IMG/VR virus record: IMGVR_UViG_3300025669_002088
Coordinates: 1-64,000 of that record
Origin: a virus
DNA length: 64,000 nucleotides
Direction: 5' to 3' (one strand)
Translations under genes and position numbers: made by a program
The notes under the pieces: generated by a model
What the model was told of the DNA's origin: nothing
Seen by the model: only the letters and a program-made list of their open reading frames with translations
The model's database searches: none
Shown: piece after piece, positions 1 to 64,000 of the stretch
How positions within the stretch are numbered: position 1 is the stretch's first letter
Layout: every line of letters begins with the position of its first letter

Positions 1-95
1 TGGTCTCTCAGGACTTTGAACTGTAGTTCGGAAGCTACAGCCCACTCCTTGGGGTTGCCTCCGCCGACATGCACAATGGCCTCATCTATCCTCAT
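1..95 (-). CDS. SAM-dependent methyltransferase, N-terminal part only (runs off the window)
   Basis: The minus strand from an ATG at 93-95 encodes MRIDEAIVHVGGG and continues off the left edge. The visible 31 codons are identical at DNA level to the start of the complete class I methyltransferase gene at 45347-45973. It lies downstream of, and on the same strand as, the glycosyltransferase operon at 195-6694, so it would be the operon's next gene. It may be a second copy of the 45347 gene or an alternative context of the same gene; the sequence cannot decide. Confidence 0.6.
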   Translation of the reverse strand, partial: MRIDEAIVHVGGGNPKEWAVASELQFKVLRD

Positions 96-127
96 TTGTT
101 CATCCTTTGTGACTTAGATGTCGCACC
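1..127. repeat. 127-bp exact inverted copy of 45315-45441
   Basis: The reverse complement of bases 1-127 equals 45315-45441 base for base. The match ends at base 128, where this side reads GGGGT next to GCGACATC and the other side has the right end of a miniature IS (ACGGT). The repeat ends exactly at the window edge and has exactly the length of a widely used assembly k-mer. An assembly-graph fork is therefore the likely reason the sequence starts here. Confidence 0.85.
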
Positions 128-170
128 CCAAATCCTTCCCGAAGGGGCGAGGCAGTCACTGTAGGGGTTT

Positions 171-213
171 GGATCCCATTGAGGTTTGATCATCCTAAAC
201 CTCAATGGGATCC
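171..213 (-). terminator. Perfect 17-bp stem hairpin overlapping the stop of the methyltransferase gene
   Basis: The arms at 171-187 and 197-213 (starting GGATCCCATTGAGG) are perfect reverse complements around a 9-nt loop. The TAG stop of the 195-1010 gene lies at the loop/arm edge (195-197), so the last codons form one arm. No T-run follows on the minus strand, so a canonical intrinsic terminator is not proven. A processing or mRNA-stabilising hairpin is equally possible. Confidence 0.5.
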
Positions 214-1010
214 AGATGCGGGTTTTTCAGAAGACTGCTCCCCAATACCGCTGTCAGATCAGAGTCCCGGTGCAGCACTCTCGGTTGGAGAACCTTCTCC
301 CGCCCCATCAGTTTGAGAATCGCTGCCTTATCCCCTGTTACGTTCGGGAGTGGCTCCGGTATAGTCCGGGCGAGCCAGCGAGCGTGGACGGCACCCACGA
401 ACTGACTCTGGGTCAGGTCCAGAATGTGGGATGAGATCGCCCCGTCCCAGGTCTGACCTGGCGCAAGAGTTGGAATCTCCACCAACATCACCTGACTGCG
501 GGCACACACAAAGTCCAGGAGAGCGAGGCAGTCTTCAGTGGAGATGTGTTCTATAGCATGGGAGGATACGAAGATGTCGAATGTTCCCATATCGGACATC
601 TCCCAAAGAGGCTTGTCCGCAGCGATGTTCAGGACCCCTCGTCCGATGGCCTCTGGGCTCGTCTGTTGAACGGCGTAGGGGACCATTTCGTACCCGGTCC
701 ACCCTGCAATGGGGAAGACCCTCATACACTCTGCTGCCAGCCACCCATCATAGGAGCCGAACTCAACGACCCGTGCCTGAGAAAGGTCCATCCCCCAGTC
801 CTTTAGTTGTTGGAAGGACCGGAGGAACCACTGCACGTCAGCGCAGTGCTGCTGTTTGAGTTTGGGGTACAGTGTGTCCCAGATCTCACGGTGCTCAGCA
901 TAGGTGAACTCAGGGTAATGTGCCCGCCAGAGATCCCATATTCGGGACGATGTCAGGAAGTCCTGTGCTCCCTTGATCTTATCGACGATGTTCCGATTTT
1001 CTCCTACCAT
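195..1010 (-). CDS. Class I SAM-dependent methyltransferase
   Basis: This 271-aa protein has a Rossmann-type SAM motif (VVEFGSYDGWLAAE, about residues 83-96), then MGTFDIFVSSHAIEHIS, which is typical of the acidic strand 4 and the following helix in class I methyltransferases. The substrate is not visible. It is the last complete gene of a minus-strand operon with glycosyltransferases, and its start overlaps the upstream gene by 7 nt. A role in modifying a sugar or surface glycan is therefore a reasonable inference. The 3' end is embedded in a perfect hairpin. Confidence 0.75.
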   Translation of the reverse strand: MVGENRNIVDKIKGAQDFLTSSRIWDLWRAHYPEFTYAEHREIWDTLYPKLKQQHCADVQWFLRSFQQLKDWGMDLSQARVVEFGSYDGWLAAECMRVFPIAGWTGYEMVPYAVQQTSPEAIGRGVLNIAADKPLWEMSDMGTFDIFVSSHAIEHISTEDCLALLDFVCARSQVMLVEIPTLAPGQTWDGAISSHILDLTQSQFVGAVHARWLARTIPEPLPNVTGDKAAILKLMGREKVLQPRVLHRDSDLTAVLGSSLLKNPHLDPIEV

Positions 1011-2047
1011 GGTATCAACTCGTCCGGGGTTTCCTCTGCGGGCACCCCGTCTAGAATTTGGGTGAGTCGTTCAGTAAGCAACCCGACCCGTGCCGAACAG
1101 GTGTGGTTTCGTTGGATAAGCCGAGCAGCATTACGAGTGATCCTTCTCCGTTCAGTGTTGTTCTTCAGATAGTATCTTAGCTTGTCCAGGTAATTTAGGT
1201 GGTCAATGACCACCATCGTTTCTCCGTCCACGAACCCGTTGATTGCTGCGTCCTTGGGCAGAGGGGCCATAACGAGGCATCCGCAGGCCATTGACTCATA
1301 GAACTTCTGAACGGGGACATTGATGATGCTCCCACAAAAAAGGATCGTTTTAGACTGTCTCAGACAATCAGCATACCAGTTTTGGTGCTTGTCGAAAACA
1401 GGGATATCGCTGGTCTTCTCTCGGGGCGTTGTGGAAATCAATCTAAAAATGATGTCCTTAGCCTCACGAGACCGGAGATGATTTGTTACAAGGATTCGAA
1501 TGGGATAGAAACGTCCTATGGCTCCGGTAAAAAACACGTCAAAGGGACGCTCTTCCTCCAAGGTTGTGTGGAAAAACCATTCAGGCACACAGAAGGGTAC
1601 CCGGAGGAAAGGGAGATCCGAAGCCGGTTGGAGGATCCGTTTGTAAGGATCCGTCATCCAGGCTGTCATCACGTCCCACCCTTTACCCTTGGTGGGAAAA
1701 GGATTCTGGGGAAAAGGATGCTCATCTATGTTTCTCACCCAGTGCAGCCACTGAGCGAGGAAGGCACTGGAGAGAGTGGGGACCATTTTCACAGCTTGGG
1801 TCATGGCAGGTTCCGCCCAGTCCACGATCATCTCTGAAACAGGCCGAAGGTGTGACAAAGCATGAGGGTCGCTTTGGACACGGAAAACATTCAGGGTTGC
1901 GGGACCTTCATTAAAAGCGACATCAGCGGACTGTCCCTCATCGACTTGTGTCAGATGAGGAGAGCGACCCATTGCTTCGAACAGATGTCGAGAGTGGGAT
2001 CGGTCACTGATGGTTGACACTGGGATGCGTACACGCAGTTTGGTCAT
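1004..2047 (-). CDS. CgeB-like glycosyltransferase (glycosyl transferases group 1 type)
   Basis: The C-terminal half of this 347-aa protein carries KFYESMACGCLVMAPLPKD (about 238-256) and a following YYLKNNTERRRITRNAARL region. That pattern is characteristic of the Glyco_trans_1_2/CgeB family: nucleotide-sugar binding with a conserved E in the ESMACG motif. No membrane segment is visible, so a cytoplasmic enzyme is likely. It overlaps the downstream methyltransferase by 7 nt and follows the ParB-like/methyltransferase fusion by 1 nt, so it is cotranscribed. The sugar donor and acceptor are unknown. Confidence 0.75.
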   Translation of the reverse strand: MTKLRVRIPVSTISDRSHSRHLFEAMGRSPHLTQVDEGQSADVAFNEGPATLNVFRVQSDPHALSHLRPVSEMIVDWAEPAMTQAVKMVPTLSSAFLAQWLHWVRNIDEHPFPQNPFPTKGKGWDVMTAWMTDPYKRILQPASDLPFLRVPFCVPEWFFHTTLEEERPFDVFFTGAIGRFYPIRILVTNHLRSREAKDIIFRLISTTPREKTSDIPVFDKHQNWYADCLRQSKTILFCGSIINVPVQKFYESMACGCLVMAPLPKDAAINGFVDGETMVVIDHLNYLDKLRYYLKNNTERRRITRNAARLIQRNHTCSARVGLLTERLTQILDGVPAEETPDELIPW

Positions 2048-2048
2048 C

Positions 2049-3083
2049 TTAGCGTTTCCATGCCAGCAGCGTTCGCATCAATCCACTACCACGTTCTGCG
2101 ACCACAGAACCTTCTCCAGCGGCCCCCGATTTGCGGCACCAATCGAAGACAGCTTCAGGTTTCACGAATGAGGAGTTTCCTCCTACGGGATCTTCGGGAG
2201 CAGGACAGTCGAGGAACACAGTGGGAGCCTTTGCCACCAACCGCCGGAAGATCTCATGTCCCTGTTCATCCCGCCCATCCACTTGGTGGTGATTGAGCAG
2301 GGATAGGCAGACGATGAAGTCAGTTCGTTTCTGATGTTCGGTCACGTCCGGGATGTTGCCACATTTGTGGAAGCTGGCCCGAGGTGCCTTGTCCTCGTCA
2401 CACCAGGCCCCGATGACCTTCATCCACGCCAGCGCATTGCCCGTGGCGACACACTTGGCGTCGAGATCGATCCCGACCATACTGTGACCCCGCCGGGCGA
2501 GGCCGCATGTCAGTACGCCCGAGTTACACGCCACATCCATACCGTAGGTTGCGTTTGGGAGATGTTTCGCCAGGTAGTCCCCCAGGACGGCAGCCCGGAA
2601 TTCCGAGTCCCTCCGCCATCCCCTCCAGAGAGACAAGTCGGGATGCTCCACCCATTGGTATAGGCTCAGACCCCCGTTCTGGGCAAACAGAGCTTCCTTC
2701 AAACGCCACCACTCCGAGGCTCGGTAAACAACTTCCACGGGTACTTTGGGCAACCCCAGGGCGAGGGCTGTGCAGGATCGGTGCAACCCGTCAGTGATGA
2801 TAATCTGACCATGCGGATTGATCGCCACCTTGATCCGTTGCTTAGGATCGAAACCCTTGGTCTGGATAGACCGCAACAGTTCCTTGACGCCTTCCAGATC
2901 CCGGTCATGACCCGAGGGAGTGTATTCCTCAGGGTCCTTTCCGGCGATGAGTCCTTCTATAACGGAGGACCGGGTGTGTAGGGCCAGTGCCCTGACTCCA
3001 AGGCCACCTTCCTGCCACCAGAGCCAGTGAGGGGGCACTTCGATGTGGTTACCAAAATAGATCTCTGCTTCTTTCGGGTTCAT
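2049..3083 (-). CDS. ParB-like domain fused to a class I methyltransferase
   Basis: The ATG at 3081-3083 (preceded by GGGATAGAG) was chosen because the upstream gene stops at 3086; 344 aa. The N-terminal third contains IKVAINPHGQIIITDGLHRS, the ParB/sulfiredoxin-fold signature with a DG-HR core, which can bind nucleotides. The second half contains GMDVACNSGVLTCGLA and GIDLD, a SAM-binding fold. The pair occurs in phage and bacterial modification enzymes, but the substrate cannot be read here. It sits inside the glycosyltransferase operon, so modification of a nucleotide-linked or glycan substrate is a guess. Confidence 0.6.
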   Translation of the reverse strand: MNPKEAEIYFGNHIEVPPHWLWWQEGGLGVRALALHTRSSVIEGLIAGKDPEEYTPSGHDRDLEGVKELLRSIQTKGFDPKQRIKVAINPHGQIIITDGLHRSCTALALGLPKVPVEVVYRASEWWRLKEALFAQNGGLSLYQWVEHPDLSLWRGWRRDSEFRAAVLGDYLAKHLPNATYGMDVACNSGVLTCGLARRGHSMVGIDLDAKCVATGNALAWMKVIGAWCDEDKAPRASFHKCGNIPDVTEHQKRTDFIVCLSLLNHHQVDGRDEQGHEIFRRLVAKAPTVFLDCPAPEDPVGGNSSFVKPEAVFDWCRKSGAAGEGSVVAERGSGLMRTLLAWKR

Positions 3084-3085
3084 CT

Positions 3086-6000
3086 CTATCCCTTCCAGTT
3101 TCCAAAGCAACCCTGACACGCCGGGTGAGCGTTCGGCTGGTCCCCCGTTACGGACAGCCGCAGTTGAGCATAGTGGTTGTTCTGCCAAGTACCTCCGAGC
3201 CGTATGTTACCGGAGGACTCAGATGGGGGATCTATCCGTCTGCACCCCGAAATCGCTCCCTTGGCGTCCAACCCCAGAGAGACCATCGGTGACATACATT
3301 TGCCTGGGGCACCCTCTGGCCCCAGGATCACCTCAGGCCACACCTCGACCAATTCCGCCCCCGGACAAGTTTTGGCGTGTGCTATTTCCGCTAACGCTTT
3401 GTCAGATCTGGGGGTTAAGACGTCGTTCAAGAAGTCCTTGTCCAATGGGCCATTGTGAGGCAACACATTGATCAGGTGTACGAATTGAACTCTAAGTTCC
3501 TTTGCCAGAGCTAGGAGGGCAGGGATCCTGTGTGCATTGCTATTCGTTACGACATAGGACACTCCCGAGCGGATCGGGGAGGCACTCATTAATCGGATCC
3601 CCTCTAATACCTTGAGCCAGAAATCGGTGCGGGTCGTGGCCTGGTGCTCCTCCGCCGTGGTGGCATTCAAGGACACGGAAAGGTAGCTGATGGGAAGCCC
3701 CTGAAGCTCCGCAGCATTTTTCCAGAGGAGACTGCCGTTGGTGATGAGCCCGACAACAACCTTATGTGACCCGCAGATGCGAATCAACTCCGGCAACTGT
3801 GGATGCAGCAGCGGTTCCCCGAAACCAGCGATACAGCAGCCCCGGATGGTGGGATACCTGTTCAAAGCTGTCGTCAGGGTTGCGGGGGTGATATCCCCTT
3901 GTTGAGGCACGCCTTCGGGAGTTTGTCGTTTGCAGGGGGTTGTACCGAACACACATTTGAAATTGCACTTGTCTGTGAGGTAAAGGGTCATCTCACGGGG
4001 TCCATGGCTGAACTCCCCTACGTAGGAAGCAAGGCGACGGTAGTCCTGATCTGCAGCCCGGAAGTCCATCTCCTTGTCCTCCGGTTGTTCCCCAGTCAGC
4101 CCCACGGTAGCACCCAAAAACTTGGCCTGGCGAATTTCGTTGCCTGGTTCAGCCAACCACTCCTGCATCAACATCTGAGGGTACTTTGACAACCAACCCA
4201 TCCAGGATAACTTCCGATGTTTCTGCATCAGTCGCTTCCAACGGACGAAAGCCATCTCGGGTGTCTGGGATGCGAGATGCGTTCCAAAGATCTCGGCAGT
4301 CCGGGTGTATTCCTCGGTCCACACCCCATTAGTTTCTTTGCGGACTCTACCAGGGGAGTTGTCGGCCACGATCTCGTGGCCGTTTGTACGCAGTAGCTCA
4401 TTCTGGCCCATCTCACAGGAGAGGGCTTCTTTGTACGGGTACTGTTTACAGATAGCGTGATTGTATATTTTGACACCCTGAATGGGTCGGTGAACGTCAT
4501 CGTCCCACAACCACCCAACATACTGAGCAGCTTTCGTTGTCGTGATCTTTTCATAAAGGCGTCTGATAGCAGAGGGATCTAATAGCATATCAGCATCGAT
4601 CTGAACGTAATAGGGTGTCTGACAACGATCCATCATCTGCTGGAAGGCCCGCCACATAGGGGCTACATTACGAATATCCTCCCGAAGAAATAGGGAATCC
4701 TGGTTGTCTAAGTGTTTGTGACAGGTCGGTGTTGATGGTTCTCCGCTAGAGATAACAAATACGGTCACAAAGTTTTGCAGATCCTGTTTGCCATTTGCCA
4801 TTTCTGATTCCTTTGCCGGGTGTGCAGGAGGATTTACCCTAATAGGGTGTACGGGAGGGTTTACCAGGGCAGGAGTGGAAAGCGACAAAGCTGGGGCTGT
4901 GACCGCCGCTGGGACGGGTTCCTGTGGCATCATGGGGAAGCCTAACCCTTGCAGAATGTCAGTAGCCTCCGCCTTGTACTGGAGGGACAACCTGTCAAGC
5001 AGTTCCCTTTGGGCATGAAGCAGTTTAATCCTGTCCGCCGGATGATCAAGAAGATGCTGGGTAAGCCTTCGGATTTCATCACTAGCAATGGCTGGTCGGA
5101 CACAACATAGTTCCTGTGCCCATTTTGGCAGATCCTTGACCCAACGAATAGTATCACACAAAACTACGGGGGTGCCTGCGTAGATGGCCTCCATCACGAG
5201 GTAAGGCCAGGTGTCCGACAGGCTCGTGTGGATCATCACGTCCATAGAGGACACGAGTTTGACGGCTGCTCCACGGGAAAGTACACCGTATGTTTTCCAA
5301 CTCTGAGCGGCAACGAGAAGAGCCTGAACGGCAGCCCCCCGCAGTTCTAATGTTGATGACGTTGACAGGTGTAAGTGTCCACTGGTCTGGGTTGCTCCTG
5401 CAACGCATGCCAAAATATTTTTAGCATTCGAAGGGTAATGTCCGCAAAACCCCACCATCACAGAGCCTGGCTTTTTTGGTGCCCTCCCTAATGACTGAAG
5501 TCGTTGGGAGTCCCATACGGGGACCATTCGGGTAGCTCCTACAGGAAGAACATCTCGGGTTTCAAGCCACAGGAACCGGCCCTGTCCACTGGCTGACATC
5601 CGTAGAGCTTCGCTTAATGTTCCTCCCTCACCCATCAGATCAGAGCCAGCAAAGCCACTGTGCCACAGAATGTGTGCAAGTTTGGGGTAGTAGGCACAGA
5701 GTTTTCGTGCTCCTGTCCACCAGCCATGGAACAAAACGGGTTGACCCGAACGGAGTGCCTCATCCGCTTCTGCACGAGAGACTGCTTTGAACCCGATGCT
5801 CAAAAGACCGTCAGTGAAGGCTTGTTGTCCGGCCCCTCCGGGGACACATGTGAGCGGGACGTTGCCTTGGGGTACGAGGATGGGGGGTGGTCTGGGTGTG
5901 ATCACTTGGGGAGTAGCCGAAATCTTTTTGGGTGCTTCTTTAGGGGGGTTTGGAGCTACCCACGTGCCGTCCAAAACACCTAGCCCCCGGCGAAGGAGTT

Positions 6001-6694
6001 CCTTAGCTTCAGACTCCGCCCATGTTGCTCTGTTTCCTTTACCTGTCACTATAAAGCGACCCCGGACCATTGAGCGTTCTGACTCCAGCACAGGCCGGTC
6101 CCAGATGTTTTCCCCATGCTGAAGGCATACGGGCATCCCTTCGAGCAACGAAGTGATATCCTTGTGCGCTGGTTTCCGGGGGAGCCTGCGGATTCTATAT
6201 GCAGCCTTGGCATCCTTGCCATTCGGGATTGGGGGCCACCCTCGGATTTCCCTCAGGAGCTTCGTGGTGTAGGACATAGAGGTGCCCACCAAGCCATCCT
6301 TGTCCCCCTTCCAGAAGGTTACACAATCGTGGATCATGTCATAGAAGTAACAGTTTCGAGTGCCCGACCATTCATAACCCTCCAAGAAGGCTTGGATAGA
6401 AGCCGCAGCCCTGTTCGGAGGTTGAAGGTCATCATCATCCGCCAGCATCACCAGTTCAGCGTCGGTCCTGGCCACCAAGGCGTTCAGCTTCACCGTGACC
6501 TTGGGATCGGCAACAACCTGATAGGGAACATCTGCTTCAGCGGCCACCTCTTTGCCAGGGTCCTCAGCCTCTCCCGCCACCAAGATCTCAACATCCCAAC
6601 CGTCAGGAATGCCCTGCTGTTGCTGGAGAGAGTCCAGGCACGCTCGGAGAAGCTGCGGCCTGTGATGTGTAGCGACTAGGAAAGCGGCTTTCAT
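3086..6694 (-). CDS. Giant four-module protein: GT2 glycosyltransferase, GT4-like, second GT-A-like module, radical SAM
   Basis: The ATG at 6692-6694 follows a TAAGGGA ribosome-binding site; 1202 aa. Module 1 (about 1-240) starts MKAAFLVATHHRPQLLRACL and has LADDDD, the GT-A metal motif. Module 2 (about 280-590) ends in a GT4-like DTWPYLVMEAIYAGTPVVL. Module 3 (about 630-880) has VQIDADMLLD, another GT-A DxD motif. Module 4 (about 920-1202) starts LYLTDKCNFKCVFGTTPC with a GFGEP motif and a C-terminal Cys cluster, as in radical SAM/SPASM enzymes. The cluster spacing CX3CX6C is not the classical CX3CX2C, so activity is uncertain. It heads the operon and probably builds or edits a glycan. Confidence 0.75.
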   Translation of the reverse strand: MKAAFLVATHHRPQLLRACLDSLQQQQGIPDGWDVEILVAGEAEDPGKEVAAEADVPYQVVADPKVTVKLNALVARTDAELVMLADDDDLQPPNRAAASIQAFLEGYEWSGTRNCYFYDMIHDCVTFWKGDKDGLVGTSMSYTTKLLREIRGWPPIPNGKDAKAAYRIRRLPRKPAHKDITSLLEGMPVCLQHGENIWDRPVLESERSMVRGRFIVTGKGNRATWAESEAKELLRRGLGVLDGTWVAPNPPKEAPKKISATPQVITPRPPPILVPQGNVPLTCVPGGAGQQAFTDGLLSIGFKAVSRAEADEALRSGQPVLFHGWWTGARKLCAYYPKLAHILWHSGFAGSDLMGEGGTLSEALRMSASGQGRFLWLETRDVLPVGATRMVPVWDSQRLQSLGRAPKKPGSVMVGFCGHYPSNAKNILACVAGATQTSGHLHLSTSSTLELRGAAVQALLVAAQSWKTYGVLSRGAAVKLVSSMDVMIHTSLSDTWPYLVMEAIYAGTPVVLCDTIRWVKDLPKWAQELCCVRPAIASDEIRRLTQHLLDHPADRIKLLHAQRELLDRLSLQYKAEATDILQGLGFPMMPQEPVPAAVTAPALSLSTPALVNPPVHPIRVNPPAHPAKESEMANGKQDLQNFVTVFVISSGEPSTPTCHKHLDNQDSLFLREDIRNVAPMWRAFQQMMDRCQTPYYVQIDADMLLDPSAIRRLYEKITTTKAAQYVGWLWDDDVHRPIQGVKIYNHAICKQYPYKEALSCEMGQNELLRTNGHEIVADNSPGRVRKETNGVWTEEYTRTAEIFGTHLASQTPEMAFVRWKRLMQKHRKLSWMGWLSKYPQMLMQEWLAEPGNEIRQAKFLGATVGLTGEQPEDKEMDFRAADQDYRRLASYVGEFSHGPREMTLYLTDKCNFKCVFGTTPCKRQTPEGVPQQGDITPATLTTALNRYPTIRGCCIAGFGEPLLHPQLPELIRICGSHKVVVGLITNGSLLWKNAAELQGLPISYLSVSLNATTAEEHQATTRTDFWLKVLEGIRLMSASPIRSGVSYVVTNSNAHRIPALLALAKELRVQFVHLINVLPHNGPLDKDFLNDVLTPRSDKALAEIAHAKTCPGAELVEVWPEVILGPEGAPGKCMSPMVSLGLDAKGAISGCRRIDPPSESSGNIRLGGTWQNNHYAQLRLSVTGDQPNAHPACQGCFGNWKG

Positions 6695-6723
6695 GTCCCT
6701 TACCTTTGGTAGAGGAACTATAG

Positions 6724-7994
6724 TCAACAATGCTGTAGCAATTTCTTGCTTTCATTGTCTTTTATGGTAACGGGGACTATAGGCTCCCGCCCTTCATCAA
6801 ACAAACCATCAGAAGTCCAGAAGAACCCTTTACGATTTATTTGACTTAGCCGCACCCACCATTGGATCTCAAAGAGATCGAGTTTCAAGTTGGAAGCCGC
6901 ATTCAAGTCAGCATCGGTGATAAAACCACATTTGCCGCATCTGAACGTCTTACCTTTCCTGTTACTCTTACGGACCCAGCCACATTGGCTACACCTCTGA
7001 GACCTAAACTCATTCGCTACCTCCCGAAAAAGGAAACCTTCCTCCTCAGAGAGACGAACAAGTTTGTCTTTGATCAAAGTGTAACGCCAGTGTGACATAT
7101 AACGTGAACTCCGTTCACCCCTACGGAGATGCTTGATCTTCTCAAAACGAACTTCTTTCACGTCCTTGAAGTTAAGTTGATTCAAGGACCAATGGATGTA
7201 GTTCTTGCGATGCTCTTGGGTACGACGAAAGCCATTCGATCCCTTTTGCTTACGAGCAAGTTTTGCTTGGATCGTTTGGAGGTTATGCCCATGGGGACAC
7301 GACAGTGTCGTTGCACCATTTGAAAGAGTCAACGCAGTAACTAATCCCTGGTCTGCCCCAACTATCTGACTTCCTGAAACGTTTTTGTTTGGTACTTCGT
7401 AAATTAGATGTAGTGTGTCTTCAGAGATCCTAACACACACTTTCAGGATTCCTTTAGTCTGCCACTTGTTGGAGCATCGAGTTCTTTTGATGGGGACTCT
7501 AATGTGTGGAATACCAAGGGATGAGAGTTGGACAAACAAAAGATGTCTGTCTCTTGGAAACTCACAAAGCGAGAGTCTAGTTCCAGATTGATTCCTGAAG
7601 CATCTGGCTTAACAAGAGGTTGCCGGTCAACCTTTGACTGAAGTCGTTTGTACTTGCCACCTTCTCGCTGAAGGTTGGCCAACACGAAAAGTTGTTTCCG
7701 TCGTTTCTCTGTGGCTGCCTTGAGCATCATAATGGCTTGTTTTCCAGCAGCTTGCTGAAGCCTTGCTGACATCCACGTTGGGAACTGCTTGAGATATTTT
7801 GTGGGTAAATGATTCTTGCCCTTGAAGTCCAGTCTGTTTGAGCTTGGGAAAATGTTCCACGCTGGAAACCCCTTCTCCCATATGTCGTTTATGATGCATT
7901 GGACAAAAAGGCGGTACTCTCCGATAAGTTCGCCTACCAATCTCACCTTACCTGGGTTTGCAAACCGCAAACTATGGGCAGAAGACCGAATCAT
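6724..7994 (-). pseudogene. tnpB: Frameshifted TnpB (IS200/IS605-type RNA-guided nuclease)
   Basis: Two overlapping reading frames form one TnpB. The N-terminal part lies at about 7545-7994 and the C-terminal part at 6724-about 7545. The C-terminal part keeps the RuvC-like residues: VGADQG (first D), VRFEKIKHL (E), and a CSQC/CGKC zinc ribbon followed by DADLNAASNL (last D). The shift lies near 7540-7550, so the gene is disrupted unless this is a sequence error. The stretch is visibly more AT-rich than its neighbours, consistent with transfer. No tnpA lies nearby, and its ends do not match the other IS elements in this window. Confidence 0.75.
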
Positions 7995-8065
7995 TTAGCC
8001 ACCTTAAGTTCTCAATCCCATGGTTGCAGTTTACTAAAGAAAAACAAAAAACACAAGCCTTCTTA

Positions 8066-8695
8066 TCAAGGTAAGCTATACCACCCAGAGGAGTTCTCAG
8101 CACCTATGAATATGGCGGAGAGTTCCACGGCACGCCTGATGCGGTCAATAGTGTCCTGGATGAGAGCCTTCGCTTTGTCAGACGGTCCTGAAGCGGCCCT
8201 GAGAAGGTACGCCGGATGGTAAATCGGCACGATAGGGATCCCACCAGCCTCATAGATCAGATCCGTTACCTTGAGCAGCGAACCCATCGCACCCCACTGC
8301 TGGGACAATTTACTGGTGGCATGCCTTCCCAACGTGATCAGGACTCTCGGACCGATGGCGGCGATCTGACGTTGGAGGAAGGGGTAGCAAACAGCAACCT
8401 CGTCAGGCTGGGGGTCACGGTTCCCCGGAGGCCGACATTTGAGCACGTTGGCGATGTAACACTCATCCCGTGTCACCCCCGCCCTTGTCAGGAGAACGTC
8501 CAGGATGCCCCCCGCACGGCCCACAAAGGGCACTCCCTGCTCATCCTCGTGTTGACCGGGTGCCTCTCCTACGATCATGATGCGGGCGTTGGGGTCACCG
8601 GCTCCGAAGACGACATTATGTCGATCTTTTTGGAGCCTGCATCGGGGGCAGTTCACCAGGGCTTTCTGGATGTGTTTCAGGGTCTCTTTCGACAT
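8066..8695 (-). CDS. Family 4 (4Fe-4S) uracil-DNA glycosylase
   Basis: This enzyme removes uracil from DNA and starts base excision repair. Of 209 aa, residues about 12-18 give the NCPRC cluster pair. GEAPGQHEDEQGVPFVGRAG (about 44-63) is the uracil-pocket motif. NVLKCRPPGNRDPQP carries another cluster Cys, and IYHPAYLLR the C-terminal HP motif. The start at 8693-8695 is preceded by AAGGAGAA. In phages this gene protects DNA against deaminated cytosine or host counter-defences. It lies alone between the tnpB remnant and hypothetical genes. Confidence 0.9.
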   Translation of the reverse strand: MSKETLKHIQKALVNCPRCRLQKDRHNVVFGAGDPNARIMIVGEAPGQHEDEQGVPFVGRAGGILDVLLTRAGVTRDECYIANVLKCRPPGNRDPQPDEVAVCYPFLQRQIAAIGPRVLITLGRHATSKLSQQWGAMGSLLKVTDLIYEAGGIPIVPIYHPAYLLRAASGPSDKAKALIQDTIDRIRRAVELSAIFIGAENSSGWYSLP

Positions 8696-8842
8696 CATTT
8701 CTCCTTGGGGCGATTTATCATCCATTTGGGAAGGGTTCAAAGGCGACCTTCATTCGTGCCCTTGCAGTAACAGCGGGGACAGACCAGTCCTTGGTTTTTA
8801 TGGCCATTGTGTTCTCTCCCATTGTGATGGGGCCTCTAAGAT

Positions 8843-9526
8843 TCAGGGGGTGACATCGGGCTGAAACGTCGGTGTGACGACGGCGGGTCTCCCTGGGAGC
8901 ATAATTCTGTTGTCCTGAAGGGGGAGGCCCACTACATCCACGAGGGGGCTCTGGGCCAGCAACTCGTTGGCGGAGGATTCGTCCAGATCGAACAGGTACT
9001 CGTCCTCCTCAGCGTAGGCTCGTAACGTGTCGTTCTCCCAACGCACCTCTCGAACCATCTCATAAGGTCCGAGTACCCGACGCCGAGCACGTTCTGCCCA
9101 CTCTGTGTCCACGTAAATCCTATCAGGTGGGGTGCCCGGATCCGCTTGGTGGGTAACGGAGAGAAGGGCAGACCCAAATCGGATTCTGTTCCTGGAGGGG
9201 GGAACCACACCACCGTCCCCTCCCATGGGGCGATTAAGGGTCTGCATGATCGCCCGTGCCTGGATGAACAGCTCGTCTCGGTCGTCCTGGCAGTCAGCGA
9301 TAAGGAAGCAACTTTGACTTTGCCTAAGGTCCATGCACGCTCGGACACACATCCAGGTGCTGGCCCCAAGCTGACGGAAACAATCGTCGGTAGGAACTTG
9401 GGGTTTTGTGGAAAGCAACCCGCCACTACTATGACGAGAGACGTTCATCAGGAAAGCATCCTGCATGAACTCATCCAAGGGACGCAGACCCAGTCTGCTA
9501 TACGCCCTCTCCAATCCACTCCACAT
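8843..9526 (-). CDS. Hypothetical protein, 227 aa
   Basis: Not recognised. The protein is soluble and somewhat acidic at the C-terminus. It has a central segment SCFLIADCQDDRDELFIQAR and a later beta-rich part (NRIRFGSALLSVTHQADPG). No Walker or Zn motif is visible. The start is uncertain: the best Shine-Dalgarno (GGAGG) lies about 25 nt upstream of the ATG. It follows the 9541-10146 gene by 14 nt on the same strand. Confidence 0.6.
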   Translation of the reverse strand: MWSGLERAYSRLGLRPLDEFMQDAFLMNVSRHSSGGLLSTKPQVPTDDCFRQLGASTWMCVRACMDLRQSQSCFLIADCQDDRDELFIQARAIMQTLNRPMGGDGGVVPPSRNRIRFGSALLSVTHQADPGTPPDRIYVDTEWAERARRRVLGPYEMVREVRWENDTLRAYAEEDEYLFDLDESSANELLAQSPLVDVVGLPLQDNRIMLPGRPAVVTPTFQPDVTP

Positions 9527-9540
9527 CGGTGCTTGTTTGA

Positions 9541-10146
9541 TCAGGGATCACCTCCGGTAGTCAATTCCAAAATAGTACGGAGCCGTGGTTCTCTAAACAG
9601 GGGAAAGCCATAGGCCACGTCATCCAGGAACGACCCCGTCGCCCCAATACGGTGCATCCGGGCAAGGAGGGAGTCCGTATCAAAGGTGGCCCCATAGTAG
9701 GCCCAGTCTTCGGGGATGGTACCCCAGATCCGATTTCGTAACCTTCCCCTGTGCCTGGGTTTCTCAGTTTTCCAGGTCAGGTCGACCACTTTGCCGTTGA
9801 TGGAGGCCCACCCGTGGAGGGTGGGGACGCTGTTCAACCCGATGGCCCACCCCTCGCAGTAAATTAGTTCCCGTGATGTATCGAAAGCCACCAAGAGTTG
9901 GGCGTTGTAATAGCAATGCCCCAATCTGAAGTGTTTCTCGGGGCACAGGGTAAGAGCTTGCAGGACTGTGGTCCTTTCCTGCGGGGTCAAAGGACCAGAG
10001 GAAAAGGGTGAACCCCTGTCCAGGACATAATCCTCGCCACCTTGGTAGTTGTAGCCCTCCGGGAAGACGAGTCCGAGCCTCTTCTTGAAACGGACGGTCT
10101 CCCTCAGATACTGGAGCAGTGTTTCCTTGACGGTCCCCACGGACAC
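9541..10146 (-). CDS. Hypothetical protein with a Cys/His pattern reminiscent of transglutaminase-like folds
   Basis: 201 aa. The middle reads HCYYNAQLLV, then YCEGWAIG, HGWASINGKVVDLTW. This Cys - EGWA - HGW - D order resembles small transglutaminase/NlpC-like phage proteins, but the match is by eye and weak. The start is preceded by AGGAGGTGTCCGT. A -10-like CGAGTAGA lies upstream at about 10163-10170 but lacks the GATCATC box. Confidence 0.55.
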   Translation of the reverse strand: MSVGTVKETLLQYLRETVRFKKRLGLVFPEGYNYQGGEDYVLDRGSPFSSGPLTPQERTTVLQALTLCPEKHFRLGHCYYNAQLLVAFDTSRELIYCEGWAIGLNSVPTLHGWASINGKVVDLTWKTEKPRHRGRLRNRIWGTIPEDWAYYGATFDTDSLLARMHRIGATGSFLDDVAYGFPLFREPRLRTILELTTGGDP

Positions 10147-10160
10147 CTCCTGTCACTGTT

Positions 10161-10415
10161 CTACTCGGATGGGATAGAAAAGCGCACCGGCTCAGGAGGA
10201 TTGTCGTCCTCGGTCAGTTCCCAAAACCTGTAGGGGGCCTGGGAGTCATCATCCGTGTGGCTCACCCACCAAGTGTCAGGGTGTCCCTCTACTGGTTTCA
10301 AGACGACCCCGTGTGTTGCCCGGCGTTTGGCGAGACTGGCTTTGACAGCCACAATATCACAGGTGAGGTCGGGATTTGTCAGTACAGGTAAATCTGGCCT
10401 GATTGATGTGACGTT
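10161..10415 (-). CDS. Hypothetical small protein, 84 aa
   Basis: The start at 10413-10415 (MNVTSIRPDLP) was chosen because the preceding gene stops at 10418, leaving a 2-nt gap that suggests translational coupling. The protein has Trp- and Asp-rich segments (WWVSHTDDDSQAP) and no recognisable domain. Confidence 0.6.
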   Translation of the reverse strand, partial: NVTSIRPDLPVLTNPDLTCDIVAVKASLAKRRATHGVVLKPVEGHPDTWWVSHTDDDSQAPYRFWELTEDDNPPEPVRFSIPSE

Positions 10416-10417
10416 CA

Positions 10418-11263
10418 TTAGAAGAGCCACAGAACTTGGCCAGGTAGCGCCCCATGATAACCATCTCTGAAGCGGACATTTGCGGGTACTGGTTCCGGGG
10501 TCACCTGTCCGACCTTGATTGTGTAGGAACACGATCCCGTACAGGTGACGGCAAAATAGTTAGGAACGTGCGCCTGTCGTATCTCTACCAGCTCGTTATA
10601 GAGCACCTCGGGTGTCTGATGTCCCCCATACGGTAGTTCTTCCCAAGCAAAGAGCACCTTTCCTTTGTGGCGCACCTGCCCCAGGAAGACGGCTTGCTTG
10701 TGGGCCTGCAACCCTTTATAGATGCCACCCACGACGAGATCCTTGACCCGTAGCTTCCCACCACGGGGGAGCCGCCGTTGCGCCTCTACTTTCTCCAGAT
10801 CCTTGTAGAGGAGAGAGTTCATCGGGGCCAGTCGCATCGAAGATCCGAGCTTCACCCACCTGAACGGTCCCTCCAGGATCCCGTCCGGGGGAATCCCCTG
10901 GGTGAAGATGATGTAGAGGATCACATCCTCCCGCAGATCCACAAGGTGGTTTTCGGGGGTCATTACCTTCCAGGCACGTCCACCTTCCGCCCGGAGGTCA
11001 AGCCCCACGAGCTTCAGGTAGGGGATCGGGTCATTGTCCCGCAGGTCGAAGGTGGCGTCGTCGGCCCTGTCCACCACACCACCGACGTTACCCAACGTCC
11101 AGTAACGAGCGGTGGTGTCCTTTTTGGACTTGGCGTCAACGACCATGACGGGGGTGGCATGCACCATCCCCACGTACATCTGCTGCTCGATAGGTTCCCT
11201 GGCGAAGACTTTGAGCTTCTCCGGGATGCCCCCGCTGTTGCCTCTCTTGGCGTAGATGTTCAT
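10418..11263 (-). CDS. Hypothetical protein, 281 aa
   Basis: The start at 11261-11263 follows a strong GAGGAGGGGG site. The protein is rich in beta-strand-like stretches (VILYIIFTQG, RWVKLGSSMRL, YFAVTCTGSCSYTIKVGQV) and contains KDLVVGGIYKG. No family recognised. It is part of a minus-strand run (12667 to 10161) with overlapping or nearly touching genes, most likely one operon driven from 12592-12617. Confidence 0.65.
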   Translation of the reverse strand: MNIYAKRGNSGGIPEKLKVFAREPIEQQMYVGMVHATPVMVVDAKSKKDTTARYWTLGNVGGVVDRADDATFDLRDNDPIPYLKLVGLDLRAEGGRAWKVMTPENHLVDLREDVILYIIFTQGIPPDGILEGPFRWVKLGSSMRLAPMNSLLYKDLEKVEAQRRLPRGGKLRVKDLVVGGIYKGLQAHKQAVFLGQVRHKGKVLFAWEELPYGGHQTPEVLYNELVEIRQAHVPNYFAVTCTGSCSYTIKVGQVTPEPVPANVRFRDGYHGALPGQVLWLF

Positions 11264-11273
11264 ATCCCCCTCC

Positions 11274-12116
11274 TCAGCACCAGTAGGCATAGAGCAGCGG
11301 CCTCAACTGATCGAGGAAAGCCGCAGGGTCGATCACACAGTCCAACCACAAGACCAGGGCCACCACGGTCATTGGCAGGGGTGGGCGGAAGTCCCGCTTC
11401 AGGTGCCGTAGGAGGGCTCCTGTGGCCATAGGTCCGTATAGGTCGTCCCCTCGTACCCTTGGACCCCTCCGGACCCCTGTAAGGTAGGAGTAGGTCGAGT
11501 CACAGAGCTTCACCGGCCCCAACTCGTCCACGATGTTCCCCAATTCATCCGGCGAGGGCACGGGGGCGGTGGGATCCAACCTGAAACTCCGTGCTGGTTT
11601 GCGGAACCGGATGCGGAAGCCGTTGTAGGGATAGATGCCGGATTGCCTGAGGCGACGCACCCTCGTCTGTTGTCCGTGCCACTGGGACTCCTCGACCCAA
11701 TCCAGGGTGTTGTCCCTGCGGTGCCACTGGGTGGAGCACTCAGGTGGGACGAACATCAGCACCTGGGGATCGCCACCCTCCGTTTCATGGATGAAACACT
11801 GTTCCGGTGCCACCCCGAACATCCGCTGGGGATCACGCTCCAGCATCTGTTCAATCATCTGGATGTCCCACTGGAAGCTGTGCCCCGAGATCGCACGGGG
11901 ATCCTCCCTGCGGTGAAGCTCGATGATGTCAGCCTTGTTCCGTTGCATCCAGGACATGAAATCCTGAAGGCTCGTGGCACACCGCTCCTCGGCGGTAGCG
12001 GCGAGCTTCTCCCAGTCTAGCCGGGGGTCCAACATCGTTGGATTGAGGGTGTCGGGGGAATCGATCTTCAGGTTGGTGATCCCGTAGCCGACAGTTTTGT
12101 GGACCCGGATACCCAT
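11274..12116 (-). CDS. Hypothetical protein, 280 aa
   Basis: The ATG at 12114-12116 overlaps the TGA of the preceding gene (ATGA), which fixes the start (MGIRVHKTVGYG). The N-terminal part (to about residue 110) is rich in charged residues and Trp, and the C-terminal part ends in a hydrophobic helix (MTVVALVLWLDCVID). No known domain is visible. It is coupled to both neighbours. Confidence 0.65.
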   Translation of the reverse strand: MGIRVHKTVGYGITNLKIDSPDTLNPTMLDPRLDWEKLAATAEERCATSLQDFMSWMQRNKADIIELHRREDPRAISGHSFQWDIQMIEQMLERDPQRMFGVAPEQCFIHETEGGDPQVLMFVPPECSTQWHRRDNTLDWVEESQWHGQQTRVRRLRQSGIYPYNGFRIRFRKPARSFRLDPTAPVPSPDELGNIVDELGPVKLCDSTYSYLTGVRRGPRVRGDDLYGPMATGALLRHLKRDFRPPLPMTVVALVLWLDCVIDPAAFLDQLRPLLYAYWC

Positions 12117-12490
12117 CAGATCTCCCCGATCTTTGCCGCCAGCCACCGGGCCATATTCCAGCCCACCTCGGTGGGTTCAAATCGAGCCGTGGGGGAGAAG
12201 TGTTCCGTGTTTTCCGAGAAGTGAGGGTCGATCTTCCCCTGTCGGAGCAACTGTGCCAGGGTCACGTTCAGGAACAGGAGCACCTTGCGGCCCTCGTAGT
12301 TGGTGCAGTCCAGGTACTCGATCTCGATGATCAACGCCCCTGGGTGGTCTTCATCCCAACGCAGGACTTTGTAGCGGGACGGGTCAGGGTTGGGGAGAGG
12401 AGGCGCAGGGGTTGAGGGTTGGGGGCAACAGCCGCCACGGGGTTTGTCAAAGGAACTCATGCTGTTACTGAACCCAATGTGAAGACCCAT
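12116..12490 (-). CDS. Hypothetical protein, 124 aa
   Basis: The start at 12488-12490 is preceded by GAGAGG; an internal ATG ten codons later is an alternative. A Pro-rich segment (PSTPAPPLPNPDPS) precedes a compact domain with IIEIEYLDC and FLNVTLAQLL. It abuts the small gene at 12491-12667. No family recognised. Confidence 0.6.
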   Translation of the reverse strand: MGLHIGFSNSMSSFDKPRGGCCPQPSTPAPPLPNPDPSRYKVLRWDEDHPGALIIEIEYLDCTNYEGRKVLLFLNVTLAQLLRQGKIDPHFSENTEHFSPTARFEPTEVGWNMARWLAAKIGEI

Positions 12491-12667
12491 CTAAAACCTC
12501 TCGATGAAGACGTGTGTGACGGTGATCCGCCGCACCAATCCTCTTTGAGCGTCCCTGACCTTTCCCGTTTCAGAGAAGCGTATCACCTCATCTACTCGAA
12601 GCCTGCCTTTGATGATCAAAACACGCTGCGTGGAGTGGGTTCCGACCTTGGCTATTATCCATTTCAA
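12491..12667 (-). CDS. Small basic protein with TTG start, 58 aa
   Basis: The TTG at 12665-12667 overlaps the TGA stop of the radical SAM gene. The frame reads MKWIIAKVGTHSTQRVLIIK and ends ITVTHVFIERF before a TAG at 12491-12493, directly abutting the next gene. Lys, Arg and Val/Ile are abundant. Full use of the inter-gene space and the stop/start overlap support it as real. An internal promoter (12592-12617) lies inside it. Confidence 0.6.
   Translation of the reverse strand: MKWIIAKVGTHSTQRVLIIKGRLRVDEVIRFSETGKVRDAQRGLVRRITVTHVFIERF
12592..12617 (-). promoter_or_regulatory. Element-specific promoter motif
   Basis: The minus strand reads GATCATC - 12 nt - CGAGTAG, inside the 58-aa gene and about 100 nt upstream of the 12116-12490 gene. 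It would allow transcription of the downstream block independently of the radical SAM gene. Confidence 0.6.
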
Positions 12668-13377
12668 GGGGCTTCACCGATGGCCTCCTGCTGGAGCTTG
12701 TCCAGGTTGAGTACCAGCCCGCAGCGGTTGCATCTCATGTCGCAGAGGTTGCGGGTCACGGTCTCGGGGCTGTCCCACACGGTCCCGATAGGGTGGCACG
12801 AGGATGCTTCCCCGGCGACCACGGTGCCGTCCGGATTGATAGAGGGCGTACAGAACTTCCCCAGACCCCAGAGGTATGCCAGCGCCTGCCCCACGTTCCC
12901 GAAAGATCGGGCACAGCTTCGAAGGTTGAAGCAGTAAGGGGTGAGCCGGTTGCACAGGAGCTTATTGGTCAAAGCCCGCCCGAAGGGGGCAACCTGTCGG
13001 ATCTGGTTTTCGTATTTGACCTTGGGGTGGGGGAACACCTTGATCGTGTCGGGGTAGAATCGGGGATCGTTGGTGACCTGGACACCCCACACCTGGGGAA
13101 GCACCTGCTCCCGTAGTTCCTCATTGGCCAAGAAGAGTCCGTTGGACATCAGAAGCACCTTCAGCCCCATCGTGTTGGCGACACTCAGGAAGGTCAACAG
13201 ATTGGGGTTCTCCGTGGGCTCCCCGCCGCTCAGGAACACCACGGGGGCGTCCAGACTGCGAAGGAAGTTCAGGGCCATTAGGTACGTGTTGAAGGCCATG
13301 TGCGCCCCGTTGTGGCTGGCCTCAATCAGGCAGTGGGTGCAGCCCATCGTGCAGCAGTTGGTGATTCGGATCAGCAA
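12664..13377 (-). CDS. Radical SAM protein
   Basis: 237 aa. The N-terminal CCTMGCTHC gives the classical CX3CX2C cluster for the SAM-binding 4Fe-4S centre. VVFLSGGEPTENP (about 46-58) is the GGE motif. C-terminal cysteines (CDMRCNRCG, and CYFNLRSC-like pairs earlier) could bind a second cluster, as in SPASM/twitch-type enzymes. The substrate is unknown. The start (MLIRITNCC) is preceded by AGGAGGTAAC. It leads a minus-strand run of hypothetical genes. Confidence 0.8.
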   Translation of the reverse strand: MLIRITNCCTMGCTHCLIEASHNGAHMAFNTYLMALNFLRSLDAPVVFLSGGEPTENPNLLTFLSVANTMGLKVLLMSNGLFLANEELREQVLPQVWGVQVTNDPRFYPDTIKVFPHPKVKYENQIRQVAPFGRALTNKLLCNRLTPYCFNLRSCARSFGNVGQALAYLWGLGKFCTPSINPDGTVVAGEASSCHPIGTVWDSPETVTRNLCDMRCNRCGLVLNLDKLQQEAIGEAP

Positions 13378-13415
13378 AGTTACCTCCTAAAGAGGGGTTT
13401 CCGTTGTGTTGCACA

Positions 13416-13646
13416 TCACGCTTCCCTTAACCGTTCACCCGCTTCATACAGGATAATGCCTCGTCGGTCGTCCCACTCTATGTCCAACGCCATCGTTAAC
13501 AGGATGTCAGCTAGTAGCGTGTTTGGGACAGCCCCCAAGAACGGTGGGTCTATCGTTTTGTCCAGCCATCCTCGTATGCGTTTCTCTTGCAAAGGTTCTA
13601 ACGGAAACCGCCCCAAAAGTACCAGCATTTCTTTGACCGTTGCCAT
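13416..13646 (-). CDS. Hypothetical protein, 76 aa
   Basis: Its ATG overlaps the preceding stop (TAATG) and has a purine-rich AAGGAAG site. It is a small helical protein (MATVKEMLVLLGRF...). No family recognised. Last gene of the 14555-13416 operon. Confidence 0.6.
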   Translation of the reverse strand: MATVKEMLVLLGRFPLEPLQEKRIRGWLDKTIDPPFLGAVPNTLLADILLTMALDIEWDDRRGIILYEAGERLREA

Positions 13647-13966
13647 TAGCAGCTTCCTTTTGGCTGTATGGCCCCGGCCCTCACGGAAACGTCCTGGCCG
13701 TCCAGCGAAAGGGTCACGGCCCCACCCTCACAGAGGCGGCAAAGGAGTTTGTTGGCGTCTTTGACGTAGATGGGGATGCCTGTAATCGCCCGGAACACCA
13801 CGAACCCTTTCCGAGTCTGGCGGTCCTCCTGGTGGTATCTCTCCTGAACCAATCTGGACTCATCGAGGGGTTCCCATTTGGGATGGCCATAGCCAGGAGC
13901 GAACTGACTGACGGAACGAGGGATGAAGTCCCCGATGGAAATCGTATGTTTAGGGAAGCCCGTCAT
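13646..13966 (-). CDS. Hypothetical protein, 106 aa
   Basis: It overlaps the upstream gene by 4 nt and the downstream gene by 1 nt. It has a mixed alpha/beta composition with GFVVFRAITGIPIYVKDANK and a Cys pair (CRLC) near residue 82. No domain recognised. Confidence 0.6.
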   Translation of the reverse strand: MTGFPKHTISIGDFIPRSVSQFAPGYGHPKWEPLDESRLVQERYHQEDRQTRKGFVVFRAITGIPIYVKDANKLLCRLCEGGAVTLSLDGQDVSVRAGAIQPKGSC

Positions 13967-14328
13967 GTGTTTATAGTCCTGTGATAACGGATCTCACAAG
14001 CAGCCACAGCGTCCGCACCCGTATTGTAGCCTTCGAACTCTCTAACCGTATTGAGCCCGCAAGTCCAGTGCTTCCCTACGTTGCAGATCATCCCCACGTG
14101 CCTGTGTCCTTCCAGCACAATGTATGCTTCCTGAGTGTCCTCCTGCCAAGCTCCCGTTTCCGAAGTACCCTCGAAGGACACGGGACGAAGATGGTAACGA
14201 TCAGGCAACTTGGGACGAGACCCCGAAAGCACAGAGCGTGTCAACGCTTTTACTTTGCGCTGGTAGCGGACAACCTCGAACAGGCCAAGGATCAGGAAGG
14301 CAATGCCAACAACGACATAGGCATTCAT
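13963..14328 (-). CDS. Membrane-anchored hypothetical protein, 121 aa
   Basis: The ATG at 14326-14328 overlaps the upstream TGA and follows GGGAGGTAGAG. One N-terminal transmembrane segment (AYVVVGIAFLILGLFEVV) is followed by RYQRK, so the soluble domain probably lies outside if the positive residues stay in the cytoplasm. Cys residues flank VGKHWTCGL. No family recognised. Confidence 0.65.
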   Translation of the reverse strand: MNAYVVVGIAFLILGLFEVVRYQRKVKALTRSVLSGSRPKLPDRYHLRPVSFEGTSETGAWQEDTQEAYIVLEGHRHVGMICNVGKHWTCGLNTVREFEGYNTGADAVAACEIRYHRTINT

Positions 14329-14555
14329 CACTCTACCTCCCAACCGGGCTGGACCCACATGACCTCGTTGCGTTCCTTCACGATGACTTTGCAGATTTCG
14401 TCATCGGCGGACATCTTGATCCCGTCACGGGAACAGCCGACCACTTCCTTCGTGGCGGTGTCCTTGTAAACGGTCGGGACGTCGGACAGGACGAACAGTA
14501 GAGCGACAAAGGCGAACGCCGCCAGGATACCAAGGGTACGAAGGGGATGTTTCAT
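14328..14555 (-). CDS. Small membrane or secreted protein, 75 aa
   Basis: The start at 14553-14555 (MKHPLRTLGILAAF) has GTAGGAGG upstream. One hydrophobic segment (about 7-24) could be a signal anchor, followed by a short polar domain with two Cys. It is first in a four-gene operon and lies about 25 nt downstream of the promoter motif at 14578-14603. Confidence 0.65.
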   Translation of the reverse strand: MKHPLRTLGILAAFAFVALLFVLSDVPTVYKDTATKEVVGCSRDGIKMSADDEICKVIVKERNEVMWVQPGWEVE

Positions 14556-14577
14556 TTTGTTATGCCTCCTACCCTGT

Positions 14578-14603
14578 CTACTCAGGGGTCGGCTCAGATG
14601 ATC
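14578..14603 (-). promoter_or_regulatory. Element-specific promoter motif
   Basis: Minus strand: GATCATC - 12 nt - TGAGTAG. It lies inside the 3' end of the DNA methyltransferase gene and drives the small membrane-protein operon (14555 to 13416). Confidence 0.7.
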
Positions 14604-16296
14604 CCTCATCATCACCCCACAGATCTTGGAACGTTTGTTGGTCCCAAACCCTGTCGTTATCCTTCTTGCGTAAAATGTAAATTGGATCCGGGAGTGGAAC
14701 ATACTCTTCCCGAGGGCGGTAGAGGGGTAACAAAGGCTTCTTCCCCCTCTCATAGTCGTCCCAGGACAAAACCTGGATCCGGGGACACCTCGGATTAGGA
14801 GAAACCGGAAGAGCGTCGTTGGTTTCCTTCAGATACCGTGCATCTGAATCATTCATGGGATACAGGCTGTAGGTTACGAAATAGGGTGGACGAGAACGCA
14901 CACCACGGATCAAACCGTCCTCTAACTTGGCACGAGCCTTCCCAATCTTATTCTGAAGTGACCCGGTCTGTGCCGTGATGTCCACCCAGGCCAGTAAAGT
15001 CCCGTCCTCCCTGTACAACCTTCCGTCTTTACCCCCATCAGCACCAAGGGAGTCTGATCCCTCCGCCTCCAATAAAGCCACCCACACTTGTTCCAGTTTT
15101 TTATGTCCCTTCAACCCTTTGAGCACCTTGCTGTTGAAGGCTGGATTGGTGCTCAATTTATGCGCTCCGGCGTAGGTGCGAGGTGACCCGGTCAATTCGA
15201 TTTTGTCTAACGCAGGTGACTCAGGAAAAGCCTTCGTCAGACGCTCCAATGCAAACTCCGGGAAGTGGATGTTCACATCGGAGACCCAGAACCGGCGGTT
15301 TGTTCTCATCGCAGCCACCGCCGTTGTTCCTGTTCCTCCAAAGGGATCGATAACCAGATCGCCTTCTTTGGTGGTGGCTTTAATGAGGGCCTCCACCAGA
15401 GCTTCCGGTTTCTGTGTACTATTGGCCCATTTGCCTTTCACTTTTTCTTTGGGTGTGAGGAAAAGGTTATCCCAAAAATGGGATGCATTTTTAAGGATGC
15501 CCCCGTCGCCCACGTAAACCTTCTTCCAGGGACGCCGGTAGATCCCTCCGTCCTTTGCCTTACTGTCCGTGTAGTCCAACAGCCCTTGATCCTCGTACTC
15601 TTGCATCGTTTTCCGGGTGATGCCCCTGATGCATTTGTACCCCGTCCATTCATAGGTATAGGCGGGATGTCCTCCGATCAGGTCCGAGCGTGTGTACTCT
15701 CCAATTGCGTCCGTGTAGGTTTGCCTTCGGCACTTTAGGGGGATCTGATGGCTCTCCCAATAGGGTTTGGCTCCCCCCTTCCAGATCACTGTCAACGTGT
15801 CCACGCAACGTCCCTGCCACTGGGTGTTGGGGCGTTCCTTAGAGGTTCTTCTCCAGTAGATGGGCTCTGCTGGGGTGTTGAAAATATAACGGCAGAGGGT
15901 GTGTATGGTAGTCCCGAACTTGTCATCCGCATGGAAGATCAAAGCGTGACCGGGTCTCAGTGCCCGGTGGGACTTCCAGATGATATAGGCCACATTGATC
16001 AGAAAGGCCCATTCTGAATTGGGCCTTAGTACCTTCTCCATCTCAAGGAAGTCCAGTAGGCCCGTACACTTTTGAAGGGCCTTTTCTGCTCTCACTGTTT
16101 CCTCCGAGGCCATTTTGGACAAGGCGCTAAAAGCCTTGTTCTGAGCTTCGTCCGCTCCCTCTAACCCATAAACAGGGTTAAGGGTGTACGGTGGATCCAG
16201 GTAGATGCACCCCGCTACATTCTCGGGCGTTAACAGAGGGGACAGAACGTCCCCAACATGACCGAAACCGAGCCAATTGCCATCATCGTAAAGCAT
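14578..16296 (-). CDS. DNA adenine methyltransferase (N6/N4 type) with C-terminal extension
   Basis: The ATG at 16294-16296 was preferred to an upstream GTG because GGAGG lies 8 nt before it; 572 aa. Catalytic motif IV YLDPPYTLNPVY (about 32-43) comes before the SAM motif DPFGGTGTTAVAA (about 306-318). This order is typical of beta-class N6-adenine or N4-cytosine methyltransferases. The last 200 residues contain a separate part (ALLEAEGSDSLGADGG..) with no clear homology. No restriction gene is adjacent, so a solitary methylase protecting phage DNA is likely. Confidence 0.85.
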   Translation of the reverse strand: MLYDDGNWLGFGHVGDVLSPLLTPENVAGCIYLDPPYTLNPVYGLEGADEAQNKAFSALSKMASEETVRAEKALQKCTGLLDFLEMEKVLRPNSEWAFLINVAYIIWKSHRALRPGHALIFHADDKFGTTIHTLCRYIFNTPAEPIYWRRTSKERPNTQWQGRCVDTLTVIWKGGAKPYWESHQIPLKCRRQTYTDAIGEYTRSDLIGGHPAYTYEWTGYKCIRGITRKTMQEYEDQGLLDYTDSKAKDGGIYRRPWKKVYVGDGGILKNASHFWDNLFLTPKEKVKGKWANSTQKPEALVEALIKATTKEGDLVIDPFGGTGTTAVAAMRTNRRFWVSDVNIHFPEFALERLTKAFPESPALDKIELTGSPRTYAGAHKLSTNPAFNSKVLKGLKGHKKLEQVWVALLEAEGSDSLGADGGKDGRLYREDGTLLAWVDITAQTGSLQNKIGKARAKLEDGLIRGVRSRPPYFVTYSLYPMNDSDARYLKETNDALPVSPNPRCPRIQVLSWDDYERGKKPLLPLYRPREEYVPLPDPIYILRKKDNDRVWDQQTFQDLWGDDEGSSEPTPE

Positions 16297-16437
16297 TTTG
16301 AGCACCTCCTTTTCAGACACTTCTACCCCAACGGGTGTGAAAGGAACGGAAAACCAGCGCTTTGGGTGGCTGTGTTAGGAGGCGGGAGGTACCTTCCGAC
16401 CCGGACCCCAGATGCCGTGCTCAAATCCCGTGGTGCT

Positions 16438-16842
16438 TTACGAGCCCGTATGGTCCCACACACCGTCGCCCAGGTATGTGATGTCGTCCCAGATCGTGCC
16501 ATGGGATTTTCCCACGTCGGTACTGAAACTGTAGATCATCACGGTGCCATCGTTCAGTCGGCAATAGGAGTTGGTCTTTCTGCCCACGAAAGTGCTCAGT
16601 TTAGAGCTTTCCGCCAGGGCCGAAAACCAGAAGGATCTCTGATCAGTCCTATTTCGCATGGGGGTAATCTCCTCTTTGTTGAAGACCGCTGCATCGCAGA
16701 GGGGCTCGAAGAAGCCACCCTCGGACAGTGGTTTGCAAGCGTATTGATCTGGATCTGCCGGAGTCCCTCTGTTCCATTCCGCTGCACAATGGAGAACGTG
16801 CTTGCAGTCCTTACAACGGAGTAGGTCCTTTCGGGACGACAT
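16438..16842 (-). CDS. Hypothetical Cys-rich protein, 134 aa
   Basis: The ATG at 16840-16842 overlaps the preceding stop (ATGA). CKDCKHVLHC near the N-terminus and later Cys residues (YACKPL, PLCDAAVF) suggest a zinc site. The C-terminal part reads NDGTVMIYSFSTDVGKSHG. No family recognised. Confidence 0.65.
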   Translation of the reverse strand: MSSRKDLLRCKDCKHVLHCAAEWNRGTPADPDQYACKPLSEGGFFEPLCDAAVFNKEEITPMRNRTDQRSFWFSALAESSKLSTFVGRKTNSYCRLNDGTVMIYSFSTDVGKSHGTIWDDITYLGDGVWDHTGS

Positions 16843-17246
16843 CACTCCTCGACCTGAACGATGATGACCTTCGCCACGTTGCCCATGGGGAAGGTTTCCT
16901 TCAGGGCCTTGTGCGGACCACGAGCCGGGACCAACACCTCGATGTGGTGCTCCGAGAAGGAGATCAGCGTACCACGGGCACCCGTCGCCCCAGGCCCCTT
17001 GGTCCGGGGGACCACCTCGACGGTGTCGCCCCGCCTGTAGGACACGCAGGTGCTGTATATGGACTTCGAGGGCAGGCTGTCTTTGAGGACCTGGATCAGG
17101 GCCGGTCTCAGTATGTCCCCGAGGATGGTGGCGAAGTGTTTCGTCAGCGTCTTCATCCGTTCCTCGGGGTACCCCCCGAAGATGTCCCACACGGCCCTGC
17201 TAACCCCCGTCCTCACGAGGTCTTTCTGGTCTTCCATCGACAACAT
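16842..17246 (-). CDS. Hypothetical protein, 134 aa
   Basis: The start at 17244-17246 follows GAAGGAGC. A helical N-terminal half is followed by a KOW/SH3-like beta region (VSYRRGDTVEVVP, GTLISFSEHHIEVLVP). This may be a small-barrel domain that binds nucleic acid; that is an inference from the pattern alone. It lies 21 nt downstream of rtcB. Confidence 0.6.
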   Translation of the reverse strand: MLSMEDQKDLVRTGVSRAVWDIFGGYPEERMKTLTKHFATILGDILRPALIQVLKDSLPSKSIYSTCVSYRRGDTVEVVPRTKGPGATGARGTLISFSEHHIEVLVPARGPHKALKETFPMGNVAKVIIVQVEE

Positions 17247-17267
17247 AGCGACGCTCCTTCGGGGCTG

Positions 17268-18440
17268 TTACGCCCCTGCCTTGAAGTTGTAGACCGGCTT
17301 CAACCGGGCCTTGATTTCGACCGTGTCCCCGATGCAGTCCTCAACGGTCTGCGAGTCCTTATATGCCATCGGAGCTTCATCCAAGGTTTTCCGGGTCACA
17401 CAGGAGGTCCAAACGTCCTTCATCGTGTCCCTGAATTCCTCCAGGGACAACTCCCGCTTGGCCCTTCCCCGAGCCATCTTCCGTCCGGCCCCGTGGGGTG
17501 CCGAGTTGTTCCAGTCCTCGTTACCTTTGCCTTCGCCCAAAATACACCCATCCCGCATATTCCAGGGTATGATGAGTTCTTCCCCTGCCTTGGCCGAGAT
17601 GGCACCCTTGCGGATGATGTCGTCGTTCCCGATGAAGTTGTGTACCGATGTGACCATTTCCAGGTCTGCCAGTTTCAACCCGAAAAAGCGTACCAGTTCT
17701 GTAGCCATCACCAAACGGTTCAGGGCTGCCAACTGTTGGGCCAGACGCATTTCACGAAGATAGGACCGAGCGTCATCTCCAGTCAGCCAAGCGAGACCAC
17801 CCCAGGAACCCAACTTGGTCTTGGCAACATTTTGATGCTTCTCAGCTACCCGTAGACCGAAATTCCGGGAACCGGAATGGATAATCAGCCAAACATCTGC
17901 ACCGTCCTTTTCCTGATCCAGTTCTAAGAAGTGGTTCCCTGACCCCAAAGAACCAAGAGAATGCCACACCTTACTCCCATCTCCTCGGGCACTCCAGTCC
18001 ACATCATTCACGGTGTCCTGAAAATCAGACCAGGAAGGGCCTCTCCCCAAGTAGTGTTTGAACAAGTATGGGAGGTCTTTGGACACCTCTGTTCGGTTCC
18101 GAAACCCCGAAGGGACATGGGTTCGCAAATGCTTATCGAAAGCTTCGAAATCAGTCTGATCTTTGGTTGTGCCCGTTAACCGAACAGCGTTTACGCCGCA
18201 CCCAATATCGACCCCAACAAGAGAGGGCACAACAGCCAAGTCCTCCTCATCCAGGGGGCAGGTGAATCCGATCACACAACCAAAGCCTGCGTGATGATCG
18301 GGCATGATCCTCACTTTGGCCCCCGCAAAAGCGGGGAGATCCAAGAGTGCGTAGATCTGCTGAGCCTCCAATTGATCTGGGTAGTCCCCGTAAACAACAG
18401 CCGTTGTCCGGCCTCCCTGAATGGTGTGTCCTATACTCAT
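17268..18440 (-). CDS. rtcB: RNA-splicing ligase RtcB
   Basis: RtcB joins RNA 2',3'-cyclic phosphate or 3'-phosphate ends to 5'-OH ends using GTP and Mn2+. The 390-aa protein has the family motifs in order: MPDHHAGFGCVIGF (metal His), VGVDIGCGV (Asp/Cys metal ligands), SLGSGNHFLEL, IHSGSRNFG and APHGAGRKMARGRA (the guanylated His). All visible metal and active-site residues are present. The ATG at 18438-18440 has GGAGGG upstream. A copy of the promoter motif lies 22 nt ahead. In phages it likely repairs tRNAs or other RNAs cut by host defences. Confidence 0.95.
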   Translation of the reverse strand: MSIGHTIQGGRTTAVVYGDYPDQLEAQQIYALLDLPAFAGAKVRIMPDHHAGFGCVIGFTCPLDEEDLAVVPSLVGVDIGCGVNAVRLTGTTKDQTDFEAFDKHLRTHVPSGFRNRTEVSKDLPYLFKHYLGRGPSWSDFQDTVNDVDWSARGDGSKVWHSLGSLGSGNHFLELDQEKDGADVWLIIHSGSRNFGLRVAEKHQNVAKTKLGSWGGLAWLTGDDARSYLREMRLAQQLAALNRLVMATELVRFFGLKLADLEMVTSVHNFIGNDDIIRKGAISAKAGEELIIPWNMRDGCILGEGKGNEDWNNSAPHGAGRKMARGRAKRELSLEEFRDTMKDVWTSCVTRKTLDEAPMAYKDSQTVEDCIGDTVEIKARLKPVYNFKAGA

Positions 18441-18461
18441 TAAACCCTCCGTCACAAGGGT

Positions 18462-18487
18462 CTACTCAAGTGGGACCACGGATGATC
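18462..18487 (-). promoter_or_regulatory. Element-specific promoter motif upstream of rtcB
   Basis: Minus strand: GATCATC - 12 nt - TGAGTAG. It overlaps the 3' end of the homing endonuclease gene and gives rtcB a short leader. Confidence 0.7.
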
Positions 18488-19274
18488 CCACTTGGTGTTT
18501 TAAACGCCAAGCACGGGCAGTGACACTTTTTTCTGTTCTCCCAAGCCGTTGTGCCGCTACATAAGGGAGTTCGGCCCAAACAACGGCATCTTCTTCCGGG
18601 GTCCACCTTTTGTAGGGTGGCCTTTGTCGCATTTCAGGAGGTCTCTGCCAAAGTAGGACAGTGGCTGATGCCTTCTGTTTGCGCTCTAAGGCCAATGCTC
18701 CTGGATAATAAAAGGCTTGCACCAAGGACTGAGCATCCTCCTTCAAGTACATTATATTGAACATGTTGTCTCTTTTGTTAGGCTGTAATTTTCGGGGCTT
18801 ACCCGTGATGGCTTGACAAAAACTCATGAAGGCGGCAGCGATGTGGGGGCTTTTCGTGCCGAAACTGACAAAAGGAAAACCTTTTCCTGTGATGCCTACG
18901 GATCCATCTGCATCAAGCCACCCCCGAAAATAGTCAGAAGCAGAAAAGGGGGTCTCGGGGGTTTTTACAGAGGTAGACTTTTTACCCGCAGGAAGTCCTA
19001 ATCTCTGCAACTCCTTTCTGAAATGCCAATTGGACACCCTGAGGCTACAGGACTCATAACCCTGTTTGAAGTTTGTGTCCCGGCAACGTGTAGACACACT
19101 AGAGTAAAAAGGGATGAGCTTCTGAAAGGCACACAAAAGAGGCTTATCCGAAATCTGAAGTTCGATTGTTAATTTGCCCTTGTTACCTGGACCTTGCCAC
19201 AGGTGGCCGTCTGCCTGTGTAAAACCGAAAAAGTAGGCCCATTGGGGATCCCTGAGATCAATGTTGTAAGTCAT
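18462..19274 (-). CDS. LAGLIDADG-like homing endonuclease with C-terminal Myb/SANT-like helix-turn-helix
   Basis: 270 aa. Two LAGLIDADG-like helices are visible: YFFGFTQADGHL (about 14-25) and YFRGWLDADGSVG (about 115-127), each with the expected acidic residue. The C-terminus RWTPEEDAVVWAELPYVAAQ followed by RTEKSVTARAWRLK resembles a SANT/Myb DNA-binding repeat. The start follows AGGAGGTTGTCACC. It stands free between the lipoprotein gene and rtcB, so rtcB or its surroundings may be the homing site. Confidence 0.8.
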   Translation of the reverse strand: MTYNIDLRDPQWAYFFGFTQADGHLWQGPGNKGKLTIELQISDKPLLCAFQKLIPFYSSVSTRCRDTNFKQGYESCSLRVSNWHFRKELQRLGLPAGKKSTSVKTPETPFSASDYFRGWLDADGSVGITGKGFPFVSFGTKSPHIAAAFMSFCQAITGKPRKLQPNKRDNMFNIMYLKEDAQSLVQAFYYPGALALERKQKASATVLLWQRPPEMRQRPPYKRWTPEEDAVVWAELPYVAAQRLGRTEKSVTARAWRLKHQVGSSVVPLE

Positions 19275-19333
19275 GGTGACAACCTCCTGTCACCATTTCC
19301 TTGTGGATAGCCATTTTATTGAGATGCCTTTAG

Positions 19334-19375
19334 GACCCGTTCCCTGTTGTAGAACGCTGCAGTGGGGAATGGGAC
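19334..19375 (-). terminator. Possible terminator hairpin
   Basis: The arms at 19334-19344 and 19365-19375 pair nearly perfectly (GACCCGTTCCC against GGGAATGGGAC). They lie between the lipoprotein gene's stop and the homing endonuclease gene. No clear T-run follows on the minus strand, so this is tentative. Confidence 0.3.
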
Positions 19376-19386
19376 TATGGGGTCCG

Positions 19387-20316
19387 CTAACGGACGCAGC
19401 GTGTGCCGATACCGTCGTTGTCTATGTAAACACCGTTGACGCTGGCCTCTAGGAAATTCACGGACCAGGCATACAGATCACTGCCCGCCATCATAGCCGA
19501 AGACCAGTAGGAGGTGCAGCCCCCCTCCATCTCTTCCGGCCAATAGCAGCCCCCTTCTCCGGGGCCGTCCTTCCAGGAGCAGCCAGCGCACTGGTCTCCG
19601 TCATCGCAAAAGACGTCAAGGCAACCATCCTCCTCAACTTCGCAGCTATCACTTCCAAGTTCTGTGTCCGCACAGCCCCGGATCAAACTCCTAAACTCCG
19701 AGATCGTTGGTAGCCGCCAACCTGCACCCTCACCCGCACAGTGCTCCGACGCCCCAGCCCAGGACAGAGCCACAGAGGCAGAGAGCTTTGTCTCCCAGGT
19801 CAGCCCCGTTGCGGAGTCCATCCAAGTACCGTCATCCTGAATCCCCCGATGGTCGGGCTCGTAACAAATACAGACCTCGTAAAACCCATCAGACCCACAT
19901 TGTTGTAGTCCCGCTAGGGCACCGGGACAGGGGCAGGCTATTGTCTCTCCCTGCGAACAAGGACAAGCGCATGTCGTGTAAAAGAACCCGTCAAGATTGC
20001 ACGTTTGATCGGACATATAGCCGTCACTACACACACAGGATTGAGACACCCCCGGAATACACTGTGGGAAACGGGGCTCCTCAACGCAGAAGAAACCCAC
20101 GCACACGTAGTCGCTGTCGCAGTCCGACGTCTTCGTGCAACTCTCCTTCTGATTGACCTCGGGTTCAGGCTCCTCGCAGACAAGGTCCACACAGATCAGA
20201 CCGCTGTCACAGTCATCCGTCCTCGTGCAGCTCTCTCCTTCGCCACTTGTGCGGCCCACCTCCTCGTCACAAGACGTGAAAGCCAACAGAGCCAACAGCA
20301 CAACCAGATACCTCAT
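19387..20316 (-). CDS. Cys-rich lipoprotein with DUF1566-like C-terminal domain
   Basis: The ATG at 20314-20316 has a G-rich ribosome site. The 309-aa product starts MRYLVVLLALLAFTSC, a signal peptide with lipobox Cys at residue 16. Next come two repeats of the CDS-GLIC or CDSDYVC type seen in EGF-like/Dickkopf-like lipoproteins. The C-terminal domain has GLTWE, GWRLPTISEF and a final SVNFLEASVNGVYIDNDG..RCVR pattern, as in DUF1566/Fib_succ-type domains. Proteins of this architecture are common in myxobacteria and relatives. It is probably exported to the host envelope and could change the host surface. Confidence 0.8.
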   Translation of the reverse strand: MRYLVVLLALLAFTSCDEEVGRTSGEGESCTRTDDCDSGLICVDLVCEEPEPEVNQKESCTKTSDCDSDYVCVGFFCVEEPRFPQCIPGVSQSCVCSDGYMSDQTCNLDGFFYTTCACPCSQGETIACPCPGALAGLQQCGSDGFYEVCICYEPDHRGIQDDGTWMDSATGLTWETKLSASVALSWAGASEHCAGEGAGWRLPTISEFRSLIRGCADTELGSDSCEVEEDGCLDVFCDDGDQCAGCSWKDGPGEGGCYWPEEMEGGCTSYWSSAMMAGSDLYAWSVNFLEASVNGVYIDNDGIGTRCVR

Positions 20317-20404
20317 CTCTACCCCCCCCTTTGTTTTATAAATCAGCCACAATGAGCACCACGGTGCCCCAGTGCAATCCCTCATATTCTAATGCATCCA
20401 TCTT

Positions 20405-20947
20405 CTAGCGCTCCTTCGAACCATACGAGATCACAGTACAGGGAGGATCCACCTTGCCATCCAGTCGTGTGAATACGTCAACAGACCAGTGGGGGAGTTT
20501 GGAGGGGACAATCAACATCTTCACCCTTCTCTTACTGTCCAGCCAGAAGTAACGGAGGTTCCAGCGTTCTTGGCCGGAAACGTCCACCCAGCGGGTAGAC
20601 GGTCCAAAGGCCTTGACGTGAGGGAAATCCAGCCCTCTCTGGTAGATGACTCGGTTCAGTACCCGACTTCCGGTGCGGAAATCGAAGTGGCCTTCGGGAG
20701 TTCTCCCCCGGTAGATGGGTCGTTCCTTCTCACAAAAGATAGGGCCACCCTTTAACGAACGACCCCAGGCGTCCTTGTCCTGCTCCTTTGCACTCCTGGA
20801 TGTCAACGTTCGGAGCACCCTGGCGTGTGGCGTGGCCAAGCATTCCTGGGCCTTCCTCCTGAAACCGTCGAGGGACACCAACGTGCCCTCCTTGTAGTCT
20901 TCTAGGAGAACCTCCCATACTCTCTTGTTCTTTTTAGCCTGTCCCAT
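20405..20947 (-). CDS. Hypothetical protein, 180 aa
   Basis: The ATG at 20945-20947 (MGQAKKNKRVWEVL) follows CCTGGAGGTCAAG. The N-terminus is basic. The rest has YRGRTPEGHFDFRTGSR and a Trp-rich strand region (RWNLRYFWLDSKRRVKML). No family recognised. The promoter motif at 20982-21007 lies just upstream. Confidence 0.65.
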   Translation of the reverse strand: MGQAKKNKRVWEVLLEDYKEGTLVSLDGFRRKAQECLATPHARVLRTLTSRSAKEQDKDAWGRSLKGGPIFCEKERPIYRGRTPEGHFDFRTGSRVLNRVIYQRGLDFPHVKAFGPSTRWVDVSGQERWNLRYFWLDSKRRVKMLIVPSKLPHWSVDVFTRLDGKVDPPCTVISYGSKER

Positions 20948-20981
20948 CTTGACCTCCAGGATCATTCGTCCCTTACACCTA

Positions 20982-21007
20982 CTACTCTGCGGGTCAGGGA
21001 GATGATC
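20982..21007 (-). promoter_or_regulatory. Element-specific promoter motif
   Basis: Minus strand: GATCATC - 12 nt - AGAGTAG. It overlaps the 3' end of the 20994-21218 gene and serves the 20405-20947 gene. Confidence 0.75.
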
Positions 21008-21218
21008 CCTCGACCTTGGGCAGGACAGGCGAATACCGGGTGTTATCCAGGCACTCACGGAGGAGGGCGTCCAGGGTGGCATCGTTATCCTCGGTGAACT
21101 CTACGGCAACAGCGTCCCGCAGGAGTCTGAGGCACTCGGTGATGTTGACCACGTGCGGTCCTTGGCGAACCTCCTCCTTGAAGATCTTGCGGAGCATCCA
21201 TCGTTGGAAACGGGTCAT
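20994..21218 (-). CDS. Hypothetical protein, 74 aa
   Basis: Start preceded by GAGGAGGGCTGAC. It has a basic helical N-terminus (MTRFQRWMLRKIFKEE) and an acidic middle. It follows the upstream gene by 1 nt, so it belongs to the 22321-20994 operon. Confidence 0.6.
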   Translation of the reverse strand: MTRFQRWMLRKIFKEEVRQGPHVVNITECLRLLRDAVAVEFTEDNDATLDALLRECLDNTRYSPVLPKVEGSSP

Positions 21219-21219
21219 G

Positions 21220-21474
21220 TCAGCCCTCCTCGATGTCGTCGTTGCCCCGTCCGGAAAAGCGCTTGCCCTCGTGTATCACGGTCCCAGACGGATCGACATA
21301 GATGCGCCCGGTCTGACAGAGGTCCCCGTTCACGGAGATGGTCCTCGGTCCCCTGACACATACCTCGTGAGCAACCAGCCACGCCTCTATTGCCGTGGCC
21401 ACCTCCTCGCCCGTAAATTCGATGTTCACACCGGGGCCGAACTCGGTTTCCCCACTCCCCAGTTGCACCTTCAT
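21220..21474 (-). CDS. Hypothetical protein, 84 aa
   Basis: The ATG at 21472-21474 overlaps the preceding TGA. A compact domain contains VNIEFTGEEVATAIEAWLV and GRIYVDPSGTVIHE. Similar short segments occur in phage hypothetical proteins, but no function can be assigned. Confidence 0.6.
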   Translation of the reverse strand: MKVQLGSGETEFGPGVNIEFTGEEVATAIEAWLVAHEVCVRGPRTISVNGDLCQTGRIYVDPSGTVIHEGKRFSGRGNDDIEEG

Positions 21475-21830
21475 TGGGACACCTTCACCTTGTGGGTGCT
21501 CATCCACCTGGGGCCGTCCTTGTGGTACCCGCCTGTCACGACCTCATAGTAGCGGTCGCCTGCCTTGATGCGCCCACCCTTATGGTCCTTCCGGGCCGTC
21601 CGCACTTTGCTCTGGCGGGAGAAGGTCTCGACCATGAAGCCGAGGTCGCACCGGCAGTTGTCTTGGGTTTCGTCACAAAAGGCACAACGTGCGCCGTCAC
21701 CTTCCCCGTCGAAACAACCACACTCGGGGGCGTCGCCATCGGTGTAGTCATACCATCCGCAATGCGGGCAACGCATCCGGCGGTATCCGTGGTCGTCAGC
21801 CCATTGCTCTCTGTCGGTGTGTGTGCTCAT
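21471..21830 (-). CDS. Zinc-ribbon-type hypothetical protein, 119 aa
   Basis: The ATG at 21828-21830 (MSTHTDREQW) follows AGGAGAACAC. The first half is Cys-rich: CPHCGW, PECGCF, CAFCDE, NCRCDLG, enough for two zinc sites. The second half is basic (RTARKDHKGGR). It may bind nucleic acid; that is inferred from composition. Confidence 0.65.
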   Translation of the reverse strand: MSTHTDREQWADDHGYRRMRCPHCGWYDYTDGDAPECGCFDGEGDGARCAFCDETQDNCRCDLGFMVETFSRQSKVRTARKDHKGGRIKAGDRYYEVVTGGYHKDGPRWMSTHKVKVSQ

Positions 21831-21841
21831 CGTGTGTTCTC

Positions 21842-22321
21842 CTATGCCTCGGTCAGGATGTCTATGGTCCGATAGGACCCCTTGTTGTCCCACCCTGCGA
21901 TGGTGCTGATGCTGATGTCGACGTTGCACATGTCGTTGAGGAATTCGAGAGTGCCGTGCGGACCTTCCCCGCTGTAGCCCCATCCGAATCCCGTGTAGAC
22001 CATCAGGACAATCTCCTGTATGTCTGTGTCACGATACGCCGCTTCCGTGCGGTAATCCGAACCATCAGTGTGGAATACCACGGTCTCAGGTATCCCGTAA
22101 CGGGCCTGCATGTAGCGAGCGTTATCCAAGGAGATGTTGGTCACACCGCACTCATCCTTGAGGGACTTGGGAACCTTGCGGTTGGCCCGTCTCCAGGAAC
22201 GGGCAGCAGCCTCGGCTTTCCTTTTGGTCCTCATGGTCACAACACCGTGGGGAGAGCGGAACTTCCACTCGTGGTCCCGTTCCTTCCACACTTCATAGAG
22301 TTCCTTGGTGTGTTTCTTCAC
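21842..22321 (-). CDS. Hypothetical protein, 159 aa
   Basis: Start GTG at 22319-22321, preceded by GGGGAGACACC. A basic Arg/Lys-rich N-terminal third precedes a more acidic alpha/beta part. First gene of a four-gene operon under the promoter at 22360-22385. Its leader carries the conserved GGGGCAAATGACCCC hairpin. Confidence 0.65.
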   Translation of the reverse strand: MKKHTKELYEVWKERDHEWKFRSPHGVVTMRTKRKAEAAARSWRRANRKVPKSLKDECGVTNISLDNARYMQARYGIPETVVFHTDGSDYRTEAAYRDTDIQEIVLMVYTGFGWGYSGEGPHGTLEFLNDMCNVDISISTIAGWDNKGSYRTIDILTEA

Positions 22322-22359
22322 GGTGTCTCCCCTGCGGGGTCATTTGCCCCTCACCCTTA

Positions 22360-22385
22360 CTACTCTGAGGTCGGAGGAGATGATC
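22360..22385 (-). promoter_or_regulatory. Element-specific promoter motif plus leader hairpin
   Basis: Minus strand: GATCATC - 12 nt - AGAGTAG, followed by the leader GGGGCAAATGACCCC at about 22338-22352 and the operon 22321 to 20994. Confidence 0.8.
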
Positions 22386-22388
22386 CCA

Positions 22389-22661
22389 CTACTTTGTTTC
22401 CCAAGGTCCTCGGGGAAGTCGTTCCTTCCACGAATCCTGGACGGCCTCGCTCTCGTACTTCCGGCACCCACAAACGAATGCCTCCTCCCCGCTGGGGGAA
22501 AGCTCGGTGTGGCCGAAACTGTCCTGGAGCCACCCATGATGGATCAAGGACCGCCACGTTGCGATGTAGGTCTTTTGCTTGGCCAGGGAGGTGCTAAGGA
22601 CACGCCTGAGGGCCTGGTACTGACGTTTGGTGGGTTTCAGGTTTTTGCTTGTGATCGTCAT
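22389..22661 (-). CDS. Small basic protein, 90 aa
   Basis: The ATG at 22659-22661 (MTITSKNLKPTKRQ) follows CAAGGAGCACC. An in-frame ATG in the leader eight codons upstream is an alternative start. The protein is basic and helical (RQYQALRRVLSTSLAKQK). No domain recognised. Confidence 0.6.
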   Translation of the reverse strand: MTITSKNLKPTKRQYQALRRVLSTSLAKQKTYIATWRSLIHHGWLQDSFGHTELSPSGEEAFVCGCRKYESEAVQDSWKERLPRGPWETK

Positions 22662-22700
22662 CAAGGTGCTCCTTGCAGGGATCATTTGCCCTCACAAGTA

Positions 22701-22726
22701 CTACTCTGGTCCTGACAACGATGATC
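22701..22726 (-). promoter_or_regulatory. Element-specific promoter motif
   Basis: Minus strand: GATCATC - 12 nt - AGAGTAG, with a GGGCAAATGATCCC leader hairpin. Serves the 90-aa gene. A plus-strand TAGAGTAGATGATATAAGG at about 22764 looks like a -10 region for the divergent operon but lacks GATCATC. Confidence 0.75.
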
Positions 22727-22794
22727 CCACCTTGATCCCACCTTGTGCCAGGGACACGACGGTAGAGTAGATGATATAAGGCTGGGGGGCATCT

Positions 22795-23313
22795 ATGGGA
22801 AACAAAGAGCAGGAGAAAGAGAAACGGCGTAGGAAGGCAGCACAGCGCCGTGCAACCAAGCGTAAGGAAAGGACAGCCAAGGCCAGACAAACAAAGCCCA
22901 AGGGGCTTGCCGATGTGACCCTGGAGGAGTTTCCAGATGAGCAATTGCTTTTCTGGCTGGCTCAGGGTGTCAACTATCTCGTATCCGACTACGACAATGG
23001 AGTCTGGTCCCCGTTGGTAGAGGGCATCTACGAAGGCAAGGTACCTTCAGCGGAGGAGCTTGCCCGGCTGGTGATGGCTCGGTTCGCTGACGAAAAGGAA
23101 TGGCCCATAGAGGCTAAGGCTGCAGTTGCCTGGTCCGTGAGTGACCGGAACATCGTCTACATCTACTACAAGGAGGTGCTCCGCCGCCTCCGAACAACCT
23201 ATCCCGATGTGGATGACATCGAGGCACTCGCACGGCAACCGCATCAACCCCAGGTCTGGCAAGTGTTCAAATTCCTCCGTGACAAGCTGCTGAAGAAGAG
23301 TGTTGGCCGATGA
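22795..23313 (+). CDS. Hypothetical protein with very basic N-terminus, 172 aa
   Basis: Starts after GGGGGGCATCT. Residues 1-36 are nearly all Lys, Arg, Glu, Gln and Ala (predicted long helix). The remainder is an acidic/neutral helical domain (EEFPDEQLLFWLAQG, YIYYKEVLRRLRTTYPD). No family recognised. First gene of the plus-strand operon that contains thyX. Confidence 0.65.
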   Translation: MGNKEQEKEKRRRKAAQRRATKRKERTAKARQTKPKGLADVTLEEFPDEQLLFWLAQGVNYLVSDYDNGVWSPLVEGIYEGKVPSAEELARLVMARFADEKEWPIEAKAAVAWSVSDRNIVYIYYKEVLRRLRTTYPDVDDIEALARQPHQPQVWQVFKFLRDKLLKKSVGR

Positions 23314-23603
23314 GTGACGGAACAGGCTCCACCAACCGTTTGGCCCGTAAAATCCGAGCAGGAGGCTGTTGCCCTGTTGGCAGTTACGAGCATCAGGTGC
23401 CCATGGCCCTTCGGGGACGTCGGCAGGAGATTGACATCTGTATTGCTGATATTGTAGCCGCCCTGAACGCAGCCAACATCATCACCGTGGCAAGTTGCTG
23501 TGGGCACGGCGGGGAGAGGCTCGGAGACATCCTGTTGGAGGATGGGCGTGTGCTGTCTATTCAGATGCCCGAAAGGTCTACGGACACAACGGAGATCAGG
23601 TAA
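23310..23603 (+). CDS. Phage-type hypothetical protein, 97 aa
   Basis: The ATG overlaps the upstream TGA. The C-terminal part VASCCGHGGERLGDILLEDGRVL is a pattern frequent in small phage proteins, with a conserved C-GHG and LxDGR. Function unknown. It is coupled to the next gene through TAATG. Confidence 0.7.
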   Translation: MSDGTGSTNRLARKIRAGGCCPVGSYEHQVPMALRGRRQEIDICIADIVAALNAANIITVASCCGHGGERLGDILLEDGRVLSIQMPERSTDTTEIR

Positions 23604-24196
23604 TGAGCACAGGAATTCGATTCGTAGACGTTCTTTTGCCTAAGCTGAGAGATGACAGCAAGACCCAAACCCGTAGGGTGGTGAAACCGCAACCCGACCA
23701 AGGGGGTGTCATTCGTCAGGGGCAAAACGAAGATGATCAACCTGTGTTTGTTGTGACCGAGTCTGGTTGCGGCGGGGAGTGGCACCACAACATCCAACCC
23801 CGTTATCTTACTGGTGACAGTGTCTACCTTCAGGAGCCCTTTTGGAGTAATGTGACAGGAAGCTCTATTCGGTTCTACCAGCCAAAGGGCAATGGTTGGG
23901 TTCCTGTATCTGGAAAGGGCTTGTCGGCGGCATATGCCCGCACCTGGCTCCGCATCACCAACGTGAGTGTCGAACGGTTGCAGGACATTAGCGAGGACGA
24001 CTGCATTGCGGAAGGGATCGAGATGCAGGACGTGCGCCCCGGCAAATGGTTATTTCACGCTCCGGGTGTTGACGCTGATTTCTACTCAGCCCAAACTGCC
24101 TTCGCAGCCCTTTGGGACAGCCTCGCCAAACCTGATTTCCGTTGGAAGGACAACCCCTGGGTCTGGGTCTACACCTTCAAAAGGAAGACCTCATGA
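23603..24196 (+). CDS. ASCH-like (PUA-fold) phage protein
   Basis: 197 aa. The start MSTGIRFVDVLLPKLRDDSK with TQTRRVVKPQ is the typical N-terminus of phage ASCH-domain proteins. A conserved LTGDSVYLQEPFW and a WLRITNVSVERLQDISEDD segment complete the pattern. ASCH domains are PUA-related and are thought to bind RNA or modified nucleosides. The target is unknown. It lies directly before thyX (ATGA overlap), suggesting a link to nucleotide supply or mRNA control. Confidence 0.8.
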   Translation: MSTGIRFVDVLLPKLRDDSKTQTRRVVKPQPDQGGVIRQGQNEDDQPVFVVTESGCGGEWHHNIQPRYLTGDSVYLQEPFWSNVTGSSIRFYQPKGNGWVPVSGKGLSAAYARTWLRITNVSVERLQDISEDDCIAEGIEMQDVRPGKWLFHAPGVDADFYSAQTAFAALWDSLAKPDFRWKDNPWVWVYTFKRKTS

Positions 24197-24918
24197 TCCT
24201 GTTGAAACCCAGCTTCCACATCGAAGAGGGACTGTTCGGTGATGATGCACTGCGTCTCATCGAGCGTGCCGGGCGTATCTGCTACAAGAGCGAGCCGAGG
24301 GGCAACCCGAAGGCCTTCGTGCGGAAGCGCCTCAGGCAAGGTCACGAATCCATCCTGGAGCACGCTGGGTTCACCGTGCGGTTCGTGGTTGATCGGGGGA
24401 TCTCGCACGAGTTGGTTCGACACAGGCTTGCGTCCTTCTCCCAGGAAAGCAGCCGTTACGTGGATTACACAGGAATGAAGTCGGACGGCCACTGCCAGTT
24501 CATCATCCCATCTTGGTTCGGTTCCGAGTACGAGGGTGGCTACTGGTTACATTGGGAACAGGACAACTACCGCCGGGTCTGGCAGACGAAGGAAGGCGAA
24601 GCTTTCTATCAGGACGTCTGGTTGATGCCCGAGGACCCTGTCAGAATGTGGCTGAACGCTATGCTCCAGGCTGAAGGTCACTACCAGGCCCTTCGGGGAG
24701 CACAGTGGACACCACAGCAGGCCCGGAGCGTTCTACCCAACTCCACCAAGACCGAGATCTTTGTCACGGCAAACATCAGGGAATGGCGTCTCATAAGGAA
24801 ACAACGGACAGCCCACGCTGCCCACCCGCAGATGCGGGAGGTGACGATCCCCCTGTTGAAGGAGCTACGAACACGGACCCCTGTCCTGTTTGAGGACATC
24901 GAAGGAGCACCTGAATGA
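24193..24918 (+). CDS. thyX: Flavin-dependent thymidylate synthase ThyX
   Basis: ThyX makes dTMP from dUMP with FAD, NADPH and methylene-THF. The 241-aa protein shows the signature RHRLASFSQESSRYVDY (about 76-92), matching RHRx5SxxSxR-type ThyX motifs. ESILEHAGFTVRFVVDRGIS lies before it and EWRLIRKQRT-AHPQMR near the C-terminus. The ATG overlaps the upstream stop. It follows the ASCH-like gene and precedes a small helical gene, and is common in large phages. Confidence 0.95.
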   Translation: MILLKPSFHIEEGLFGDDALRLIERAGRICYKSEPRGNPKAFVRKRLRQGHESILEHAGFTVRFVVDRGISHELVRHRLASFSQESSRYVDYTGMKSDGHCQFIIPSWFGSEYEGGYWLHWEQDNYRRVWQTKEGEAFYQDVWLMPEDPVRMWLNAMLQAEGHYQALRGAQWTPQQARSVLPNSTKTEIFVTANIREWRLIRKQRTAHAAHPQMREVTIPLLKELRTRTPVLFEDIEGAPE

Positions 24919-25097
24919 CACTGGATGAGGCAATAGAGCACGCTGAGGACACAGCCCGCCAGAAGCACAAGGATGGCCCCGACTGCACCTGTGCGGTGGA
25001 GCACCAGCAATTGGCTGAGTGGCTCAAAGAACTCAAGGCCCTCCGGGAACGGGACGCTACAAAAATCGGCTCCGAGGTGGTCACCGAGACCCCTTAA
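24915..25097 (+). CDS. Small helical phage protein, 60 aa
   Basis: The ATG overlaps the thyX stop. The AIEHAEDTARQKH and CAVEHQQLAEWLKELK pattern is common in uncharacterised phage proteins, with a CxC pair in between. Last gene of the thyX operon. Five bases after its stop a CRISPR-repeat-like sequence begins. Confidence 0.7.
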   Translation: MTLDEAIEHAEDTARQKHKDGPDCTCAVEHQQLAEWLKELKALRERDATKIGSEVVTETP

Positions 25098-25102
25098 AGT
25101 AG

Positions 25103-25138
25103 GTCGTGTCCTTTAGAAATGGATGCGTGGATTGAAAT
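25103..25138 (+). repeat. Orphan CRISPR-repeat-like sequence at the end of the thyX operon
   Basis: 36 nt long like the array repeat and matching it at 29 of 36 positions, including the whole 3' half (GGATGCGTGGATTGAAA). The 5' stem half changes GCATCC to GTGTCC, which still pairs with GGATGC in RNA through two G-U wobbles. Structure therefore seems conserved. The orientation equals that of the array. What follows is the 3' end of the opposite-strand gene. Confidence 0.85.
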
Positions 25139-25714
25139 CTAGCCCAGCATCACCTTGTCCCGCCAGTAGTAGTAGGAGGCCTTCAGAGCGGCCTCGAAAG
25201 CCTCCGGCGACATCCCCGTGGCCGAGCCACCGTCATCCCCGAAGTGGTTGGCCATCAGGGTTTGAGGGATCATCGGCTCCTCATCCTCCGCAGAACAGAA
25301 CTTCCCCAGCACACAGATGACGTTCCACTCGGTCTCGACGTAGGTTTCGTCCTCGGCCAGGACATCCCGATGGTAGAGCACGACGTCCACCGACCGGGGC
25401 GTCACCTTGGCCTCCGAGATGGGCGTGGGGCACTCGTACCCAACGGACATGCGGGGCGTCTCGCCGTCCCTCCGGGCCTTGTAGGACCCCCGGAGCTTGT
25501 CCCCCTCCTGGAGCACACGGATCCCTGCTTTGAAACCATCGGGTGAGACGGGCACCAAGACGACGCCGTCCCGGTAGCCAGGGCGCTGGAGGTCGAAGTT
25601 CTCCTGGACCCGTTTGAGCAGTTCCTCGTCCGTGATCTCCCAGTGGGTGAGTCCGCTGTTGGGATCCCGTTGCCGGTCCACGAAAGGGCTCATTGCGATG
25701 CTTGGTGTCTTCAT
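25139..25714 (-). CDS. Hypothetical protein, 191 aa (possibly DUF3228-like)
   Basis: A single-domain protein with GVVLVPVSPDGFKAGI, ECPTPISEAKVTPRSVDVVLYHRD, then a C-terminal helix ending SYYYWRDKVMLG. The pattern recalls the DUF3228 family, from memory only. Start preceded by AGGAGGAAAC. It converges on the thyX operon and stops at the orphan CRISPR repeat, so a read-through transcript of that repeat would be antisense to it. Confidence 0.6.
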   Translation of the reverse strand: MKTPSIAMSPFVDRQRDPNSGLTHWEITDEELLKRVQENFDLQRPGYRDGVVLVPVSPDGFKAGIRVLQEGDKLRGSYKARRDGETPRMSVGYECPTPISEAKVTPRSVDVVLYHRDVLAEDETYVETEWNVICVLGKFCSAEDEEPMIPQTLMANHFGDDGGSATGMSPEAFEAALKASYYYWRDKVMLG

Positions 25715-25772
25715 GTTTCCTCCTGCCTGACAGGACGGACGGGGCTGTCAGGTTGTGACAGTTATACTGCCG

Positions 25773-26198
25773 TCACCTGTCTTCTAGGGGGATGCACGTT
25801 GCACGGGATGCCCCCCGAAGGCGACCATCGGCACCTTTCCACAGGAGCACCCAGGAGGAATGCTCCTTCTCAAGCCAAGGGAGACGTCCATTAACGGCCC
25901 CTCTGGTTCGCACGATGGTCGAGCTTTCGCTGTCCCCTTGTGCTACGAGACCTTCCACATCCCAGATGTAGATGTGTGTGCCTCGTGGGACTCGGAAGAA
26001 ACGGGTTTCCATAAAGATGTCGAAATACCCCGCTACCACCATGTCTTTGCGAGATGGGATCTTATCCGGTTCATACCCCATGTCCTCCATGCATTCAGCC
26101 CATTCCTCGTCTGTGTAGGAAGCAGGGGCTACTGTGATTTCGTTAATGCAGCGGCCATCCACTATTTTGTTTGGGCAGCGAGCACTACAGGGTATCAT
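25773..26198 (-). CDS. Hypothetical protein, 141 aa
   Basis: CSARCPNKIVDGRC at the N-terminus suggests a metal site. The remainder has TRFFRVPRGTHIYIWDVEG. The start is preceded by CAGGAGACAAA and overlaps the 3' end of the interrupted gene at 26195. The promoter at 26251-26276 serves it. Confidence 0.6.
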   Translation of the reverse strand: MIPCSARCPNKIVDGRCINEITVAPASYTDEEWAECMEDMGYEPDKIPSRKDMVVAGYFDIFMETRFFRVPRGTHIYIWDVEGLVAQGDSESSTIVRTRGAVNGRLPWLEKEHSSWVLLWKGADGRLRGASRATCIPLEDR

Positions 26199-26250
26199 TT
26201 TGTCTCCTGGCCCTTCGGGTATCCATTAGCGTCCTCATGTACACCATTAA

Positions 26251-26276
26251 CTACTCGGACGGTCCCCCAGATGATC
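26251..26276 (-). promoter_or_regulatory. Element-specific promoter motif
   Basis: Minus strand: GATCATC - 12 nt - CGAGTAG, inside the 3' part of the interrupted gene. It keeps the 141-aa gene transcribable despite the upstream insertion. Confidence 0.7.
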
Positions 26277-26427
26277 CCACTAGTCGCCTTGGTGCGACTT
26301 CCCCGTCGTCTGAACTCCTGGTAGCGGGTGACCCCCAGGTGTTCCTTGAGGTACCTCGCCGTGTCTTTCCTTGGGATTGTGAAACTGAGGGTTAACGACA
26401 AGTCTCCGTCGTCCTCAAAGAAGGGGT

Positions 26428-26777
26428 ACTTGACAGTACCCCTCAAACTTACTAAAGTCTAATTGTTCCTGCTTGAAACAGGAGGCTGTTATGGCAGGAA
26501 GGCTTATGCTGATTGGGTAGGAGGTTCTGGTGTGCCCAGATGTTCTGGGGGTGAACACATTGGTACTAACGATCACCCACGAGGCGTAAAACGAGTGCTG
26601 AGAGAGCGATTCCGTCTTCGACGGACCAGTTCCTTGGGATTCGGACGGAAGGAGCAACCGTCATCCGAGCCCTTACCGTTGGGCCGGAAGTTTACTACCG
26701 AGGTACTTGGGTCACCAAGATTCGGCACAGCTTCAAACTTGATGCCTGTTACATTCTAGCAGGTTTTAAGGAACGGT
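26428..26777 (+). mobile_element. 350-bp miniature IS605-type element (PATE-like) with omega-RNA region
   Basis: The left end has the hairpin GTACTTGACAGTACC and then CTGCTTGAAACAGG. It then jumps to the last part of tnpB (AGGCTTATGCTGATTGGG onwards) and continues to the right end TTTTAAGGAACGGT. It is thus an internal deletion of the 34223-35733 element that keeps both ends and the 3' omega-RNA-type region. The left flank is GGGGT and the right flank AGGGTTTG. It has no transposase and must move in trans. Confidence 0.85.
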
Positions 26778-26864
26778 AGGGTTTGTCCGTGAGGATTTCC
26801 ACCCGATCTACCCCGTCAGCGAAGTGCAACACCTGGATCCGGTCGATAGAAATGGTCTGACTCA

Positions 26865-27881
26865 TTACGCCTCCATCGCAGCCGTCAGGTATTCGATGAG
26901 CTTGTCCCGCCCCCAGGCGTGGATCAGGGCATCGTCATTCCCGACCTCGTAGGTGACCTTGTCACGTTTCCCGAGCTTCCCGAAGACCGCCGTCTGCCGT
27001 TTCAGGGGGAAGCGGGTACCCTTCCTCATGTGAATGGAATAGACCCGCTTACGGGGGCCGAGGAGATATCCGGTTTTGCCGTGGGTGAAGGTGAACCAAG
27101 GCTCCGTTTTGTTCGAATCCTTCCAGTAGCAGTTCTGCGTTTCTTCCGGCTCGCTGAAGGCGTAGCCTTTACCCCGCAACTCATCGAAGACGCCCTTCCA
27201 GAACTCCAGGTTCTTGCGCCGCCGAGGGTCTTCGGGGATGGGGATGTCCTTGGTCTCAGTGTGGCTGACGAGAGGACTCCAGGCGACGTTCTCACCGAGG
27301 CCGCTGACATAGAACCCGACCCGCACGCTGAGACACTCGGGCACATGAGGCGGCAGGCGGGTGCCTGGGGAGAAGGGGCACGCCCTCTCCAGGTCACGCC
27401 AGCGGTCCCGGAACTTGTCCACCAGCTCTTGGTCCGTGGTCTCGGGGATCTTCGTCTCGGACACATCCTGCAGGAAGTTGACCCCGTTATGGCCCGCCGT
27501 CCGCTCCTCCTCGGGGAGGGCCTCCCACCCCACAGTAGTCCCGTGCGGGAAGCCCTGCTCGTCGCAGACGGCGTCCCAGGCGAAGGTCTTCGCCCAGTGC
27601 TTCGCAGCCGTGCTGTAACGGTCGTTCCGGTCAGCGATGTGGACGTTGAGGATCGTGTTCGCCCAGTCAAGCCCCTCCTGAGGGAACTCGGACAGGGGGA
27701 GCTTCGGGGTAAGGGACGCTGTGAGCAAATGGACAACCCCCGCATCTGCGATGGTCAGCACCGGACGCCCGCACTCCTCGCAGAAAAACCACTGGGAGGA
27801 TCGATCTGGGCCGATGTGGGCACCCCCGGATCGGTAGTTGAAGTGCCCGCAGGGACACAGGGGGAGGCTTGATTCCAGCAT
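26865..27881 (-). CDS. Hypothetical protein with N-terminal zinc ribbon, 338 aa
   Basis: CPCGHF and CEECGRP (about residues 9-14 and 34-40) form a likely zinc ribbon. The rest is a Trp-rich alpha/beta protein (WANTILNVHIADRNDRYS, TTVGWEALPEEERTAG) without a known motif. The start follows GGAGGATAACCC. Its stop overlaps the start of the interrupted gene (TAATG). Confidence 0.65.
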   Translation of the reverse strand: MLESSLPLCPCGHFNYRSGGAHIGPDRSSQWFFCEECGRPVLTIADAGVVHLLTASLTPKLPLSEFPQEGLDWANTILNVHIADRNDRYSTAAKHWAKTFAWDAVCDEQGFPHGTTVGWEALPEEERTAGHNGVNFLQDVSETKIPETTDQELVDKFRDRWRDLERACPFSPGTRLPPHVPECLSVRVGFYVSGLGENVAWSPLVSHTETKDIPIPEDPRRRKNLEFWKGVFDELRGKGYAFSEPEETQNCYWKDSNKTEPWFTFTHGKTGYLLGPRKRVYSIHMRKGTRFPLKRQTAVFGKLGKRDKVTYEVGNDDALIHAWGRDKLIEYLTAAMEA

Positions 27882-27884
27882 GGG

Positions 27885-28109
27885 TTATCCTCCAAAGTGG
27901 TGGGCGACCGAGAGCACAACGCCGATGGCGGCGAGGATGAACCCGCTTACCACGATCAGCATTGCGGTGAGGTGCTTGCCGAAGCCCTTCAGCACGTCGG
28001 CGCTGCTCATGTCCCGGTCGATGCGGAAGTTCTTCTTGAAGTTCAGGACAGCGAAAACGAAACCGATAAACACGATGCTGAGGCCAGCAATGATCAGCGC
28101 AGTTCCCAT
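27885..28109 (-). CDS. Small membrane protein with two transmembrane segments, 74 aa
   Basis: The ATG at 28107-28109 follows AGGAGGAACGTC. Hydrophobic segments at about 3-22 and 51-69 flank a charged loop (NFKKNFRIDRD). Size and topology would suit a holin-like or other inner-membrane phage protein, but no lysis gene is adjacent, so this is only a possibility. Confidence 0.65.
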   Translation of the reverse strand: MGTALIIAGLSIVFIGFVFAVLNFKKNFRIDRDMSSADVLKGFGKHLTAMLIVVSGFILAAIGVVLSVAHHFGG

Positions 28110-28119
28110 GACGTTCCTC

Positions 28120-28404
28120 CTAGAAGCGGACGGTGCAGCCCTTGGCCACCGCTCCGCAGCAAACGGTGAAATTGACCTTCTCGCCCGCAACGTTCATACC
28201 CGCCATCTTAAAGGCGGCGTCGTCCGACCCGGAGCAGCCTCCGAACCAGTGCGGGGAGAGCTGGTGTGTGCTGAGTACAGTCACGTCAGACATCCCCGAG
28301 GAGGTCGCCGCCTTGACGGCGTCATCCTCGCCCACCATGTAGCCGCAGCCACCCACAGCCAGCCCGAACGCCAGCAGACACAGGATCACCAAGATCTTCC
28401 TCAT
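28120..28404 (-). CDS. Small lipoprotein, 94 aa
   Basis: The ATG at 28402-28404 follows GAGGAGGACGAG. MRKILVILCLLAFGLAVGGC is a signal peptide with lipobox. The mature part is Cys-containing (GCSGSDDAAFKM, FTVCCGAVAKGC). Similar short lipoproteins occur in phages and may alter host receptors. Function unknown. Confidence 0.75.
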   Translation of the reverse strand: MRKILVILCLLAFGLAVGGCGYMVGEDDAVKAATSSGMSDVTVLSTHQLSPHWFGGCSGSDDAAFKMAGMNVAGEKVNFTVCCGAVAKGCTVRF

Positions 28405-28415
28405 CTCGTCCTCCT

Positions 28416-28727
28416 CTATGAGTGGAGACCAGCATCGCAGGGCTTTCCTGGTGCTGCTCCACAAATGTGACAGTAACAGCCCTCTTCCGAGGGCGGCTTC
28501 GTGTGATCGACCTCGCTATTGCAAGGCTGCTTGAACCGATTGACTCCGCAGTAGAGGCAGTACGTGTTCGTTTCCGGGTGGCTGATGGCCTCTAGCCTAT
28601 ACTCCAGGTGCTTCACCATCCGATGCAGGATGGCCTCGTTCCGGTAGCTCCTAATGTAAAGGAACAGGAACACGAAGAAACCCACCTCGAAAGCTATCAT
28701 CACGATGCGGTGTACGGTGTCGTTCAT
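28416..28727 (-). CDS. Membrane-anchored zinc-site protein, 103 aa
   Basis: The ATG at 28725-28727 overlaps the preceding TGA. One N-terminal transmembrane helix (VMIAFEVGFFVFLFLYI) is followed by a basic segment and Cys pairs (CLYCGV, CYCHICG), likely a zinc ribbon in the cytoplasm. No family recognised. Confidence 0.65.
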   Translation of the reverse strand: MNDTVHRIVMIAFEVGFFVFLFLYIRSYRNEAILHRMVKHLEYRLEAISHPETNTYCLYCGVNRFKQPCNSEVDHTKPPSEEGCYCHICGAAPGKPCDAGLHS

Positions 28728-29422
28728 CCCGTCCCCTTCATTTCCAGTGTGTCCCACTCCGGGGGCATTTCCGGGTCGTCCACACACCAGACAGTGTCAA
28801 AATCCACACTTTCAGGGGTGCCAGGACCGTGGTCAGTCGGGATTTGCCATCCCAACAGCAAACCGTACCCTGTCCGTTCTGGGTAACCCTCAGGCCAAGG
28901 ACTGAAGAAGTGGGGGCCTGTGGTCTCTGTCATTTGCCAAATGGAACCATCGGACAGGCGCACCTTGCAGACAACCCCGACGTTGACGTGCCTCAGCACA
29001 TCCAAGCTGGCACAGGGATATTCCTGGCACAGCGTTTCATAGTCCACAGGGGTGATCTGACACTCTATGAGAGTCCCATCGGCACACTCAGACTCAGGCC
29101 AGCCTATCTCCCCCTCAGCGTAAGCGTCTTGATCGACCTCCCCCCCGTACCACGGAGGGGTGATGTCTGCGGGGTCGATCTCCATGTTGTGATTCCTACT
29201 CACACAACAGGGCTTACCCTTGAGCTGCTGGAAGAGATTGTTCCACCTTTCGATGTTTTCCTGCCGCTGGGTGGCCCAAACAGGGGCTTTGTCGGCGTCA
29301 GCCTTAGCGTCAGCCTTGGCCTTAGCGTCAGCTTCGGCCTGTTCCCTTTGCAGCAGCGCAATCTGCTCTTCACAGGTCTTGATCAGGGACTGACACTCTC
29401 CGATGGTCTGGGGAGCCCTCAC
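28724..29422 (-). CDS. Hypothetical protein with N-terminal coiled coil, 232 aa
   Basis: Start GTG overlapping the upstream stop. Residues about 10-45 form an Ala/Lys/Asp/Glu-rich coiled coil with repeated AKADA units. The C-terminal part is a Cys/Trp-containing domain (CCVSRNHNM, TEDGTLIECQ-like). Part of the 29742-27885 operon. Confidence 0.65.
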   Translation of the reverse strand: MRAPQTIGECQSLIKTCEEQIALLQREQAEADAKAKADAKADADKAPVWATQRQENIERWNNLFQQLKGKPCCVSRNHNMEIDPADITPPWYGGEVDQDAYAEGEIGWPESECADGTLIECQITPVDYETLCQEYPCASLDVLRHVNVGVVCKVRLSDGSIWQMTETTGPHFFSPWPEGYPERTGYGLLLGWQIPTDHGPGTPESVDFDTVWCVDDPEMPPEWDTLEMKGTG

Positions 29423-29742
29423 TTGACGCTTCCCAGGGCGGCGTCAATACACTCCAACCCGAGGGCGAGGGTGTTGACCAGCCGGGTACCGAGGCGTGCG
29501 CTGACAGTCTCCAGGCGCATTAGGGCGTGCCTCATTTCCAGAGGCGGGTCGTAGGACACAAACGTGCTCCAAGCCTGCAACGCCCGAGCCACCTCGGTGG
29601 CCTTGTCCGGGTCCACGTCGACCCAACCCCGCTCGGAGGCTTCCTTGGTCTCCTTGAGACCCATCTGTGTGGCCCCCCTGAGCGCCTTGATGAAGGGGAG
29701 CTTGGCATCGAACTTGAAATGGATACGGGTCTGGGTATTCAT
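29419..29742 (-). CDS. Protein with a region resembling the ribosomal L7/L12 C-terminal domain, 107 aa
   Basis: LPFIKALRGATQMGLKETKE (about 15-34) resembles the L7/L12 C-terminal motif (IKxVRxxTGLGLKEAK). The following DPDKATEVARALQ fits its second helix. Such stand-alone domains occur in phages. No role is known here. The start follows AAGGAGTACCCG. The leader has the conserved hairpin. Confidence 0.65.
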   Translation of the reverse strand: MNTQTRIHFKFDAKLPFIKALRGATQMGLKETKEASERGWVDVDPDKATEVARALQAWSTFVSYDPPLEMRHALMRLETVSARLGTRLVNTLALGLECIDAALGSVK

Positions 29743-29784
29743 CGGGTACTCCTTCCCTTCGGGTCATTTGTCCCGTTACAAGGT

Positions 29785-29810
29785 CTACTCCGTGGCCGAG
29801 TCAGATGATC
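29785..29810 (-). promoter_or_regulatory. Element-specific promoter motif plus leader hairpin
   Basis: Minus strand: GATCATC - 12 nt - GGAGTAG. The leader includes CGGGACAAATGACCCG (about 29761-29776). Drives the 29742-27885 operon. Overlaps the end of the next gene. Confidence 0.75.
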
Positions 29811-30261
29811 CCGTTTCGACTTTGACCATATAGCCATCCCGGATCTCCCACTGTGGATCCACGCAGAGACCCGCCACATGATCCTCTAAACAAAAATGAC
29901 ACAGGGGGGTTCGTCCGCAAAGATCACAGGACTCAAGAACACAACTGGGAGCCAGCAATTGGGAGCATTGGCAACACCGCTGCGGGGCACCTCTGTCAAT
30001 GACGTCAGCAAGCTCTCGGATCGAACAACCGCCCCAATGGCGACGTACCCACTTCCCCCAACCTGTCCGTTTGCTGGCTTTCTTATACAACTGACAGACA
30101 TAAAAGCTGATCACCTGAGGCTGTTCTAGAGTGTCCCTGTACAAGGTAGCGAGAACATCGAACGCTTCCTCGCTGTCTGCTGCCCAGACGTAGCCAAGTA
30201 CCCGAGGGTGTGCCTCTGCTGTTTGGTAAAAACCAGTCCAGAAGTTTGGTTTTTCAGGCAT
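29785..30261 (-). CDS. Hypothetical zinc-site protein, 158 aa
   Basis: The ATG at 30259-30261 (MPEKPNFWTGFY) follows GGGAGCACGAG. Cys pairs (CCQCSQ, CDLCGR, CHFCLE) in the second half suggest a zinc finger, possibly cross-brace. The N-terminal half is a Trp/Tyr-rich domain. No family recognised. Confidence 0.6.
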   Translation of the reverse strand: MPEKPNFWTGFYQTAEAHPRVLGYVWAADSEEAFDVLATLYRDTLEQPQVISFYVCQLYKKASKRTGWGKWVRRHWGGCSIRELADVIDRGAPQRCCQCSQLLAPSCVLESCDLCGRTPLCHFCLEDHVAGLCVDPQWEIRDGYMVKVETGSSDSATE

Positions 30262-30303
30262 GCTCGTGCTCCCACCCTGCAAAACGGTAACTCTCCACTC
30301 TGT

Positions 30304-30329
30304 CTACTCTGAAGCGTCCCCAGATGATC
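30304..30329 (-). promoter_or_regulatory. Element-specific promoter motif
   Basis: Minus strand: GATCATC - 12 nt - AGAGTAG, about 40 nt upstream of the 158-aa gene. Confidence 0.7.
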
Positions 30330-30385
30330 CCGGTGAAAGGCCTATAAAGGACGGAAGCTGTAAACCAGTCCGGGGAGGCTTAACA

Positions 30386-31618
30386 ATGGCCAAAAACAAA
30401 CCACAAAGACACTCGTTAGTGGGGCAACGTTTTGGTAAACTCTTGGCCCTGGAGAGGATTCCCGAAGGGCAAACCAAATATCGCTGTCTATGTGACTGCG
30501 GGAAAGAAGTTACCGTTGCCAGAGGCAGCCTTCAGCAAGGCGTAACACGTAGTTGCGGCTGTCTTCGTTCCCCCGATCTCATAGGACAAAAATTCCATCG
30601 GTTAACAGTCCTGGCCCTAACCCGAAAAATGAAACAGGGTCGGAAGTTGCCCCACTACATCTGTCGATGCGACTGCGGAAACGAGCACATCGTAGACAGA
30701 ACCGACCTCACCAAAGGGCGAGTAAAAAGCTGTGGCTGCCTACGGGGGTCTCATTATGGTACTGCCCGACCCATATGCAAGGGAGATCATTTCGGACGGT
30801 TGACAGTAGTTGCACAGGCTGGGAAGGGGGAGCATCTTTGCAACTGCTCTTGCGGAGGAACAAAAATCGTCCCCTATGTCCGTTTGAGAGCAGGTTCCGT
30901 GCAAAGCTGTGGGTGCCTACGAGGTTCGCCCCTGCCTTGGGGACAGGCGGCGCAGAATGCTGTTTTTCTGAGGAATCGAAAAAACGCACAGCTAAGAGGG
31001 TTGTCCTTTACCTTGATCCGAAACGACACACTGCCTCTTTTCAAACAAAACTGCTACTACTGTGGTGCGCCCCCGACAATGATTTACAAACACCCCAGAG
31101 GAAACTGCATCTACAATGGATTGGATCGGGTGGACAACACCGAGGGTTACACACCCTCAAACGTGGTGCCCTGCTGCTGGAAGTGCAATAGAGCCAAGAG
31201 AGAGGCAACTAGAGAAGACTTTCTGAACTGGGTGATGTTACTACATGACCCAATACCACCCATCTCTGCCTCAGGTCTGGCCCGTGTAGTGGTCACCCCC
31301 AAAGACAAACAAATTTACCGGAAATATCAAGGAGACGCTACTCGACGAGGCATCTCCTTTAGTCTTGATCTCACTCCTTTTGCAGCCCTGATTCAGTCCA
31401 ACTGTGGGTACTGTGGAACACCCCCTGCATCTCGGTACAGAAAACATGTTTACACAGGGATAGACCGAGTCGACAATGTTTTGGGCTATGCCGCAGATAA
31501 CTGTGTGCCTGCCTGCATCAGGTGCAATCGGGCAAAGAACACCGATGAATTAGCTGACTTCCTGGCTTGGGCAAAACGGATCCAGACCTTTCAAACCACC
31601 GCAATTTCCACCAAATAG
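30386..31618 (+). CDS. Homing-type endonuclease: three Cys-rich repeats and two HNH domains
   Basis: The ATG at 30386 follows GGGGAGGC; 410 aa. Residues 1-165 hold three repeats of the type GQRFGKLLAL..CDCG....SCGCL (each with CxCG and SCGCL), found in phage HNH endonucleases. Two HNH domains follow: CYYCGAPP...NGLDRVDN...CCWKCN (about 225-275) and CGYCGTPP...IDRVDN...ACIRCNRAK (about 335-390). It is more AT-rich than the flanks and is a free-standing plus-strand gene among minus genes, as expected of a mobile endonuclease. Its 3' end overlaps that of the PARP gene. Confidence 0.8.
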   Translation: MAKNKPQRHSLVGQRFGKLLALERIPEGQTKYRCLCDCGKEVTVARGSLQQGVTRSCGCLRSPDLIGQKFHRLTVLALTRKMKQGRKLPHYICRCDCGNEHIVDRTDLTKGRVKSCGCLRGSHYGTARPICKGDHFGRLTVVAQAGKGEHLCNCSCGGTKIVPYVRLRAGSVQSCGCLRGSPLPWGQAAQNAVFLRNRKNAQLRGLSFTLIRNDTLPLFKQNCYYCGAPPTMIYKHPRGNCIYNGLDRVDNTEGYTPSNVVPCCWKCNRAKREATREDFLNWVMLLHDPIPPISASGLARVVVTPKDKQIYRKYQGDATRRGISFSLDLTPFAALIQSNCGYCGTPPASRYRKHVYTGIDRVDNVLGYAADNCVPACIRCNRAKNTDELADFLAWAKRIQTFQTTAISTK

Positions 31619-33132
31619 CGGAACACCTGAGCATCCTGGTTGAAGGTAACCAACTCGTCATGCACAAAGCCCCCCTGACTTTGTTTCCCGCAGGCAAAGA
31701 TGAAGTCCTTAGTCGGCCACCCTGCCGGGCGATGCCTGTCCCAGCAAGCCGAGCCCCGTATGTCCGCTAACCCGAGGGCAACTTCCTGAAGGTACATGAA
31801 AGCATTGCGAGAGGCGTTGCCTGACCCGTAGTAGGCTCCTCTAGCGCTGGTGTAGTTCATCGACTTAAGTGCCCCATTCGTACCATCCGTAGGCGAACCC
31901 CCGACGAGCTTGTGTCCTGTGGCGTTCCAAGCGGGGGCGTGGTAAATGCCTCGTCCGAAGGCTGCTCCCGCCTTGTGGACACCCCGAGGAAGATTCTCAG
32001 GCATCAGGAGTCCCTGCTTGCTGATACCCAACAAGTTTTCGGTGCGTGTGCCATGCCACGCCATGATCCGTCCTGTTGCCCCCGGCTTTTTGGCGGTTTG
32101 AGTGGCATAGGTACTAAAGCGGCTGTCTGTACCGTTGCGTGTGAACTTGAACACCCTGGCAACCCGCAACACCGAACGGCCTCCTCGCCACCAGTTTTGA
32201 TTCCGCTGTGACTGTGCCGTGTTGAAGATCTCCACGACTTTGCGGAAGTCCTGGGTGCTTGGTTCACAAATTTCAATGGAGCAGCCGAGGCCATCGTACC
32301 ATATCTGTTCTTTGCCCGCTGTGCTGGACGTGTGTGCTGCAGCTTGAAACACCTCCTTGGTCAGGTGGGCATCCCGAAGAAGCTGGAGGAATTTGCGCTG
32401 TTCCTGCAACCGAGCATAGCTGGAGAGCACCACTAGATGCAGGTTGTCCTGCCCCCGCTGATCACGTCTGATCTCTCTCGGAACATTGGACATGAAACGG
32501 TTGGTCAGGTCAATGACCCCATCTCGGGGCACACCCTTTACGAGGGGCAGCGTCTGTTCCCGGTTTCGGGAACTCTCCCGCCCGAACTCCTGTTCTAAGG
32601 TGGTCTCGATCTCATCGAGGATGGAGCCTCCGATGTCTAATTGCCTATCTGATAAATTACCGATGGGGTTGTCCGCCGTTGCCCCGGCCTGAGCGGAAAG
32701 ACCAGCCCGAACTACCCGACTCGTCTCGTTGTAGATGACGCTCAGAAGTTGCCCGACTTCGGGGTTAAGGGAAGAAGTTACGGGGGCGGGTGTTAAAGCG
32801 ACGGGCACAGCCGTCCCATTGGCAGCGGCTTTATTCATCTCCTCTTGATCAGAACGAGTTTCCAGCCGGGTGTACCCTTTACGTTCCTTCCCCTGCACCT
32901 TTTTGGAAAGCAGCGACTGTGCCTGCCCCAAGCTGATGCCCCGTTTGCTGCCCTTGTCAGATCCGGCTTTGCCAGTCGGACCCCATCGACACTCGAAGTT
33001 CGCCATCCCCCCTCCGAGATCCTCCACCCACCCCTTCCAGAATTTGTTACTGCCGAGGGTCACACAGCCGGTCTTAGCCCCCGTCAAATCTGTGAAATTC
33101 AGGGTCACACTCTCAACAATTGTCCCGGCCAT
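31591..33132 (-). CDS. Poly(ADP-ribose) polymerase: WGR, PARP regulatory and catalytic domains
   Basis: PARPs transfer ADP-ribose from NAD+ to proteins or nucleic acids when activated by DNA breaks. The 513-aa protein has an N-terminal WGR domain (FECRWGPTGKAGSDKG, about 48-63). The helical regulatory domain includes PIGNLSDRQLDIGGSILDEI. The ART domain has WHGTRTENLLGI, GAAFGRGIYHA and FVHDELVTFN, giving the H-Y-E triad of true polymerases. The ATG at 33130-33132 follows AGGAGGATTGACG, under the promoter at 33173-33198. The layout matches eukaryotic PARP2/3 and is rare in phages. Confidence 0.9.
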   Translation of the reverse strand: MAGTIVESVTLNFTDLTGAKTGCVTLGSNKFWKGWVEDLGGGMANFECRWGPTGKAGSDKGSKRGISLGQAQSLLSKKVQGKERKGYTRLETRSDQEEMNKAAANGTAVPVALTPAPVTSSLNPEVGQLLSVIYNETSRVVRAGLSAQAGATADNPIGNLSDRQLDIGGSILDEIETTLEQEFGRESSRNREQTLPLVKGVPRDGVIDLTNRFMSNVPREIRRDQRGQDNLHLVVLSSYARLQEQRKFLQLLRDAHLTKEVFQAAAHTSSTAGKEQIWYDGLGCSIEICEPSTQDFRKVVEIFNTAQSQRNQNWWRGGRSVLRVARVFKFTRNGTDSRFSTYATQTAKKPGATGRIMAWHGTRTENLLGISKQGLLMPENLPRGVHKAGAAFGRGIYHAPAWNATGHKLVGGSPTDGTNGALKSMNYTSARGAYYGSGNASRNAFMYLQEVALGLADIRGSACWDRHRPAGWPTKDFIFACGKQSQGGFVHDELVTFNQDAQVFRYLVEIAVV

Positions 33133-33172
33133 CGTCAATCCTCCTGGTGGGCGTCAGTGCCCCTCACCTTAA

Positions 33173-33198
33173 CTACTCTGCAGGTTGCCCAGATGATC
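33173..33198 (-). promoter_or_regulatory. Element-specific promoter motif upstream of the PARP gene
   Basis: Minus strand: GATCATC - 12 nt - AGAGTAG, leader GAGGGGCACTGACGCCC, then the PARP start. Confidence 0.75.
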
Positions 33199-33204
33199 CC
33201 TGGA

Positions 33205-33459
33205 TTAATCCAGGAGCAGATCCGCCAGGGTGCGGAGCCAACCGTGAACTGTGTCGAACCCAAAGGCGTGCCCCTCACCCCAGGCGACGTCAAACGCTCT
33301 GTCTGCCTTGGGGTGTCCCGTCAGTCCGACATCCCTCAGGGCGTCCTGCTTGAACAAGGTCTTGAGCCGAAAAGACTCATCCTGGTAAGCACGGAAGATG
33401 CTGGGGCTGCGTCGGAGTGTCAGAAAAGGCTTGTGGTTGATGTACTTGTCGAAATCCAT
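33205..33459 (-). CDS. Hypothetical protein, 84 aa
   Basis: The ATG at 33457-33459 (MDFDKYINHKPFL) follows AAAGGAGCACCC. An in-frame ATG eight codons upstream in the leader is an alternative. It is a small acidic/aromatic protein ending WLRTLADLLLD. No family recognised. Driven by the promoter at 33501-33526. Confidence 0.6.
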   Translation of the reverse strand: MDFDKYINHKPFLTLRRSPSIFRAYQDESFRLKTLFKQDALRDVGLTGHPKADRAFDVAWGEGHAFGFDTVHGWLRTLADLLLD

Positions 33460-33500
33460 TGGGTGCTCCTTTTTCGGGGTCATTTGCCCCTCACCCTTGT

Positions 33501-33526
33501 CTACTCTGTGGGTCGGGGAGATGATC
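33501..33526 (-). promoter_or_regulatory. Element-specific promoter motif plus leader hairpin
   Basis: Minus strand: GATCATC - 12 nt - AGAGTAG, then GGGGCAAATGACCCC. It lies in the 3' end of the DNA-polymerase-like mini-gene. Confidence 0.8.
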
Positions 33527-33698
33527 CCTGAAAGTCAGAAGGCACAACCCCTCTTTCAAGGAGGTGCCGTTCAAGAGTGGCATAGTCCACATGAGGAAGG
33601 GGACGGCGGAACGCATCACGAATACGCCTTCCCTCAGGTGTCCTGATAGGGATGTTTTGAAGGTTTGGCCCCTTTTTCCGGTCCCCTGTTTTTCCCAT
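33501..33698 (-). CDS. 65-aa protein resembling the motif A region of family A DNA polymerase
   Basis: GPNLQNIPIRTPEGRRIRDA and then VDYATLERHL closely follow the polymerase I signature (PNLQNIPxRxxxGRxIRxAF...VDYSQIELR), including the catalytic Asp of motif A. The rest of a polymerase is absent: the frame starts at 33698 right after the preceding gene and ends 65 codons later. It is either a fragment left by gene loss or a small functional peptide. The start is ATG, overlapping a GTG. Confidence 0.65.
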   Translation of the reverse strand: MGKTGDRKKGPNLQNIPIRTPEGRRIRDAFRRPLPHVDYATLERHLLERGVVPSDFQGSSPRPTE

Positions 33699-34222
33699 CA
33701 CCTAGTCCTTTTCGTTTTCCGGAAGAGCGTGAGCCGTGGCCCTACAAATGTCCCGCAGGATCCCTCGGAGCACTTTGGCTTTGTTGTCTGCTTGTAAGGC
33801 CCTGTTCAGGGCCTTTTCCTGTCGATCCTTTTCCTGTACCCTGTCTGCTGTGGCCTTTGCCCGAATTGCCCGCTTTTCCGCTGACCTTATAGCTTCCACC
33901 ACTATTGTTAGCGCCACATCGAGTGGTTCAGAGGGAAAGGGAACAGCGCACTGGACATGCTCATAGTCCCAACCCTCGTACTCGTAACTTCCACGAGTAG
34001 TGAGCAACTCCAGAGCAGCCTCAGCGTCCCCTTCTGACGCCTTCTGCGCCAGTTCAAAATGTTTCCTTCTGGTCTCCCAAATCTTGAGGGACTGCCTGTC
34101 ATTTTGCAGTGCTCTTAGGTAGGGGTTGTGCTGGGCGTCCACAGCGAATTCCAGAGAACGTGTTTGGAGGTCGGAACGGGTCTCCTCGGAAAGGCTCGAA
34201 GGCTCTGGCCCTGGGTCGGGGT

Positions 34223-35733
34223 CCTTGACAGTACCCAATTTAGTTGCTAAAATCTAACTATTCCTGCTTGAAACAAGAAGCAGAGGTCAGTAAATGAAGT
34301 GTCGCATCTTCCGACTTCACAAGGACACCAACCGATCTAAGATCGATAAGTTGGAAGCCCTGCACAAAGCATATGTCAAGTACGTCCGTATCTGCGTACA
34401 GACGATGCTCAACCAGCAAACCCTCAACCTCCCGAAAGCCGCCAAACAAACGTTCTTCCCACGGGCTACTGATCTTACGTCTCAAATCGAAAAGATCGCA
34501 CGAGACCATGCAATTCAAATCGTAAGTGCTTGGGCCAAAGCTACTTACGCTCGTAAATTAAAGCCGACTATCACCAATCTCAAGCATGACGGTACCCTCA
34601 CCGATCAGGACGCCAAAGCACTCTGTGTCATCGGGTTGAAGTCCATCAGCAAGCCATGGGAGTTCATCACCCAAGACCATCTCGATGCTTATCACACCCT
34701 GTTGGACACCTACGGAGGCAACAAGCCTATCGTAAGGGACAACCTACCCATGAGGTTGTCAGAAATGACGGCTCGATTGGAAGACACAACTAAAGCTCCT
34801 TTGGGGGGTTTTTGGCTGAGGGTGTCCTCGTTGGAAGCTCGGAAATCCGTCTGGTTGCCTCTTGTTGGGAATCCTTACATCCAGCAGGCTGATCAGGTTA
34901 ACAAGGGGATATCAGCCCGTAAAACCAAGAAGGGGTTCTGGCGCTTTGAGGCAGTTAGCAAGGCTGAGTGGACCATTCCTGAAGCACAGGAAGATTGGCC
35001 TAAGTTGGGTGTGGATGTGGGCTTGAACGTGCTTGCAGCTACTTCAGATGGCGTGACCTATGGTGAACACGTCAAACCTAAGTTCGACAAGCTCTACGCT
35101 CGTGTCAGAAATCTCCGAGCAAACCGCCAACGACAGGACCTGAAGGACAACAGCCCAAAGTTGGATCACCTTGAAAGCAAGCTGAGTGGGTTGATCAAGA
35201 CAGAAACGGGTCGTGTAGTAAACACCCTTATCGTCCGCCATCCTGAGACAGTGTTCGTGGTCGAGGATCTCGACCTTCGAGGTTGCCGAGGCCAAAAGCG
35301 GTTTGCTTACAGGGCGTTACAGACCAACTTGGAGAGAAAAGCCCCAACAGAGAAGGTGAACCCGGCTTATACGTCGCAGGAGTGCCCCTCCTGCGGTTAC
35401 ATTCATCGAGGCAACCGAAGTTCAATAAGGTTCCATTGCCGCTCGTGCGGTAGGAAGGCTCACGCTGATTGGGTGGGAAGTTCTGGTGTGCTCAGACGTT
35501 CTGAAGACGAACACATCAAAGCTGGCGATCATCCAAGAGGTGTAAAACGAGTGCTAAGAGAGCGATTCCGTGTTAAACGGACCAGTTCCTTGGGATTCGG
35601 GCGGAAGGAGCAACCGTCATTCGAGCCCTTACCGTTGGGCCAGAGGCTTACTACCGTTGGATCAGAGTCATTTGGCAGCGGCACAGCTTCAAACTTGATG
35701 CCTGTTACATTCCAGCAGGTTTTAAGGAACGGT
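34223..35733 (+). mobile_element. IS605-type element with tnpB and no tnpA (1511 bp)
   Basis: The left end starts CCTTGACAGTACCC, preceded by GGGGT. The right end is TTTTAAGGAACGGT, followed by ACCAGTG. Both ends match the two 350-bp elements in this window. There is no target duplication and the cut follows GGGT, as expected of single-strand IS200/IS605 transposition. The 3' part of tnpB plus the right end is conserved in the minis and probably encodes the omega-RNA. With no tnpA here, movement needs a transposase elsewhere. Confidence 0.88.
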
Positions 35734-35802
35734 ACCAGTGTCCATCAGCGAACCGCCTGTTCACCACCTGGATCATTGCAGCCTGAGCCATCTCGTCCGT
35801 AG
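34294..35802 (+). CDS. tnpB: TnpB RNA-guided endonuclease
   Basis: TnpB cuts DNA guided by an omega-RNA from its own 3' end, helping the element persist. RuvC residues are intact: LGVDVGLNVLAATSDG (first D), VFVVEDLDLRG (E), and a CPSC/CRSC zinc ribbon followed by RKAHADW (last D). The conserved core ends at about residue 410. The frame has no stop before the right end and runs 69 nt into the interrupted gene, giving 502 aa. That tail is probably a by-product of omega-RNA conservation. The start follows AGAGGTCAGTAA. Confidence 0.9.
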   Translation: MKCRIFRLHKDTNRSKIDKLEALHKAYVKYVRICVQTMLNQQTLNLPKAAKQTFFPRATDLTSQIEKIARDHAIQIVSAWAKATYARKLKPTITNLKHDGTLTDQDAKALCVIGLKSISKPWEFITQDHLDAYHTLLDTYGGNKPIVRDNLPMRLSEMTARLEDTTKAPLGGFWLRVSSLEARKSVWLPLVGNPYIQQADQVNKGISARKTKKGFWRFEAVSKAEWTIPEAQEDWPKLGVDVGLNVLAATSDGVTYGEHVKPKFDKLYARVRNLRANRQRQDLKDNSPKLDHLESKLSGLIKTETGRVVNTLIVRHPETVFVVEDLDLRGCRGQKRFAYRALQTNLERKAPTEKVNPAYTSQECPSCGYIHRGNRSSIRFHCRSCGRKAHADWVGSSGVLRRSEDEHIKAGDHPRGVKRVLRERFRVKRTSSLGFGRKEQPSFEPLPLGQRLTTVGSESFGSGTASNLMPVTFQQVLRNGTSVHQRTACSPPGSLQPEPSRP

Positions 35803-35892
35803 TGGCATCATAGTACAGGTCCCCGTGCTTTTCCCTGAAAACCAGTAGACGTCCGGTTACGGTCGATTTGTCGGTCATTGAGAACCTCCGTC

Positions 35893-36055
35893 GTGTGTAC
35901 CGACCAGCTTATTAAACTACCACTCAGTCGGTGGAATTGAACCACACCTTGGCTTTATCAGAGCCACGCTCGAACACGAGCTACGACCTTGTAGTAGGAC
36001 TGGCTACCTACATCTTCGGTTTATCAGACCGCTGTTCTAGCCGGTCGGTACACAC
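35893..36055 (-). ncRNA. tRNA-like structured leader with two tRNA-Ile-type anticodon arms
   Basis: A 16-nt outer stem (35893-35908 with 36040-36055, one mismatch) encloses the region. On the minus strand two hairpins carry the loop CUGAUAA (anticodon GAU): CGGU-loop-ACCG and UGGCU-loop-AGCCA. The second is followed by GUGG-UUCAAUU-CCAC, a T-arm, and preceded by GUAGCUC-GUGUUC-GAGC, a D-arm with a short loop. Overall it resembles tRNA-Ile but lacks a clean acceptor stem. It starts near the predicted transcription start of the promoter at 36059-36084 and is the leader of the interrupted gene. Confidence 0.5.
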
Positions 36056-36058
36056 TGT

Positions 36059-36084
36059 CTACTCAGAGAGGTTCCGAGATGATC
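36059..36084 (-). promoter_or_regulatory. Element-specific promoter motif ahead of the tRNA-like leader
   Basis: Minus strand: GATCATC - 12 nt - TGAGTAG. The predicted transcript begins almost exactly at the outer stem of the tRNA-like structure. Confidence 0.75.
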
Positions 36085-36124
36085 CCTTTTGCTCGGTACG
36101 GTAGAGAAACACAGGAGGAAGACC

Positions 36125-36442
36125 ATGCCGGATATTCACATTCTCACAGCAACAGACCACACGCCGGAACAGGTTCAGGCGTTCCGGGACGAGGTCGCCA
36201 AAGCCTCGCAGGATCCTGACTACATCGTGGTCACCAACTTCGACGTCACCCTACAGACTGTAGAACAGCAGGAGGGGATGGTCCCCCTGGTTACTGCGGA
36301 GGGAGCCGACGCTGACGAGTTGGAGGCCCTGATGAAGGATTTGGACAGGGCGAGGAAGGATCCCTCCTACATCGTCGTGACCCATCTGGACGTCTATGTT
36401 GTCCACCTTCCGGTCCTGCCGCCAGTACCCACCACGGACTAA
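36125..36442 (+). CDS. Acidic hypothetical protein upstream of cas3, 105 aa
   Basis: The ATG at 36125 follows CAGGAGGAAG. The protein has two similar halves: DYIVVTNFDVTLQ and SYIVVTHLDVYVV, each preceded by an acidic helix (a duplicated small alpha/beta unit). It lies 36 nt before the cas3 promoter motif on the same strand. The position would suit a regulator or inhibitor of the CRISPR system, but nothing in the sequence proves it. No family recognised. Confidence 0.65.
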   Translation: MPDIHILTATDHTPEQVQAFRDEVAKASQDPDYIVVTNFDVTLQTVEQQEGMVPLVTAEGADADELEALMKDLDRARKDPSYIVVTHLDVYVVHLPVLPPVPTTD

Positions 36443-36477
36443 CTCGACACATCTGACGAGATCCCAGTCCCCCAATT

Positions 36478-36503
36478 GATCATCGCCGGTCTTCCCCGAG
36501 TAG
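36478..36503 (+). promoter_or_regulatory. Element-specific promoter motif upstream of cas3
   Basis: Plus strand: GATCATC - 12 nt - CGAGTAG, 22 nt before the cas3 ATG. This puts the cas operon under the same promoter family as the other genes of the element. Confidence 0.75.
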
Positions 36504-36525
36504 CTGTGTGTATAGGGGGGGACAG

Positions 36526-38886
36526 ATGCCCAACTGGAACCGAATAGCCCACAGCGCCAGCAAAGTAACCGGCAAGGTCCAAACGATGGTGGAACATCTG
36601 TTGGGGGTTGAAGCGCTGACTCTCCGTTTCCTGGGCACCCACTTCCCACCCCAGCACGTCAGAGAGGTTTCTTTCGCCAGCCGGGGGCATGACATCGGCA
36701 AATACAGTCCCCTGTTCCCTGATGTACTGAACGGGGTAGCCCGAGGGGTGCTGGATCATTCCTCACCTGGAGCCTGGGTTGCTTACGACCGAGGATCCCT
36801 CCTCGCTTCCCTGTTGATCGCCGGACACCATAGGGGTCTGCCGGATTTCTCACGCGTCTATTTGGGGTGTGTCCTACGCCCCTCTGCACAGCCGATGGGT
36901 AGCGGGACTCATCCTAACCCCGGTGTCTTCCATGTCTATCCGGGGCCAGCGAAAGACTTGTTGGTTCCCCTACGTGAGGATGGCATCGAGCTTCCTGAAA
37001 TCAATATAAATGATGATGAGACCTTCTTTTCTTTTTCTGAACTGGTGAAAGGCTGGCAGTTGTCCATTGCCAAGGGCTTGGATGTCCGAATGGCCTTTTC
37101 TGCGCTCGTTGACGCCGACTTCCTGGACACCGCCGAGCACTTCAAACCAGGGCGCACCTGTCCCAACCCCCCGTTGGACGCCGGTCTCGCCCTTGACGTT
37201 TTGAACAAATACATCGACGGCCTCAGTGCCAAGAGCAAACGCAGCGATGGTGCTTCCCCTGTGGTGCAACAGGAACGGGACCGTCTACGACAGGACTGCC
37301 TCAGAGCCGCCCAGGGGCCTCCAGGACGCATTTTGACCTGTACAGCCCCCACCGGTGTAGGCAAAACTCTAGCGCTGGTCTCGTTCGCCCTGGCGCACTG
37401 TCAGGCCCACCAACTTAAACGGGTGATCATCGCTGTACCCTACAAAAGCATCATTCAACAGACGGCGAAAACCCTGAAGGAGCTTTTCAAGGACCGGGCC
37501 TTCGGTCCCCACTTTGTGTTGGAGCATCACACGGACGCCACGCAGTGGGTCGAAGAGGAGGATCTCCAACAGGATGGTAGATCAAATGAGATTGACCGAC
37601 GAGGGCTCACTGAAAACTGGGATGCACCAATCATCCTCACCACGAACGTTCAACTATTGGAGTCCTTGTTTTCCAATCGGCCAGGGAGATGCCGGAAACT
37701 CCACAACATCCAGGACTGCGTGATCATTTTTGATGAGGGCCAGTCTTTGCCCAGCCACCTTATGCTCCCCACAATAGCAATGCTCGACCGACTCAGCCGT
37801 CAGTATCAGGTCACGGTGGTGTCTGCCACGGCCACCCAGCCTGCCTTCCAGAGCATCCTGCCTCAGGTAGAAACACTCGTGGGGGAACCGCTCCAGCCCT
37901 ACGAGGAGATTGCCTCCGCCCCCGTAGCCTCGGCCAAGGCGATGGTCCGCAACAAGTTTCACTGGCCGCACAACGACGACGAGAGGTGGACCTGGGCGCA
38001 GTTGGCTGACCGGGTGTGTTCGGAAAGGATGTCAAACCTCGTGCTTCTCAACAGGAAGGACCATGCGGAAGCGGCCTGGAGGGAAATACAGACACGGTGG
38101 GGGGCGGATCGAGCTATCTATTTGACTTCCAACCTGTGTCCAGCCCACCGGAAGGGGCTACTCAAAGAGGTGGTTCGTCGGTTGAAGACCGTTGGGGACT
38201 ACTTCGTTCTGGCAGCTACTCCTTGTGTGAACTCAGGGACGGACTTCGACTTCAACAGGGGCTTCCCGGCCATGGGACCGTTGGATGGGACGGCACAAAC
38301 CGCTGGGCGGGTAAACCGGGAGGGCTTGCGGGTACTAGGGGACATCTTCGTTTTCCGCCCGGACGTTGAATACAAGGACATGTTCCCGCATGACGAGTGG
38401 TTCCAGGCTGCTGCCCGGATCACGGAGCGGTTCCTCCGGCGCTACGGACAACGTCTCGACCCGACGAACCCGGAAATCTTGACCCAGTACTATGAGGCCC
38501 TCTATCGGGAAGCAGGGCTAGATCACCCGGCCACCAAAAAGATCATCGAGGCGTACCAGGAGGGTTCCTTCGAGAAGGTCAGTCGACGCTACCGGGTCAT
38601 TCCCGACAAAGGGGTCCAGGTCGTCGTTCCCTACCTGGAAGGAGGGTGTGGGGAGCAGTACAGGAAACTCAACAAGGAGCGGCCCACCCGGAAAAGCTTC
38701 CGGATGTGGATGAACCGAGCGGCCCTGCTATCGGTCTCTGTTCTGTCACTGAAGAAGGATCACCCCCTCTGGCTCAGCCTTGACCCCGTCACGCTGAAAA
38801 GGAAGGACGGCTCCATCACCGAAACGGGCTGGTACATCTGCACTGACCCAAGAGCCTACCACCCGGAACTTGGGCTGGTGCAATGA
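36526..38886 (+). CDS. cas3: Cas3, CRISPR type I helicase-nuclease (HD plus DExH)
   Basis: Cas3 is recruited by Cascade and shreds target DNA. The 786-aa protein has an N-terminal HD domain: VEHLL, SRGHDIGKYSPLF, LDHSSPGA and IAGHHRGLPDF, all metal ligands visible. The SF2 helicase has Walker A APTGVGKTLAL (about 275), DEGQSLP (motif II), SATAT (motif III) and GRVNREG (motif VI). The ATG at 36526 follows AGGGGGGGACAG. Nothing looks inactivated. It heads cas3-cas5-cas8c-cas7. Confidence 0.95.
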   Translation: MPNWNRIAHSASKVTGKVQTMVEHLLGVEALTLRFLGTHFPPQHVREVSFASRGHDIGKYSPLFPDVLNGVARGVLDHSSPGAWVAYDRGSLLASLLIAGHHRGLPDFSRVYLGCVLRPSAQPMGSGTHPNPGVFHVYPGPAKDLLVPLREDGIELPEININDDETFFSFSELVKGWQLSIAKGLDVRMAFSALVDADFLDTAEHFKPGRTCPNPPLDAGLALDVLNKYIDGLSAKSKRSDGASPVVQQERDRLRQDCLRAAQGPPGRILTCTAPTGVGKTLALVSFALAHCQAHQLKRVIIAVPYKSIIQQTAKTLKELFKDRAFGPHFVLEHHTDATQWVEEEDLQQDGRSNEIDRRGLTENWDAPIILTTNVQLLESLFSNRPGRCRKLHNIQDCVIIFDEGQSLPSHLMLPTIAMLDRLSRQYQVTVVSATATQPAFQSILPQVETLVGEPLQPYEEIASAPVASAKAMVRNKFHWPHNDDERWTWAQLADRVCSERMSNLVLLNRKDHAEAAWREIQTRWGADRAIYLTSNLCPAHRKGLLKEVVRRLKTVGDYFVLAATPCVNSGTDFDFNRGFPAMGPLDGTAQTAGRVNREGLRVLGDIFVFRPDVEYKDMFPHDEWFQAAARITERFLRRYGQRLDPTNPEILTQYYEALYREAGLDHPATKKIIEAYQEGSFEKVSRRYRVIPDKGVQVVVPYLEGGCGEQYRKLNKERPTRKSFRMWMNRAALLSVSVLSLKKDHPLWLSLDPVTLKRKDGSITETGWYICTDPRAYHPELGLVQ

Positions 38887-38980
38887 AAAAGTCTGCGGAC
38901 AGGGGTTCCTTTTGCGACTTCATTGAGTAGTAAGAAGTGCCGCCGAAGAAACTCGGCTGGATAAACAGACGGAGGGACAG

Positions 38981-39652
38981 ATGAAAAAAGGTATGCTGCA
39001 CGGGTTGGAAGTGTGGGGGGACAATGCCTGCTTCTCCCGCCCAGAGGTGACGGAGCGGACCACCTACCCCATCCCAACCCACTCAGCCTGTCGGGGGATC
39101 TTCGACGCTATCTACTGGAAAAGGTCCGCCAACTTCTACTGGCAGATCGTCGGGGTAGAGGTTGTGAACCCGATCCGGTACATGGGGATCATGCGGAACG
39201 AGATGAAAGACAAGGTCACCCGCCGCACTCTTCAGGTTGATCTTACAACCCAGAAGCACCGGACCCAAAAGCACACCAGGACTCTCCTGGACCCCCGGTA
39301 CCGCATCTTCGCACGGGCGGTCTGCCGGAATCCTGATGGGAACACCAACGCCATCGACGCCCAATTCCGTCGTCGGGCGGAGAGGGGCCAATGTTTCCAC
39401 CAGCCCTTCTTAGGTTGCAAGGAGTTTATGGCCAACTTCCAGCTTGTCCCGGTGGATGAGCATGATCCATCACAGGGACTCGCAGACCTTCAGGTGGACG
39501 TGGGGGTGATGGTCTACGACACCTTCAATCTGCTGGTGCCCGATGGAGATCCTTCGGTCAGCGTGTTCCACGCACAGATCAAGGATGGGGCCGTGGCCTA
39601 CCCGGAGTTCACTGATAGTGCCGCCGTGTTCCGGCCAGGGGGTGCAGCATGA
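38981..39652 (+). CDS. cas5: Cas5d (type I-C), pre-crRNA processing endonuclease
   Basis: In type I-C, Cas5 replaces Cas6 and cuts the repeat hairpin to leave the 5' handle. The 223-aa protein starts MKKGMLHGLEVWGDNACFSR and has PIPTHSACRGIFDAIYWK, a Cas5d hallmark. The TQKHRTQKHT segment and the Tyr in DAIYWK match the Tyr/Lys/His set used for cleavage in Cas5d. Start preceded by GGAGGGACAG. It overlaps cas8c by ATGA. Confidence 0.95.
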   Translation: MKKGMLHGLEVWGDNACFSRPEVTERTTYPIPTHSACRGIFDAIYWKRSANFYWQIVGVEVVNPIRYMGIMRNEMKDKVTRRTLQVDLTTQKHRTQKHTRTLLDPRYRIFARAVCRNPDGNTNAIDAQFRRRAERGQCFHQPFLGCKEFMANFQLVPVDEHDPSQGLADLQVDVGVMVYDTFNLLVPDGDPSVSVFHAQIKDGAVAYPEFTDSAAVFRPGGAA

Positions 39653-41481
39653 GTGGTATCGGACAGAGCCTCCTCAACTATGCCGCACACTATATGCCCC
39701 AGCAGGCTCCGGTGGGGTACGAGTACCTGACCGTCGTGGAAACCGTAGTGTGCCTGACCCCGGACGGGAAGTACCAGGACTGTCACCTCAGGGACACCAA
39801 GACGGCCTCCCCGATCCTGACACCTCGGGTGCCCTCCAATTTGCTCAGGGCCACGCCCCCCAAGACTCACTTCTTCATCGGGTATGTCCCCCAGGTGTTC
39901 CCTCTCCTCGTGGCCGAACCGCACGACAACACCAAGAACGAGGTGAAGAGGGGCCTCTTCCTGGAGCAGATCAGAACGGTCATCAAGGAGGTTCCCTGCA
40001 CTCGGAAGTACCTGACCCCCATCCAGACCTTCCTGGAGGACGACGAGCAGGTCGCCCTTGTGGTTCAGGCTCTGACGAAGATGGAGGCAGACCTCAAGCG
40101 GGCTGTGATCTTCCAGACCGAGGGGAAGAAACTCGGCATCCCGTTCCAGGACAAGAAGGAATGGCGGGAGTGGTGGGCGACCTACCTTTCAGGAGCGGAC
40201 AAAAAGAAGAAGACCAGCGATAAGACGTTCCGCTGCGTCGTCACCGGGGACGAGATCACGAACCCCTGCCGCATCCATCCTGACGGCATTGCCTTCGGCA
40301 CAACGAAGACGAAGCTGGTTGCCGCCAAGCAGACCTCCAGTCACCACTATGGCCAGGAGTCTGGCCTCGTTGCTCCGATGTCAGACCAGACGGCGAGCAC
40401 AATGACCCAGGCTCTGGTTCATGCCGCCCAAAACGCCGGGACGGCCTTTGGGGATCTTCGAATCCTTGTGTGGGCTTGTTCCAGGGGAGAAACCCTTACG
40501 GGGAAGGCTGGACTGCTGGCGGGCCAAGGGCCGGTTCTTGAAGGGGGCGAGTGGACCCAGATCCTGTCCGACGTTATGTCCGACCTCTTGAACTCGGGAT
40601 TGACGGATGGGGAACTCCGGGGTGCCACCCGGAAGGTGAAGGAATACCTGGACACGGGCACCGGACCGGGAGGTGTCCTAGACATGGACTGCACCTTGGG
40701 CATCGTTTCTAGCAACGGTCCCCGGTTGGCTGTCCGGCACTGGGAGACTGGACCCCTGTCCGTCCTGTTCAAGAACATCTATCGATGGTATCAGGATATG
40801 ACCATCAGCAACAACCGCAATGACACGGGGATCGCCCGCCTTTCTGCACTCTGGCAGATCCTTTCCGCTGTCAACGGCCCAAGGGGCAAAGCTTCCGAAC
40901 TGGAGCGTGAGATGCTCGTTCAGGTAGCCCTGCGGGGCCAGTCGGTCCCAATGAGCATTGTCAAAAAGGCCCTGGTGCAGTTCCGGTCACAGTTGCACCT
41001 GTCCATCAAACCGTCAACCAACATGGGGATCGCTCCGGCATTGCCGGGAATCCTCAAAACCTTCATCAACAGGAGAGGGAACACCATGTGTGAAGCAGGA
41101 TTGAACAAGGACCACCCGAGTGTGGCGTACCAGTGTGGGCGGTTGTTGTCCGTCCTGTCCGAACTCCAGAGCCTCGCCATCGGTGGGAGGAACCCCCCGA
41201 TGGCCCTGGCTGCTCAGTTCTCGTCCGCAACGATGCAGAACCCGGCCCGTGCGCTGGCCCGGTTACTGCTCCGTTCCGAGAAGCACGTCAACAAGCTCGT
41301 CCGACAGGGAAAGGGATGGGCGGATCACAAACGGCAGGAGATCGTCGACCGCCTGCCCACAGACCTTCCGACCCGCCTCGGCATCGAGGATCAAGCTTTG
41401 TTTGCCATGGGGTTGCTCCACCAGCGCTCGTCCTGGAAGAAGCAGGACAAGCCCGCAGGGACACCCCCGATTAAGGCATAG
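39649..41481 (+). CDS. cas8c: Cas8c (Csd1), large subunit of type I-C Cascade
   Basis: 610 aa, normal for Csd1. The N-terminus has MSGIGQSLLNYAAHYMP and YEYLTVVETVVCLTPDG. The family-typical FRCVVTGDEITNPCRIHPDG (about 198-217) and the ARALARLLLRSEKHV region near the C-terminus are present. It recognises the PAM and holds the complex. In I-C an internal start can yield Cas11c; an in-frame ATG near 41087 (MCEAGLNKDHPSVAY), preceded by GGAGAGGGAACACC, is a good candidate. Confidence 0.95.
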   Translation: MSGIGQSLLNYAAHYMPQQAPVGYEYLTVVETVVCLTPDGKYQDCHLRDTKTASPILTPRVPSNLLRATPPKTHFFIGYVPQVFPLLVAEPHDNTKNEVKRGLFLEQIRTVIKEVPCTRKYLTPIQTFLEDDEQVALVVQALTKMEADLKRAVIFQTEGKKLGIPFQDKKEWREWWATYLSGADKKKKTSDKTFRCVVTGDEITNPCRIHPDGIAFGTTKTKLVAAKQTSSHHYGQESGLVAPMSDQTASTMTQALVHAAQNAGTAFGDLRILVWACSRGETLTGKAGLLAGQGPVLEGGEWTQILSDVMSDLLNSGLTDGELRGATRKVKEYLDTGTGPGGVLDMDCTLGIVSSNGPRLAVRHWETGPLSVLFKNIYRWYQDMTISNNRNDTGIARLSALWQILSAVNGPRGKASELEREMLVQVALRGQSVPMSIVKKALVQFRSQLHLSIKPSTNMGIAPALPGILKTFINRRGNTMCEAGLNKDHPSVAYQCGRLLSVLSELQSLAIGGRNPPMALAAQFSSATMQNPARALARLLLRSEKHVNKLVRQGKGWADHKRQEIVDRLPTDLPTRLGIEDQALFAMGLLHQRSSWKKQDKPAGTPPIKA

Positions 41482-41541
41482 TCTCTAATGGCCTAAGGTG
41501 GGCCTTAGAGTTGGATTAGGCATAAAGTGAGGAGAAGTATC

Positions 41542-42552
41542 ATGAAGGATCTTTTGATGTGGCTGAAGAGTGGGACGGCGGCAATCGGATACAGGTTCGA
41601 GATCTTGTTCCTGTTCGATTGTCTGATGGGGAATCCCAACGGTGACCCCGACTTCGGCAACCTGCCCCGGACCATCCCGGACACGGGACACGGGTTCGTC
41701 ACCGACGTCGCCATCAAGCGGCGTCTCCGCAACTACGTGAGTCTCCGCAAGGCAGGCAAGACCCCGTACCAGATTTTGCTGATGATGAACACCTGTACCA
41801 ACAGGCTCATCGCCAAGGCCCACGAGGACTCCCACGGGACCGTCCCGGCGAAGGCTACCAAGCAGGAGGAGCGGGCGGCGGGTGACCGGATGTGCCAGGA
41901 CTATTGGGATGTCCGCACCTTCGGCGGTGTTCTCAACACAGGTGCCAAGGCGGGCCAGATTCGTGGACCCGTCCAGGTGGTGAGTGCCCGGTCCCTCGAT
42001 CCGGTATCCATCCAGGAGATCACCATCACCCGCATGACCGACACCAAGGGCTCCCCTGATCCCAAGAAGGTCAAGACCCCCAAGGATCAGGGTTTCTCCT
42101 CCGCCCAGTGGCAGGAGTATGAGGACGGGGCCGAGGCGGCGGCTCTCCGCACGATGGGAACCAAGGCGATCATCCCCTACGGTCTCTTCGCTGCCAACAT
42201 CACGGTGAGCGCTTTCGTGGCGGAACAGACGGGCTTCTCGGCGGAGGATCTGGCCCTGATGATCGAGGGTCTGGAAAACATGTACGACCATGATCGGACC
42301 TCCAGCAAGGGTTTGATGACCTGTCGGGGCATCTACATCTTCAAGCACGTCGGGACGGCGGACGACCCCGAAGAGCGGGCACAGCAGGCCAAGCTCGGGT
42401 GCGCCCCGGCCCATAAGCTGCTGGACAACGGACGCATCGTGACTGTGGTCAAAAAGGACGGGGTAGAGGCCCCGATGTCCTTCGACGACTACACTGTCAC
42501 CGTGGACGAGTCCAAGCTCCCGGAAGGTGTCGAGTTCCGGGCCATCCAGTAA
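41542..42552 (+). CDS. cas7: Cas7c (Csd2), crRNA-backbone subunit of type I-C Cascade
   Basis: The ATG at 41542 follows GAGGAGAAGTATC; 336 aa. It has YRFEILFLFDCLMGNPNGDP, then NTGAKAGQIRGPVQVVSARS (RAMP-type G-rich region) and MYDHDRTSSKGLM (about 250), all typical of Csd2. Six copies wrap the crRNA. The next element downstream is the array leader; cas4, cas1 and cas2, which normally follow in I-C, are absent. Confidence 0.95.
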   Translation: MKDLLMWLKSGTAAIGYRFEILFLFDCLMGNPNGDPDFGNLPRTIPDTGHGFVTDVAIKRRLRNYVSLRKAGKTPYQILLMMNTCTNRLIAKAHEDSHGTVPAKATKQEERAAGDRMCQDYWDVRTFGGVLNTGAKAGQIRGPVQVVSARSLDPVSIQEITITRMTDTKGSPDPKKVKTPKDQGFSSAQWQEYEDGAEAAALRTMGTKAIIPYGLFAANITVSAFVAEQTGFSAEDLALMIEGLENMYDHDRTSSKGLMTCRGIYIFKHVGTADDPEERAQQAKLGCAPAHKLLDNGRIVTVVKKDGVEAPMSFDDYTVTVDESKLPEGVEFRAIQ

Positions 42553-42748
42553 GGCCCTTTGCGAGCGGTTCCGTGGCGACGAAAACCCCGGAGTCGCTCG
42601 CAACCCAGAAAACCCCGTGATCTGGGGTCGTTATACCGCAGCCGTTCTTTGATAACCGAACCAAACGGCTTGAAAAGTGACGGTTGGGAAGGACCGCTCG
42701 CAAAGGGGGCGGGAAAGCTGCGTCCCACAACGGTTTGCGAGGGGCACT
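42553..42748 (+). promoter_or_regulatory. CRISPR leader
   Basis: 196 nt between the cas7 stop and the first repeat, with no gene. The segment GCGAGCGG recurs in inverted form near the other end (CCGCTCGC), and GTTTGCGAGGGGCACT directly precedes repeat 1. It likely carries the array promoter. No copy of GATCATC-N12-NGAGTAG was found in it. Confidence 0.7.
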
Positions 42749-43933
42749 GTCGCATCCTCTAACAAAGGATGCGTGGATTGAAACAGAGGTTCCGCCGGAG
42801 ACCTATAACGTCAGGCTGGTCGTCGCATCCTCTAACAAAGGATGCGTGGATTGAAACGTTACTGCCCGCATGACACCCCGGATGAGATCACCAGTCGCAT
42901 CCTCTAACAAAGGATGCGTGGATTGAAACACTGTGGACCTGGCGGGGAAGAAGCCGACCTATGGTGGTGTCGCATCCTCTAACAAAGGATGCGTGGATTG
43001 AAACTTTCAAACAGCGACCCAGTCGAGTGCGACTTGGTGGGTGTCGCATCCTCTAACAAAGGATGCGTGGATTGAAACAAGTGCCTCGCCGTCAAGGATC
43101 CAGAGGGGAAGCTGAAGTCGCATCCTCTAACAAAGGATGCGTGGATTGAAACAGGCCCACAGAACGGCTCCCACGGCCTGGGGACGCCGTGTCGCATCCT
43201 CTAACAAAGGATGCGTGGATTGAAACGCTCAGAGGACTGCTCGACGGGACAAGACGGTCTTCCTCGTCGCATCCTCTAACAAAGGATGCGTGGATTGAAA
43301 CTCGAAGTTGGGCGAAATCCAGGAATGACGGTCACAAGTCGCATCCTCTAACAAAGGATGCGTGGATTGAAACAATCCGATGACACTTCCCTTTCCTGTC
43401 CGCCCTTGGAGCGTCGCATCCTCTAACAAAGGGTGCGTGGATTGAAACGAGATCCCCCTTGCGACTCCCGCCCTGAAGGCGCTGGCGAAGTCGCATCCTC
43501 TAACAAAGGGTGCGTGGATTGAAACGTAAGCGAACTCCACCCCTGGTCCGTGGGTGACCGGTCGCATCCTCTAACAAAGGGTGCGTGGATTGAAACGCAG
43601 TGAGCCAGCGCCCCACGAGCCATGCCTGCCTTACTGTCGCATCCTCTGAAAAAAGGATGCGTGGATTGAAACTAAATCCGATTTACGGGGAACTGGCTGG
43701 TCGGCTCACGTCGCATCCTCTAACAAGGGGTGCGTGGATTGAAACGCTGATTCGGACTGATCCCTGAGAAGGCGCAACCCTGCCGTCGTACCATCTAACA
43801 AGGGGATGCGTGGATTGAAACGAAACCGCAGCGAGGCAGAAGGGGTCACTCCCTCACGGGTGTGTGGATTGAAACATTAGGGTAGTAAGTGTAGACAACC
43901 TCGTCGTTCCCATGAGGGGGCGTGGATTGAAAC
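42749..43933 (+). CRISPR. Type I-C CRISPR array, 17 repeats and 16 spacers
   Basis: The repeat is 36 nt, beginning GTCGCATCCTCTAACAAAGG and ending ATGCGTGGATTGAAAC, with a GCATCC/GGATGC hairpin and the I-C-type 3' tag ATTGAAAC. Repeats start at 42749, 42822, 42894, 42969, 43043, 43117, 43191, 43266, 43338, 43413, 43490, 43561, 43636, 43710, 43785, about 43843 and 43903. Spacers 1-14 are 35-41 nt; the last two are shorter (21-27 nt). Repeats 1-9 are identical. From repeat 10 variants appear (GGGTGC), and the last five are degenerate, marking the leader-distal old end. No spacer matched this window by eye. Confidence 0.98.
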
Positions 43934-44016
43934 ATCGGTGATCCAGTTATACTCCCGATCCAGGCACGCCCCTTCCCCTAGAACGGAGTAGACAAGGGGC
44001 CTGAAAGGAGGTTCAA

Positions 44017-44916
44017 ATGATGACGCTTTGGATGAAACTGGCGGTCTTAGCCGTCCTGGGGACAACGACCCCGGAGCAGACCACCCACCCTGCATATACC
44101 CCGTACTCTTACGACCAGACCCTCACTGCAGTGGCGGAGACCATCACAGCGGAAGAGGCTGAGTTGATCCTCACCGTTGACGTGGAGGAGGAGATCAACT
44201 ACTGGATGATCAAGGAGCACTTCGGGTTCGATGACACCGTAATAGAGGACATCCTACATGTGGCCTTGCACACGGCAGAGGAGCCGATGCTCATCGCCCA
44301 CATTGTTTCCACGGAAAGCGGTGGGGACCGTGACGTCATCAACTACTGTAAGGTGTGGGGTGAGCCCTTCTACAACGAGAGCAAAGAACGCTGGGAGAAG
44401 AAGTGCGTCAAGCTCGGCTCCTGCTACACGAACTGCCGGAAAAAGCGGCATGTTTGGAGGAACCACCTCGACGTCGGTCTGTATCAGCTTCGGGACGTGG
44501 TCGAGCGGGTCGGTGGCCCTGAGGACTCCAAGCGGTTCTGCGGGTGGTCCTGGTTGCGAGACTTTGAACGGGACACGGGTCGGGATGTGTCCTCTGAGTG
44601 CGCCCTGGAGCGTTTCTGTGCCCGTGACGCAATGATCCACGCCGTACACACCCTCCGGGAGGAACAGCTTGCAGCGGCCCACAGGGGCGTTGGTAAGGCC
44701 AACTGCCGGGGTCTCCCTGACGAATGGAAGTGGATGGGCCTGTGGAACGGTTGCAAGAGCGCCAGGAACCATGCAGACCACACTGCTCCCCTGGTTGAGA
44801 TGCGGGACTTCCACGTCCGTCTGACGATGTTGCGGTACCGTATTGATGAGATTGCCGAGAAATGGCCGCTCTTGGGCTACCTCATTGTGCCCCTGAAAGG
44901 ACAAAAGGTAGTTTGA
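44017..44916 (+). CDS. Lytic-transglycosylase-like protein, possibly secreted
   Basis: 299 aa. N-terminal hydrophobic stretch MMTLWMKLAVLAVLGTTT could be a signal peptide. IVSTESGGDRDVINYCKVWG contains a candidate catalytic Glu in the ES-GG context of SLT-type lysozyme folds, and HLDVGLYQLRDVV fits the GLxQ motif. A Cys-rich insertion (KKCVKLGSCYTNCRKK) is unusual. It could cleave peptidoglycan for entry or release. The start follows AAAGGAGGTTC, with GGAGTAGACAAGG upstream but without GATCATC. Confidence 0.6.
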   Translation: MMTLWMKLAVLAVLGTTTPEQTTHPAYTPYSYDQTLTAVAETITAEEAELILTVDVEEEINYWMIKEHFGFDDTVIEDILHVALHTAEEPMLIAHIVSTESGGDRDVINYCKVWGEPFYNESKERWEKKCVKLGSCYTNCRKKRHVWRNHLDVGLYQLRDVVERVGGPEDSKRFCGWSWLRDFERDTGRDVSSECALERFCARDAMIHAVHTLREEQLAAAHRGVGKANCRGLPDEWKWMGLWNGCKSARNHADHTAPLVEMRDFHVRLTMLRYRIDEIAEKWPLLGYLIVPLKGQKVV

Positions 44917-44945
44917 AGCAGGGCAGACGCAATATAAAGAGTCGA

Positions 44946-44967
44946 GTCGTATCCTTTGACAAAGGGT
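44946..44967 (+). repeat. Half of a degenerate CRISPR repeat cut by the miniature IS
   Basis: GTCGTATCCTTTGACAAAGG matches the 5' part of the array repeat (18 of 22 positions over 44946-44967). It stops at GGGT, exactly where the 350-bp element begins. The expected other half (GCGTGGATTGAAAC) is not on the far side of the element. Confidence 0.75.
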
Positions 44968-45317
44968 ACTTGACAGTGCCCTTCATACCTGCTAAAGTCT
45001 AACTGTTCCTGCTTGAAACAGGGAGCTGTTGCGGCAGGAAAGCTCATGCTGATTGGGTAGGAGGTTCTGGTGTGCCCAGATGTTCTGGGGACGAACGCAT
45101 CAAAACTAACGATCATCCGAGAGGCATAAAACGAGTGCTAAGAGAGCGATTCCGTGTTAAACGGACCAGTTCCTTGGGATTCGGACGGAAGGAGCAACCG
45201 TCATTCGAGCCCTTACCGTTGGGCCGGAAGTTTACTACCGAGGTACTTGGGACACCAAGATTCGGCACAGCTTCAAACTTGATGCCTGTTACATTTTAGC
45301 AGGTTTTAAGGAACGGT
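44968..45317 (+). mobile_element. 350-bp miniature IS605-type element (PATE-like), second copy
   Basis: Same length, ends and internal deletion junction as the element at 26428-26777, with scattered base changes. The left flank is a CRISPR half repeat ending GGGT. The right flank, GCGACATC, is the methyltransferase leader. At the window start the same GCGACATC is preceded directly by GGGGT, as expected of an empty site. The two flanks therefore do not belong together, suggesting recombination through element copies. Confidence 0.85.
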
Positions 45318-45346
45318 GCGACATCTAAGTCACAAAGGATGAACAA

Positions 45347-45973
45347 ATGAGGATAGATGAGGCCATTGTGCATGTCGGCGGAGGCAACCCCAAGGAGTGG
45401 GCTGTAGCTTCCGAACTACAGTTCAAAGTCCTGAGAGACCACGGACTGACACCTTCGTCTTCGGTTTTGGAGGTGGGTGCCGGATGCCTCGGCCTTGCCC
45501 GTTTGCTGGTTCCCTACCTGAATGAGGGGGGGTACACCGGAATCGAGCCGAACGAGGACGTAACGGGCGCTGTGGCCCCCCTGGACCCGGATCGGGACAC
45601 CATCCTGCTGACCTGTTCCGATTTCGACTCATCAGAGGCAGAGCGGACCTTTGATATCGTGTTTGCACACTCCGTACTGACGCACATTGGGGCACCCCAG
45701 TTACCTGAGTTCCTCCACAACATCCGGCCTCATTTGCGGGAAGGTAGCCTCATCCTGGCATCCTTACGCCTTGGGGAGAAGGACACCGCTACCGATACTT
45801 GGACGTATCCCAGGGCAGTCGAGTTCAGCCTTGAAACGCTGGAAGCGACGTCTAAGCAGGAGGGCTACACCGTTGAACTGCGGAGTGCTATCCGTGACAA
45901 GTGCGAAGCAGCGCTGCCTCGGATGTTCCACGACTGGGTCCTCTTCCGTCCGGTGGCACCCGCATCGGAGTAG
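45347..45973 (+). CDS. Class I SAM-dependent methyltransferase
   Basis: 208 aa. SAM motif VLEVGAGCLGLARLL (about 40-54), acidic IEPNEDV, and TFDIVFAHSVLTHIGAPQLP, all typical of small-molecule class I methyltransferases. The start follows AAAGGATGAAC. It precedes the UDP-sugar dehydrogenase, so a role in making a methylated sugar is plausible. Its first 95 bases are duplicated in inverse orientation at the window start, next to the glycosyltransferase operon. Confidence 0.8.
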   Translation: MRIDEAIVHVGGGNPKEWAVASELQFKVLRDHGLTPSSSVLEVGAGCLGLARLLVPYLNEGGYTGIEPNEDVTGAVAPLDPDRDTILLTCSDFDSSEAERTFDIVFAHSVLTHIGAPQLPEFLHNIRPHLREGSLILASLRLGEKDTATDTWTYPRAVEFSLETLEATSKQEGYTVELRSAIRDKCEAALPRMFHDWVLFRPVAPASE

Positions 45974-45992
45974 GAGAGCAAAGGGGGGATCC

Positions 45993-46805
45993 ATGTCACA
46001 GCTTCTGGGTGGACTCATCGGAAACGGTTACGTGGGGGGTGCTGTCCACGCTTTCCTACGAAGCAAAGGCTATATCGTCCGGGTACACGACACCAACCCG
46101 GACAGATCTACCTACGCCATGGGGACGGTCAAAGAGTGTCCTTTGATCTTCGTCTGTGTCCCAACCCCGACTGGGGAACAAGGTCAGGATCTGAAACACG
46201 TCTACGAAGCCTTCCGCCACCTCCAGGGGACGAGCAGCATCGTGGTGCTGAAGAGCACTGTGTTGCCGGGGACGTGTTTCAAGCTGGCCTCCCAGTTTGA
46301 TCTTCCGAACCTCGTGTTCAGCCCTGAGTTCCTGACCGCCCGGACTGCGGACCAGGACTTTGCGTCACCGACCAGCATAATCCTCGGCACTGAAGGCCCA
46401 CAGCCGCCCACTGTGGGCCTTTTCCAGGAACTGTGGCCGGACGTACCGATCCTCCAGATGACGTGGGAGGAGGCCGAACTGGTGAAGTACGCCCGTAACA
46501 CGTTCTACACTACCAAGGTGGCGTGGTGGAACGAGATGTATGCCCTGTGCCAGAAACTCGGCGTGACGTTTGACAGGGTGAAGCAGGGCGCTCTGGCGGG
46601 AGGTTGGATCAACCCTATGCACTGTGACGTGCCTGGACCGGACGGGAAGCTCGGTTTCGGGGGTGCCTGCCTACCCAAAGACTCAGAAGCCCTGGTGGAG
46701 TTCGCCTTCGCCAACGGTGTCCAACTGTCCATCCTAGAACAGGCACTGAAAAGCAACAAAAGGCACCGGCTAGGGGATATCAGTAATCCCACCCAGCAAA
46801 CCTGA
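45993..46805 (+). CDS. Short UDP-glucose/GDP-mannose dehydrogenase-like protein
   Basis: These enzymes oxidise nucleotide sugars to uronic acids with NAD+. The 270-aa protein has GLIGNGYVGGAV (Rossmann), CVPTPTGEQG, VLKSTVLPGT, FSPEFLTA and GFGGACLPKDSEA with the catalytic Cys. It ends shortly after, so the C-terminal UDP-binding domain is missing compared with about 400-450 aa in the family. Whether it is active alone is open. It follows the methyltransferase by 19 nt. Start preceded by AAGGGGGGATCC. Confidence 0.8.
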   Translation: MSQLLGGLIGNGYVGGAVHAFLRSKGYIVRVHDTNPDRSTYAMGTVKECPLIFVCVPTPTGEQGQDLKHVYEAFRHLQGTSSIVVLKSTVLPGTCFKLASQFDLPNLVFSPEFLTARTADQDFASPTSIILGTEGPQPPTVGLFQELWPDVPILQMTWEEAELVKYARNTFYTTKVAWWNEMYALCQKLGVTFDRVKQGALAGGWINPMHCDVPGPDGKLGFGGACLPKDSEALVEFAFANGVQLSILEQALKSNKRHRLGDISNPTQQT

Positions 46806-47180
46806 AGGATGATCGAACGGGTCAACCTGTGACATTGCGATGGCAGCGGCGACGCCGTTGACGTATTCCTGGAGCCACCGTAGGGCCTCCTCTATGCCTC
46901 TCATATCATTGATGTCCTGAAGGGCACGGATGGGCTGGTGCCCCCGCTGGTCAACCCACCGGAAGCGCACCTCATTGCGTCCTGTGCCCACCTTGTCCTT
47001 GTGATGCATCTTGGCCGTGACCACGGTGAAGATGACCTCGAAGTTCCAGACCCAGAAGGCCACCCACACCACCCCAGCACTTTCGGTCACATGTATGTCA
47101 ACACCGGGGAAGGCTTTCTCACAGGCCGTTCGGAGGGCTGTAGGAGTGACGGGCCTGGGAGTAGGAGGGGTCTTCGCCAT
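46770..47180 (-). CDS. Hypothetical protein, 136 aa
   Basis: A Pro-rich start (MAKTPPTPRPVTPT) is followed by a small alpha/beta domain with VVWVAFWVWNFEVIFTVV. Its last 12 codons overlap the end of the dehydrogenase gene on the other strand. No family recognised. Confidence 0.6.
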   Translation of the reverse strand: MAKTPPTPRPVTPTALRTACEKAFPGVDIHVTESAGVVWVAFWVWNFEVIFTVVTAKMHHKDKVGTGRNEVRFRWVDQRGHQPIRALQDINDMRGIEEALRWLQEYVNGVAAAIAMSQVDPFDHPSGLLGGITDIP

Positions 47181-47227
47181 GCCTTACCCTACCCGACCCG
47201 GATTGCTCCGAGTCGGGTGGTCGGTCG

Positions 47228-48100
47228 TTACACGGCCTGGGACAGGTCCACCGTGATCTCGGTCGGGCTGACCGTGACCTTGTAGTACTTCCCGCAGGGG
47301 AAGGGGTTGGCCTTGTCGCCGCTGGAGAACAGTACACAGCCTTTTTCCGAGGAGATGTTGCACGCCTTGGCCCCGATGCCGGGATCCGTCAGGGTGACAA
47401 TGACATTGCTGTCGGTCTCCACCTGGACGAACACCGGCTGGCCTGCCCGGATGCTGGTCCCGCTCATGTGGCAGAGGGCCTCGAAGATCCCCCGCCCCAG
47501 GTGCATCCGGGGTTCCTGGCGGGTCTCGGTCCGCACGGAGGCGACGTAGTCGTCTGCCTTGAGCTTGGAGGCCGCTCCGGCGATGACCACGTTCTTCGTG
47601 TACGCTGCCTGGGCGTTGGCGTGGGCAAGGGTACCGGGTGCGCTGGCGGCGCTGGTCGTGGTCAGGGAAGGGGGAGGGGCGTCCGCCATCGTCTCCATCC
47701 GTCCCTGGTCCCAGCGGGGGACAAAGATCTCGAACTCGTGGGCGTCGCAGGCATCGGTGTTCGGTCCGTACACGAACACCTCGACACCCGGCTCGGTCCG
47801 GTCCGGATACAGGCCCACCGTGAAGCGGCTGCGCTGCACCGGGGAGCAGGGACCGTTGCCGTTCCCGTACTGCGGGAGGGTGTCCCCGTAGAACAGGTCA
47901 CGCAGGTAGGAACCGAGGATGGTGGTCCTGAAAGCGAAGTCCGAACGATGGACCCGCAGGACTGCGGTGACCTCACCGCTGGAGTAGCAACGACCTGCTT
48001 CCGCCCAGAGGGCAAGAAGGTCCTCCACTGCGGTCTTCCAGTCGGGGGAGTTGGCGATGGCGTCGGCGTTGCGGGTGTCTTCGATCTCGATTGCACTCAT
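47228..48100 (-). CDS. Hypothetical protein with a CRISPR-repeat-like mRNA leader, 290 aa
   Basis: The ATG at 48098-48100 (MSAIEIEDTRN) follows GAGGAGGCACCAA. N-terminal domain to about residue 140, an Ala/Pro/Ser-rich linker (PPPSLTTTSAASAPG), then a beta-rich C-terminal domain with VFVQVETDSNVIVTLTDPG. No family recognised. Between promoter (48162-48187) and ribosome site lies a degenerate CRISPR repeat in sense orientation. Cas5d might therefore cut this mRNA; that is a hypothesis. Confidence 0.65.
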   Translation of the reverse strand: MSAIEIEDTRNADAIANSPDWKTAVEDLLALWAEAGRCYSSGEVTAVLRVHRSDFAFRTTILGSYLRDLFYGDTLPQYGNGNGPCSPVQRSRFTVGLYPDRTEPGVEVFVYGPNTDACDAHEFEIFVPRWDQGRMETMADAPPPSLTTTSAASAPGTLAHANAQAAYTKNVVIAGAASKLKADDYVASVRTETRQEPRMHLGRGIFEALCHMSGTSIRAGQPVFVQVETDSNVIVTLTDPGIGAKACNISSEKGCVLFSSGDKANPFPCGKYYKVTVSPTEITVDLSQAV

Positions 48101-48118
48101 TTGGTGCCTCCTCATTTG

Positions 48119-48150
48119 GTTTCAATCCATGCACCCTCAGCGAGTGCAAC
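48119..48150 (-). repeat. CRISPR-repeat-like hairpin at the 5' end of an mRNA
   Basis: The minus strand reads GTTGCACTCGCTGAGGGTGC then ATGGATTGAAAC. The 3' half matches the array repeat, including the full ATTGAAAC tag. The 5' half forms its own 6-bp stem (GCACUC with GGGUGC, one G-U). The predicted transcription start from the promoter at 48162-48187 falls about 2 nt before it. Confidence 0.8.
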
Positions 48151-48161
48151 TGCTACCTTGT

Positions 48162-48187
48162 CTACTCCAACGGTCCTGGAGATGATC
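48162..48187 (-). promoter_or_regulatory. Element-specific promoter motif
   Basis: Minus strand: GATCATC - 12 nt - GGAGTAG, feeding directly into the CRISPR-repeat-like hairpin and the 290-aa gene. Confidence 0.75.
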
Positions 48188-48231
48188 CTTTCTTTTGGCT
48201 CCGTGTCCTCATTGCGTCCTCAAAGCGTTCA

Positions 48232-48807
48232 CTAAATCAGGGACCAGTCAGCGATGCAGCAGGGGACCGCCCGTGTGCCAACTTCGTACTGGAGGGCATC
48301 CGGTGCCCACTCCATCGGCCCCAGGGACGTGGCCAACATTTCCTTAAGGGATCGTGCGTCCGCATAGGTCAACCCCTTGAAGGTGTCAGGCTGTACCAAG
48401 CGGGAACGAAGCTGCCCCATGTCCGAGTTATCATCCAGGATAGCGATCTTCAGCGTTTCCGGTTCCGGGTGATAGGTGCGGAGGAACCACTGGATCTCCA
48501 TCCCACGCCCGGCAGTCCTGTGAAGTTCAGCATCATCTAGATGGATGACAGGAGTCCGTCCGATGATGGGTGCTGTGAGACCCTTGTCACCCAGCATATC
48601 GACCAGTTCGTTCATGTGCCACAGGTGCCTCCAGGTAGAGGAGATCACCACAGCAGCGTCCACAGGGGCCAACACTCGCTGGAGCCTGCGGCATAGGACC
48701 GGGTCGAGATGGTCCCGTCCGAGGTTCAACCGTTTCGCTTTCTTGAACCAGGAGGTGCGGTTTAACACTCCATCGATGTCCAGGAAACATAGGGTGTCGG
48801 GGTTCAT
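48232..48807 (-). CDS. HAD-like phosphatase (HAD_SAK-type)
   Basis: The ATG at 48805-48807 overlaps the upstream stop (ATGA). Of 191 aa, the start CFLDIDGVLNRTSW is HAD motif I with both Asp. VVISSTWRHLWHMNELVDML provides motif II (Ser/Thr) in the SSTWR form typical of the HAD_SAK group. KIAILDDNSDMG gives motif IV. The group is associated with RNA repair enzymes, so it may act on nucleic-acid ends; this fits RtcB and the cREC-like protein in the window. Confidence 0.8.
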   Translation of the reverse strand: MNPDTLCFLDIDGVLNRTSWFKKAKRLNLGRDHLDPVLCRRLQRVLAPVDAAVVISSTWRHLWHMNELVDMLGDKGLTAPIIGRTPVIHLDDAELHRTAGRGMEIQWFLRTYHPEPETLKIAILDDNSDMGQLRSRLVQPDTFKGLTYADARSLKEMLATSLGPMEWAPDALQYEVGTRAVPCCIADWSLI

Positions 48808-49091
48808 CCTGTCTTCTTCACGGAGGCCCCCCAGCCGGGACGGGCCAAAACTGAGCGGATTTCCCGTTGCCTGGTCTTCGGGTGCATCCGGTGCCGGAAC
48901 TGGTGCCATGCTGTTGCCGGGATACCCTGCACGTTCTCGTACACGGTTCCCATGTACTGCCAGATTTCACCACACTCGGGGTGCTCGCAGGCAATGGGAT
49001 CCGCTTGGCCCAGGTTGATGTCCGCTGTCGCCAACTGGTCCCAGGCGTAGTCCCACTCGGGGGTGCCCTGATCGATGAAGTGAATGCTCAT
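48804..49091 (-). CDS. Hypothetical protein, 95 aa
   Basis: Overlaps its neighbours at both ends. CEHPECGEIW suggests a metal site, followed by the basic C-terminal HRMHPKTRQREIRS. No family recognised. Confidence 0.6.
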   Translation of the reverse strand: MSIHFIDQGTPEWDYAWDQLATADINLGQADPIACEHPECGEIWQYMGTVYENVQGIPATAWHQFRHRMHPKTRQREIRSVLARPGWGASVKKTG

Positions 49092-49306
49092 GTCGGTTCC
49101 TTCGAGACCTTCAGGAAGCTGTCAGGAACCTCGACGGGGTCAGCCGTGAATCGGATGTCTCCCTTTACGAGAGGCGTCCCCTCCTGCACCGAGCGAATCT
49201 CTTCCGGGGTGAGCTTGAACCGAGCTTCCCCCTGCCAGTCCAACTCGTAAGAACCCCATTTGTCCCCGAACTTTCGCTGCACATACCAGTTGTAGGCGGT
49301 TGCCAT
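49088..49306 (-). CDS. Hypothetical protein, 72 aa
   Basis: The ATG at 49304-49306 (MATAYNWYVQRKFG) follows AGGAGAGTTGACG. A small domain with KLTPEEIRSVQEGTPLVKGD. No family recognised. It lies between two overlapping genes of the 49764-48232 operon. Confidence 0.6.
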   Translation of the reverse strand: MATAYNWYVQRKFGDKWGSYELDWQGEARFKLTPEEIRSVQEGTPLVKGDIRFTADPVEVPDSFLKVSKEPT

Positions 49307-49308
49307 CG

Positions 49309-49764
49309 TCAACTCTCCTTATGCGTTCCTGTTATTGGATTGGTGTCCGCCTGCAGGGCGTAAAGTGCCCACTCTCCCCCAGGGGAGGTGACGTAGCCCT
49401 CACCATCACAACGGTCACAGTCAACTTCGTCCCCCTCACAGGAACATTCCCGTTCACTTTCGTTCACGGTGCCATCTCGTACAAGGTAGAAGGTGTCCTC
49501 ACCGACCTTGTACTTGGATGGCCACACCGTGCGCTGGAAATGACCACTGTTGGGGGCAAAGGCATACAGGGGGGCTGACAGTCCGAAGAACTCCCGGCGG
49601 CTGTGATGATCGTCATCCCCGACGACCCATGGGATGTAGTCTGTGTCCGGATCCTCCCAGACTACGACACCGAGGTTCCCGAGAGCTTCAGGGGGTGGCT
49701 CAAAGGAATAACCCCCTCCGTCAAGGTCGTAACCGATGTTGCAGTAGCGGATTTGTTCCTCCAT
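49309..49764 (-). CDS. Hypothetical protein with DnaJ-like Cys motif, 151 aa
   Basis: CSCEGDEVDCDRCDGEGYV near residue 115 carries CxC and CxxCxGxG-type spacing, as in zinc-binding DnaJ-like loops. The rest is aromatic and acidic. First gene of a four-gene operon driven by the promoter at 49784-49809. Start preceded by GAGGGCGTA. Confidence 0.65.
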   Translation of the reverse strand: MEEQIRYCNIGYDLDGGGYSFEPPPEALGNLGVVVWEDPDTDYIPWVVGDDDHHSRREFFGLSAPLYAFAPNSGHFQRTVWPSKYKVGEDTFYLVRDGTVNESERECSCEGDEVDCDRCDGEGYVTSPGGEWALYALQADTNPITGTHKES

Positions 49765-49783
49765 TACGCCCTCCTCACTTCAG

Positions 49784-49809
49784 CTACTCTGGACGCCCGC
49801 CAGATGATC
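49784..49809 (-). promoter_or_regulatory. Element-specific promoter motif (divergent pair, minus)
   Basis: Minus strand: GATCATC - 12 nt - AGAGTAG, 20 nt upstream of the 151-aa gene and back to back with the plus-strand copy. Confidence 0.75.
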
Positions 49810-49824
49810 CCTGTAACATTGCGG

Positions 49825-49850
49825 GATCATCTCGCCGGGTGGCGGAGTAG
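49825..49850 (+). promoter_or_regulatory. Element-specific promoter motif (divergent pair, plus) with leader hairpin
   Basis: Plus strand: GATCATC - 12 nt - GGAGTAG. The leader contains GGGGGCAAATGACCCC (about 49862-49877). Drives 49894 onwards. The two GATCATC boxes of the pair are 15 nt apart. Confidence 0.8.
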
Positions 49851-49893
49851 TCAGTGTGAACGGGGGCAAATGACCCCACTACAGGAGGGCACG

Positions 49894-50271
49894 ATGGATA
49901 AACCGCAAGTGAATCAGATCGTGGAGAAAGCGAAGGAAGCGATGAGCGAACTGGCGGCAGCCCTTGGGATACAGATCATCTATCGGGGCGGACGGTACGG
50001 TGAGGACACGCTTACCGTGAAGTTCGAGTTCCAGGAGATGACGGCCCACGCTGATGGTGCCTCCGATGCCGTTCCCGCTGCCTTCGCCCGCACGGCTCAG
50101 ATGTTGGGTGTCCCCACCGACAGTTTCGGCAAAACCTTCAAACAGGGGCAACGCACCTACACGGTGGTGGGCCTGAGCACCCGACGCCCCAAGTTCCCCG
50201 TGTCCGCCACCCGTGACGATGGCAAACAGTTCAAGTTCCCGATGCATGTGTTGAACCGGGTGGCAGTATGA
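49894..50271 (+). CDS. Phage conserved hypothetical protein, 125 aa
   Basis: The ATG at 49894 follows ACAGGAGGGCACG; an in-frame ATG in the leader is an alternative. The pattern MDKPQVNQIVEKAKEAMSEL, IIYRGGRYGEDTLTVKFEF, AARTAQMLGVP-like and GQRTYTVVGLSTRRPKFPV recalls a family of uncharacterised phage proteins. It overlaps the DUF2924 gene by ATGA and belongs to the same operon. Confidence 0.7.
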   Translation: MDKPQVNQIVEKAKEAMSELAAALGIQIIYRGGRYGEDTLTVKFEFQEMTAHADGASDAVPAAFARTAQMLGVPTDSFGKTFKQGQRTYTVVGLSTRRPKFPVSATRDDGKQFKFPMHVLNRVAV

Positions 50272-50939
50272 AGGCCCGTGACCCCAGGCTCCCAGCGGCT
50301 GGTGTCTTCCTCACCAGGGATTTCAAGGGGGCCAACGTCCTGGTTCAGGTGCTGGAGGACCACTTCATTTATGACGGGTCGTCTTATGGCTCCCTCTCCA
50401 AGGTCGCCTCCGTCATTACAGGGAAGGCATCGATCAACGGCTACGCCTTCTTCGGGCTGACGGACACGCAACAGCGAGAACCCAAGCGGAAAACCGCAGC
50501 GGACAGGCCGGTGCTGGACTACCCCAAAGGTTTGGACTTCAACGTGAAGGACCGAGTACATCTGACAACACTATATGGCAAAGTCCACGGGATCGTCAGT
50601 TGGTACACCACGGGGCGGGGTTACAACATCCTGACGTGCAAAGGCGATCGCAACAGCGATGTCGACAACCTCGAACTGGTCAAGGGTGATCGTTCCGAGC
50701 ACGAGATCCTGGAGAACATCACCGAGTGCTACGATGGCCTGTCCGGGGAACGCCTCACCTGTGATGGTGAAGCGTCCGCTGCTCACATACGCACCCAAAA
50801 GTGCAGCCTCAACCGGATGCTGATCTACCTGTTTGGAGAACTCGGGCGGAAGGTCACCGAAGACGAGGCATACGAGTGGGCATCGGTCCACTCCAAGGTG
50901 AACGCAGCGGTAGACGCAGCGATGGACGCACCCCGGTGA
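50268..50939 (+). CDS. DUF2924-like protein, 223 aa
   Basis: DPRLPAAGVFLTRDFKGANV, VLEDHFIYDGSSYGSLSKVAS and ITGKASINGYAFFGL are the DUF2924 core pattern (small beta-rich domain found in phages and proteobacteria). The second half, about 100-223, is specific, with a C-terminal helical segment. Function of the family is unknown. Start overlaps the preceding stop. Confidence 0.75.
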   Translation: MKARDPRLPAAGVFLTRDFKGANVLVQVLEDHFIYDGSSYGSLSKVASVITGKASINGYAFFGLTDTQQREPKRKTAADRPVLDYPKGLDFNVKDRVHLTTLYGKVHGIVSWYTTGRGYNILTCKGDRNSDVDNLELVKGDRSEHEILENITECYDGLSGERLTCDGEASAAHIRTQKCSLNRMLIYLFGELGRKVTEDEAYEWASVHSKVNAAVDAAMDAPR

Positions 50940-51124
50940 TGAAAACCGTCTCCCTGAACTTCAACGTGCCTGAGGGCATCGAGACCACGTCCGAGAACCT
51001 CGCTGCGATGAGGCAGCTTCTCCTTTCCGCTTTGGCGGAAACCCGTGACAATCAGGTGGAGGATTTCCCACAGCTTCGGAAACAACACCCGGAGTTGATA
51101 GACGCCCTCCTGACGGAGTGTTGA
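50939..51124 (+). CDS. Small acidic protein, 61 aa
   Basis: The ATG overlaps the preceding TGA. Sequence MKTVSLNFNVPEGIETTSEN then LAAMRQLLLSALAETRD. It resembles the next gene product (VxFxxP...MxQLLLxxL), suggesting a tandem duplication. No family recognised. Confidence 0.6.
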   Translation: MKTVSLNFNVPEGIETTSENLAAMRQLLLSALAETRDNQVEDFPQLRKQHPELIDALLTEC

Positions 51125-51125
51125 C

Positions 51126-51296
51126 GTGAGGGCCGTTTTCATCTCCTTCGAGACTCCCGGTGACGTGGACATCCTCCCGGACGACCCAGCCAAGATGAAA
51201 CAGCTTCTCCTGGAGGGCCTCATCGACTACAACGTTGGGGTGGCTTTGACTCAGGATGAGCTGCGGTGTGTAAACCTTTTGCTGACGGAGAATTAA
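51126..51296 (+). CDS. Small acidic protein with GTG start, 56 aa, paralogue of the previous gene
   Basis: GTG at 51126, one base after the previous stop. Reads MRAVFISFETPGDVDILPDD, then AKMKQLLLEGLIDY, and ends NLLLTEN at a TAA (51294-51296). Shares spacing and the QLLL helix with the 61-aa protein upstream. Continuous operon spacing supports expression. Confidence 0.6.
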   Translation: MRAVFISFETPGDVDILPDDPAKMKQLLLEGLIDYNVGVALTQDELRCVNLLLTEN

Positions 51297-51297
51297 C

Positions 51298-51678
51298 ATG
51301 GGTATGTCTACAGACGGCCACATCTGTTTCGGGATATTGTTCCCCGAGGACCATCCCTTCCCCTGGGAAAATGACGAGGAAGAGGAGTGGTGGGAGGAGC
51401 ACGGTCCGGGCGGGCCTCTGCCCGTGGAGTTCGTTAACGTGTGCAGTGCTGAGTACCCCCACTACGTCATTGCCGTTCCTTCCACACCTTCCACAAGTCT
51501 GATTGCGAACCGGGGATACCCCCAGGCATTCGACCCCTCAGCCTTGACGGTGACCCAGGAAGAAACCGAGGTGCTCATCCGTTTTTGCCAGGACCATTGC
51601 CTCAGCGAGATGGACCTGGTGTTTGACAAGCCGGTCGACCTGACCCCGAAATGGTATCTCGGCAGCTACTTGGGCTGA
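51298..51678 (+). CDS. Phage-type acidic hypothetical protein, 126 aa
   Basis: Begins MGMSTDGHICFGILFPED, a start seen in many phage proteins (MGxSTDGxxxYG). Very acidic and Trp-rich segment ENDEEEEWWEEHG follows. Starts 1 nt after the previous stop. Function unknown. Confidence 0.65.
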   Translation: MGMSTDGHICFGILFPEDHPFPWENDEEEEWWEEHGPGGPLPVEFVNVCSAEYPHYVIAVPSTPSTSLIANRGYPQAFDPSALTVTQEETEVLIRFCQDHCLSEMDLVFDKPVDLTPKWYLGSYLG

Positions 51679-51795
51679 TCGATGCTTCCTTGGATCCAAA
51701 CGGGGTAGTCCAAAGTGGACAGCCCGGTATTTCAAACTCCAGGAACAGATCGAAACGTTGGAGTGGGAAGTCCTCCACAAAGAAAAGGAGCCGTC

Positions 51796-52020
51796 ATGTT
51801 CGCAATCCTGATCAAAGGCAAATGGTGGAAGGTGCCCCCACGGGAGGGACACGCCACGCCCGTCACGCTGATGGATGTTCCCTGGTCAATCTCCCTGGCG
51901 CACGGTGCCGACATCATCTATGACATGGATACGGGGACGTGCCTCAAAGGATGGCCCCACCCCGACCTCGGGTGCATCCCCGTCATGCAGGGCTTCACAC
52001 CGGAGACAGGTCCTCGTTAG
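51796..52020 (+). CDS. Hypothetical protein, 74 aa
   Basis: The ATG at 51796 follows AAAAGGAGCCGTC. It is a compact protein (MFAILIKGKWWKVPPREG). The 117-nt gap before it contains a frame encoding ARYFKLQEQIETLEWEVLHK but with no good start, so it is left unannotated. Confidence 0.6.
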   Translation: MFAILIKGKWWKVPPREGHATPVTLMDVPWSISLAHGADIIYDMDTGTCLKGWPHPDLGCIPVMQGFTPETGPR

Positions 52021-52051
52021 CCCACCCGAGTCTCTTCTCGTTAGGCTGGCT

Positions 52052-52089
52052 ATAAGGCCACCTCATTGTAGAAATGGAGGTGGCCTTAT
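52052..52089 (+). promoter_or_regulatory. Hairpin covering the ribosome-binding site and start codon of the next gene
   Basis: ATAAGGCCACCTC (52052-52064) pairs perfectly over 13 bp with GAGGTGGCCTTAT (52077-52089). The second arm contains the GGAGG ribosome site and the first two bases of the ATG. Translation should be off unless the hairpin is opened. This suggests autoregulation or a leader-controlled switch. Confidence 0.7.
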
Positions 52090-52408
52090 GAGCCTACGCA
52101 AAGAGATCCTGAAACTCGCCAAAGCGAACCCCGATGGCATCCGTGCCCATCTCGTTCCTATCCTGAAGGAAGCCGTCGCAGACAAGATCTGGAAGATGAT
52201 CGGGGATCTGAAGAAGACCCCTGACGGTTCCATGACCCTGCGGGTTGGGATGCGAAGCGGCGGGAACGCCTCCACGCTCTGGCGCAAATTCCAGATGGCC
52301 AACCAGCAGCGCAAGCTCCAGGTGACCTTCGATGACACGGCACTGATCCTGACGCTCAACAGCGGCAGGGGTCCGGCACCGACGATGGATGAAGAGCCTC
52401 AGTTCTAG
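52088..52408 (+). CDS. Hypothetical protein with occluded start, 106 aa
   Basis: Basic helical N-terminus (MSLRKEILKLAKANPDGIRA and HLVPILKEAVADKIWKMIG) then TLRVGMRSGGNASTLWRKFQ. The pattern resembles small phage proteins. The start lies in a 13-bp hairpin. Its 3' end overlaps the stop of the opposite-strand gene. Confidence 0.65.
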   Translation: MSLRKEILKLAKANPDGIRAHLVPILKEAVADKIWKMIGDLKKTPDGSMTLRVGMRSGGNASTLWRKFQMANQQRKLQVTFDDTALILTLNSGRGPAPTMDEEPQF

Positions 52409-52698
52409 GCACTGTCCTCTTCGTCGTCGTTGTCCGTCTCCGTTTCCCACAGATTTCCCACAGGGAAGCTGAAAGTATCATGGTCATAGTCCGAGCACAT
52501 GGCGAGGCGCATCAGGCAGTGGACGTGAACCTCGCCATCCTCGAAGGTGATGTGATCGACCTCGGGACGGTAAACCGCTCCCTTCCTGAATTCCCGGTCG
52601 TTGTCCCACCGTGCCCAGAAACGCTTTTCGGCCAGGACCTGAAGCGATGCCGATGCCTCCAGCATCGCTTCGACCTGGGCCTTCGTGTACCCGCTCAC
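52405..52698 (-). CDS. Hypothetical protein, 97 aa, paralogue of the upstream gene
   Basis: GTG at 52696-52698 overlaps the preceding TGA. Begins SGYTKAQVEAMLEASASLQV. Shares the layout YTxxQxxAMxE...FWxRxxxDxxFR...DHDTFSFPVGNLW with the 52695-53192 product, so the two arose by duplication. Acidic tail. Function unknown. Confidence 0.65.
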   Translation of the reverse strand: MSGYTKAQVEAMLEASASLQVLAEKRFWARWDNDREFRKGAVYRPEVDHITFEDGEVHVHCLMRLAMCSDYDHDTFSFPVGNLWETETDNDDEEDSA

Positions 52699-53192
52699 GG
52701 GGTGCTCCCGTCGAGCACGTCGGGGTGCTTCTTGGCAAGCTCCTGAAGCTGTTTGCGTTCGGCCTTCTCCCGTTCCTTCCGGCGACGTTCCTCCGCCGCT
52801 TCCAGTTCCTTTTTGCGACGCTCCTCGGCCTCCTTCTGCCGCCGAGCCATGTCCACCAAGACTTCCATCTGGTCCTGCCAGAGGTAGGACAGGGGGAACT
52901 CGAAGGTGTGGTTGTCGTAACCGCAGCAGCCACACCCGCAAGCCCTGGCCTCGCAGTAAATGAAGACCGTGTCCGCATAGAAGTTGATGTTGTTGATGGA
53001 GGGAGTATGGAGGAACTCTCTCCCTTCGTAGTCCTCCTCATCCTTCGCCGCATCATCCTCATCCCATTCGAGGCAGCGGAACCTGGGGTCGGCGTGATAC
53101 CGATCCCAGAAATAGTCCTGGGCCAGTTTGTTGAGCTTGTCCTGCCCTTCGACCATTGCCCGGATCTGTTCCTCGGTGTACTCAGCGTTCAT
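52695..53192 (-). CDS. Hypothetical protein with Cys cluster and C-terminal coiled coil, 165 aa
   Basis: The N-terminal domain (YTEEQIRAMVEGQDKLN, FWDRYHADPRFR) ends with CEARACGCGCCGYDNHTF, a possible zinc site. Then about 50 residues of Glu/Lys/Arg-rich coiled coil (EERRKKELEAAEERRRKERE). The paralogue downstream lacks both Cys cluster and coiled coil. Promoter at 53244-53269. Confidence 0.7.
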   Translation of the reverse strand: MNAEYTEEQIRAMVEGQDKLNKLAQDYFWDRYHADPRFRCLEWDEDDAAKDEEDYEGREFLHTPSINNINFYADTVFIYCEARACGCGCCGYDNHTFEFPLSYLWQDQMEVLVDMARRQKEAEERRKKELEAAEERRRKEREKAERKQLQELAKKHPDVLDGSTP

Positions 53193-53243
53193 GATGCCAC
53201 CGCCTTTAGGTTCCCCAGGGGATCCCCGTTGTCAACACACCAT

Positions 53244-53269
53244 CTACTCTGTCCGGCCCAGCGATGATC
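53244..53269 (-). promoter_or_regulatory. Element-specific promoter motif overlapped by a palindrome
   Basis: Minus strand: GATCATC - 12 nt - AGAGTAG. The -35-like box lies within an inverted repeat AGCGATGATC/GATCATCGCT (53260-53287, 10-bp arms, 8-nt loop), a possible operator. Confidence 0.75.
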
Positions 53270-53355
53270 CACCAATCGATCATCGCTGACTTTGGGAGAG
53301 ACGGTGAAAGGACAATACGGAGTAGAAGGAACGTGATTAGCGGCGGCTGGTAGGT

Positions 53356-53811
53356 CTATTTGCCGGGTGGTGTCTCGCCCGTGAGTAAGAAGTAGATCAG
53401 CGCCGCCAGTATCGTAAGCACTGCCGTGCCACCCCCCCCGATCAAACCATAACGCATGGCCGTCTTCTTCAGGGTACCCGTTGCTTCCTTCAGAGTCGCA
53501 ATGTCGGTCACTGCTGTGTCCGTCTTGATGCGAAGGTCCAACAGACCGATGTCCTCGATCCGTTGGTTAAATGAGGTCTCGGCCTTCTGGTATGCATCGG
53601 TGACGGCCTTCTGGACGGCACCAGGGATGTCGTCCACGGTCTTCTGTAGTCTCGTGACCTTATCGCAGAGAGACTTGTAGTCTCGGCTGGTGGTCCTGTC
53701 AGTCTCTATCTTCTCAACCGACTCCTTCAGGTGTTCTAGAGCTTGGGTCACTTGTCCTTGCCATTTCCAGAAGGTACGATCCGCATCAATGGGGGGTGTG
53801 CCAGTCATCAT
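53356..53811 (-). CDS. Coiled-coil protein with C-terminal membrane anchor, 151 aa
   Basis: A long coiled coil (about 25-105) is followed by KKTAMRYGLIGGGGTAVLTI and LAALIYFLL, a single C-terminal transmembrane segment. Length and topology resemble XhlA-like phage membrane proteins (holin-associated), without proof. It begins within 1 nt of the cupin gene's end. Confidence 0.65.
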   Translation of the reverse strand: MMTGTPPIDADRTFWKWQGQVTQALEHLKESVEKIETDRTTSRDYKSLCDKVTRLQKTVDDIPGAVQKAVTDAYQKAETSFNQRIEDIGLLDLRIKTDTAVTDIATLKEATGTLKKTAMRYGLIGGGGTAVLTILAALIYFLLTGETPPGK

Positions 53812-54336
53812 CTACTCCACGGGTATTAGCTTGAGTTTGACGCAGTCAACAGCGACAGAAGCAGAAGCAGCGCAACGACCAGATCGGTGTAGGAGACAGA
53901 ACCGTGGCTCTTTGGAACCCTTTTCCTCCTCTCGTAGCACAAAGTTTTGCTCGGGGGGTGCGAGAAGAACCCAACCAGAACAAGGGCCATCCTCAGGTTT
54001 ACAGAGCACCTCGTGGGGAGTGTTGGCACGGACAATGAGGCTGTCCCCAGGTCGGGACAACACAGTGGTCCCCTCCTCGGTTTTACAGATGAATTTCCCA
54101 CCCCTCAGAAGTCCAATGGTTTCGATTACGTCCTTGTGTACGTGCTTGGGGAAGGTGGTAGGCTCTACCCCCTTGTAGTCCCACAACAGAAGCATGACGT
54201 GTCCGTTGCAGAAAGCCGCTGAGATAGTCATCCCATGGAGGTTGAAGGACAATTCGTCCTCGGGCAACGCCGTATCCAATGCATCGGATAGCGTTCGCAA
54301 CTCCTGGAACAGCACCTCTCGTTCTAACTCGGCCAT
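53812..54336 (-). CDS. Cupin-domain protein, 174 aa
   Basis: FPKHVHKDVIETIGLLRGGK then RPGDSLIVRANTPHEVL are the two conserved cupin motifs with His, His, Glu and the second His. A small-molecule-binding or enzyme role is possible. The N-terminal helix precedes the barrel and the C-terminus has two Cys. Start MAELEREVLFQELR. Substrate unknown. Confidence 0.75.
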   Translation of the reverse strand: MAELEREVLFQELRTLSDALDTALPEDELSFNLHGMTISAAFCNGHVMLLLWDYKGVEPTTFPKHVHKDVIETIGLLRGGKFICKTEEGTTVLSRPGDSLIVRANTPHEVLCKPEDGPCSGWVLLAPPEQNFVLREEEKGSKEPRFCLLHRSGRCAASASVAVDCVKLKLIPVE

Positions 54337-54437
54337 GCCACACCCCAGTGCCTCCAGCAGTCTAAGCGTCGAGCGGCGTTTGAACCTCTACTGGAGGGGC
54401 ACTATTGAAGGGAAAACGGGGCCGGGTGTCCTTTTGG

Positions 54438-54463
54438 GATCATCTCCTCCGACCCCAGAGTAG
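54438..54463 (+). promoter_or_regulatory. Element-specific promoter motif plus leader hairpin
   Basis: Plus strand: GATCATC - 12 nt - AGAGTAG, then GAGGGGCAAATGACCCT (about 54471-54487), then the gene at 54501. Drives a four-gene operon to 56654. Confidence 0.8.
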
Positions 54464-54500
54464 TAGAGGTGAGGGGCAAATGACCCTGAAGGAGAACGAG

Positions 54501-55265
54501 ATGAAAACCAACGCCAACAGCAAACTGCTCGCCGTCATGCTCGAAAAGGCTCACGCTGGTTTCACCGGATTGCAGATCACAAAAAAGGGAACGGTCCGGG
54601 GCGGTCTCGTGTACGGAGATGAAAGGGTTTGGGTTACACTCATTACGGGGTTCCACTATGATCGCCTCGTGCAGCGCAGTCTGAATGTCCTCCCGGACGT
54701 GTGGGCCACGGACATGATCACCAAGGCCGCAGCCGAGGGCCACACAATCACGGTAGCGGACGTTGAGCAGGCACGGGGCGAGTTGATTGCCTCCTTCGAG
54801 AGGAGCCTCGCCGGGAACAACACCTCGGACAGCACCGCAACCAACAGTCACGTATTCGAACCGCTGGTGGTTGACGGGGAGACCGTCCGGGGGAGCAAGG
54901 TCTATCATTGCGTAAAGGGAACACGGGACAGGAATGGAGCCTACCGGATGTGCCACTGCCGGAACTGTACGGGAGAACCCCGTGCCGCCTTGCCGGGAAC
55001 CATTTATCTCCACGCTCTCAAGACACATTCCAAGGTGCTGGAACCTGCCCCAAATGGTCCAATCCCGGAGCCCAACAGCAAACCCAAAACCATCGCCAAG
55101 AACACCCTGCGGTCAATGCTCCCGGTCAGCCGCTACGTCAGCTATGTCCTGGAGCCGGGTACAGGCTTCATTCTCGCTGCAGGCGGGGTGGCGAAAATCA
55201 TGGCAGCGGAAAATGGCTTCATTGCAACCGACGAGGTTGTCCAGATCGTACAGCAGGTGATCTGA
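54501..55265 (+). CDS. Hypothetical protein, 254 aa, paralogue of 57319-58137
   Basis: The ATG at 54501 follows GAAGGAGAACGAG; an in-frame ATG in the leader is an alternative. Shared with the gene at 57319-58137: KKGxVRGGxxYGDxxVxVxxxTGFHYxxLVxRS and a C-terminal AKxxIRxxLPVxxYVxYxL. An insertion with CHCRNCTGEP may bind metal. The conserved middle (ALPGTIYLHALKTH) is also shared. Function unknown. Confidence 0.7.
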   Translation: MKTNANSKLLAVMLEKAHAGFTGLQITKKGTVRGGLVYGDERVWVTLITGFHYDRLVQRSLNVLPDVWATDMITKAAAEGHTITVADVEQARGELIASFERSLAGNNTSDSTATNSHVFEPLVVDGETVRGSKVYHCVKGTRDRNGAYRMCHCRNCTGEPRAALPGTIYLHALKTHSKVLEPAPNGPIPEPNSKPKTIAKNTLRSMLPVSRYVSYVLEPGTGFILAAGGVAKIMAAENGFIATDEVVQIVQQVI

Positions 55266-55450
55266 TGAAGGGCACTGACAAACACCAGTGTAAATGGTGC
55301 AAGCAAAGGAAAGCGGTCTCCTCTGTCCGAGGGCGAAACTTCCGGTGGCGGCAGGATCACCCTCTCTGTTTCCAGTGTTACCGTTCACTACAAGAACGTC
55401 TGAAGCAACAATTGATCGTAGCCCAAACCCAGGAACAGGTGGCTGTCTGA
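55265..55450 (+). CDS. Small zinc-finger-like protein, 61 aa
   Basis: The ATG overlaps the preceding stop (TGATG). CKWCKQRKAV and PLCFQCYRSL provide four Cys of a treble-clef-like finger, within a basic protein. May bind nucleic acid. Confidence 0.65.
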   Translation: MKGTDKHQCKWCKQRKAVSSVRGRNFRWRQDHPLCFQCYRSLQERLKQQLIVAQTQEQVAV

Positions 55451-56085
55451 TGGTTACATTCATCCAGATCGTCCTGAGCTGGTTTGTGGTCGGGGGGTTT
55501 GTCCAGATGCTGTTGTTCCTCGCAGGACTGGCTGGGAGTTACACCCGAGGACCCGAGTACGCCACCTGGGTGAACGAGCACCCCCACAGGCCCAAGGACA
55601 GACCGATGACCCCGAAGACCCTCTTCCTTCTCCTGGGGATGTGGCCGGTCTTCCTGTTCATCTTCCTCAGGGCATGTCAGGCACACCAGACCCCTGACGA
55701 GTGGGTGCTGCGGACAGCAGAGCGACAGGACCAACGACAACGAGACCAGATCGAAGCTGCTGTGGTCCGTATCCATTGGTGGAGTAATTTCACTACCAGG
55801 ATAGCCACCGAGGGCAACCCCTTGATCTACGTTCGGACGGTGTTTTACAAAGACGGTTCCGGGGCCACCACCCACATGGTTCTCGGAGGCCCTGACAGCG
55901 TGTACCTGCCCGTGAGGCTGTCAGACCAGGACCGACCGCTAGTTGCACCAATGAAACCTGTGCGGACGTTAGACGCAGCCAAGCGGCTGTGTGACGAGGA
56001 CATCAAATGGTTGACAGCATGCCTTCCTGGGAACGAGGTTTCGAGGAGTGTCCTGTCCCGTCAAAGCAAGGAGATCCCCATATGA
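55450..56085 (+). CDS. Membrane protein with two transmembrane segments, 211 aa
   Basis: Starts at the overlapping stop. Transmembrane helices at about 3-30 (FIQIVLSWFVVGGFVQMLLF) and 55-75 (TLFLLLGMWPVFLFIFL) are followed by a soluble C-terminal domain (VRIHWWSNFTTRIATEG, TVFYKDGSGATTHMVLG). No family recognised. Confidence 0.65.
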   Translation: MVTFIQIVLSWFVVGGFVQMLLFLAGLAGSYTRGPEYATWVNEHPHRPKDRPMTPKTLFLLLGMWPVFLFIFLRACQAHQTPDEWVLRTAERQDQRQRDQIEAAVVRIHWWSNFTTRIATEGNPLIYVRTVFYKDGSGATTHMVLGGPDSVYLPVRLSDQDRPLVAPMKPVRTLDAAKRLCDEDIKWLTACLPGNEVSRSVLSRQSKEIPI

Positions 56086-56654
56086 CCGCTTCCAACAGAT
56101 GCCCCCTGTGTGGCAACCCTCAGATCGGCTGTAACCTGGACTGTTCCCACTGTCGTGTGGTGGCCCGGAAGAACTACCGGGGCCGTCCAACGAAGATCAA
56201 CCTCTACCTGGATGACGTCCGGGGTTGTCCCTTTCCCGGCGACACGGAAGGTCCCTGGTACGAATCAAGACACATGAAGATCATCCCAGACGAACCAGGT
56301 GAGGGTATCGATTGGTTCGTCGTCCGCACCTACGCACGGTGCATCGAGATGCTCCAGCAGGAGGCCATCGGGACCCTGTCCCTGGACCACGACATCGCTG
56401 ACTACAGTCCCGAGAAGGGGCGTGAGGTGACGGGATATGATGTCCTGTGCTGGCTGGAAGAGCAACTCGATCGAGACATCAATTTCCCGATCCCGAACGA
56501 TATCAGGGTCCACTCCGCCAACCCGGTAGGACGGAAGCGCATGGCCTCTGTGATCGAGCGGCTGGCCCGGAAACGGGATCTGCTGGCACGGATGAACAGA
56601 CGACAGGAAGACACCCCCTCACCAAGTCGGTGGGGAAATGGGCTGAACAAGTGA
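56082..56654 (+). CDS. Cyclic-phosphate-processing receiver-like (cREC) protein with zinc ribbon
   Basis: Of 190 aa, CPLCGN and CSHCRV at the N-terminus form a zinc ribbon. Then INLYLDDVRGCPFP, RTYARCIEMLQQEAIGTLSL with DHDIAD, GYDVLCWLEE and IRVHSANPVGRKRM match the cREC family pattern (LDD-R..., LDHDL, GYD, HSANP-G-RM). That family is predicted to act on cyclic-phosphate ends. With RtcB and a HAD_SAK-like phosphatase in the same window, RNA-end repair is a coherent inference. Confidence 0.75.
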   Translation: MTASNRCPLCGNPQIGCNLDCSHCRVVARKNYRGRPTKINLYLDDVRGCPFPGDTEGPWYESRHMKIIPDEPGEGIDWFVVRTYARCIEMLQQEAIGTLSLDHDIADYSPEKGREVTGYDVLCWLEEQLDRDINFPIPNDIRVHSANPVGRKRMASVIERLARKRDLLARMNRRQEDTPSPSRWGNGLNK

Positions 56655-56672
56655 GCAAACGATAGGTACCGG

Positions 56673-56698
56673 GATCATCTGACCGACCTACAGAGTAG
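56673..56698 (+). promoter_or_regulatory. Element-specific promoter motif upstream of the macrodomain gene
   Basis: Plus strand: GATCATC - 12 nt - AGAGTAG. The leader has GAGGGCAAAGGACCCCC, the hairpin variant without ATG. Confidence 0.8.
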
Positions 56699-56739
56699 TC
56701 TAGGTGAGGGCAAAGGACCCCCGCAAGGAGACACGCAAA

Positions 56740-57312
56740 ATGAGGCTGCATTACTACCGGGGGAACATCGTCCACGCACAGGTGGACGCCATCGTGAACG
56801 CTGCCAACCCCAGGATGCTTGGCGGTGGGGGGGTCGACGGGGCCATTCACCGAGCGGCGGGTCCGGGGCTGAGGGCTGCGTGCAGGGAGTTCCCCGAGTT
56901 GGAACAGGGTGTCCGCATTCGGGTCGGACAGGTTCGGACGACCGAGGGCTTCGACCTGGACGCCGATTTCGTCATCCACACGGCGGGGCCGATCTTCGCT
57001 GGGTACGGCATACGAAGCCTCCGACCGGGCGAGCGGGTCGAACCCCGGCCCCTCAATGAACTCATGCACTGCATCGTCAACTGCCTGAAGGAAGCGGCCC
57101 GGATCGGAGCCAACAGGGTCGCCTTCCCCGCCATCTCAGCAGGGGTCTACGGGGGCAGCGTGTCGGCCTTTGCCCACGCCCTCCACGAGGCCATGAAACA
57201 GGAAGCCCGCCTCCCCATCGAGGAGGTCCAGGTCGTCCTGTTCCAGGACAACGAGTTCCAGGAGTTTAGCGACTGGCAGGAAACAGCGGACGACGCTCCG
57301 CCCATCCCCTGA
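56740..57312 (+). CDS. Macrodomain (ADP-ribose-binding) protein
   Basis: The ATG at 56740 follows CAAGGAGACACGC; 190 aa. IVHAQVDAIVNAANPRMLGG then GGVDGAIHRAAGPGL is the macrodomain ADP-ribose loop with the NAAN and GGGVxxAI motifs. VAFPAISAGVYGG is the second binding loop. Such proteins read or remove ADP-ribose or bind its derivatives. A PARP is encoded at 31591-33132, so the element has both a likely writer and a likely eraser. Confidence 0.92.
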   Translation: MRLHYYRGNIVHAQVDAIVNAANPRMLGGGGVDGAIHRAAGPGLRAACREFPELEQGVRIRVGQVRTTEGFDLDADFVIHTAGPIFAGYGIRSLRPGERVEPRPLNELMHCIVNCLKEAARIGANRVAFPAISAGVYGGSVSAFAHALHEAMKQEARLPIEEVQVVLFQDNEFQEFSDWQETADDAPPIP

Positions 57313-57318
57313 GCAGGG

Positions 57319-58137
57319 TCACGGGGCGATCTTGAACAGGGACCGGATAGCTTCAGGATCGATGGGAACGCCCGCTTCCTTTGCGTGTGCCGACGCTTCC
57401 TTCCCCACCTTGCATGTGACCAGCTTCTCCCGATCCAGGCTGTAACGGACGTACAGGCCCACAGGGAGGCGTTTGCGGATAATCTCCTTGGCCACGGTCT
57501 TGGCACTCTGCTTCGGAGACCATTTACCGTTCGGTGCAGGCTCCCGGACGATTTCCCCGAGCTTCACCCCATCAATATAGATGGTACCCGGAGTAGGTGC
57601 CCTGGGGTTCCCCTCCTCCCCTTCTCCGACGTAGACCTTGGCCCCCAAGATGACGTTGCCGTCCACCTTGAGCGTCTCGAAGACGGGCTTGGACACGGGA
57701 GGACCACCCAGCGTAGTACCCTCGTCCATCTCCTTCCCCGGAAGAGTCAAAGGTTCCACCCCCGAGTCCAGCATCCTGTCAGCCTTGAGACCCCCCATTA
57801 CCTCCCTGAAGTTGTCCTGAATTTCCTGAACAGCTTCGGAAACGTCCCGGATTGTAGCCTCCAGGTGCCCTGTGGCGTGAACCTCACCGAGAAGATCAGT
57901 AAGAAAATGGCCCCTCCACTCCGCTGTGAGCTTGGCGTTGCTCCGCTCTACCAGCGCCTGATAATGGAATCCCGTCCACATGAGAACTTGGACGAAGTCG
58001 TCACCGTAGATCTGTCCGCCCCGGACGACCCCCTTCTTCCGTAGGGTGAGGGACACCAACGTTCCCTGACCAAGGGAACCGATGTCAGTCAAAGTCTGGG
58101 CCATTTCCGTATCCGTTGCAATCACTTGTGTCGTCAT
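57319..58137 (-). CDS. Hypothetical protein, 272 aa, paralogue of 54501-55265
   Basis: The ATG at 58135-58137 follows AGGAGGTGCAGCAA. Shared core with the 54501 product (RKKGVVRGGQIYGDDFVQV then WTGFHYQALVERS; LPVGLYVRYSL). It lacks the Cys insertion. A weak promoter-like GGAGTAG lies at about 58149-58155 on the minus strand with a poor -35 box. Convergent with the macrodomain gene. Confidence 0.7.
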   Translation of the reverse strand: MTTQVIATDTEMAQTLTDIGSLGQGTLVSLTLRKKGVVRGGQIYGDDFVQVLMWTGFHYQALVERSNAKLTAEWRGHFLTDLLGEVHATGHLEATIRDVSEAVQEIQDNFREVMGGLKADRMLDSGVEPLTLPGKEMDEGTTLGGPPVSKPVFETLKVDGNVILGAKVYVGEGEEGNPRAPTPGTIYIDGVKLGEIVREPAPNGKWSPKQSAKTVAKEIIRKRLPVGLYVRYSLDREKLVTCKVGKEASAHAKEAGVPIDPEAIRSLFKIAP

Positions 58138-58180
58138 TTGCTGCACCTCCTGTCTGTACTACTCCATCGGGAAACGAAGG

Positions 58181-58206
58181 GATCATCTGAGAGGCCCACT
58201 GAGTAG
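58181..58206 (+). promoter_or_regulatory. Element-specific promoter motif
   Basis: Plus strand: GATCATC - 12 nt - TGAGTAG, 22 nt before the 58228 gene. Drives the helicase and HA-repeat operon. Confidence 0.75.
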
Positions 58207-58227
58207 ACTTGGTAGGAGGGTCTGACT

Positions 58228-58560
58228 ATGGCGGAAAAGGACGACACCAAAGAACTGAAGATGTGGTACGCTTTTGGGTTTCGGTCTCCCACGCAGTCAC
58301 ACCACCTCTATGAGGGGCGTATCGAGGCCGAGACCATAGAGGACGCCTTCGACTTCGTGTTCCGCCACGCTGACAACAGGAACAGGTTCAAACGCTATGT
58401 CGGTTTTTGGGTGCAGGAAAACATGATGAGCCGCACAGGGGATCTGCGTGTCGGATGGATCACCCCCTCAAGATACATGTCCCCCTCCTACCAGTGGAGA
58501 TTACGAAAACCCGAAGACGTCCCGTTGAGGACGGAGGTGACAGCAAATGAAAACCCCTGA
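58228..58560 (+). CDS. Hypothetical protein, 110 aa
   Basis: Follows GTAGGAGGGTCTGACT. Contains YEGRIEAETIEDAFDFVFRH and WVQENMMSRTGDLRVGW. Overlaps the helicase start by 14 nt, so it belongs to the helicase operon. No family recognised. Confidence 0.65.
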   Translation: MAEKDDTKELKMWYAFGFRSPTQSHHLYEGRIEAETIEDAFDFVFRHADNRNRFKRYVGFWVQENMMSRTGDLRVGWITPSRYMSPSYQWRLRKPEDVPLRTEVTANENP

Positions 58561-60526
58561 AACTCGTACCTTGCGCCCCTATCAGCAGGACTGTTTCCGG
58601 CACTTGTTCCGGCACGTCACCAACGGGAGACGAGAGGTAGTGCTGAGTGGTCCCACCGGAAGCGGCAAATCCCTCATGGTGACCTATCTGGCCGAACGGT
58701 TGCTCAACACGGAGATGTTTCGGTTAGCCGTTGTTCTCGCCCCACAGTGTCAGATTTCGGATGCCTTCATCTATGAGGGAGACCTGAAGATCCGCCCCAG
58801 CGAGGAAGTACCCCAGGGAAGAGTGTCTGTTGGGGGGCCACTCACGGTAGCGGCCCTTCAGTGGTTCCAAGTTCGGGATGGTAAGCGCCGGGAGTACCTC
58901 AAAGATCACGTCAGAAGTGTCCGCCCGGTTAACCGGGTGCTGGTCACGACACATATGGCGGCGGCAGTCTGGTTTGCCCCTGACCTTCTCCCCAAGGACA
59001 TGACCGGGCGTCTCCTGATCGTGGACGAGGCACACCACACAGCCCCCGAGAACGGTGTGGGTACCTTCGTCAAGGAGTGGCAGACCCGAGGGGGCACAGT
59101 CATTCACGTGACTGCCACGCCCTTCCGCACGGACGGTGATACCCTTATTGATGACAACGCCCCCCGCTGGGACCGCACGCTGGCATCCCACATGGAGGGA
59201 GGCCAGTACGCACCGGGGCAGCTTTCTTTCCGCACACATCCTCTGGGCATAAAGGCGAACACGACGAATCAGCTTGCTGGCGAGTCCATGACCAGTACTG
59301 CCCCACTCCAAACCTGTATCGACATCGTGGACTTGTGGGTCAAGGACAAGCGCCCCAAGGCTGTCATCATCGTCCCCGCTAACAGTGCCGATGCGTGGTC
59401 TAAACGGCTGGAGGACGAGTTCACCAGGCAGGGAGCGAGGGTACACAACGCCATCAAGGGGGGGCAACGAGCCACCGACGCCCTCAAGCACCTCCTCCGA
59501 AAGGAACGTCGGGTCCGAGCCTACGAGGACTCCACCGTAGACGTGATCCTTGCCTGTGCCCGGTTCAATGAGGGAACCGACTGGCCCCTGTGCAGCCATG
59601 TCTACAACATCGGCCTGACCAGTTCCTTCGTCCGCATCCTTCAACGCCTGGGGCGGGCGTTGCGCTTCAAGGGAGCCATCGATGGCTACCCCGAGGAGCA
59701 CAAGAACACGGCCACCTTCACCTTCCTGGTACCCTGTGTGACCGAGAACTTGTTTGCCCAGTTCGAACAGCAGCACCAGGATCATGCCTTCCTGACGGCG
59801 TGCTTCATGGCGGATTTTAGTGTCGGCCAGGACTACATCCTGGGGGACATCCAGCGACGTTTGGAGGACATCGGGCACAAGCGTCAGGGCAAAAAGCATC
59901 GCCCGGCGGAGGAAACCTGGGAGGATGTCACCCAGTTCATCGGGGCTGATGTTCAACAGTGCCGGGAGGCCATGGGTCTCATGGTCAAGGCCGTTATCCT
60001 TCTCCGTGAGAGTGGGGTCAAGAAACCGACCAACAAAGAGGTGGCCCACTACCTGAGGACAGCGATGCGGTTGTCCAAGGAGCAGATGGAACAGGCTGAA
60101 CGAGCACTGGCGTACAGCATCCTCAAAAAACAAACCCGAGCCTTCTCCTACTTTCACAAGACCCTGTGGAGGAAGGCCCAGGGCGGGGATTTGTCTGACT
60201 ACCGCATCATCCGAGAGGAGTTGAGGCCGGTCTTCGACGCAGTGATCCAAGAGTTCGAAGGGGCGACGGCGGACATTGGTCAGGCGGACAGGGTCGTTGA
60301 CTTCCTGTCCCGTTTCGAGGGCAGGACAGCGAAGCAGGTCGCTGAACGTCTGAAAGCTGCGATACCTCCGCCACAGTTCACCTTGGCTCAGATAGATGAC
60401 GCCTTGATGTCCTACTTTGAGGAGCACAAAGTTGAACCCCCTATTGATAACACCGACGCTTCCCCTCACTTCAAGCTCCCCCCGATCACAATCAACTGGA
60501 AGCAGGTCTACGGGCAGATGCCATGA
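58547..60526 (+). CDS. SF2 DEAD/DEAH-type DNA helicase
   Basis: 659 aa. TLRPYQQDCFRHLF (Q-motif-like), SGPTGSGKSLMV (Walker A, about 35), VTTHMAAAV, IVDEAHHTAPE (motif II), HVTATPFRTDG (motif III), ACARFNEGTDWPLC and RILQRLGRALRF (motif VI) identify an SF2 helicase of the restriction-helicase/XPB-like group. About 250 C-terminal residues are helical and unassigned. Related bacterial helicases often end in HA repeats; here the repeats are instead on the following four genes. Confidence 0.9.
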   Translation: MKTPETRTLRPYQQDCFRHLFRHVTNGRREVVLSGPTGSGKSLMVTYLAERLLNTEMFRLAVVLAPQCQISDAFIYEGDLKIRPSEEVPQGRVSVGGPLTVAALQWFQVRDGKRREYLKDHVRSVRPVNRVLVTTHMAAAVWFAPDLLPKDMTGRLLIVDEAHHTAPENGVGTFVKEWQTRGGTVIHVTATPFRTDGDTLIDDNAPRWDRTLASHMEGGQYAPGQLSFRTHPLGIKANTTNQLAGESMTSTAPLQTCIDIVDLWVKDKRPKAVIIVPANSADAWSKRLEDEFTRQGARVHNAIKGGQRATDALKHLLRKERRVRAYEDSTVDVILACARFNEGTDWPLCSHVYNIGLTSSFVRILQRLGRALRFKGAIDGYPEEHKNTATFTFLVPCVTENLFAQFEQQHQDHAFLTACFMADFSVGQDYILGDIQRRLEDIGHKRQGKKHRPAEETWEDVTQFIGADVQQCREAMGLMVKAVILLRESGVKKPTNKEVAHYLRTAMRLSKEQMEQAERALAYSILKKQTRAFSYFHKTLWRKAQGGDLSDYRIIREELRPVFDAVIQEFEGATADIGQADRVVDFLSRFEGRTAKQVAERLKAAIPPPQFTLAQIDDALMSYFEEHKVEPPIDNTDASPHFKLPPITINWKQVYGQMP

Positions 60527-61230
60527 ACAAGTTCCGCAAAAGACTGGCCGAAATGGGGCTGGTGGAACCCGTATCCGAATGGTTCCTGGACTACGTGGCC
60601 CGTATGACACGGTACATGGAGGAAAATGACGGGAGGACACCCCCTCAGACGTATGCCTGCGAAGATGGGTACAAGCTAGGGTCGAAAACCAACTCCATCC
60701 GAACTAGCTACCGCCGAGGAACTGGTCATAAGCTTACGTCCGAGATGATTCGGATGCTCGATGACATTGGCTTCCCGTGGAACGGGAACGGGTGGTTCAA
60801 AGGTGTCCTTCGCCGTCTGATTGAGTACAAGGCGGAACACGGTCACTGCGCCCCCCCTGGCACGCATGTCCACCATGACGGATACAAGCTGGGGAAACGA
60901 GTACAAGTGATCCGTTCCGGAAGGAGGGGCATAGGTAGTCTCAAGGTCACCTCCGAGATGGTCGAGCAGCTTGACGCTATAGGGTTTGTCTGGGACGCCT
61001 GCAACACTGGCAAATGGTGGCCAGAGTTCTACGCCCACATCAAAGCGGTGCTGGAAAAGTACCCCGTGGGCCACATCCCGAAGGACTACGTGTGCCCCGA
61101 TGGGTACAAGTTGGGAGAAAAGGCGAGCCATGTTCGATGCGGGAGACGAGGCAAAGGTTTCCTCCAAGTGATCCCCGAGATGATCGCCAAACTTGATGCC
61201 CTCGGTTTCCTCTGGGTGGTTCCGAGATGA
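60523..61230 (+). CDS. HA-repeat protein 1 (three helicase-associated domains)
   Basis: The ATG overlaps the helicase stop. The 235-aa protein consists of three units of about 70 aa, each with W-F...L..Y...HG-P..Y.C.DGYKLG, then VR..R.G...T.EM...LD.IGF-W. These are HA domains (PF03457 type), three-helix modules thought to bind nucleic acid. Nothing else is in the protein. It is probably a partner of the helicase. Confidence 0.85.
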   Translation: MNKFRKRLAEMGLVEPVSEWFLDYVARMTRYMEENDGRTPPQTYACEDGYKLGSKTNSIRTSYRRGTGHKLTSEMIRMLDDIGFPWNGNGWFKGVLRRLIEYKAEHGHCAPPGTHVHHDGYKLGKRVQVIRSGRRGIGSLKVTSEMVEQLDAIGFVWDACNTGKWWPEFYAHIKAVLEKYPVGHIPKDYVCPDGYKLGEKASHVRCGRRGKGFLQVIPEMIAKLDALGFLWVVPR

Positions 61231-62153
61231 ACAAGTTCCGGCAACGCCTCAGTGTGTTGGGTTATGTGCCTTCCTGGCCAGCTTGGTTTGACCTCTTCCT
61301 GGAGAAACTGAAGGAATACAAAAAGGAGCGTGGGCACTGTCAGGTGCCTAAATCCTACAAGTGTCCCGAGGACGGGTACCATCTGGGGGAACGGGTAATG
61401 GTTGTTCGGTCAGCTAAGAGAGGCAAAGGGAACGTCACACTGACCGACGAGATGACCAAGGAACTCGACGCCATCGGTTTCGTATGGGATCCGAGGGAGT
61501 GGTTCCCTGAGTTCCTGGAGAAACTGAAGGAATACAAAAAGGAGCGTGGGCACTGTCAGGTGCCTAAATCCTACAAGTGTCCCGAGGACGGGTACAAGCT
61601 CGGGGGCAGAGTAGATAATGTCCGACAAGCTAAGAGAGACAAAGGGAGACTCAAAATAGCCCCCGAAATGATCAAGGAACTCGACGCCATTGGGATCGTG
61701 TGGGATCCGAGGGAGTGGTTCCCTGAGTTCCTGGTGAGGCTGAGGGAATACAAAAGGGAGCATGGCCACTGTCAGGTGCCGACGTCCTACAAGTGGCCCG
61801 AGGACGGATACCATCTGGGGGAACGGGTAAGGGGTGTTCGGTCAGCTAAGAGAGGCAAAGGGACGGTCATCCTGACCGACGAGATGACCAAGGAACTCGA
61901 TGCCATCGGGTTCGTGTGGGATCCGAAGGAGTGGTTCCCTGAGTTCCTGGTGAGGCTGAAGGAATACAAAAAGGAGCACGGGGACTATCAGGTGCCCACA
62001 TCCTACAAGTGTCCCGAGGACGGGTACAAGCTCGGGACACGGGTAAAGGGTGTCCGACAAGCTAAGAGAGGCATAGGCAGGATCAAAGTGACTCCCGAGA
62101 TGATCAAGGAACTCGACGCCATCGGTTTCGTGTGGGAGGTCATCCGTGCGTAG
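61227..62153 (+). CDS. HA-repeat protein 2 (four near-identical helicase-associated domains)
   Basis: 308 aa with four HA units. At DNA level the units repeat with an exact 216-bp period (anchor GGAGAAACTGAAGG-type sequence at 61301, 61517, 61733 and 61949), and long stretches are identical, so the duplication is recent. Variation is concentrated after GxRV (MV, DN, RG, KG) and in the following VR.AKR.KG segment, likely the surface that contacts DNA or RNA. Start overlaps the previous stop. Confidence 0.88.
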   Translation: MNKFRQRLSVLGYVPSWPAWFDLFLEKLKEYKKERGHCQVPKSYKCPEDGYHLGERVMVVRSAKRGKGNVTLTDEMTKELDAIGFVWDPREWFPEFLEKLKEYKKERGHCQVPKSYKCPEDGYKLGGRVDNVRQAKRDKGRLKIAPEMIKELDAIGIVWDPREWFPEFLVRLREYKREHGHCQVPTSYKWPEDGYHLGERVRGVRSAKRGKGTVILTDEMTKELDAIGFVWDPKEWFPEFLVRLKEYKKEHGDYQVPTSYKCPEDGYKLGTRVKGVRQAKRGIGRIKVTPEMIKELDAIGFVWEVIRA

Positions 62154-63150
62154 GAGGAGCAACAAATTCAGACTGCGGCTCGTTGAGCTTGGGCGGATGA
62201 AACCTTGGCCAGCGTGGTTCGATGAGTTCCACTCCCACCTTCAGACGTACAAGGCGGAGCACGGGGATTGTGAAGTGCCCCACAACTACAAGTGTGAAGA
62301 CGGGTACCGCTTAGGGAACAAGGTGGGGCGAATCCGTTCCGCAAGGAAGCGCCCATCAAACCGTGTGTTGACGGAGGAGATGAGTACTGCCCTCGATGCC
62401 ATCGGTTTTGACTGGCTGGCTCCAAAAGATCGCTGGTTCCAAAAGTTCCGGGTTCGTCTGGTGGAATATATGACCGCTCACGACGGCCAAAACCCACCCG
62501 TTCCTTATGAGTGCCCCGATGGATACACCCTGGGTAAAACTGCCGCCGCTGTTCGGGCAGCGAAACGGGCAAGGGCACTGAATAAGAAGGCGTTCCGGCA
62601 ACTCACGGATGAGATAATTGCTGACCTGGACGCACTTGGATTTGAATGGGAACCCTCGGAATGGTTCCCCGACTTTGTGCAGCGTTTGCGTGAATACAAG
62701 GCGGAACATGGGAACTGTTCGATCCCTGTCAAATTTGAATGTGCGGATGGACACAAGTTAGGCCTGAGGGTCCAACGCATCCGAACGAGCATCCGCCGGT
62801 TGGAGGAGGGCAGCGATGAGTCGATGCCCCTCCAGGTCACCCCAGAGATGGTCTTAAAACTGGATGCCCTCGGGTTCGAGCGGGACCGGAACCTGACGGG
62901 CAAATGGTTCCCCAAGTACCTCAGTCACCTGACGAAGTTCTACCGGGAGCACGGCGACAGCATGGTGCCCAGGGGATATTGCTGTCGGGATGGGTACAAG
63001 TTAGGGGCCATGACGAACAGCGTTAGAGAGGGCCGTAGGGACGCAACAGGTCGGAGGAAAATCACCCTGCCCATGGTTGCTGATCTAGCTGCCCTCGACT
63101 TTATGTGGGATGTTCGAATAACGGGATCATCTCGGCCACCTACAGAGTAG
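62146..63150 (+). CDS. HA-repeat protein 3 (about four to five helicase-associated domains)
   Basis: GTG start overlapping the preceding TAG; 334 aa. Opens NKFRLRLVELGRMKPWPAWF, then HA units of about 70-80 aa, more diverged from each other than in protein 2. One unit has an expanded loop (RRLEEGSDESMPL). The next promoter copy lies within its last codons. Confidence 0.85.
   Translation: MRRRSNKFRLRLVELGRMKPWPAWFDEFHSHLQTYKAEHGDCEVPHNYKCEDGYRLGNKVGRIRSARKRPSNRVLTEEMSTALDAIGFDWLAPKDRWFQKFRVRLVEYMTAHDGQNPPVPYECPDGYTLGKTAAAVRAAKRARALNKKAFRQLTDEIIADLDALGFEWEPSEWFPDFVQRLREYKAEHGNCSIPVKFECADGHKLGLRVQRIRTSIRRLEEGSDESMPLQVTPEMVLKLDALGFERDRNLTGKWFPKYLSHLTKFYREHGDSMVPRGYCCRDGYKLGAMTNSVREGRRDATGRRKITLPMVADLAALDFMWDVRITGSSRPPTE
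63125..63150 (+). promoter_or_regulatory. Element-specific promoter motif
   Basis: Plus strand: GATCATC - 12 nt - AGAGTAG at the end of HA-repeat gene 3, 20 nt before the GTG of gene 4, which can thus be transcribed alone. Confidence 0.8.
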
Positions 63151-63169
63151 TCTTGGTAGGAGGTCGTCC

Positions 63170-63970
63170 GTGGGCAAAAGGAACAACAAATTCCGTGAAC
63201 GTCTCGCCAAGCTTGGGCTGATGAAACCTTGGCCAGCGTGGTTCGATGTGTTCCTGGCACATCTGAAGGCGTACAAGGAAGAACACGGGGACTGTAAGGT
63301 GCCGCAGCTTTACAAGTGTACTGACGGGTACACATTGGGGAACAGGGTCGGGGACATTCGCAGGTTTCGACAAGGGAAAAGTGTTCGGACAGTGACTCCC
63401 TCAATGGTGCCTGTACTGGATCAACTCGGTTTCCTTTGGGAGATCCCCTGTTGGTTCGACGAGTTCCTCCGGCGTCTGAAGGACTATAAAGCCGAGTACG
63501 GCCATTGTCAGGTGCCCACCCAGTACAGATGTCAGGACGGGTATAGACTTGGCCCAAAAGTGAATGCTGTTCGGACAGGCAAAAGGCACAAAGTGGGCGT
63601 CCAAATCACCCCGAGCAGGGCGGAGAAACTTGAGCAACTAGGTTTCCTGTGGGATGTCCCGACAGAGTGGTTCCCGGAGTTCCTGGAACATTTGAAGGCG
63701 TACAAGGCCGTGCATGGCCGTTGTCAGGTGCGTGGCACCTATGTATGCGATGATGGCTACAAACTAGGCCATCACACAGCGGGGGTACGAAATCACCGGG
63801 TCTTGACCCCCACTATGCGGAGCCAACTCGGTGCTCTCGGCTTTGTCTGGGACGCCACCACGAAAGGGCAGTGGTGGCCGGAGTTCCTTTGTCACCTCAG
63901 AGAGTACATGGACGCACACGGGGGACAGACACCCCCCCAAAAATACGTCTGCCCCGGCGGATGGCCGTAA
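63170..63970 (+). CDS. HA-repeat protein 4, apparently frameshifted at its 3' end
   Basis: GTG start after AGGAGGTCGTCC. Three full HA units and part of a fourth (266 aa). At about 63950 the unit should read CPxDGxKL, but the frame reads CPGGWP and stops. One base less in the CCCC run near 63950 restores ADGRKLTPTQINQI, a normal HA continuation to the window end. So this is either a real frameshift or a sequence error; the gene continues beyond the window. Confidence 0.75.
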   Translation: MGKRNNKFRERLAKLGLMKPWPAWFDVFLAHLKAYKEEHGDCKVPQLYKCTDGYTLGNRVGDIRRFRQGKSVRTVTPSMVPVLDQLGFLWEIPCWFDEFLRRLKDYKAEYGHCQVPTQYRCQDGYRLGPKVNAVRTGKRHKVGVQITPSRAEKLEQLGFLWDVPTEWFPEFLEHLKAYKAVHGRCQVRGTYVCDDGYKLGHHTAGVRNHRVLTPTMRSQLGALGFVWDATTKGQWWPEFLCHLREYMDAHGGQTPPQKYVCPGGWP

Positions 63971-64000
63971 ACTGACACCCACTCAGATCAACCAGATTGA

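Follow-up and report, generated by a model that had tools for sequence, protein, structure and literature searches.

The window, the whole stretch of DNA analysed here, covers positions 1 to 64,000 of the 125,741-bp virus record IMGVR_UViG_3300025669_002088. Its first 127 bases are followed by the end of a glycosyltransferase operon, and towards 45 kb type I-C CRISPR interference genes, a CRISPR array, a miniature insertion element, a methyltransferase gene and a dehydrogenase reading frame lie in succession (Table 1). Below, T denotes the methyltransferase side, S-left the end of the glycosyltransferase operon and P the flank that follows the element in a related record. At 3086–6730, a 1214-aa ORF joins glycosyltransferase-like and radical SAM parts.

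Table 1. Features of the window that bear on the two contexts of the methyltransferase gene.
Feature	Position	Strand	Remarks
Contig-end 127-mer	1..127	-	Exact match to the reverse complement of the first 127 bases of T
End of the glycosyltransferase operon (S-left)	128..2047	-	ORF 195–1010 (weak Methyltransf_23) and glycosyltransferase ORF 1004–2047, pointing at the methyltransferase in the real order; directly joined to T in IMGVR_UViG_3300022890_001078
Sister miniature element	26428..26777	+	91% to the 45-kb copy
IS copy with TnpB	34223..35733	+	Same ends; ORF 34294–35802
Type I-C interference genes cas3, cas5, cas8c, cas7	36508..42552	+
CRISPR array	42749..43745	+	36-nt repeats; leader end adjoins cas7
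Degenerate CRISPR repeat, first 22 nt	44946..44967	+	Ends GGGT; remaining 14 nt behind the element in IMGVR_UViG_3300023257_000008
Miniature IS607-type element, 350 bp	44968..45317	+	Left end ACTTGACAG, right end GGAACGGT; predicted conserved RNA fold at 45030–45317
Internal copy of the 127-mer	45315..45441	+	Putative graph vertex with two upstream neighbours; GGT common to the element end and the empty site
SAM-dependent methyltransferase gene (Methyltransf_12)	45347..45973	+
UDP-glucose/GDP-mannose dehydrogenase reading frame	45960..46805	+

Both ends of the record repeat exactly 127 internal bases

The initial annotation had claimed that the window starts with an exact inverted copy of a 127-bp stretch at 45 kb. 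Direct sequence comparison bears this out, since the reverse complement of 45315–45441 is identical to window positions 1–127 with zero mismatches, and the match breaks at base 128 on one side and at 45314 on the other. No other exact inverted pair of at least 80 bp occurs in the 125,741-bp record, and this one lies far beyond chance. Both copies are present in this contig only, and the left one runs into the contig end. The right end of the record is built in the same way: its last 127 bases (125615–125741) are an exact copy of 119119–119245, the identity stopping after exactly 127. These two right-hand copies lie within a repeated stretch that has relatives at 86313–86718.

Since both contig ends are exact 127-bp copies and no further exact repeat in the record is longer than 114 bp, the length of 127 looks like the k-mer overlap of an assembler. 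That this odd length recurs at both contig ends suggests a de Bruijn assembler working with k=127, which we infer to have been metaSPAdes. The COBRA paper describes contig ends of maxK length for metaSPAdes and MEGAHIT where repeats fragment an assembly, also examines within-population variation, and includes metaSPAdes runs whose k reached 127 (PMC10914622). The ends described there resemble ours in being identical over exactly the largest k, with repeats or within-population variation as the cause, but here the shared sequence is inverted and internal to the same contig (PMC10914622). The suggestion that the 127 bp are an assembly-graph overlap thus gains support from both ends of the record and from these published examples. 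Two other origins were ruled out: terminal repeats of a linear phage, because the copy is internal and the right end matches another internal place, and the remnant of a longer, diverged inverted repeat, because nothing beyond 127 bp extends the match.

The glycosyltransferase–methyltransferase order is carried by an independent contig

Scans with the methyltransferase protein and with the glycosyltransferase protein returned one record each, in both cases the 54,627-bp contig IMGVR_UViG_3300022890_001078. In the coordinates of our record it runs from 57116 down to 45315 and then from 128 up to 42788, with zero differences over 11,802 + 42,661 bases. Because this contig reads through the boundary between S-left and T, S-left followed by T exists in another assembled record, and the shared k-mer has an independent alternative neighbour. 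The glycosyltransferase–methyltransferase order that had been read from the window start is real, as is its presence in the DNA: this 54.6-kb contig spans the junction by 42.7 kb and 11.8 kb with no difference.

The empty site in front of T consists of TTTGGGGT followed directly by GCGACATC, which begins GCGAC. When viral_contigs was scanned with the start of T, one record was found, with S-left upstream, and the end of S-left likewise gave one record, with T downstream; no record in the latter scan joined S-left to the element or to P. No consensus terminator or promoter was found between the glycosyltransferase and the methyltransferase. A near-perfect inverted repeat without a T run lies between the operon end and the methyltransferase, at 170–214.

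The 45-kb junction lies at the end of an element inserted in a CRISPR repeat

When the left part of the miniature element served as the query, a single record came up, the 188,175-bp contig IMGVR_UViG_3300023257_000008, which is 100% identical to window 42821–45317 over 2,497 bp. This common block comprises the array from the second repeat onward, a 299-aa gene and the element. The gene (44017–44916) sits between degenerate distal repeats and has no Pfam or NCBIfam match. After the element, the 188-kb contig goes on with ATGTGGATTGAAAC, the start of P, and not with the methyltransferase. Joined to the half repeat at 44946–44967, the ATGTGGATTGAAAC side gives a 22+14 = 36-nt CRISPR repeat that differs from the array consensus at 6 positions. 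The restored 36-nt repeat indicates that the element was inserted inside a CRISPR repeat, both halves of which are kept in the 188-kb record. The window lacks the second of these halves, and after the element T stands in its place.

Since the 188-kb record keeps the other half repeat after the element, the element-then-methyltransferase arrangement at 45317 is a derived junction. The initial annotation had placed half a CRISPR repeat and a miniature IS on the 45-kb side, and this description is supported. Of its proposal that the methyltransferase has two contexts, the one at the window start is real, but the two are not equal alternatives, the 45-kb one being derived as judged from the 188-kb contig. 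The methyltransferase behind the CRISPR array at ~45.3 kb is therefore not to be read as part of an operon or of an inverted repeat. In viral_contigs, the left end of the element and P each gave one record, with P following the element; the scans with the starts of T and P and the end of S-left returned no further records, and records very near this one possibly lie outside these scans. Across the three records, two contexts are found per end.

Copies of the element in this and the 188-kb record were compared at their ends. All eight distinct left ends consist of GGGT followed by ACTTGACAG, or in one case by CCTTGACAG, and all ten distinct right ends close in GGT (GGAACGGT, once GGAATGGT). The elements are thus inserted directly after GGGT and end in GGT, without a target duplication. 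At both empty sites, the one in the CRISPR repeat and the one before T, the closing GGT is counted only once. GGGT occupies only 0.58% of positions per strand, so that its presence at T is unlikely to be due to luck.

The full copies carry TnpB, with a TNB domain above the Pfam cut-off; the TnpB model NF040570 scores 88–92 bits in three full copies, below its cut-off of 100. In two copies of the 188-kb record TnpB stands next to an IS607 TnpA (102557–103186 and 154071–154826), with 199.5 and 195.4 bits against NF033518 (cut-off 110). IS200/IS605 had been suggested as the parent by TnpB and was dropped, since IS607 TnpA was found and the Y1 transposase (PF01797) was found in 0 of the 3 records, which are incomplete. 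IS607 recombination is proposed to proceed via a circle and to occur where an overlap dinucleotide matches, GG in the case of IS607 (PMC4058570), and the motifs reported for IS607 TnpB are G-rich, AGGAG/GAGGG (PMC11061315). The elements described here share with the IS607 family, as presented in these sources, TnpA, TnpB, a G-rich insertion motif and the lack of a target duplication (PMC4058570, PMC11061315), but 44968–45317 is a 350-bp derivative without tnpA or tnpB, and its site is GGGT in contrast to AGGAG/GAGGG (PMC11061315). A second TnpB-type IS family is represented at 6720–8081 by a copy that is broken into two frames; a relative at 75966–77237 is longer, with 423 aa.

The junction at 45317 falls exactly at the right end of the element and exactly after the GGGT of the empty site, and is a transposase-type junction of the kind that the IS607 transposase makes. 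This precision argues against a random chimera, whether an artefact of library preparation or amplification or a misjoin, in which case no genome would have the element junction at T. Such an origin would agree with the finding of the element–T junction in this record only; we regard it as highly improbable.

Possible origins of the element–methyltransferase junction

We consider it likely that the 127-bp inverted copy is a k=127 graph overlap at a population fork with an element junction at T, and not a genomic inverted repeat. T would have two upstream neighbours in the sequenced population, namely the end of the glycosyltransferase operon, at the ancestral empty site (TTTGGGGT followed by GCGAC), and the right end of the 350-bp IS607-derived miniature element (GGAACGGT followed by GCGAC). 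The ancestral order, assembled from two other contigs, would be P–[element, right end first]–split CRISPR repeat–gene–array–cas–S–T. The contig of the window joins the element's left flank, in the CRISPR repeat, to T, which would have come about either by the assembler crossing between two identical element copies or by a true inversion of the 45-kb segment in some genomes. We infer both the element copy or recombination at T and the mixture in the population.

A toy k=127 graph was built on the real flanks. The ancestral form alone (P–element–array–S–T) gave no fork. Insertion of the element at T, recombination between inverted elements, or exchange between the right end and GGGT each made S-left fork at GGGGT. 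In these forking mixtures S-left gains a second neighbour and its unitig stops at GGGGT, whereas the observed contig runs 127 bp into T. The observed start arose directly only from models in which S-left meets T alone. Since the toy mixtures fork earlier than the observed start, the assembler must have picked T, or T is really duplicated. In these models the outcome counts against a simple mixture, and it is the main weak point of the reading that we favour.

A true inverted duplication, in which a single molecule has T flanking the 45-kb segment left and right, such as an inverted dimer formed by intermolecular recombination, would not need a choice by the assembler: in toy model M4, where T flanks the segment twice and P is absent, a plain unitig ends at the observed contig start (model M5, which also yields this start directly, has P on the array side as well). 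However, the 188-kb record has P and not T after the element, and in the 54-kb record T is single and adjoins S-left. We think an inverted duplication around the 45-kb segment, which had been one of two options offered initially, improbable, the block of array, gene and element in the 188-kb contig running into other sequence with the second half of the CRISPR repeat. We put most weight on a mixed population having an element junction at T, be it threaded by the assembler with the array-side copy or truly inverted, and less on an inverted duplication of T.

Taken alone, the second branch of the favoured explanation is a real 45-kb inversion, in which the glycosyltransferases, the cas genes and the array flip. 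It might come about by recombination between two inverted miniature elements, one in the CRISPR repeat and one at T, or by the IS607 serine recombinase exchanging the right end of the element with the GGGT before T. In the pieced-together order the two sites are inverted relative to each other, so that recombination yields exactly the 45317 junction; the 188-kb contig carries IS607 TnpA genes, and the proposed IS607 reaction takes place at a matching overlap dinucleotide, GG (PMC4058570). An inversion also predicts S-left joined to P or to element–P, but the S-left scan matched the S-left/T record only, and the toy mixture fails to give the observed contig start without a choice by the assembler. 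An inversion of this kind seems to us somewhat unlikely. That the IS607 serine recombinase flips the segment, CRISPR-Cas and sugar-transfer operon together, with a gene-less element's right end and a simple GGGT as its two partners and with both orientations in the population, is a more specific and rather doubtful proposition.

A predicted RNA fold in the right end of the element

Nine aligned right ends, 45030–45317 and eight relatives from miniature and full IS607-type elements, have a common predicted fold. When the fold is held fixed, 98.7% of cells are paired, and two-sided changes occur in 33 cells, compared with 13.1 in shuffles (0 of 500 reach 33) and no more than 9 in slid controls; the fold and the covariation test come from one and the same alignment, and most of the stretch overlaps the TnpB frame in full copies. 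The covariation backs a conserved RNA fold as support and not proof. Rfam gave no match up to E=1 at 44900–45400, and at the gathering cut-off a tRNA only in the whole window.

The fold suggests that the miniature element may keep only its ends and a guide-RNA-like part. At T, its putative guide would match the empty site. TnpB has been reported to act as a drive against element-free copies in plasmids (PMC11870625), and by analogy it might act on element-free copies in this phage. Miniature IS607 elements with such a fold can confuse, and perhaps rearrange, the genomes of huge phages.

The phage genome and its varying first spacer

The first spacer of the array (42785–42821 here, 54460–54502 in the 54-kb record and 188140–188175 in the 188-kb record) is different in all three records, whereas from spacer 2 onward the arrays are identical as far as each record reaches. 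Besides spacer 1, the 54-kb record has no other difference from this record, and it ends 125 bases into the array part common to all, near the expectation for a fork at this first spacer. The spacer 1 sequence of our record had 0 matches in viral_contigs. The interference set cas3-cas5-cas8c-cas7 stands without cas1 (PF01867), found in 0 of the 3 records, which are incomplete. The newest spacer of a phage array with no cas1 found thus takes three different forms, which suggests recent spacer uptake, as judged from the arrays. This agrees with the use of host genes for spacer uptake already suggested for an Ace Lake phage (PMC7416419).

Besides this type I-C set, the records carry DNA polymerase, helicases and RtcB, with RIIA and an NAD-dependent ligase in the 188-kb record. 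A scan with the DNA polymerase found no further relatives. When 147 crude ORFs of this record were compared with 275 of the 188-kb record, the matches were mobile-element ORFs, the common block, a distant HNH endonuclease and a 35-aa match. The tetranucleotide profiles of the two records correlate at 0.990, compared with 0.980 and 0.979 between the halves of each. These two comparisons led us to reject two different phages with a common block; since there are almost no common genes and the profiles are near-identical, both large records, of 125 and 188 kb, probably belong to a single genome of no less than ~311 kb, for which a likely order across both records can now be given. We take two of the samples to be from Ace Lake. 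A circular huge phage of ~528 kb from Ace Lake, Antarctica, is described, from JGI metaSPAdes assemblies, as having type I-C CRISPR-Cas with no cas1, cas2 or cas4 (PMC7416419). The phage studied here resembles this published description and is probably the same ~528-kb phage, cluster CL24 (PMC7416419).

The helicase and DNA polymerase ORFs are very long (L005 8298–12479, L004 7634–11989), and their matches are interrupted by endonuclease-like stretches, possibly inteins. Solitary degenerate CRISPR repeats occur far from the array, at 25103–25138 and at reverse-complement position 22435 of the 188-kb record, with 7 and 6 mismatches. They could be relics or RNA-based anti-CRISPR-like units.

Follow-up and report, generated by a model that had tools for sequence, protein, structure and literature searches.

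A tRNA-Ile-like RNA closed by a 17-pair stem in the leader of a phage gene: a possible tRNA mimic

Introduction

Mimicry of tRNA in viral messages is known best from RNA viruses. A virus record of 125,741 bases (IMGVR_UViG_3300025669_002088) raises the question of what a tRNA-like RNA might be doing in the message leader of a DNA phage. The first 64,000 nucleotides of that record, referred to here as the window, contain a 163-nt element on the minus strand that resembles tRNA-Ile(GAU), is closed by a long stem, and is situated between a promoter and a protein gene. It was of interest to determine whether this RNA is best regarded as a mimic, a working tRNA, a relic of tRNA genes or something else. 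No published account of the element, or of the motif in related phages described below, was found in searches of an open-access library.

The DNA polymerase of the record is 47% identical, with 96% of the query aligned, to that of the 485-kb metagenomic phage LR745208.1, and the record is therefore taken to represent a large phage or a piece of one. The element is flanked by a minus-strand gene (start at 35878) and a plus-strand gene (36125), and its nearest neighbours are a PARP gene and type I-C cas genes:

17268-18455: RtcB, 17.4 kb from the tRNA-like element, with a promoter of the same family upstream, at 18489
31591-33138: PARP with a WGR domain
36508-42552: type I-C cas genes
56704-57312: macrodomain protein

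A second PARP-like ORF was noted by eye only at positions 97121-98080 of the record; with it, two PARPs and a macrodomain protein are found in one phage. The first-pass annotation of this DNA had drawn attention to RNA-repair genes nearby. RtcB is indeed encoded in the record, behind a promoter of the same family as that of the element, but at 17.4 kb it is near only in a loose sense.

Promoter and leader context

The placement of the element directly behind a repeated promoter, also proposed in that annotation, was borne out:

36059..36086, minus strand: phage promoter copy GGGATCATC-N13-GAGTAG, one of 24 motif copies
35876..35892, minus strand: GGAGG resembling a Shine-Dalgarno site, with the ATG that starts the downstream gene; read from the sequence, 180 nt past the promoter box

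In the 125.7-kb record 24 copies of the motif NGGATCATC-N9-14-GAGTAG were counted, versus 0.05 per genome in 20 mononucleotide shuffles, and they are spread over the whole record (e.g. 22387, 33528, 54436 and 122191). The pattern gave no matches in bacterial genomes. Directly behind the box of 8 of the 24 promoters is a hairpin made up of a G-run, CAAATGA and a C-run (e.g. GAGGGGCAAATGACCCC), which is also present in related phages. The element starts 3 bases past the GAGTAG box; the transcription start is placed by the position of the box, and actual initiation may be a few bases into the outer stem.

It is apparent that this leader differs from the others of its family. It is 180 nt long, versus 12-52 nt for the other 23 copies, the length being counted up to the first start codon with a purine-rich site, so that some of the 23 comparison starts (e.g. 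that for 48189) may be wrong. Among 89 distinct promoter-downstream sequences drawn from 115 loci, the element included, an unbroken stem of at least 16 pairs near the start is found in the element alone (17 pairs); the next longest have 15, 13 and 11 pairs.

A second leader of the same phage contains a CRISPR-repeat-like hairpin. This is a lone type I-C-like repeat, GTTGCACTCGCTGAGGGTGCATGGATTGAAAC, at 48119-48150 of the window (minus strand), between the same-family promoter at 48189 and a gene start; the CRISPR array at about 42750-43933 has the repeat GTCGCATCCTCTAACAAAGGATGCGTGGATTGAAAC, and a further solitary repeat is situated at about 25103-25137 (plus strand). The RNA anti-CRISPRs described in PMC10651486 offer a comparison for the lone repeat in a leader.

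Predicted structure of the 163-nt RNA

Folded alone, the RNA from 35893-36055 (minus strand) has a minimum free energy (MFE) of -68.7 kcal/mol. The mean for 200 dinucleotide shuffles was -46.3 kcal/mol (sd 4.05), giving a z-score of -5.54, and none of the 200 was as low; the folding check suggested by the first-pass annotation thus came out in its favour. The features of the RNA, all on the minus strand, are as follows:

36039..36055: outer stem, 5' arm, GUGUGUACCGACCGGCU (inverted repeat and fold)
36017..36031: first anticodon-like hairpin, CGGU-CUGAUAA-ACCG (from the sequence; pair probability about 0.2)
35994..36011: possible remnant T-arm of the first unit, GUAGG-UAGCCAGU-CCUAC (weak; pair probability 0.02-0.03)
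35921..35992: tRNA-Ile(GAU)-like unit (ARAGORN; RF00005 at 35927-35987, 36.8 bits)
35987..35992: ACAAGG directly 5' of the tRNA core, the first bases of the ARAGORN unit
35968..35981: D-arm GCUC-GUGUUC-GAGC, with a short 6-nt loop without GG (pair probability 0.98-1.0)
35950..35966: second anticodon arm, UGGCU-CUGAUAA-AGCCA (pair probability 0.78-0.97)
35931..35945: T-arm GUGG-UUCAAUU-CCAC (pair probability about 0.55; RF00005 alignment)
35893..35909: outer stem, 3' arm, AGCUGGUCGGUACACAC (inverted repeat and fold)

From 5' to 3', the order is outer stem, first anticodon region, GUAGG/CCUAC hairpin, UACUAC, tRNA-like unit, outer stem, GGAGG and AUG. The outer stem, first put at 16 bp, proved to have 17 pairs (16 Watson-Crick and one G-U; arms of 17 nt, 94% complementary). 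It is unique in the 30-42 kb stretch when inverted repeats of at least 16 nt, with at most one mismatch and a spacing of 60-250 nt, are considered, and a 17-pair stem would, we infer, not survive in neutral sequence.

Both of the CUGAUAA arms that had been described are present in the sequence, their loops lying at 36021-36027 and 35955-35961, 66 nt apart, within a repeat of 19 nt (84%). They fare differently in the fold: the second is well predicted, but the first, at about 0.2, is weak and is absent from the MFE structure. The T-arm with UUCAAUU was found as described, at 35931-35945. The GUAGG/CCUAC hairpin is in competition with a helix adjoining the tRNA, and UACUAC pairs with GUGGUA ahead of the tRNA-like unit. 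The free energy lies 8.2 kcal/mol above the MFE when both first-unit hairpins are formed, and 15.8 kcal/mol above it for a nested double cloverleaf; a true double tRNA fold is therefore not favoured.

The sequence CTGATAA occurs six times in the 125,741-base record, both strands considered, and only two of these occurrences are in a stem of at least four pairs, both of them in the element. When the first 66 nt were put through 200,000 mononucleotide shuffles, a CUGAUAA hairpin arose in 11 of them. The first-half CUGAUAA hairpin, with its 4-pair stem, can hardly have arisen by chance.

tRNA-like character of the two halves

Derivation from tRNA, another of the initial proposals, is well supported for the second half and weakly for the first. 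ARAGORN called a tRNA-Ile(gat) at 35921-35992 (minus strand), its only tRNA in the record, and Rfam RF00005 matched 35927-35987 (minus strand) with 36.8 bits, above the cut-off of 29; among Rfam families searched in the window, tRNA alone reached its cut-off. The first half scored 11.6 bits (E 4) against the tRNA model, which makes it weakly tRNA-like, and a search over 701 bases, allowing E up to 5, returned no match to it. In that 11.6-bit match the GUAGG/CCUAC hairpin is aligned, weakly, as a T-arm.

A functional tRNA is expected to have U33 in its anticodon loop, seven acceptor pairs, and a GG in the D-loop, required for the elbow contact with the T-loop. Both CUGAUAA loops contain U33, G34 A35 U36, A37 and A38, i.e. 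the loop of tRNA-Ile(GAU). The acceptor stem of the second unit has five of seven pairs, the D-loop (GUGUUC) lacks the GG, and CCA is not encoded.

The determinants of bacterial isoleucine tRNA named in PMC9976931 include positions 34-38, U12-A23, A73, C4-G69 and C29-G41. When this list was held against the sequence, U12-A23 was present in the second unit; A73, C4-G69 and C29-G41 were missing, with G at 73, G4-C69 and G29-C41 in their place (in the numbering of this analysis), and G29-C41 was found in both units. With its anticodon loop removed, the second unit had no isoleucine tRNA among its eight best matches to 96 phage tRNAs, so that the label 'Ile' rests on the anticodon loop. The damaged acceptor and D-loop indicate that the RNA is probably no longer able to be a charged tRNA, and a standard tRNA is ruled out by the acceptor, the D-loop, A73, C4-G69 and C29-G41, all of which fail.

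Such damage is also what a pair of decayed phage tRNA-Ile genes, stranded without function in a leader, would display, the outer stem being a by-product of insertion. The acceptor, the D-loop and the first unit are all degenerate, as this explanation would have it, and it is nearly as likely as the mimic discussed below, though doubtful. A 17-pair stem and a z-score of -5.5 are unexpected for a relic; moreover, the T-loop and both anticodon loops are intact, and a 163-nt block has been retained between promoter and ribosome site.

Searches for other copies

A single other copy of the element was found, in IMGVR_UViG_3300022890_001078, which is identical to the record across 10,156 bases around the element. 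Two identical copies do not discriminate between the decayed tRNA pair and the mimic, the alternatives put forward in the first-pass annotation. The identity of the two copies, and hence the lack of any sign of selection, is compatible with decay.

Searches of viral contigs with peptides (the gene start, ORF 33702-34238 and the plus-strand neighbour) returned the identical partner only, each time, as did those with an exact 20-mer and a D-arm 18-mer. No match to the element was obtained by blastn against phage records. A covariance model of the 163 nt (R1), run on 27 records, matched this record and the identical partner, with nothing meaningful in the other 25; a match in LR745208 (E 0.78, 13 bits) was taken for nothing. 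Six more distant relatives found through the polymerase (47-60% identity) gave no real match to the element, and no homologous locus was found in the relatives. Weak blastn matches of 14-22 nt in the relatives were set aside; the 21-nt match, in G002, falls in apparent coding sequence. An 18-mer was found in 34 stretches of bacterial genomes, whose flanks represent an unrelated dispersed repeat and scattered single matches. That repeat, with the core GTAGTAGCTCGTGTTCGAGCG, is present in three Lentisphaerae genomes (most of L132-L165) and is unrelated to the element.

The 17-nt arms could also be the terminal inverted repeats of a small mobile (MITE-like) element by which a piece of tRNA was brought into the leader. 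Without the element the leader would be of the usual length, and a possible 3-bp GAC repeat is present on both sides. This origin is very improbable: the inverted repeats are single-copy in the record and, among the 19 promoter-sharing records, are found only in the identical partner, and a 3-bp repeat can be due to chance.

Stem-enclosed tRNAs in related phages

A scan for the promoter identified 45 stretches in 19 contigs, the partner included; contigs that match only once, such as G017, may do so by chance. RF00005 was above its cut-off in 7 of the 19 records: in the partner, and in six others that have 7 to 47 matches each (E up to 1). Among the above-cut-off matches listed for the relatives, the best scored 76 bits and four scored less than the element's 36.8 (30.7-32.7). 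In one relative, a promoter of this family stands immediately ahead of a tRNA gene (promoter at L107 1772, tRNA-Lys at L107 1816). Complete tRNA-Ile(GAU) genes are present in relatives G018 and G010, in arrays elsewhere; these intact genes, like the 7 to 47 tRNA matches in six of the 19 records, speak for a decayed pair.

Several oddities were encountered among the tRNA genes of relatives. They comprise a tRNA-Pyl call with a CUA anticodon in a distant relative (G003, L014 1501-1590), tmRNA genes and a group I intron (L110 10526-10896, minus strand; L115 294-669; L111 3170-3410, minus strand), and two tRNA-like genes read by eye (L106 about 18964-19037; L111 about 3912-3988, minus strand). In both of the latter, a UCU anticodon hairpin soon follows the acceptor strand and a D-like sequence (CGTAATTGGA and CGTAATTAGGA, respectively) stands behind it, as if the arms had been reordered.

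Over about 1 Mb of loci, with some redundancy among them, ACAAGG stands at most 6 bases ahead of TAGCTC at six separate sites, namely in the window element, three times in G018 and twice in G010. The five cases outside the window are tRNAs enclosed by paired flanks (three from a motif scan, two read by eye), with the layout P2, loop AUCNA, P1, UACAA, tRNA, AAACAC, P1', loop ACCUC, P2', in which the loops vary. Turned inside out, the motif also forms an insert that follows the anticodon arm of three tRNA-like genes, two of them in G018 and one in G009, and it stands at a fourth site, in G010, without a clear tRNA context; G008 also has the G018 pair. The sites are:

G018: L107 2268-2332, 4045-4109 and about 4130-4790
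G009: L112 12481-12549
G010: L111 1703-1765 (minus strand), with enclosed tRNAs near L111 1371-1650 (minus strand)

The loops of the two-helix motif are NCCUC/AUCNA and AAACAC/AUACAA, and its permuted layouts are reminiscent of small self-cleaving ribozymes. When all nine were aligned in rotated form, 98.3% of cells were paired and 11 of 13 pairs had changed on both sides; none of 500 shuffles reached any of five measures. This alignment was made by hand around the structure and is therefore biased towards it; slid versions pair at 25-56%. The motif scan recovered the three enclosed cases of G018 and reported inserted cases four times, from three places (two in L107, one in L077); it missed the two enclosed cases of G010 and the G009 insert, and listed about 20 further places that were taken for chance. 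In Rfam searches of 5 of 10 of the relatives' loci, the cut-off was reached by tRNA, tmRNA (plain and permuted) and group I intron only. Septu is described in PMC13096335 as a nuclease that cuts the variable loop of tRNA-Tyr, and the variable-loop insert in the relatives' tRNAs might evade a nuclease of that sort.

The stem-enclosed tRNAs of G018 and G010 share with the window unit the ACAAGG flank, an acceptor of fewer than seven pairs and an outer stem. Those that could be scored have 5, 4, 3 and 6 of 7 acceptor pairs, and the window unit has 5; the sixth ACAAGG case, Gly-ACC, was missed by the T-loop rule of the acceptor count. Seven pairs are found in 37 of 38 comparison tRNAs that have a TAGCTC D-arm but lack the ACAAGG flank, and six in the other. 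The anticodon arms of the enclosed bodies are Ile in the window, Val, Cys and Met in G018, and Leu-AAG and Gly-ACC in G010.

The window element differs from this class in lacking the conserved loops AUCNA, ACCUC and AAACAC in P2-loop-P1 helices. The motif scan, which also missed two G010 members, had no match at the element. A model of the inserted arrangement only (R2) scored 2 bits on its minus strand and found nothing at E up to 1 over the whole record. On the plus strand of the element R2 scored 11.3 bits (E 0.005, 351 bases), but one whole helix is missing, and the match was not accepted as a member. The best general local alignment of the 5' flank with the enclosed tRNAs, with a score of 16, was also attained by 746 of 5000 shuffles and is not significant; 2 of 83 controls scored higher (18 and 21). 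ACAAGG was singled out after the fact.

An unusual but working pre-tRNA, from whose enclosing flanks processing would free a tRNA-Ile reading AUC and AUU, would account for the above-cut-off RF00005 match and for the enclosing stems of the G018 and G010 tRNAs, and AUC is the main isoleucine codon of the phage (681 of 1067, in ORFs of at least 250 aa). It is nevertheless improbable, given five of seven acceptor pairs, no encoded CCA, no A73, no C29-G41 and a D-loop without GG. Its 36.8 bits are low beside the best of 76 listed in the relatives, although four there are lower, at 30.7-32.7.

The downstream gene

That the RNA leads into a gene, as the first-pass annotation had it, holds for the leader position and for the GGAGG and ATG; the frame of that gene enters a TnpB element after about 48 codons:

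35737..35878, minus strand: 5' part of the downstream gene, about 47-48 codons up to the TnpB element (frame reading)
34218..35736, plus strand: TnpB insertion element, ends approximate (TnpB domain)

The frame ends at a stop at codon 58, and the gene is probably interrupted, a point in favour of a decayed tRNA pair. The TnpB element is 86.8% identical to 68884-70402 (1520 columns), and shortened derivatives of such elements, with both ends retained, are present at 26423-26778 and 44964-45317 of the window. No Pfam or PHROGs family was found in 35721-35878, and the gene start, as stated above, was met in viral contigs only in the identical partner.

ORF 33702-34238 was considered as the rest of the interrupted gene and rejected. 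With the likely ends of the TnpB element, a joined frame of about 219 codons results in just one of three junction registers, the other two being open for 47-87 codons, and it carries no weight because any long frame would do likewise. A joined frame of 233 codons came from junctions inside the TnpB element.

Interpretation

Although it falls somewhat short of probable, the reading preferred here is that the leader derives from a tRNA and offers anticodon arms to a protein that binds tRNA. Computation establishes the predicted structure, the homology of the second unit to tRNA, the doubled anticodon hairpin and the promoter and leader setting; the transcription start, the stability of the RNA, its binding to a protein and any effect are inferences. 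A tRNA-Ile(GAU)-like gene of the phage would have undergone partial duplication and come to lie behind a phage promoter, ahead of a protein gene, and the 17-pair stem would close off the tRNA-like RNA and might stabilize it. The RNA would then present one sound and one weaker CUGAUAA anticodon arm, together with a T-arm, to a putative partner that reads anticodon or elbow features of tRNA. A protein-binding leader is suggested because the features read at the anticodon and T-arm have been kept, much of what is needed for charging has been lost, and the stem is closed. In trans, the RNA could act as a decoy for a host protein that cuts or binds tRNA; in cis, it could be an operator adjoining the ribosome site of its own gene. 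The trans role is slightly favoured, because in the two copies known, which are identical, the gene has probably been interrupted.

Several lines of evidence argue for such a mimic: the z-score of -5.5 of a fold with a closed 17-pair stem; the tRNA calls, and the full CUGAUAA in both hairpins, the only two of the record; the retention of positions 34-38 and U12-A23 while A73, C4-G69 and C29-G41 are gone; the 180-nt leader, versus 12-52 nt in the other 23; and the same promoter family directly ahead of a relative's tRNA gene. The relatives' stem-enclosed tRNAs, with their ACAAGG flank and damaged acceptors, are consistent with it, as are the precedents of the thrS operator and YrlA (see below) and the CRISPR-repeat-like hairpin in another leader. 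Against it stand the lack of an independent homologue in 27 records, the weak first anticodon arm and a first half that barely scores as tRNA, a flank similarity that is not significant with ACAAGG chosen post hoc, and the loop-less unit without an isoleucine tRNA among its eight best matches, with G29-C41 in both units.

A wider and unlikely, though not negligible, proposal is that this phage group makes stem-enclosed, uncharged tRNA bodies as decoys or sensors against host defences that cut tRNA, and that one of these has here become a message leader, so that decoy and protein would be made together. If the mimic reading is true, a stem-closed, tRNA-derived leader in a DNA phage would represent a compact coupling of tRNA sensing or decoying to gene expression. 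With the strongly covarying motif around and inside the relatives' tRNAs, the purpose of phage tRNA arrays becomes directly testable.

Comparison with known systems

The YrlA RNAs are described as having a stem formed by pairing of the 5' and 3' ends and a tRNA-like domain, in a length of 90-150 nt (PMC8394870), and it has been suggested that the tRNA-like domain might inhibit an anticodon nuclease competitively (PMC7790460). The element resembles YrlA, as presented in these sources for the rsr-yrlBA-rtcBA operon, in its end-pairing stem, its tRNA-like domain and the rtcB in the same genome. It differs in having an anticodon arm, in belonging to an mRNA leader, in matching no Rfam family except tRNA, and in that no Ro60/Rsr gene was found in its record. 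That it is itself a YrlA-type Y RNA of the phage, one that tethers an Ro60/Rsr-like protein and works with RtcB, is quite unlikely. The stem, the tRNA-like domain and the encoded RtcB fit, and 163 nt is only slightly above the range given for YrlA; a TROVE domain, however, is absent from 16 records, this one (which may be a fragment) and 15 others, only tRNA reached its Rfam cut-off in the window, and rtcB is 17.4 kb away.

The E. coli thrS translational operator is described in PMC9976931 as having two anticodon-stem mimics in the 5' UTR that bind the synthetase. Two candidate anticodon-arm mimics are likewise present in the sequence of the 5' UTR studied here, the first of them weakly predicted (pair probability about 0.2). 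Unlike thrS, the element is nearly a whole tRNA inside a 17-pair stem, and its downstream gene, with no Pfam family, was not seen to be a synthetase.

Phage tRNAs are reported to replace or shield tRNAs cut by host defences (PMC11555353, PMC10264068). As they are described in these papers, the defence-countering tRNAs are, like the element, phage-encoded and situated behind a phage promoter; they work as tRNAs, whereas the element is part of a leader and its acceptor is damaged.

Follow-up and report, generated by a model that had tools for sequence, protein, structure and literature searches.

CRISPR endoribonuclease sites, such as those cleaved by Csy4 and Cas6, change translation when they are engineered into 5′ untranslated regions. 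The locus described here likewise has a CRISPR endoribonuclease hairpin in what appears to be an mRNA leader, but the engineered leaders are man-made, and a limited literature search found no natural counterpart of them.

The established reading of solitary CRISPR repeats is that they act as RNA anti-CRISPRs, or Racr (PMC10651486). RacrIF1 and RacrIC1 are lone, virus-encoded repeats that are transcribed from a nearby promoter and sometimes share their RNA with a protein gene (PMC10651486). The repeat at position 48119 of the phage DNA studied here is likewise lone and virus-encoded, and a putative promoter box lies upstream of it, where the Racr precedent leads one to expect a promoter. The type I-C hairpin and handle are also common to this unit and to the solitary units of phages (PMC10651486). 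It differs from the Racr cases in that the repeat would be the first element of the mRNA, right before the ribosome-binding site (RBS), in that the virus has its own type I-C system, and in that the arms of the repeat are complementary to the start codon region.

CreTA and CreR are a second point of comparison (PMC9458426, PMC12737573). They too are built on a degenerate, cas-linked repeat outside the array, in which the stem has diverged and the handle has been kept. In CreA and CreR, two repeats enclose a spacer with a partial match to the promoter that they regulate. Unlike them, the 48119 unit has no second repeat and no spacer that matches a promoter, and it does not lie at a cas or toxin gene.

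The virus and its type I-C system

The window, which is the whole stretch of DNA that was analysed, covers positions 1-64 kb of a virus record that is 125,741 bp long and comes from a large phage with its own CRISPR system. The components of that system are:

36508..38886 (+), cas3 with HD and helicase parts, of the I-C type (PADLOC Cas3c, E=1e-142)
38981..39652 (+), cas5d/cas5c, a candidate pre-crRNA endonuclease (TIGR01876, 102.7 bits against a cut-off of 85; solved I-C Cas5 relatives)
39649..41481 (+), cas8c (Pfam Cas_Csd1, E=2e-66)
41527..42552 (+), cas7c (Pfam Cas_Cas7, E=2e-76)
42749..43933 (+), CRISPR array of 17 repeats, the final two only 31 nt long

Short and degenerate repeats lie at the old end of the array. 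No cas1 gene was found in the record or in its two relatives, G001 and G002. The spacer nearest the array leader varies among the three assemblies (42785-42821 in the window, 54460-54502 in G001 and 188140-188175 in G002), and the remaining shared spacers are identical. The unlike leader-proximal spacers suggest that spacer acquisition was recent, despite the lack of a detectable Cas1 in these contigs. The array protospacers had no convincing match among the fetched loci or phage records. A search for a host repeat ending in GGGTGCATGGATTGAAAC gave 14 genome matches, roughly what chance would give, a few of them variant units within unrelated I-C arrays, and no host was assigned from them.

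Of the relatives, G001 hardly differs from the window; its assembly looks chimeric, with the join at a transposon-like repeat. G002, a 188-kb contig, has the array and the promoter boxes in common with the window virus and may be either another part of the same genome or part of a sister genome. Repeat copies bearing a transposase flank the cas and array region on both sides (34219-35733 and 44964-45317 in the window; 68886-70402 in G000), and the assemblies are broken or misjoined at these copies. The window also contains a long run of diverged protein repeats of about 72 codons (216 nt), which fall into families D1-D6, at 60650-63900.

The solitary repeat and the gene behind it

The features around the repeat, all on the minus strand, are given in the order in which they would be transcribed:

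48162..48188 (−), viral promoter box, GGATCATCT-N12-GAGTAG, a perfect match, recognised by its recurrence
48119..48150 (−), solitary degenerate type I-C repeat of 32 nt, GTTGCACTCGCTGAGGGTGCATGGATTGAAAC, recognised by the array-only covariance model and covariation
48101..48118 (−), leader with the Shine-Dalgarno sequence (SD) GAGGAGG and a GCACC spacer, from sequence and folding
48089..48100 (−), start codon region, ATGAGTGCAATC
47228..48100 (−), repeat-led open reading frame of 290 aa, its start chosen by the proper SD GAGGAGG

The original prediction, made from the letters alone, was that a degenerate repeat with an intact tag lies at 48119, and this was borne out. The unit has a 7-bp stem followed by an intact 11-nt 3′ tag, TGGATTGAAAC; the tag sequence ATTGAAAC, at 48126-48119 (−), has no other minus-strand copy within the window. 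A covariance model trained on the array repeats alone, with the 48119 unit excluded, recovered the unit from 314 kb of sequence at 31.3 bits (E=5.2e-7). The other solitary units scored E=2e-11 to 1e-8, and the next match after all of the units was at E=0.057.

The claim that the stem had been altered and still pairs held as well. Compared with the array, the stem carries the compensatory changes C-G to U-A, U-A to C-G and C-G to U-G. When all of the repeats, array and solitary, are taken together, five of the seven stem pairs show two-sided changes, a number reached by none of 500 shuffles, and 94.8% of the stem cells are paired. The 48119 repeat itself has 7 substitutions, yet all 11 nucleotides of the tag and every stem pair have been retained.

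The stem followed by TGGATTGAAAC and the GT(C/T)GC start assign the unit to type I-C. It is single and intergenic, with no other repeat within 100 bp and the nearest unit 4.2 kb away. An array remnant was considered and rejected, as there are no more repeats nearby. Identity to the virus's own array repeat is about 78% by alignment; the SRUFinder rule of at least 90% refers to known CRISPR repeats in general, and the 78% to this one array repeat. The unit is a genuine solitary repeat of type I-C that forms the putative 5′ leader of a viral mRNA.

The placement depends on the promoter box, which has 27 matches within the window where 1.4 are expected, and copies of which recur just 5′ of an RBS and ATG across the record and the group of relatives. 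The repeat had been described as lying 12 nt behind this box; the perfect box is there, but the gap is 11 nt. Judged from the box, itself recognised by recurrence, transcription would start so that the repeat forms the 5′ end of the mRNA, in keeping with what had been proposed. Directly after the repeat comes CAAATGAGGAGGCACCAAATG and then the 290-aa frame, so the predicted order of RBS and 290-aa gene was confirmed. A mechanical reading of the same gene starts at 48115 and gives 295 aa. RNA anti-CRISPRs often have acr genes close by. Neither the 290-aa nor the 136-aa open reading frame has a family match in Pfam, PHROGs, PADLOC or NCBIfam, and the AlphaFold model of the 290-aa protein (pLDDT 36) is unusable. 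The only relative found for this protein is an identical copy in G001.

Many leaders behind the viral box carry a hairpin, GGTGAGGGGCAAATGACCCC, with the loop CAAATGA, for example at 22355-22336 (−), 33495-33476 (−) and 54468-54487 (+). In the 48119 leader, the same CAAATGA comes after the tag of the repeat. A gene for an RNA-repair-type HAD phosphatase (48232-48909, −) is the close upstream neighbour of the repeat-led gene, and the phage also encodes an RtcB ligase (17268-18455, −). Cuts by CRISPR endoribonucleases yield ends of the RtcB type.

One explanation for the repeat is that it is a relic or a generic hairpin, recombined into the promoter region and kept, with no Cas role, as an ordinary 5′ stabiliser comparable to the GGGG-CAAATGA-CCCC hairpin found in many of the virus's leaders. 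A hairpin at this place is normal for the virus group, in which a short 5′ hairpin occupies the same position in at least 19 leaders, and short degenerate repeats exist at the old end of the array. A generic hairpin has no need of a tag, however, and here the tag and all of the stem pairs were kept through the substitutions. We consider a relic rather improbable.

The analogy with CreA/CreR that had been drawn for the repeat is not supported in its guide form. Here, Cas5d would free a crRNA-like RNA, the “spacer” of which, about 34 nt made up of the gene's own RBS region, would send Cascade to another promoter, as ectopic degenerate repeats do in CreTA and CreR (PMC9458426, PMC12737573). No second repeat lies behind the 48119 unit, the 34 nt past the tag match only themselves above background in G000, G001, G002 and the relatives, and self-targeting would require a PAM at the very place where the repeat tag stands. 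With neither a second repeat nor a target for the 34 nt, a guide RNA is not supported and is highly implausible.

Solitary repeats elsewhere in the virus and in other phages

The virus has at least three further solitary repeats, all found with the array-only model and located in the window and in G002:

25103..25138 (+), second solitary repeat, GTCGTGTCCTTTAGAAATGGATGCGTGGATTGAAAT, between convergent genes (E=1.2e-8)
G002:165706-165741 (−), solitary repeat starting 8 nt past the stop of a 255-aa gene
G002:140890-140926 (−), intergenic solitary repeat, with the stop of a convergent gene 3 nt away

These units resemble the virus's own 36-37-nt repeat class and sit at or near gene ends. The 25103 unit, for example, starts 5 nt past the stop of a 60-aa gene and touches the stop of the convergent gene; it belongs to the class by length and loop, though it is more diverged. 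No other virus in the viral collection has this class, represented by the array and the two G002 units. Only the 48119 unit, among the four solitary repeats, is positioned as an mRNA leader.

The viral collection was also scanned for GTGGATTGAAAC followed by GGAG and then ATG, with a scrambled tag as the control. The pattern was found in 95 viral contigs, in none of them within an array, against 2 for the scrambled tag; the antisense arrangement occurred in 30 contigs. After removal of near-duplicates and with a proper stem required, 21 sense and 4 antisense cases were left, about 3 of the 21 being doubtful. Type I-C repeats right before an RBS recur in many phages, and the pattern is not unique to this virus. 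Like the 48119 leader, the repeat leaders of other phages (for example L165, L168, L178, L182, L241 and L254, as well as L147) have an I-C repeat right before an SD and an ATG and in the orientation of the gene. Any repeat that is transcribed should show this co-orientation, which cannot by itself separate regulation from a decoy. In another phage, a truncated I-C repeat stands right before the RBS of a 498-aa gene (L147:246-270, L148:1915-1891); by eye the product looks like a major capsid protein, and it had no match in NCBIfam.

The main rival to a regulatory role is that the repeat is an RNA anti-CRISPR decoy on a viral mRNA with strong expression, the 290-aa gene being incidental to it. 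The decoy would capture Cas5d and Cas7 from the type I-C system of a host, or temper the phage's own. Inhibition of CRISPR has been demonstrated for viral solitary repeats, among them RacrIC1, which is co-transcribed with an acr gene (PMC10651486). The varied contexts of the four solitary repeats fit a role in trans, and phages recurrently carry I-C repeats right ahead of an RBS. On the other hand, the virus's own I-C effector would be inhibited too, and within the viral collection the 36-37-nt class is confined to this virus, so that the array and the G002 units match the virus itself and no known host. A decoy also does not predict the exceptional pairing of the repeat with its own start codon. 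It is a serious but unlikely alternative, kept close by the four scattered units and the Racr precedent.

Predicted pairing with the start codon and a possible Cas5d-controlled leader

The original prediction had not included any pairing of the repeat's arms with the start codon or the SD-AUG spacer; both are now predicted as well. TTGCACTC, the 5′ arm of the 48119 repeat, is exactly complementary to GAGTGCAA, a stretch that starts within the start codon (ATGAGTGCAA), and the 3′ arm GGTGC is complementary to the GCACC between the SD and the ATG. A duplex between repeat and start region as good as this one was reached by 10 of 5000 shuffled and 6 of 395 real phage start regions, and neither the array repeats nor the other solitary repeats pair equally well with the start of the 290-aa gene. 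By shuffling, the pairing has z=-4.0 and p of about 0.002, values for a feature that was spotted post hoc. Start-codon pairing as a general trait of phage repeat leaders was rejected: the z values of 19 other repeat-led phage genes range from -1.6 to +1.0, and only the 48119 case stands out. The leader is known as a single allele (G000 and G001 are the same there), and the pairing is for this reason without covariation support.

The energies computed for an 82-nt leader are -20.7 kcal/mol with the start codon locked and -17.7 kcal/mol for the best structure that contains the repeat hairpin. The hairpin is favoured while the transcript reaches no further than about 10 nt beyond the ATG, and this result is robust when the 5′ end is moved 6 nt in either direction. 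The leader is thus predicted to be bistable, with two exclusive folds, one of which covers the start codon; both folds are computational. In short 3′ contexts, the predicted cost of opening the SD-AUG region falls from 6.7-8.5 to 3.9-4.8 kcal/mol after a cut. When 40-60 nt of coding sequence are added, the advantage of the start-locking fold shrinks, the balance of folds becomes mixed and the gain from cutting is smaller, which makes the switch a prediction and not a demonstration.

The reading we favour, at a probability of about 0.4, is that the repeat is a leader recognised by Cas5d that controls translation of the 290-aa gene. Sequence and comparison show the parts from which it starts: a type I-C repeat behind a promoter box, a stem with covariation, a gene for Cas5d, and complementarity that is out of the ordinary. 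The repeat hairpin would be the first to form on the emerging mRNA. After transcription of the start codon, the arms of the repeat could re-pair with it and with the SD-AUG spacer, and translation would be held down. Cas5d would bind the repeat hairpin and cleave it at the base, separating GGGTGCA from TGGATTGAAAC. The cut would take away the inhibitory arm and free the start codon, so that expression would track free Cas5d. The sign could also be the opposite: if Cas5d and Cas7 stayed bound at the 5′ handle and covered the ~34 nt behind it, SD and AUG included, the result would be repression. Both the cutting and the direction of regulation are what we infer from the arrangement.

That the arms can pair with both the start codon and the SD-AUG spacer offers a concrete link from Cas5d to translation. 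Together with a matching Cas5d of the I-C family encoded in the same genome, the exceptional start-codon pairing tilts the balance towards a Cas5d-controlled leader over a decoy. None of the 19 other repeat-led phage genes compared has this pairing. What counts against the Cas5d-controlled leader is that the virus's three other solitary repeats sit outside such leaders. The fuller proposal, in which the phage's own Cas5d and repeat form a natural translational switch that makes a viral gene's expression depend on free Cas5d, and in which the arms lock the start codon, is more doubtful still. Taken as a whole, the interpretation offered in the original prediction is partly supported.

If the favoured reading is true, CRISPR RNA processing would also serve as ordinary gene control. 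Lone CRISPR repeats in phages are now read mainly as RNA decoys, and their recurrence ahead of an RBS (95 contigs against 2, with 21 non-redundant, stem-bearing cases) suggests that it is worth studying these repeats in the context of their mRNAs. Strong mRNAs may be the vehicles of some decoys, and Cas5d of host or viral origin may cleave some mRNAs.
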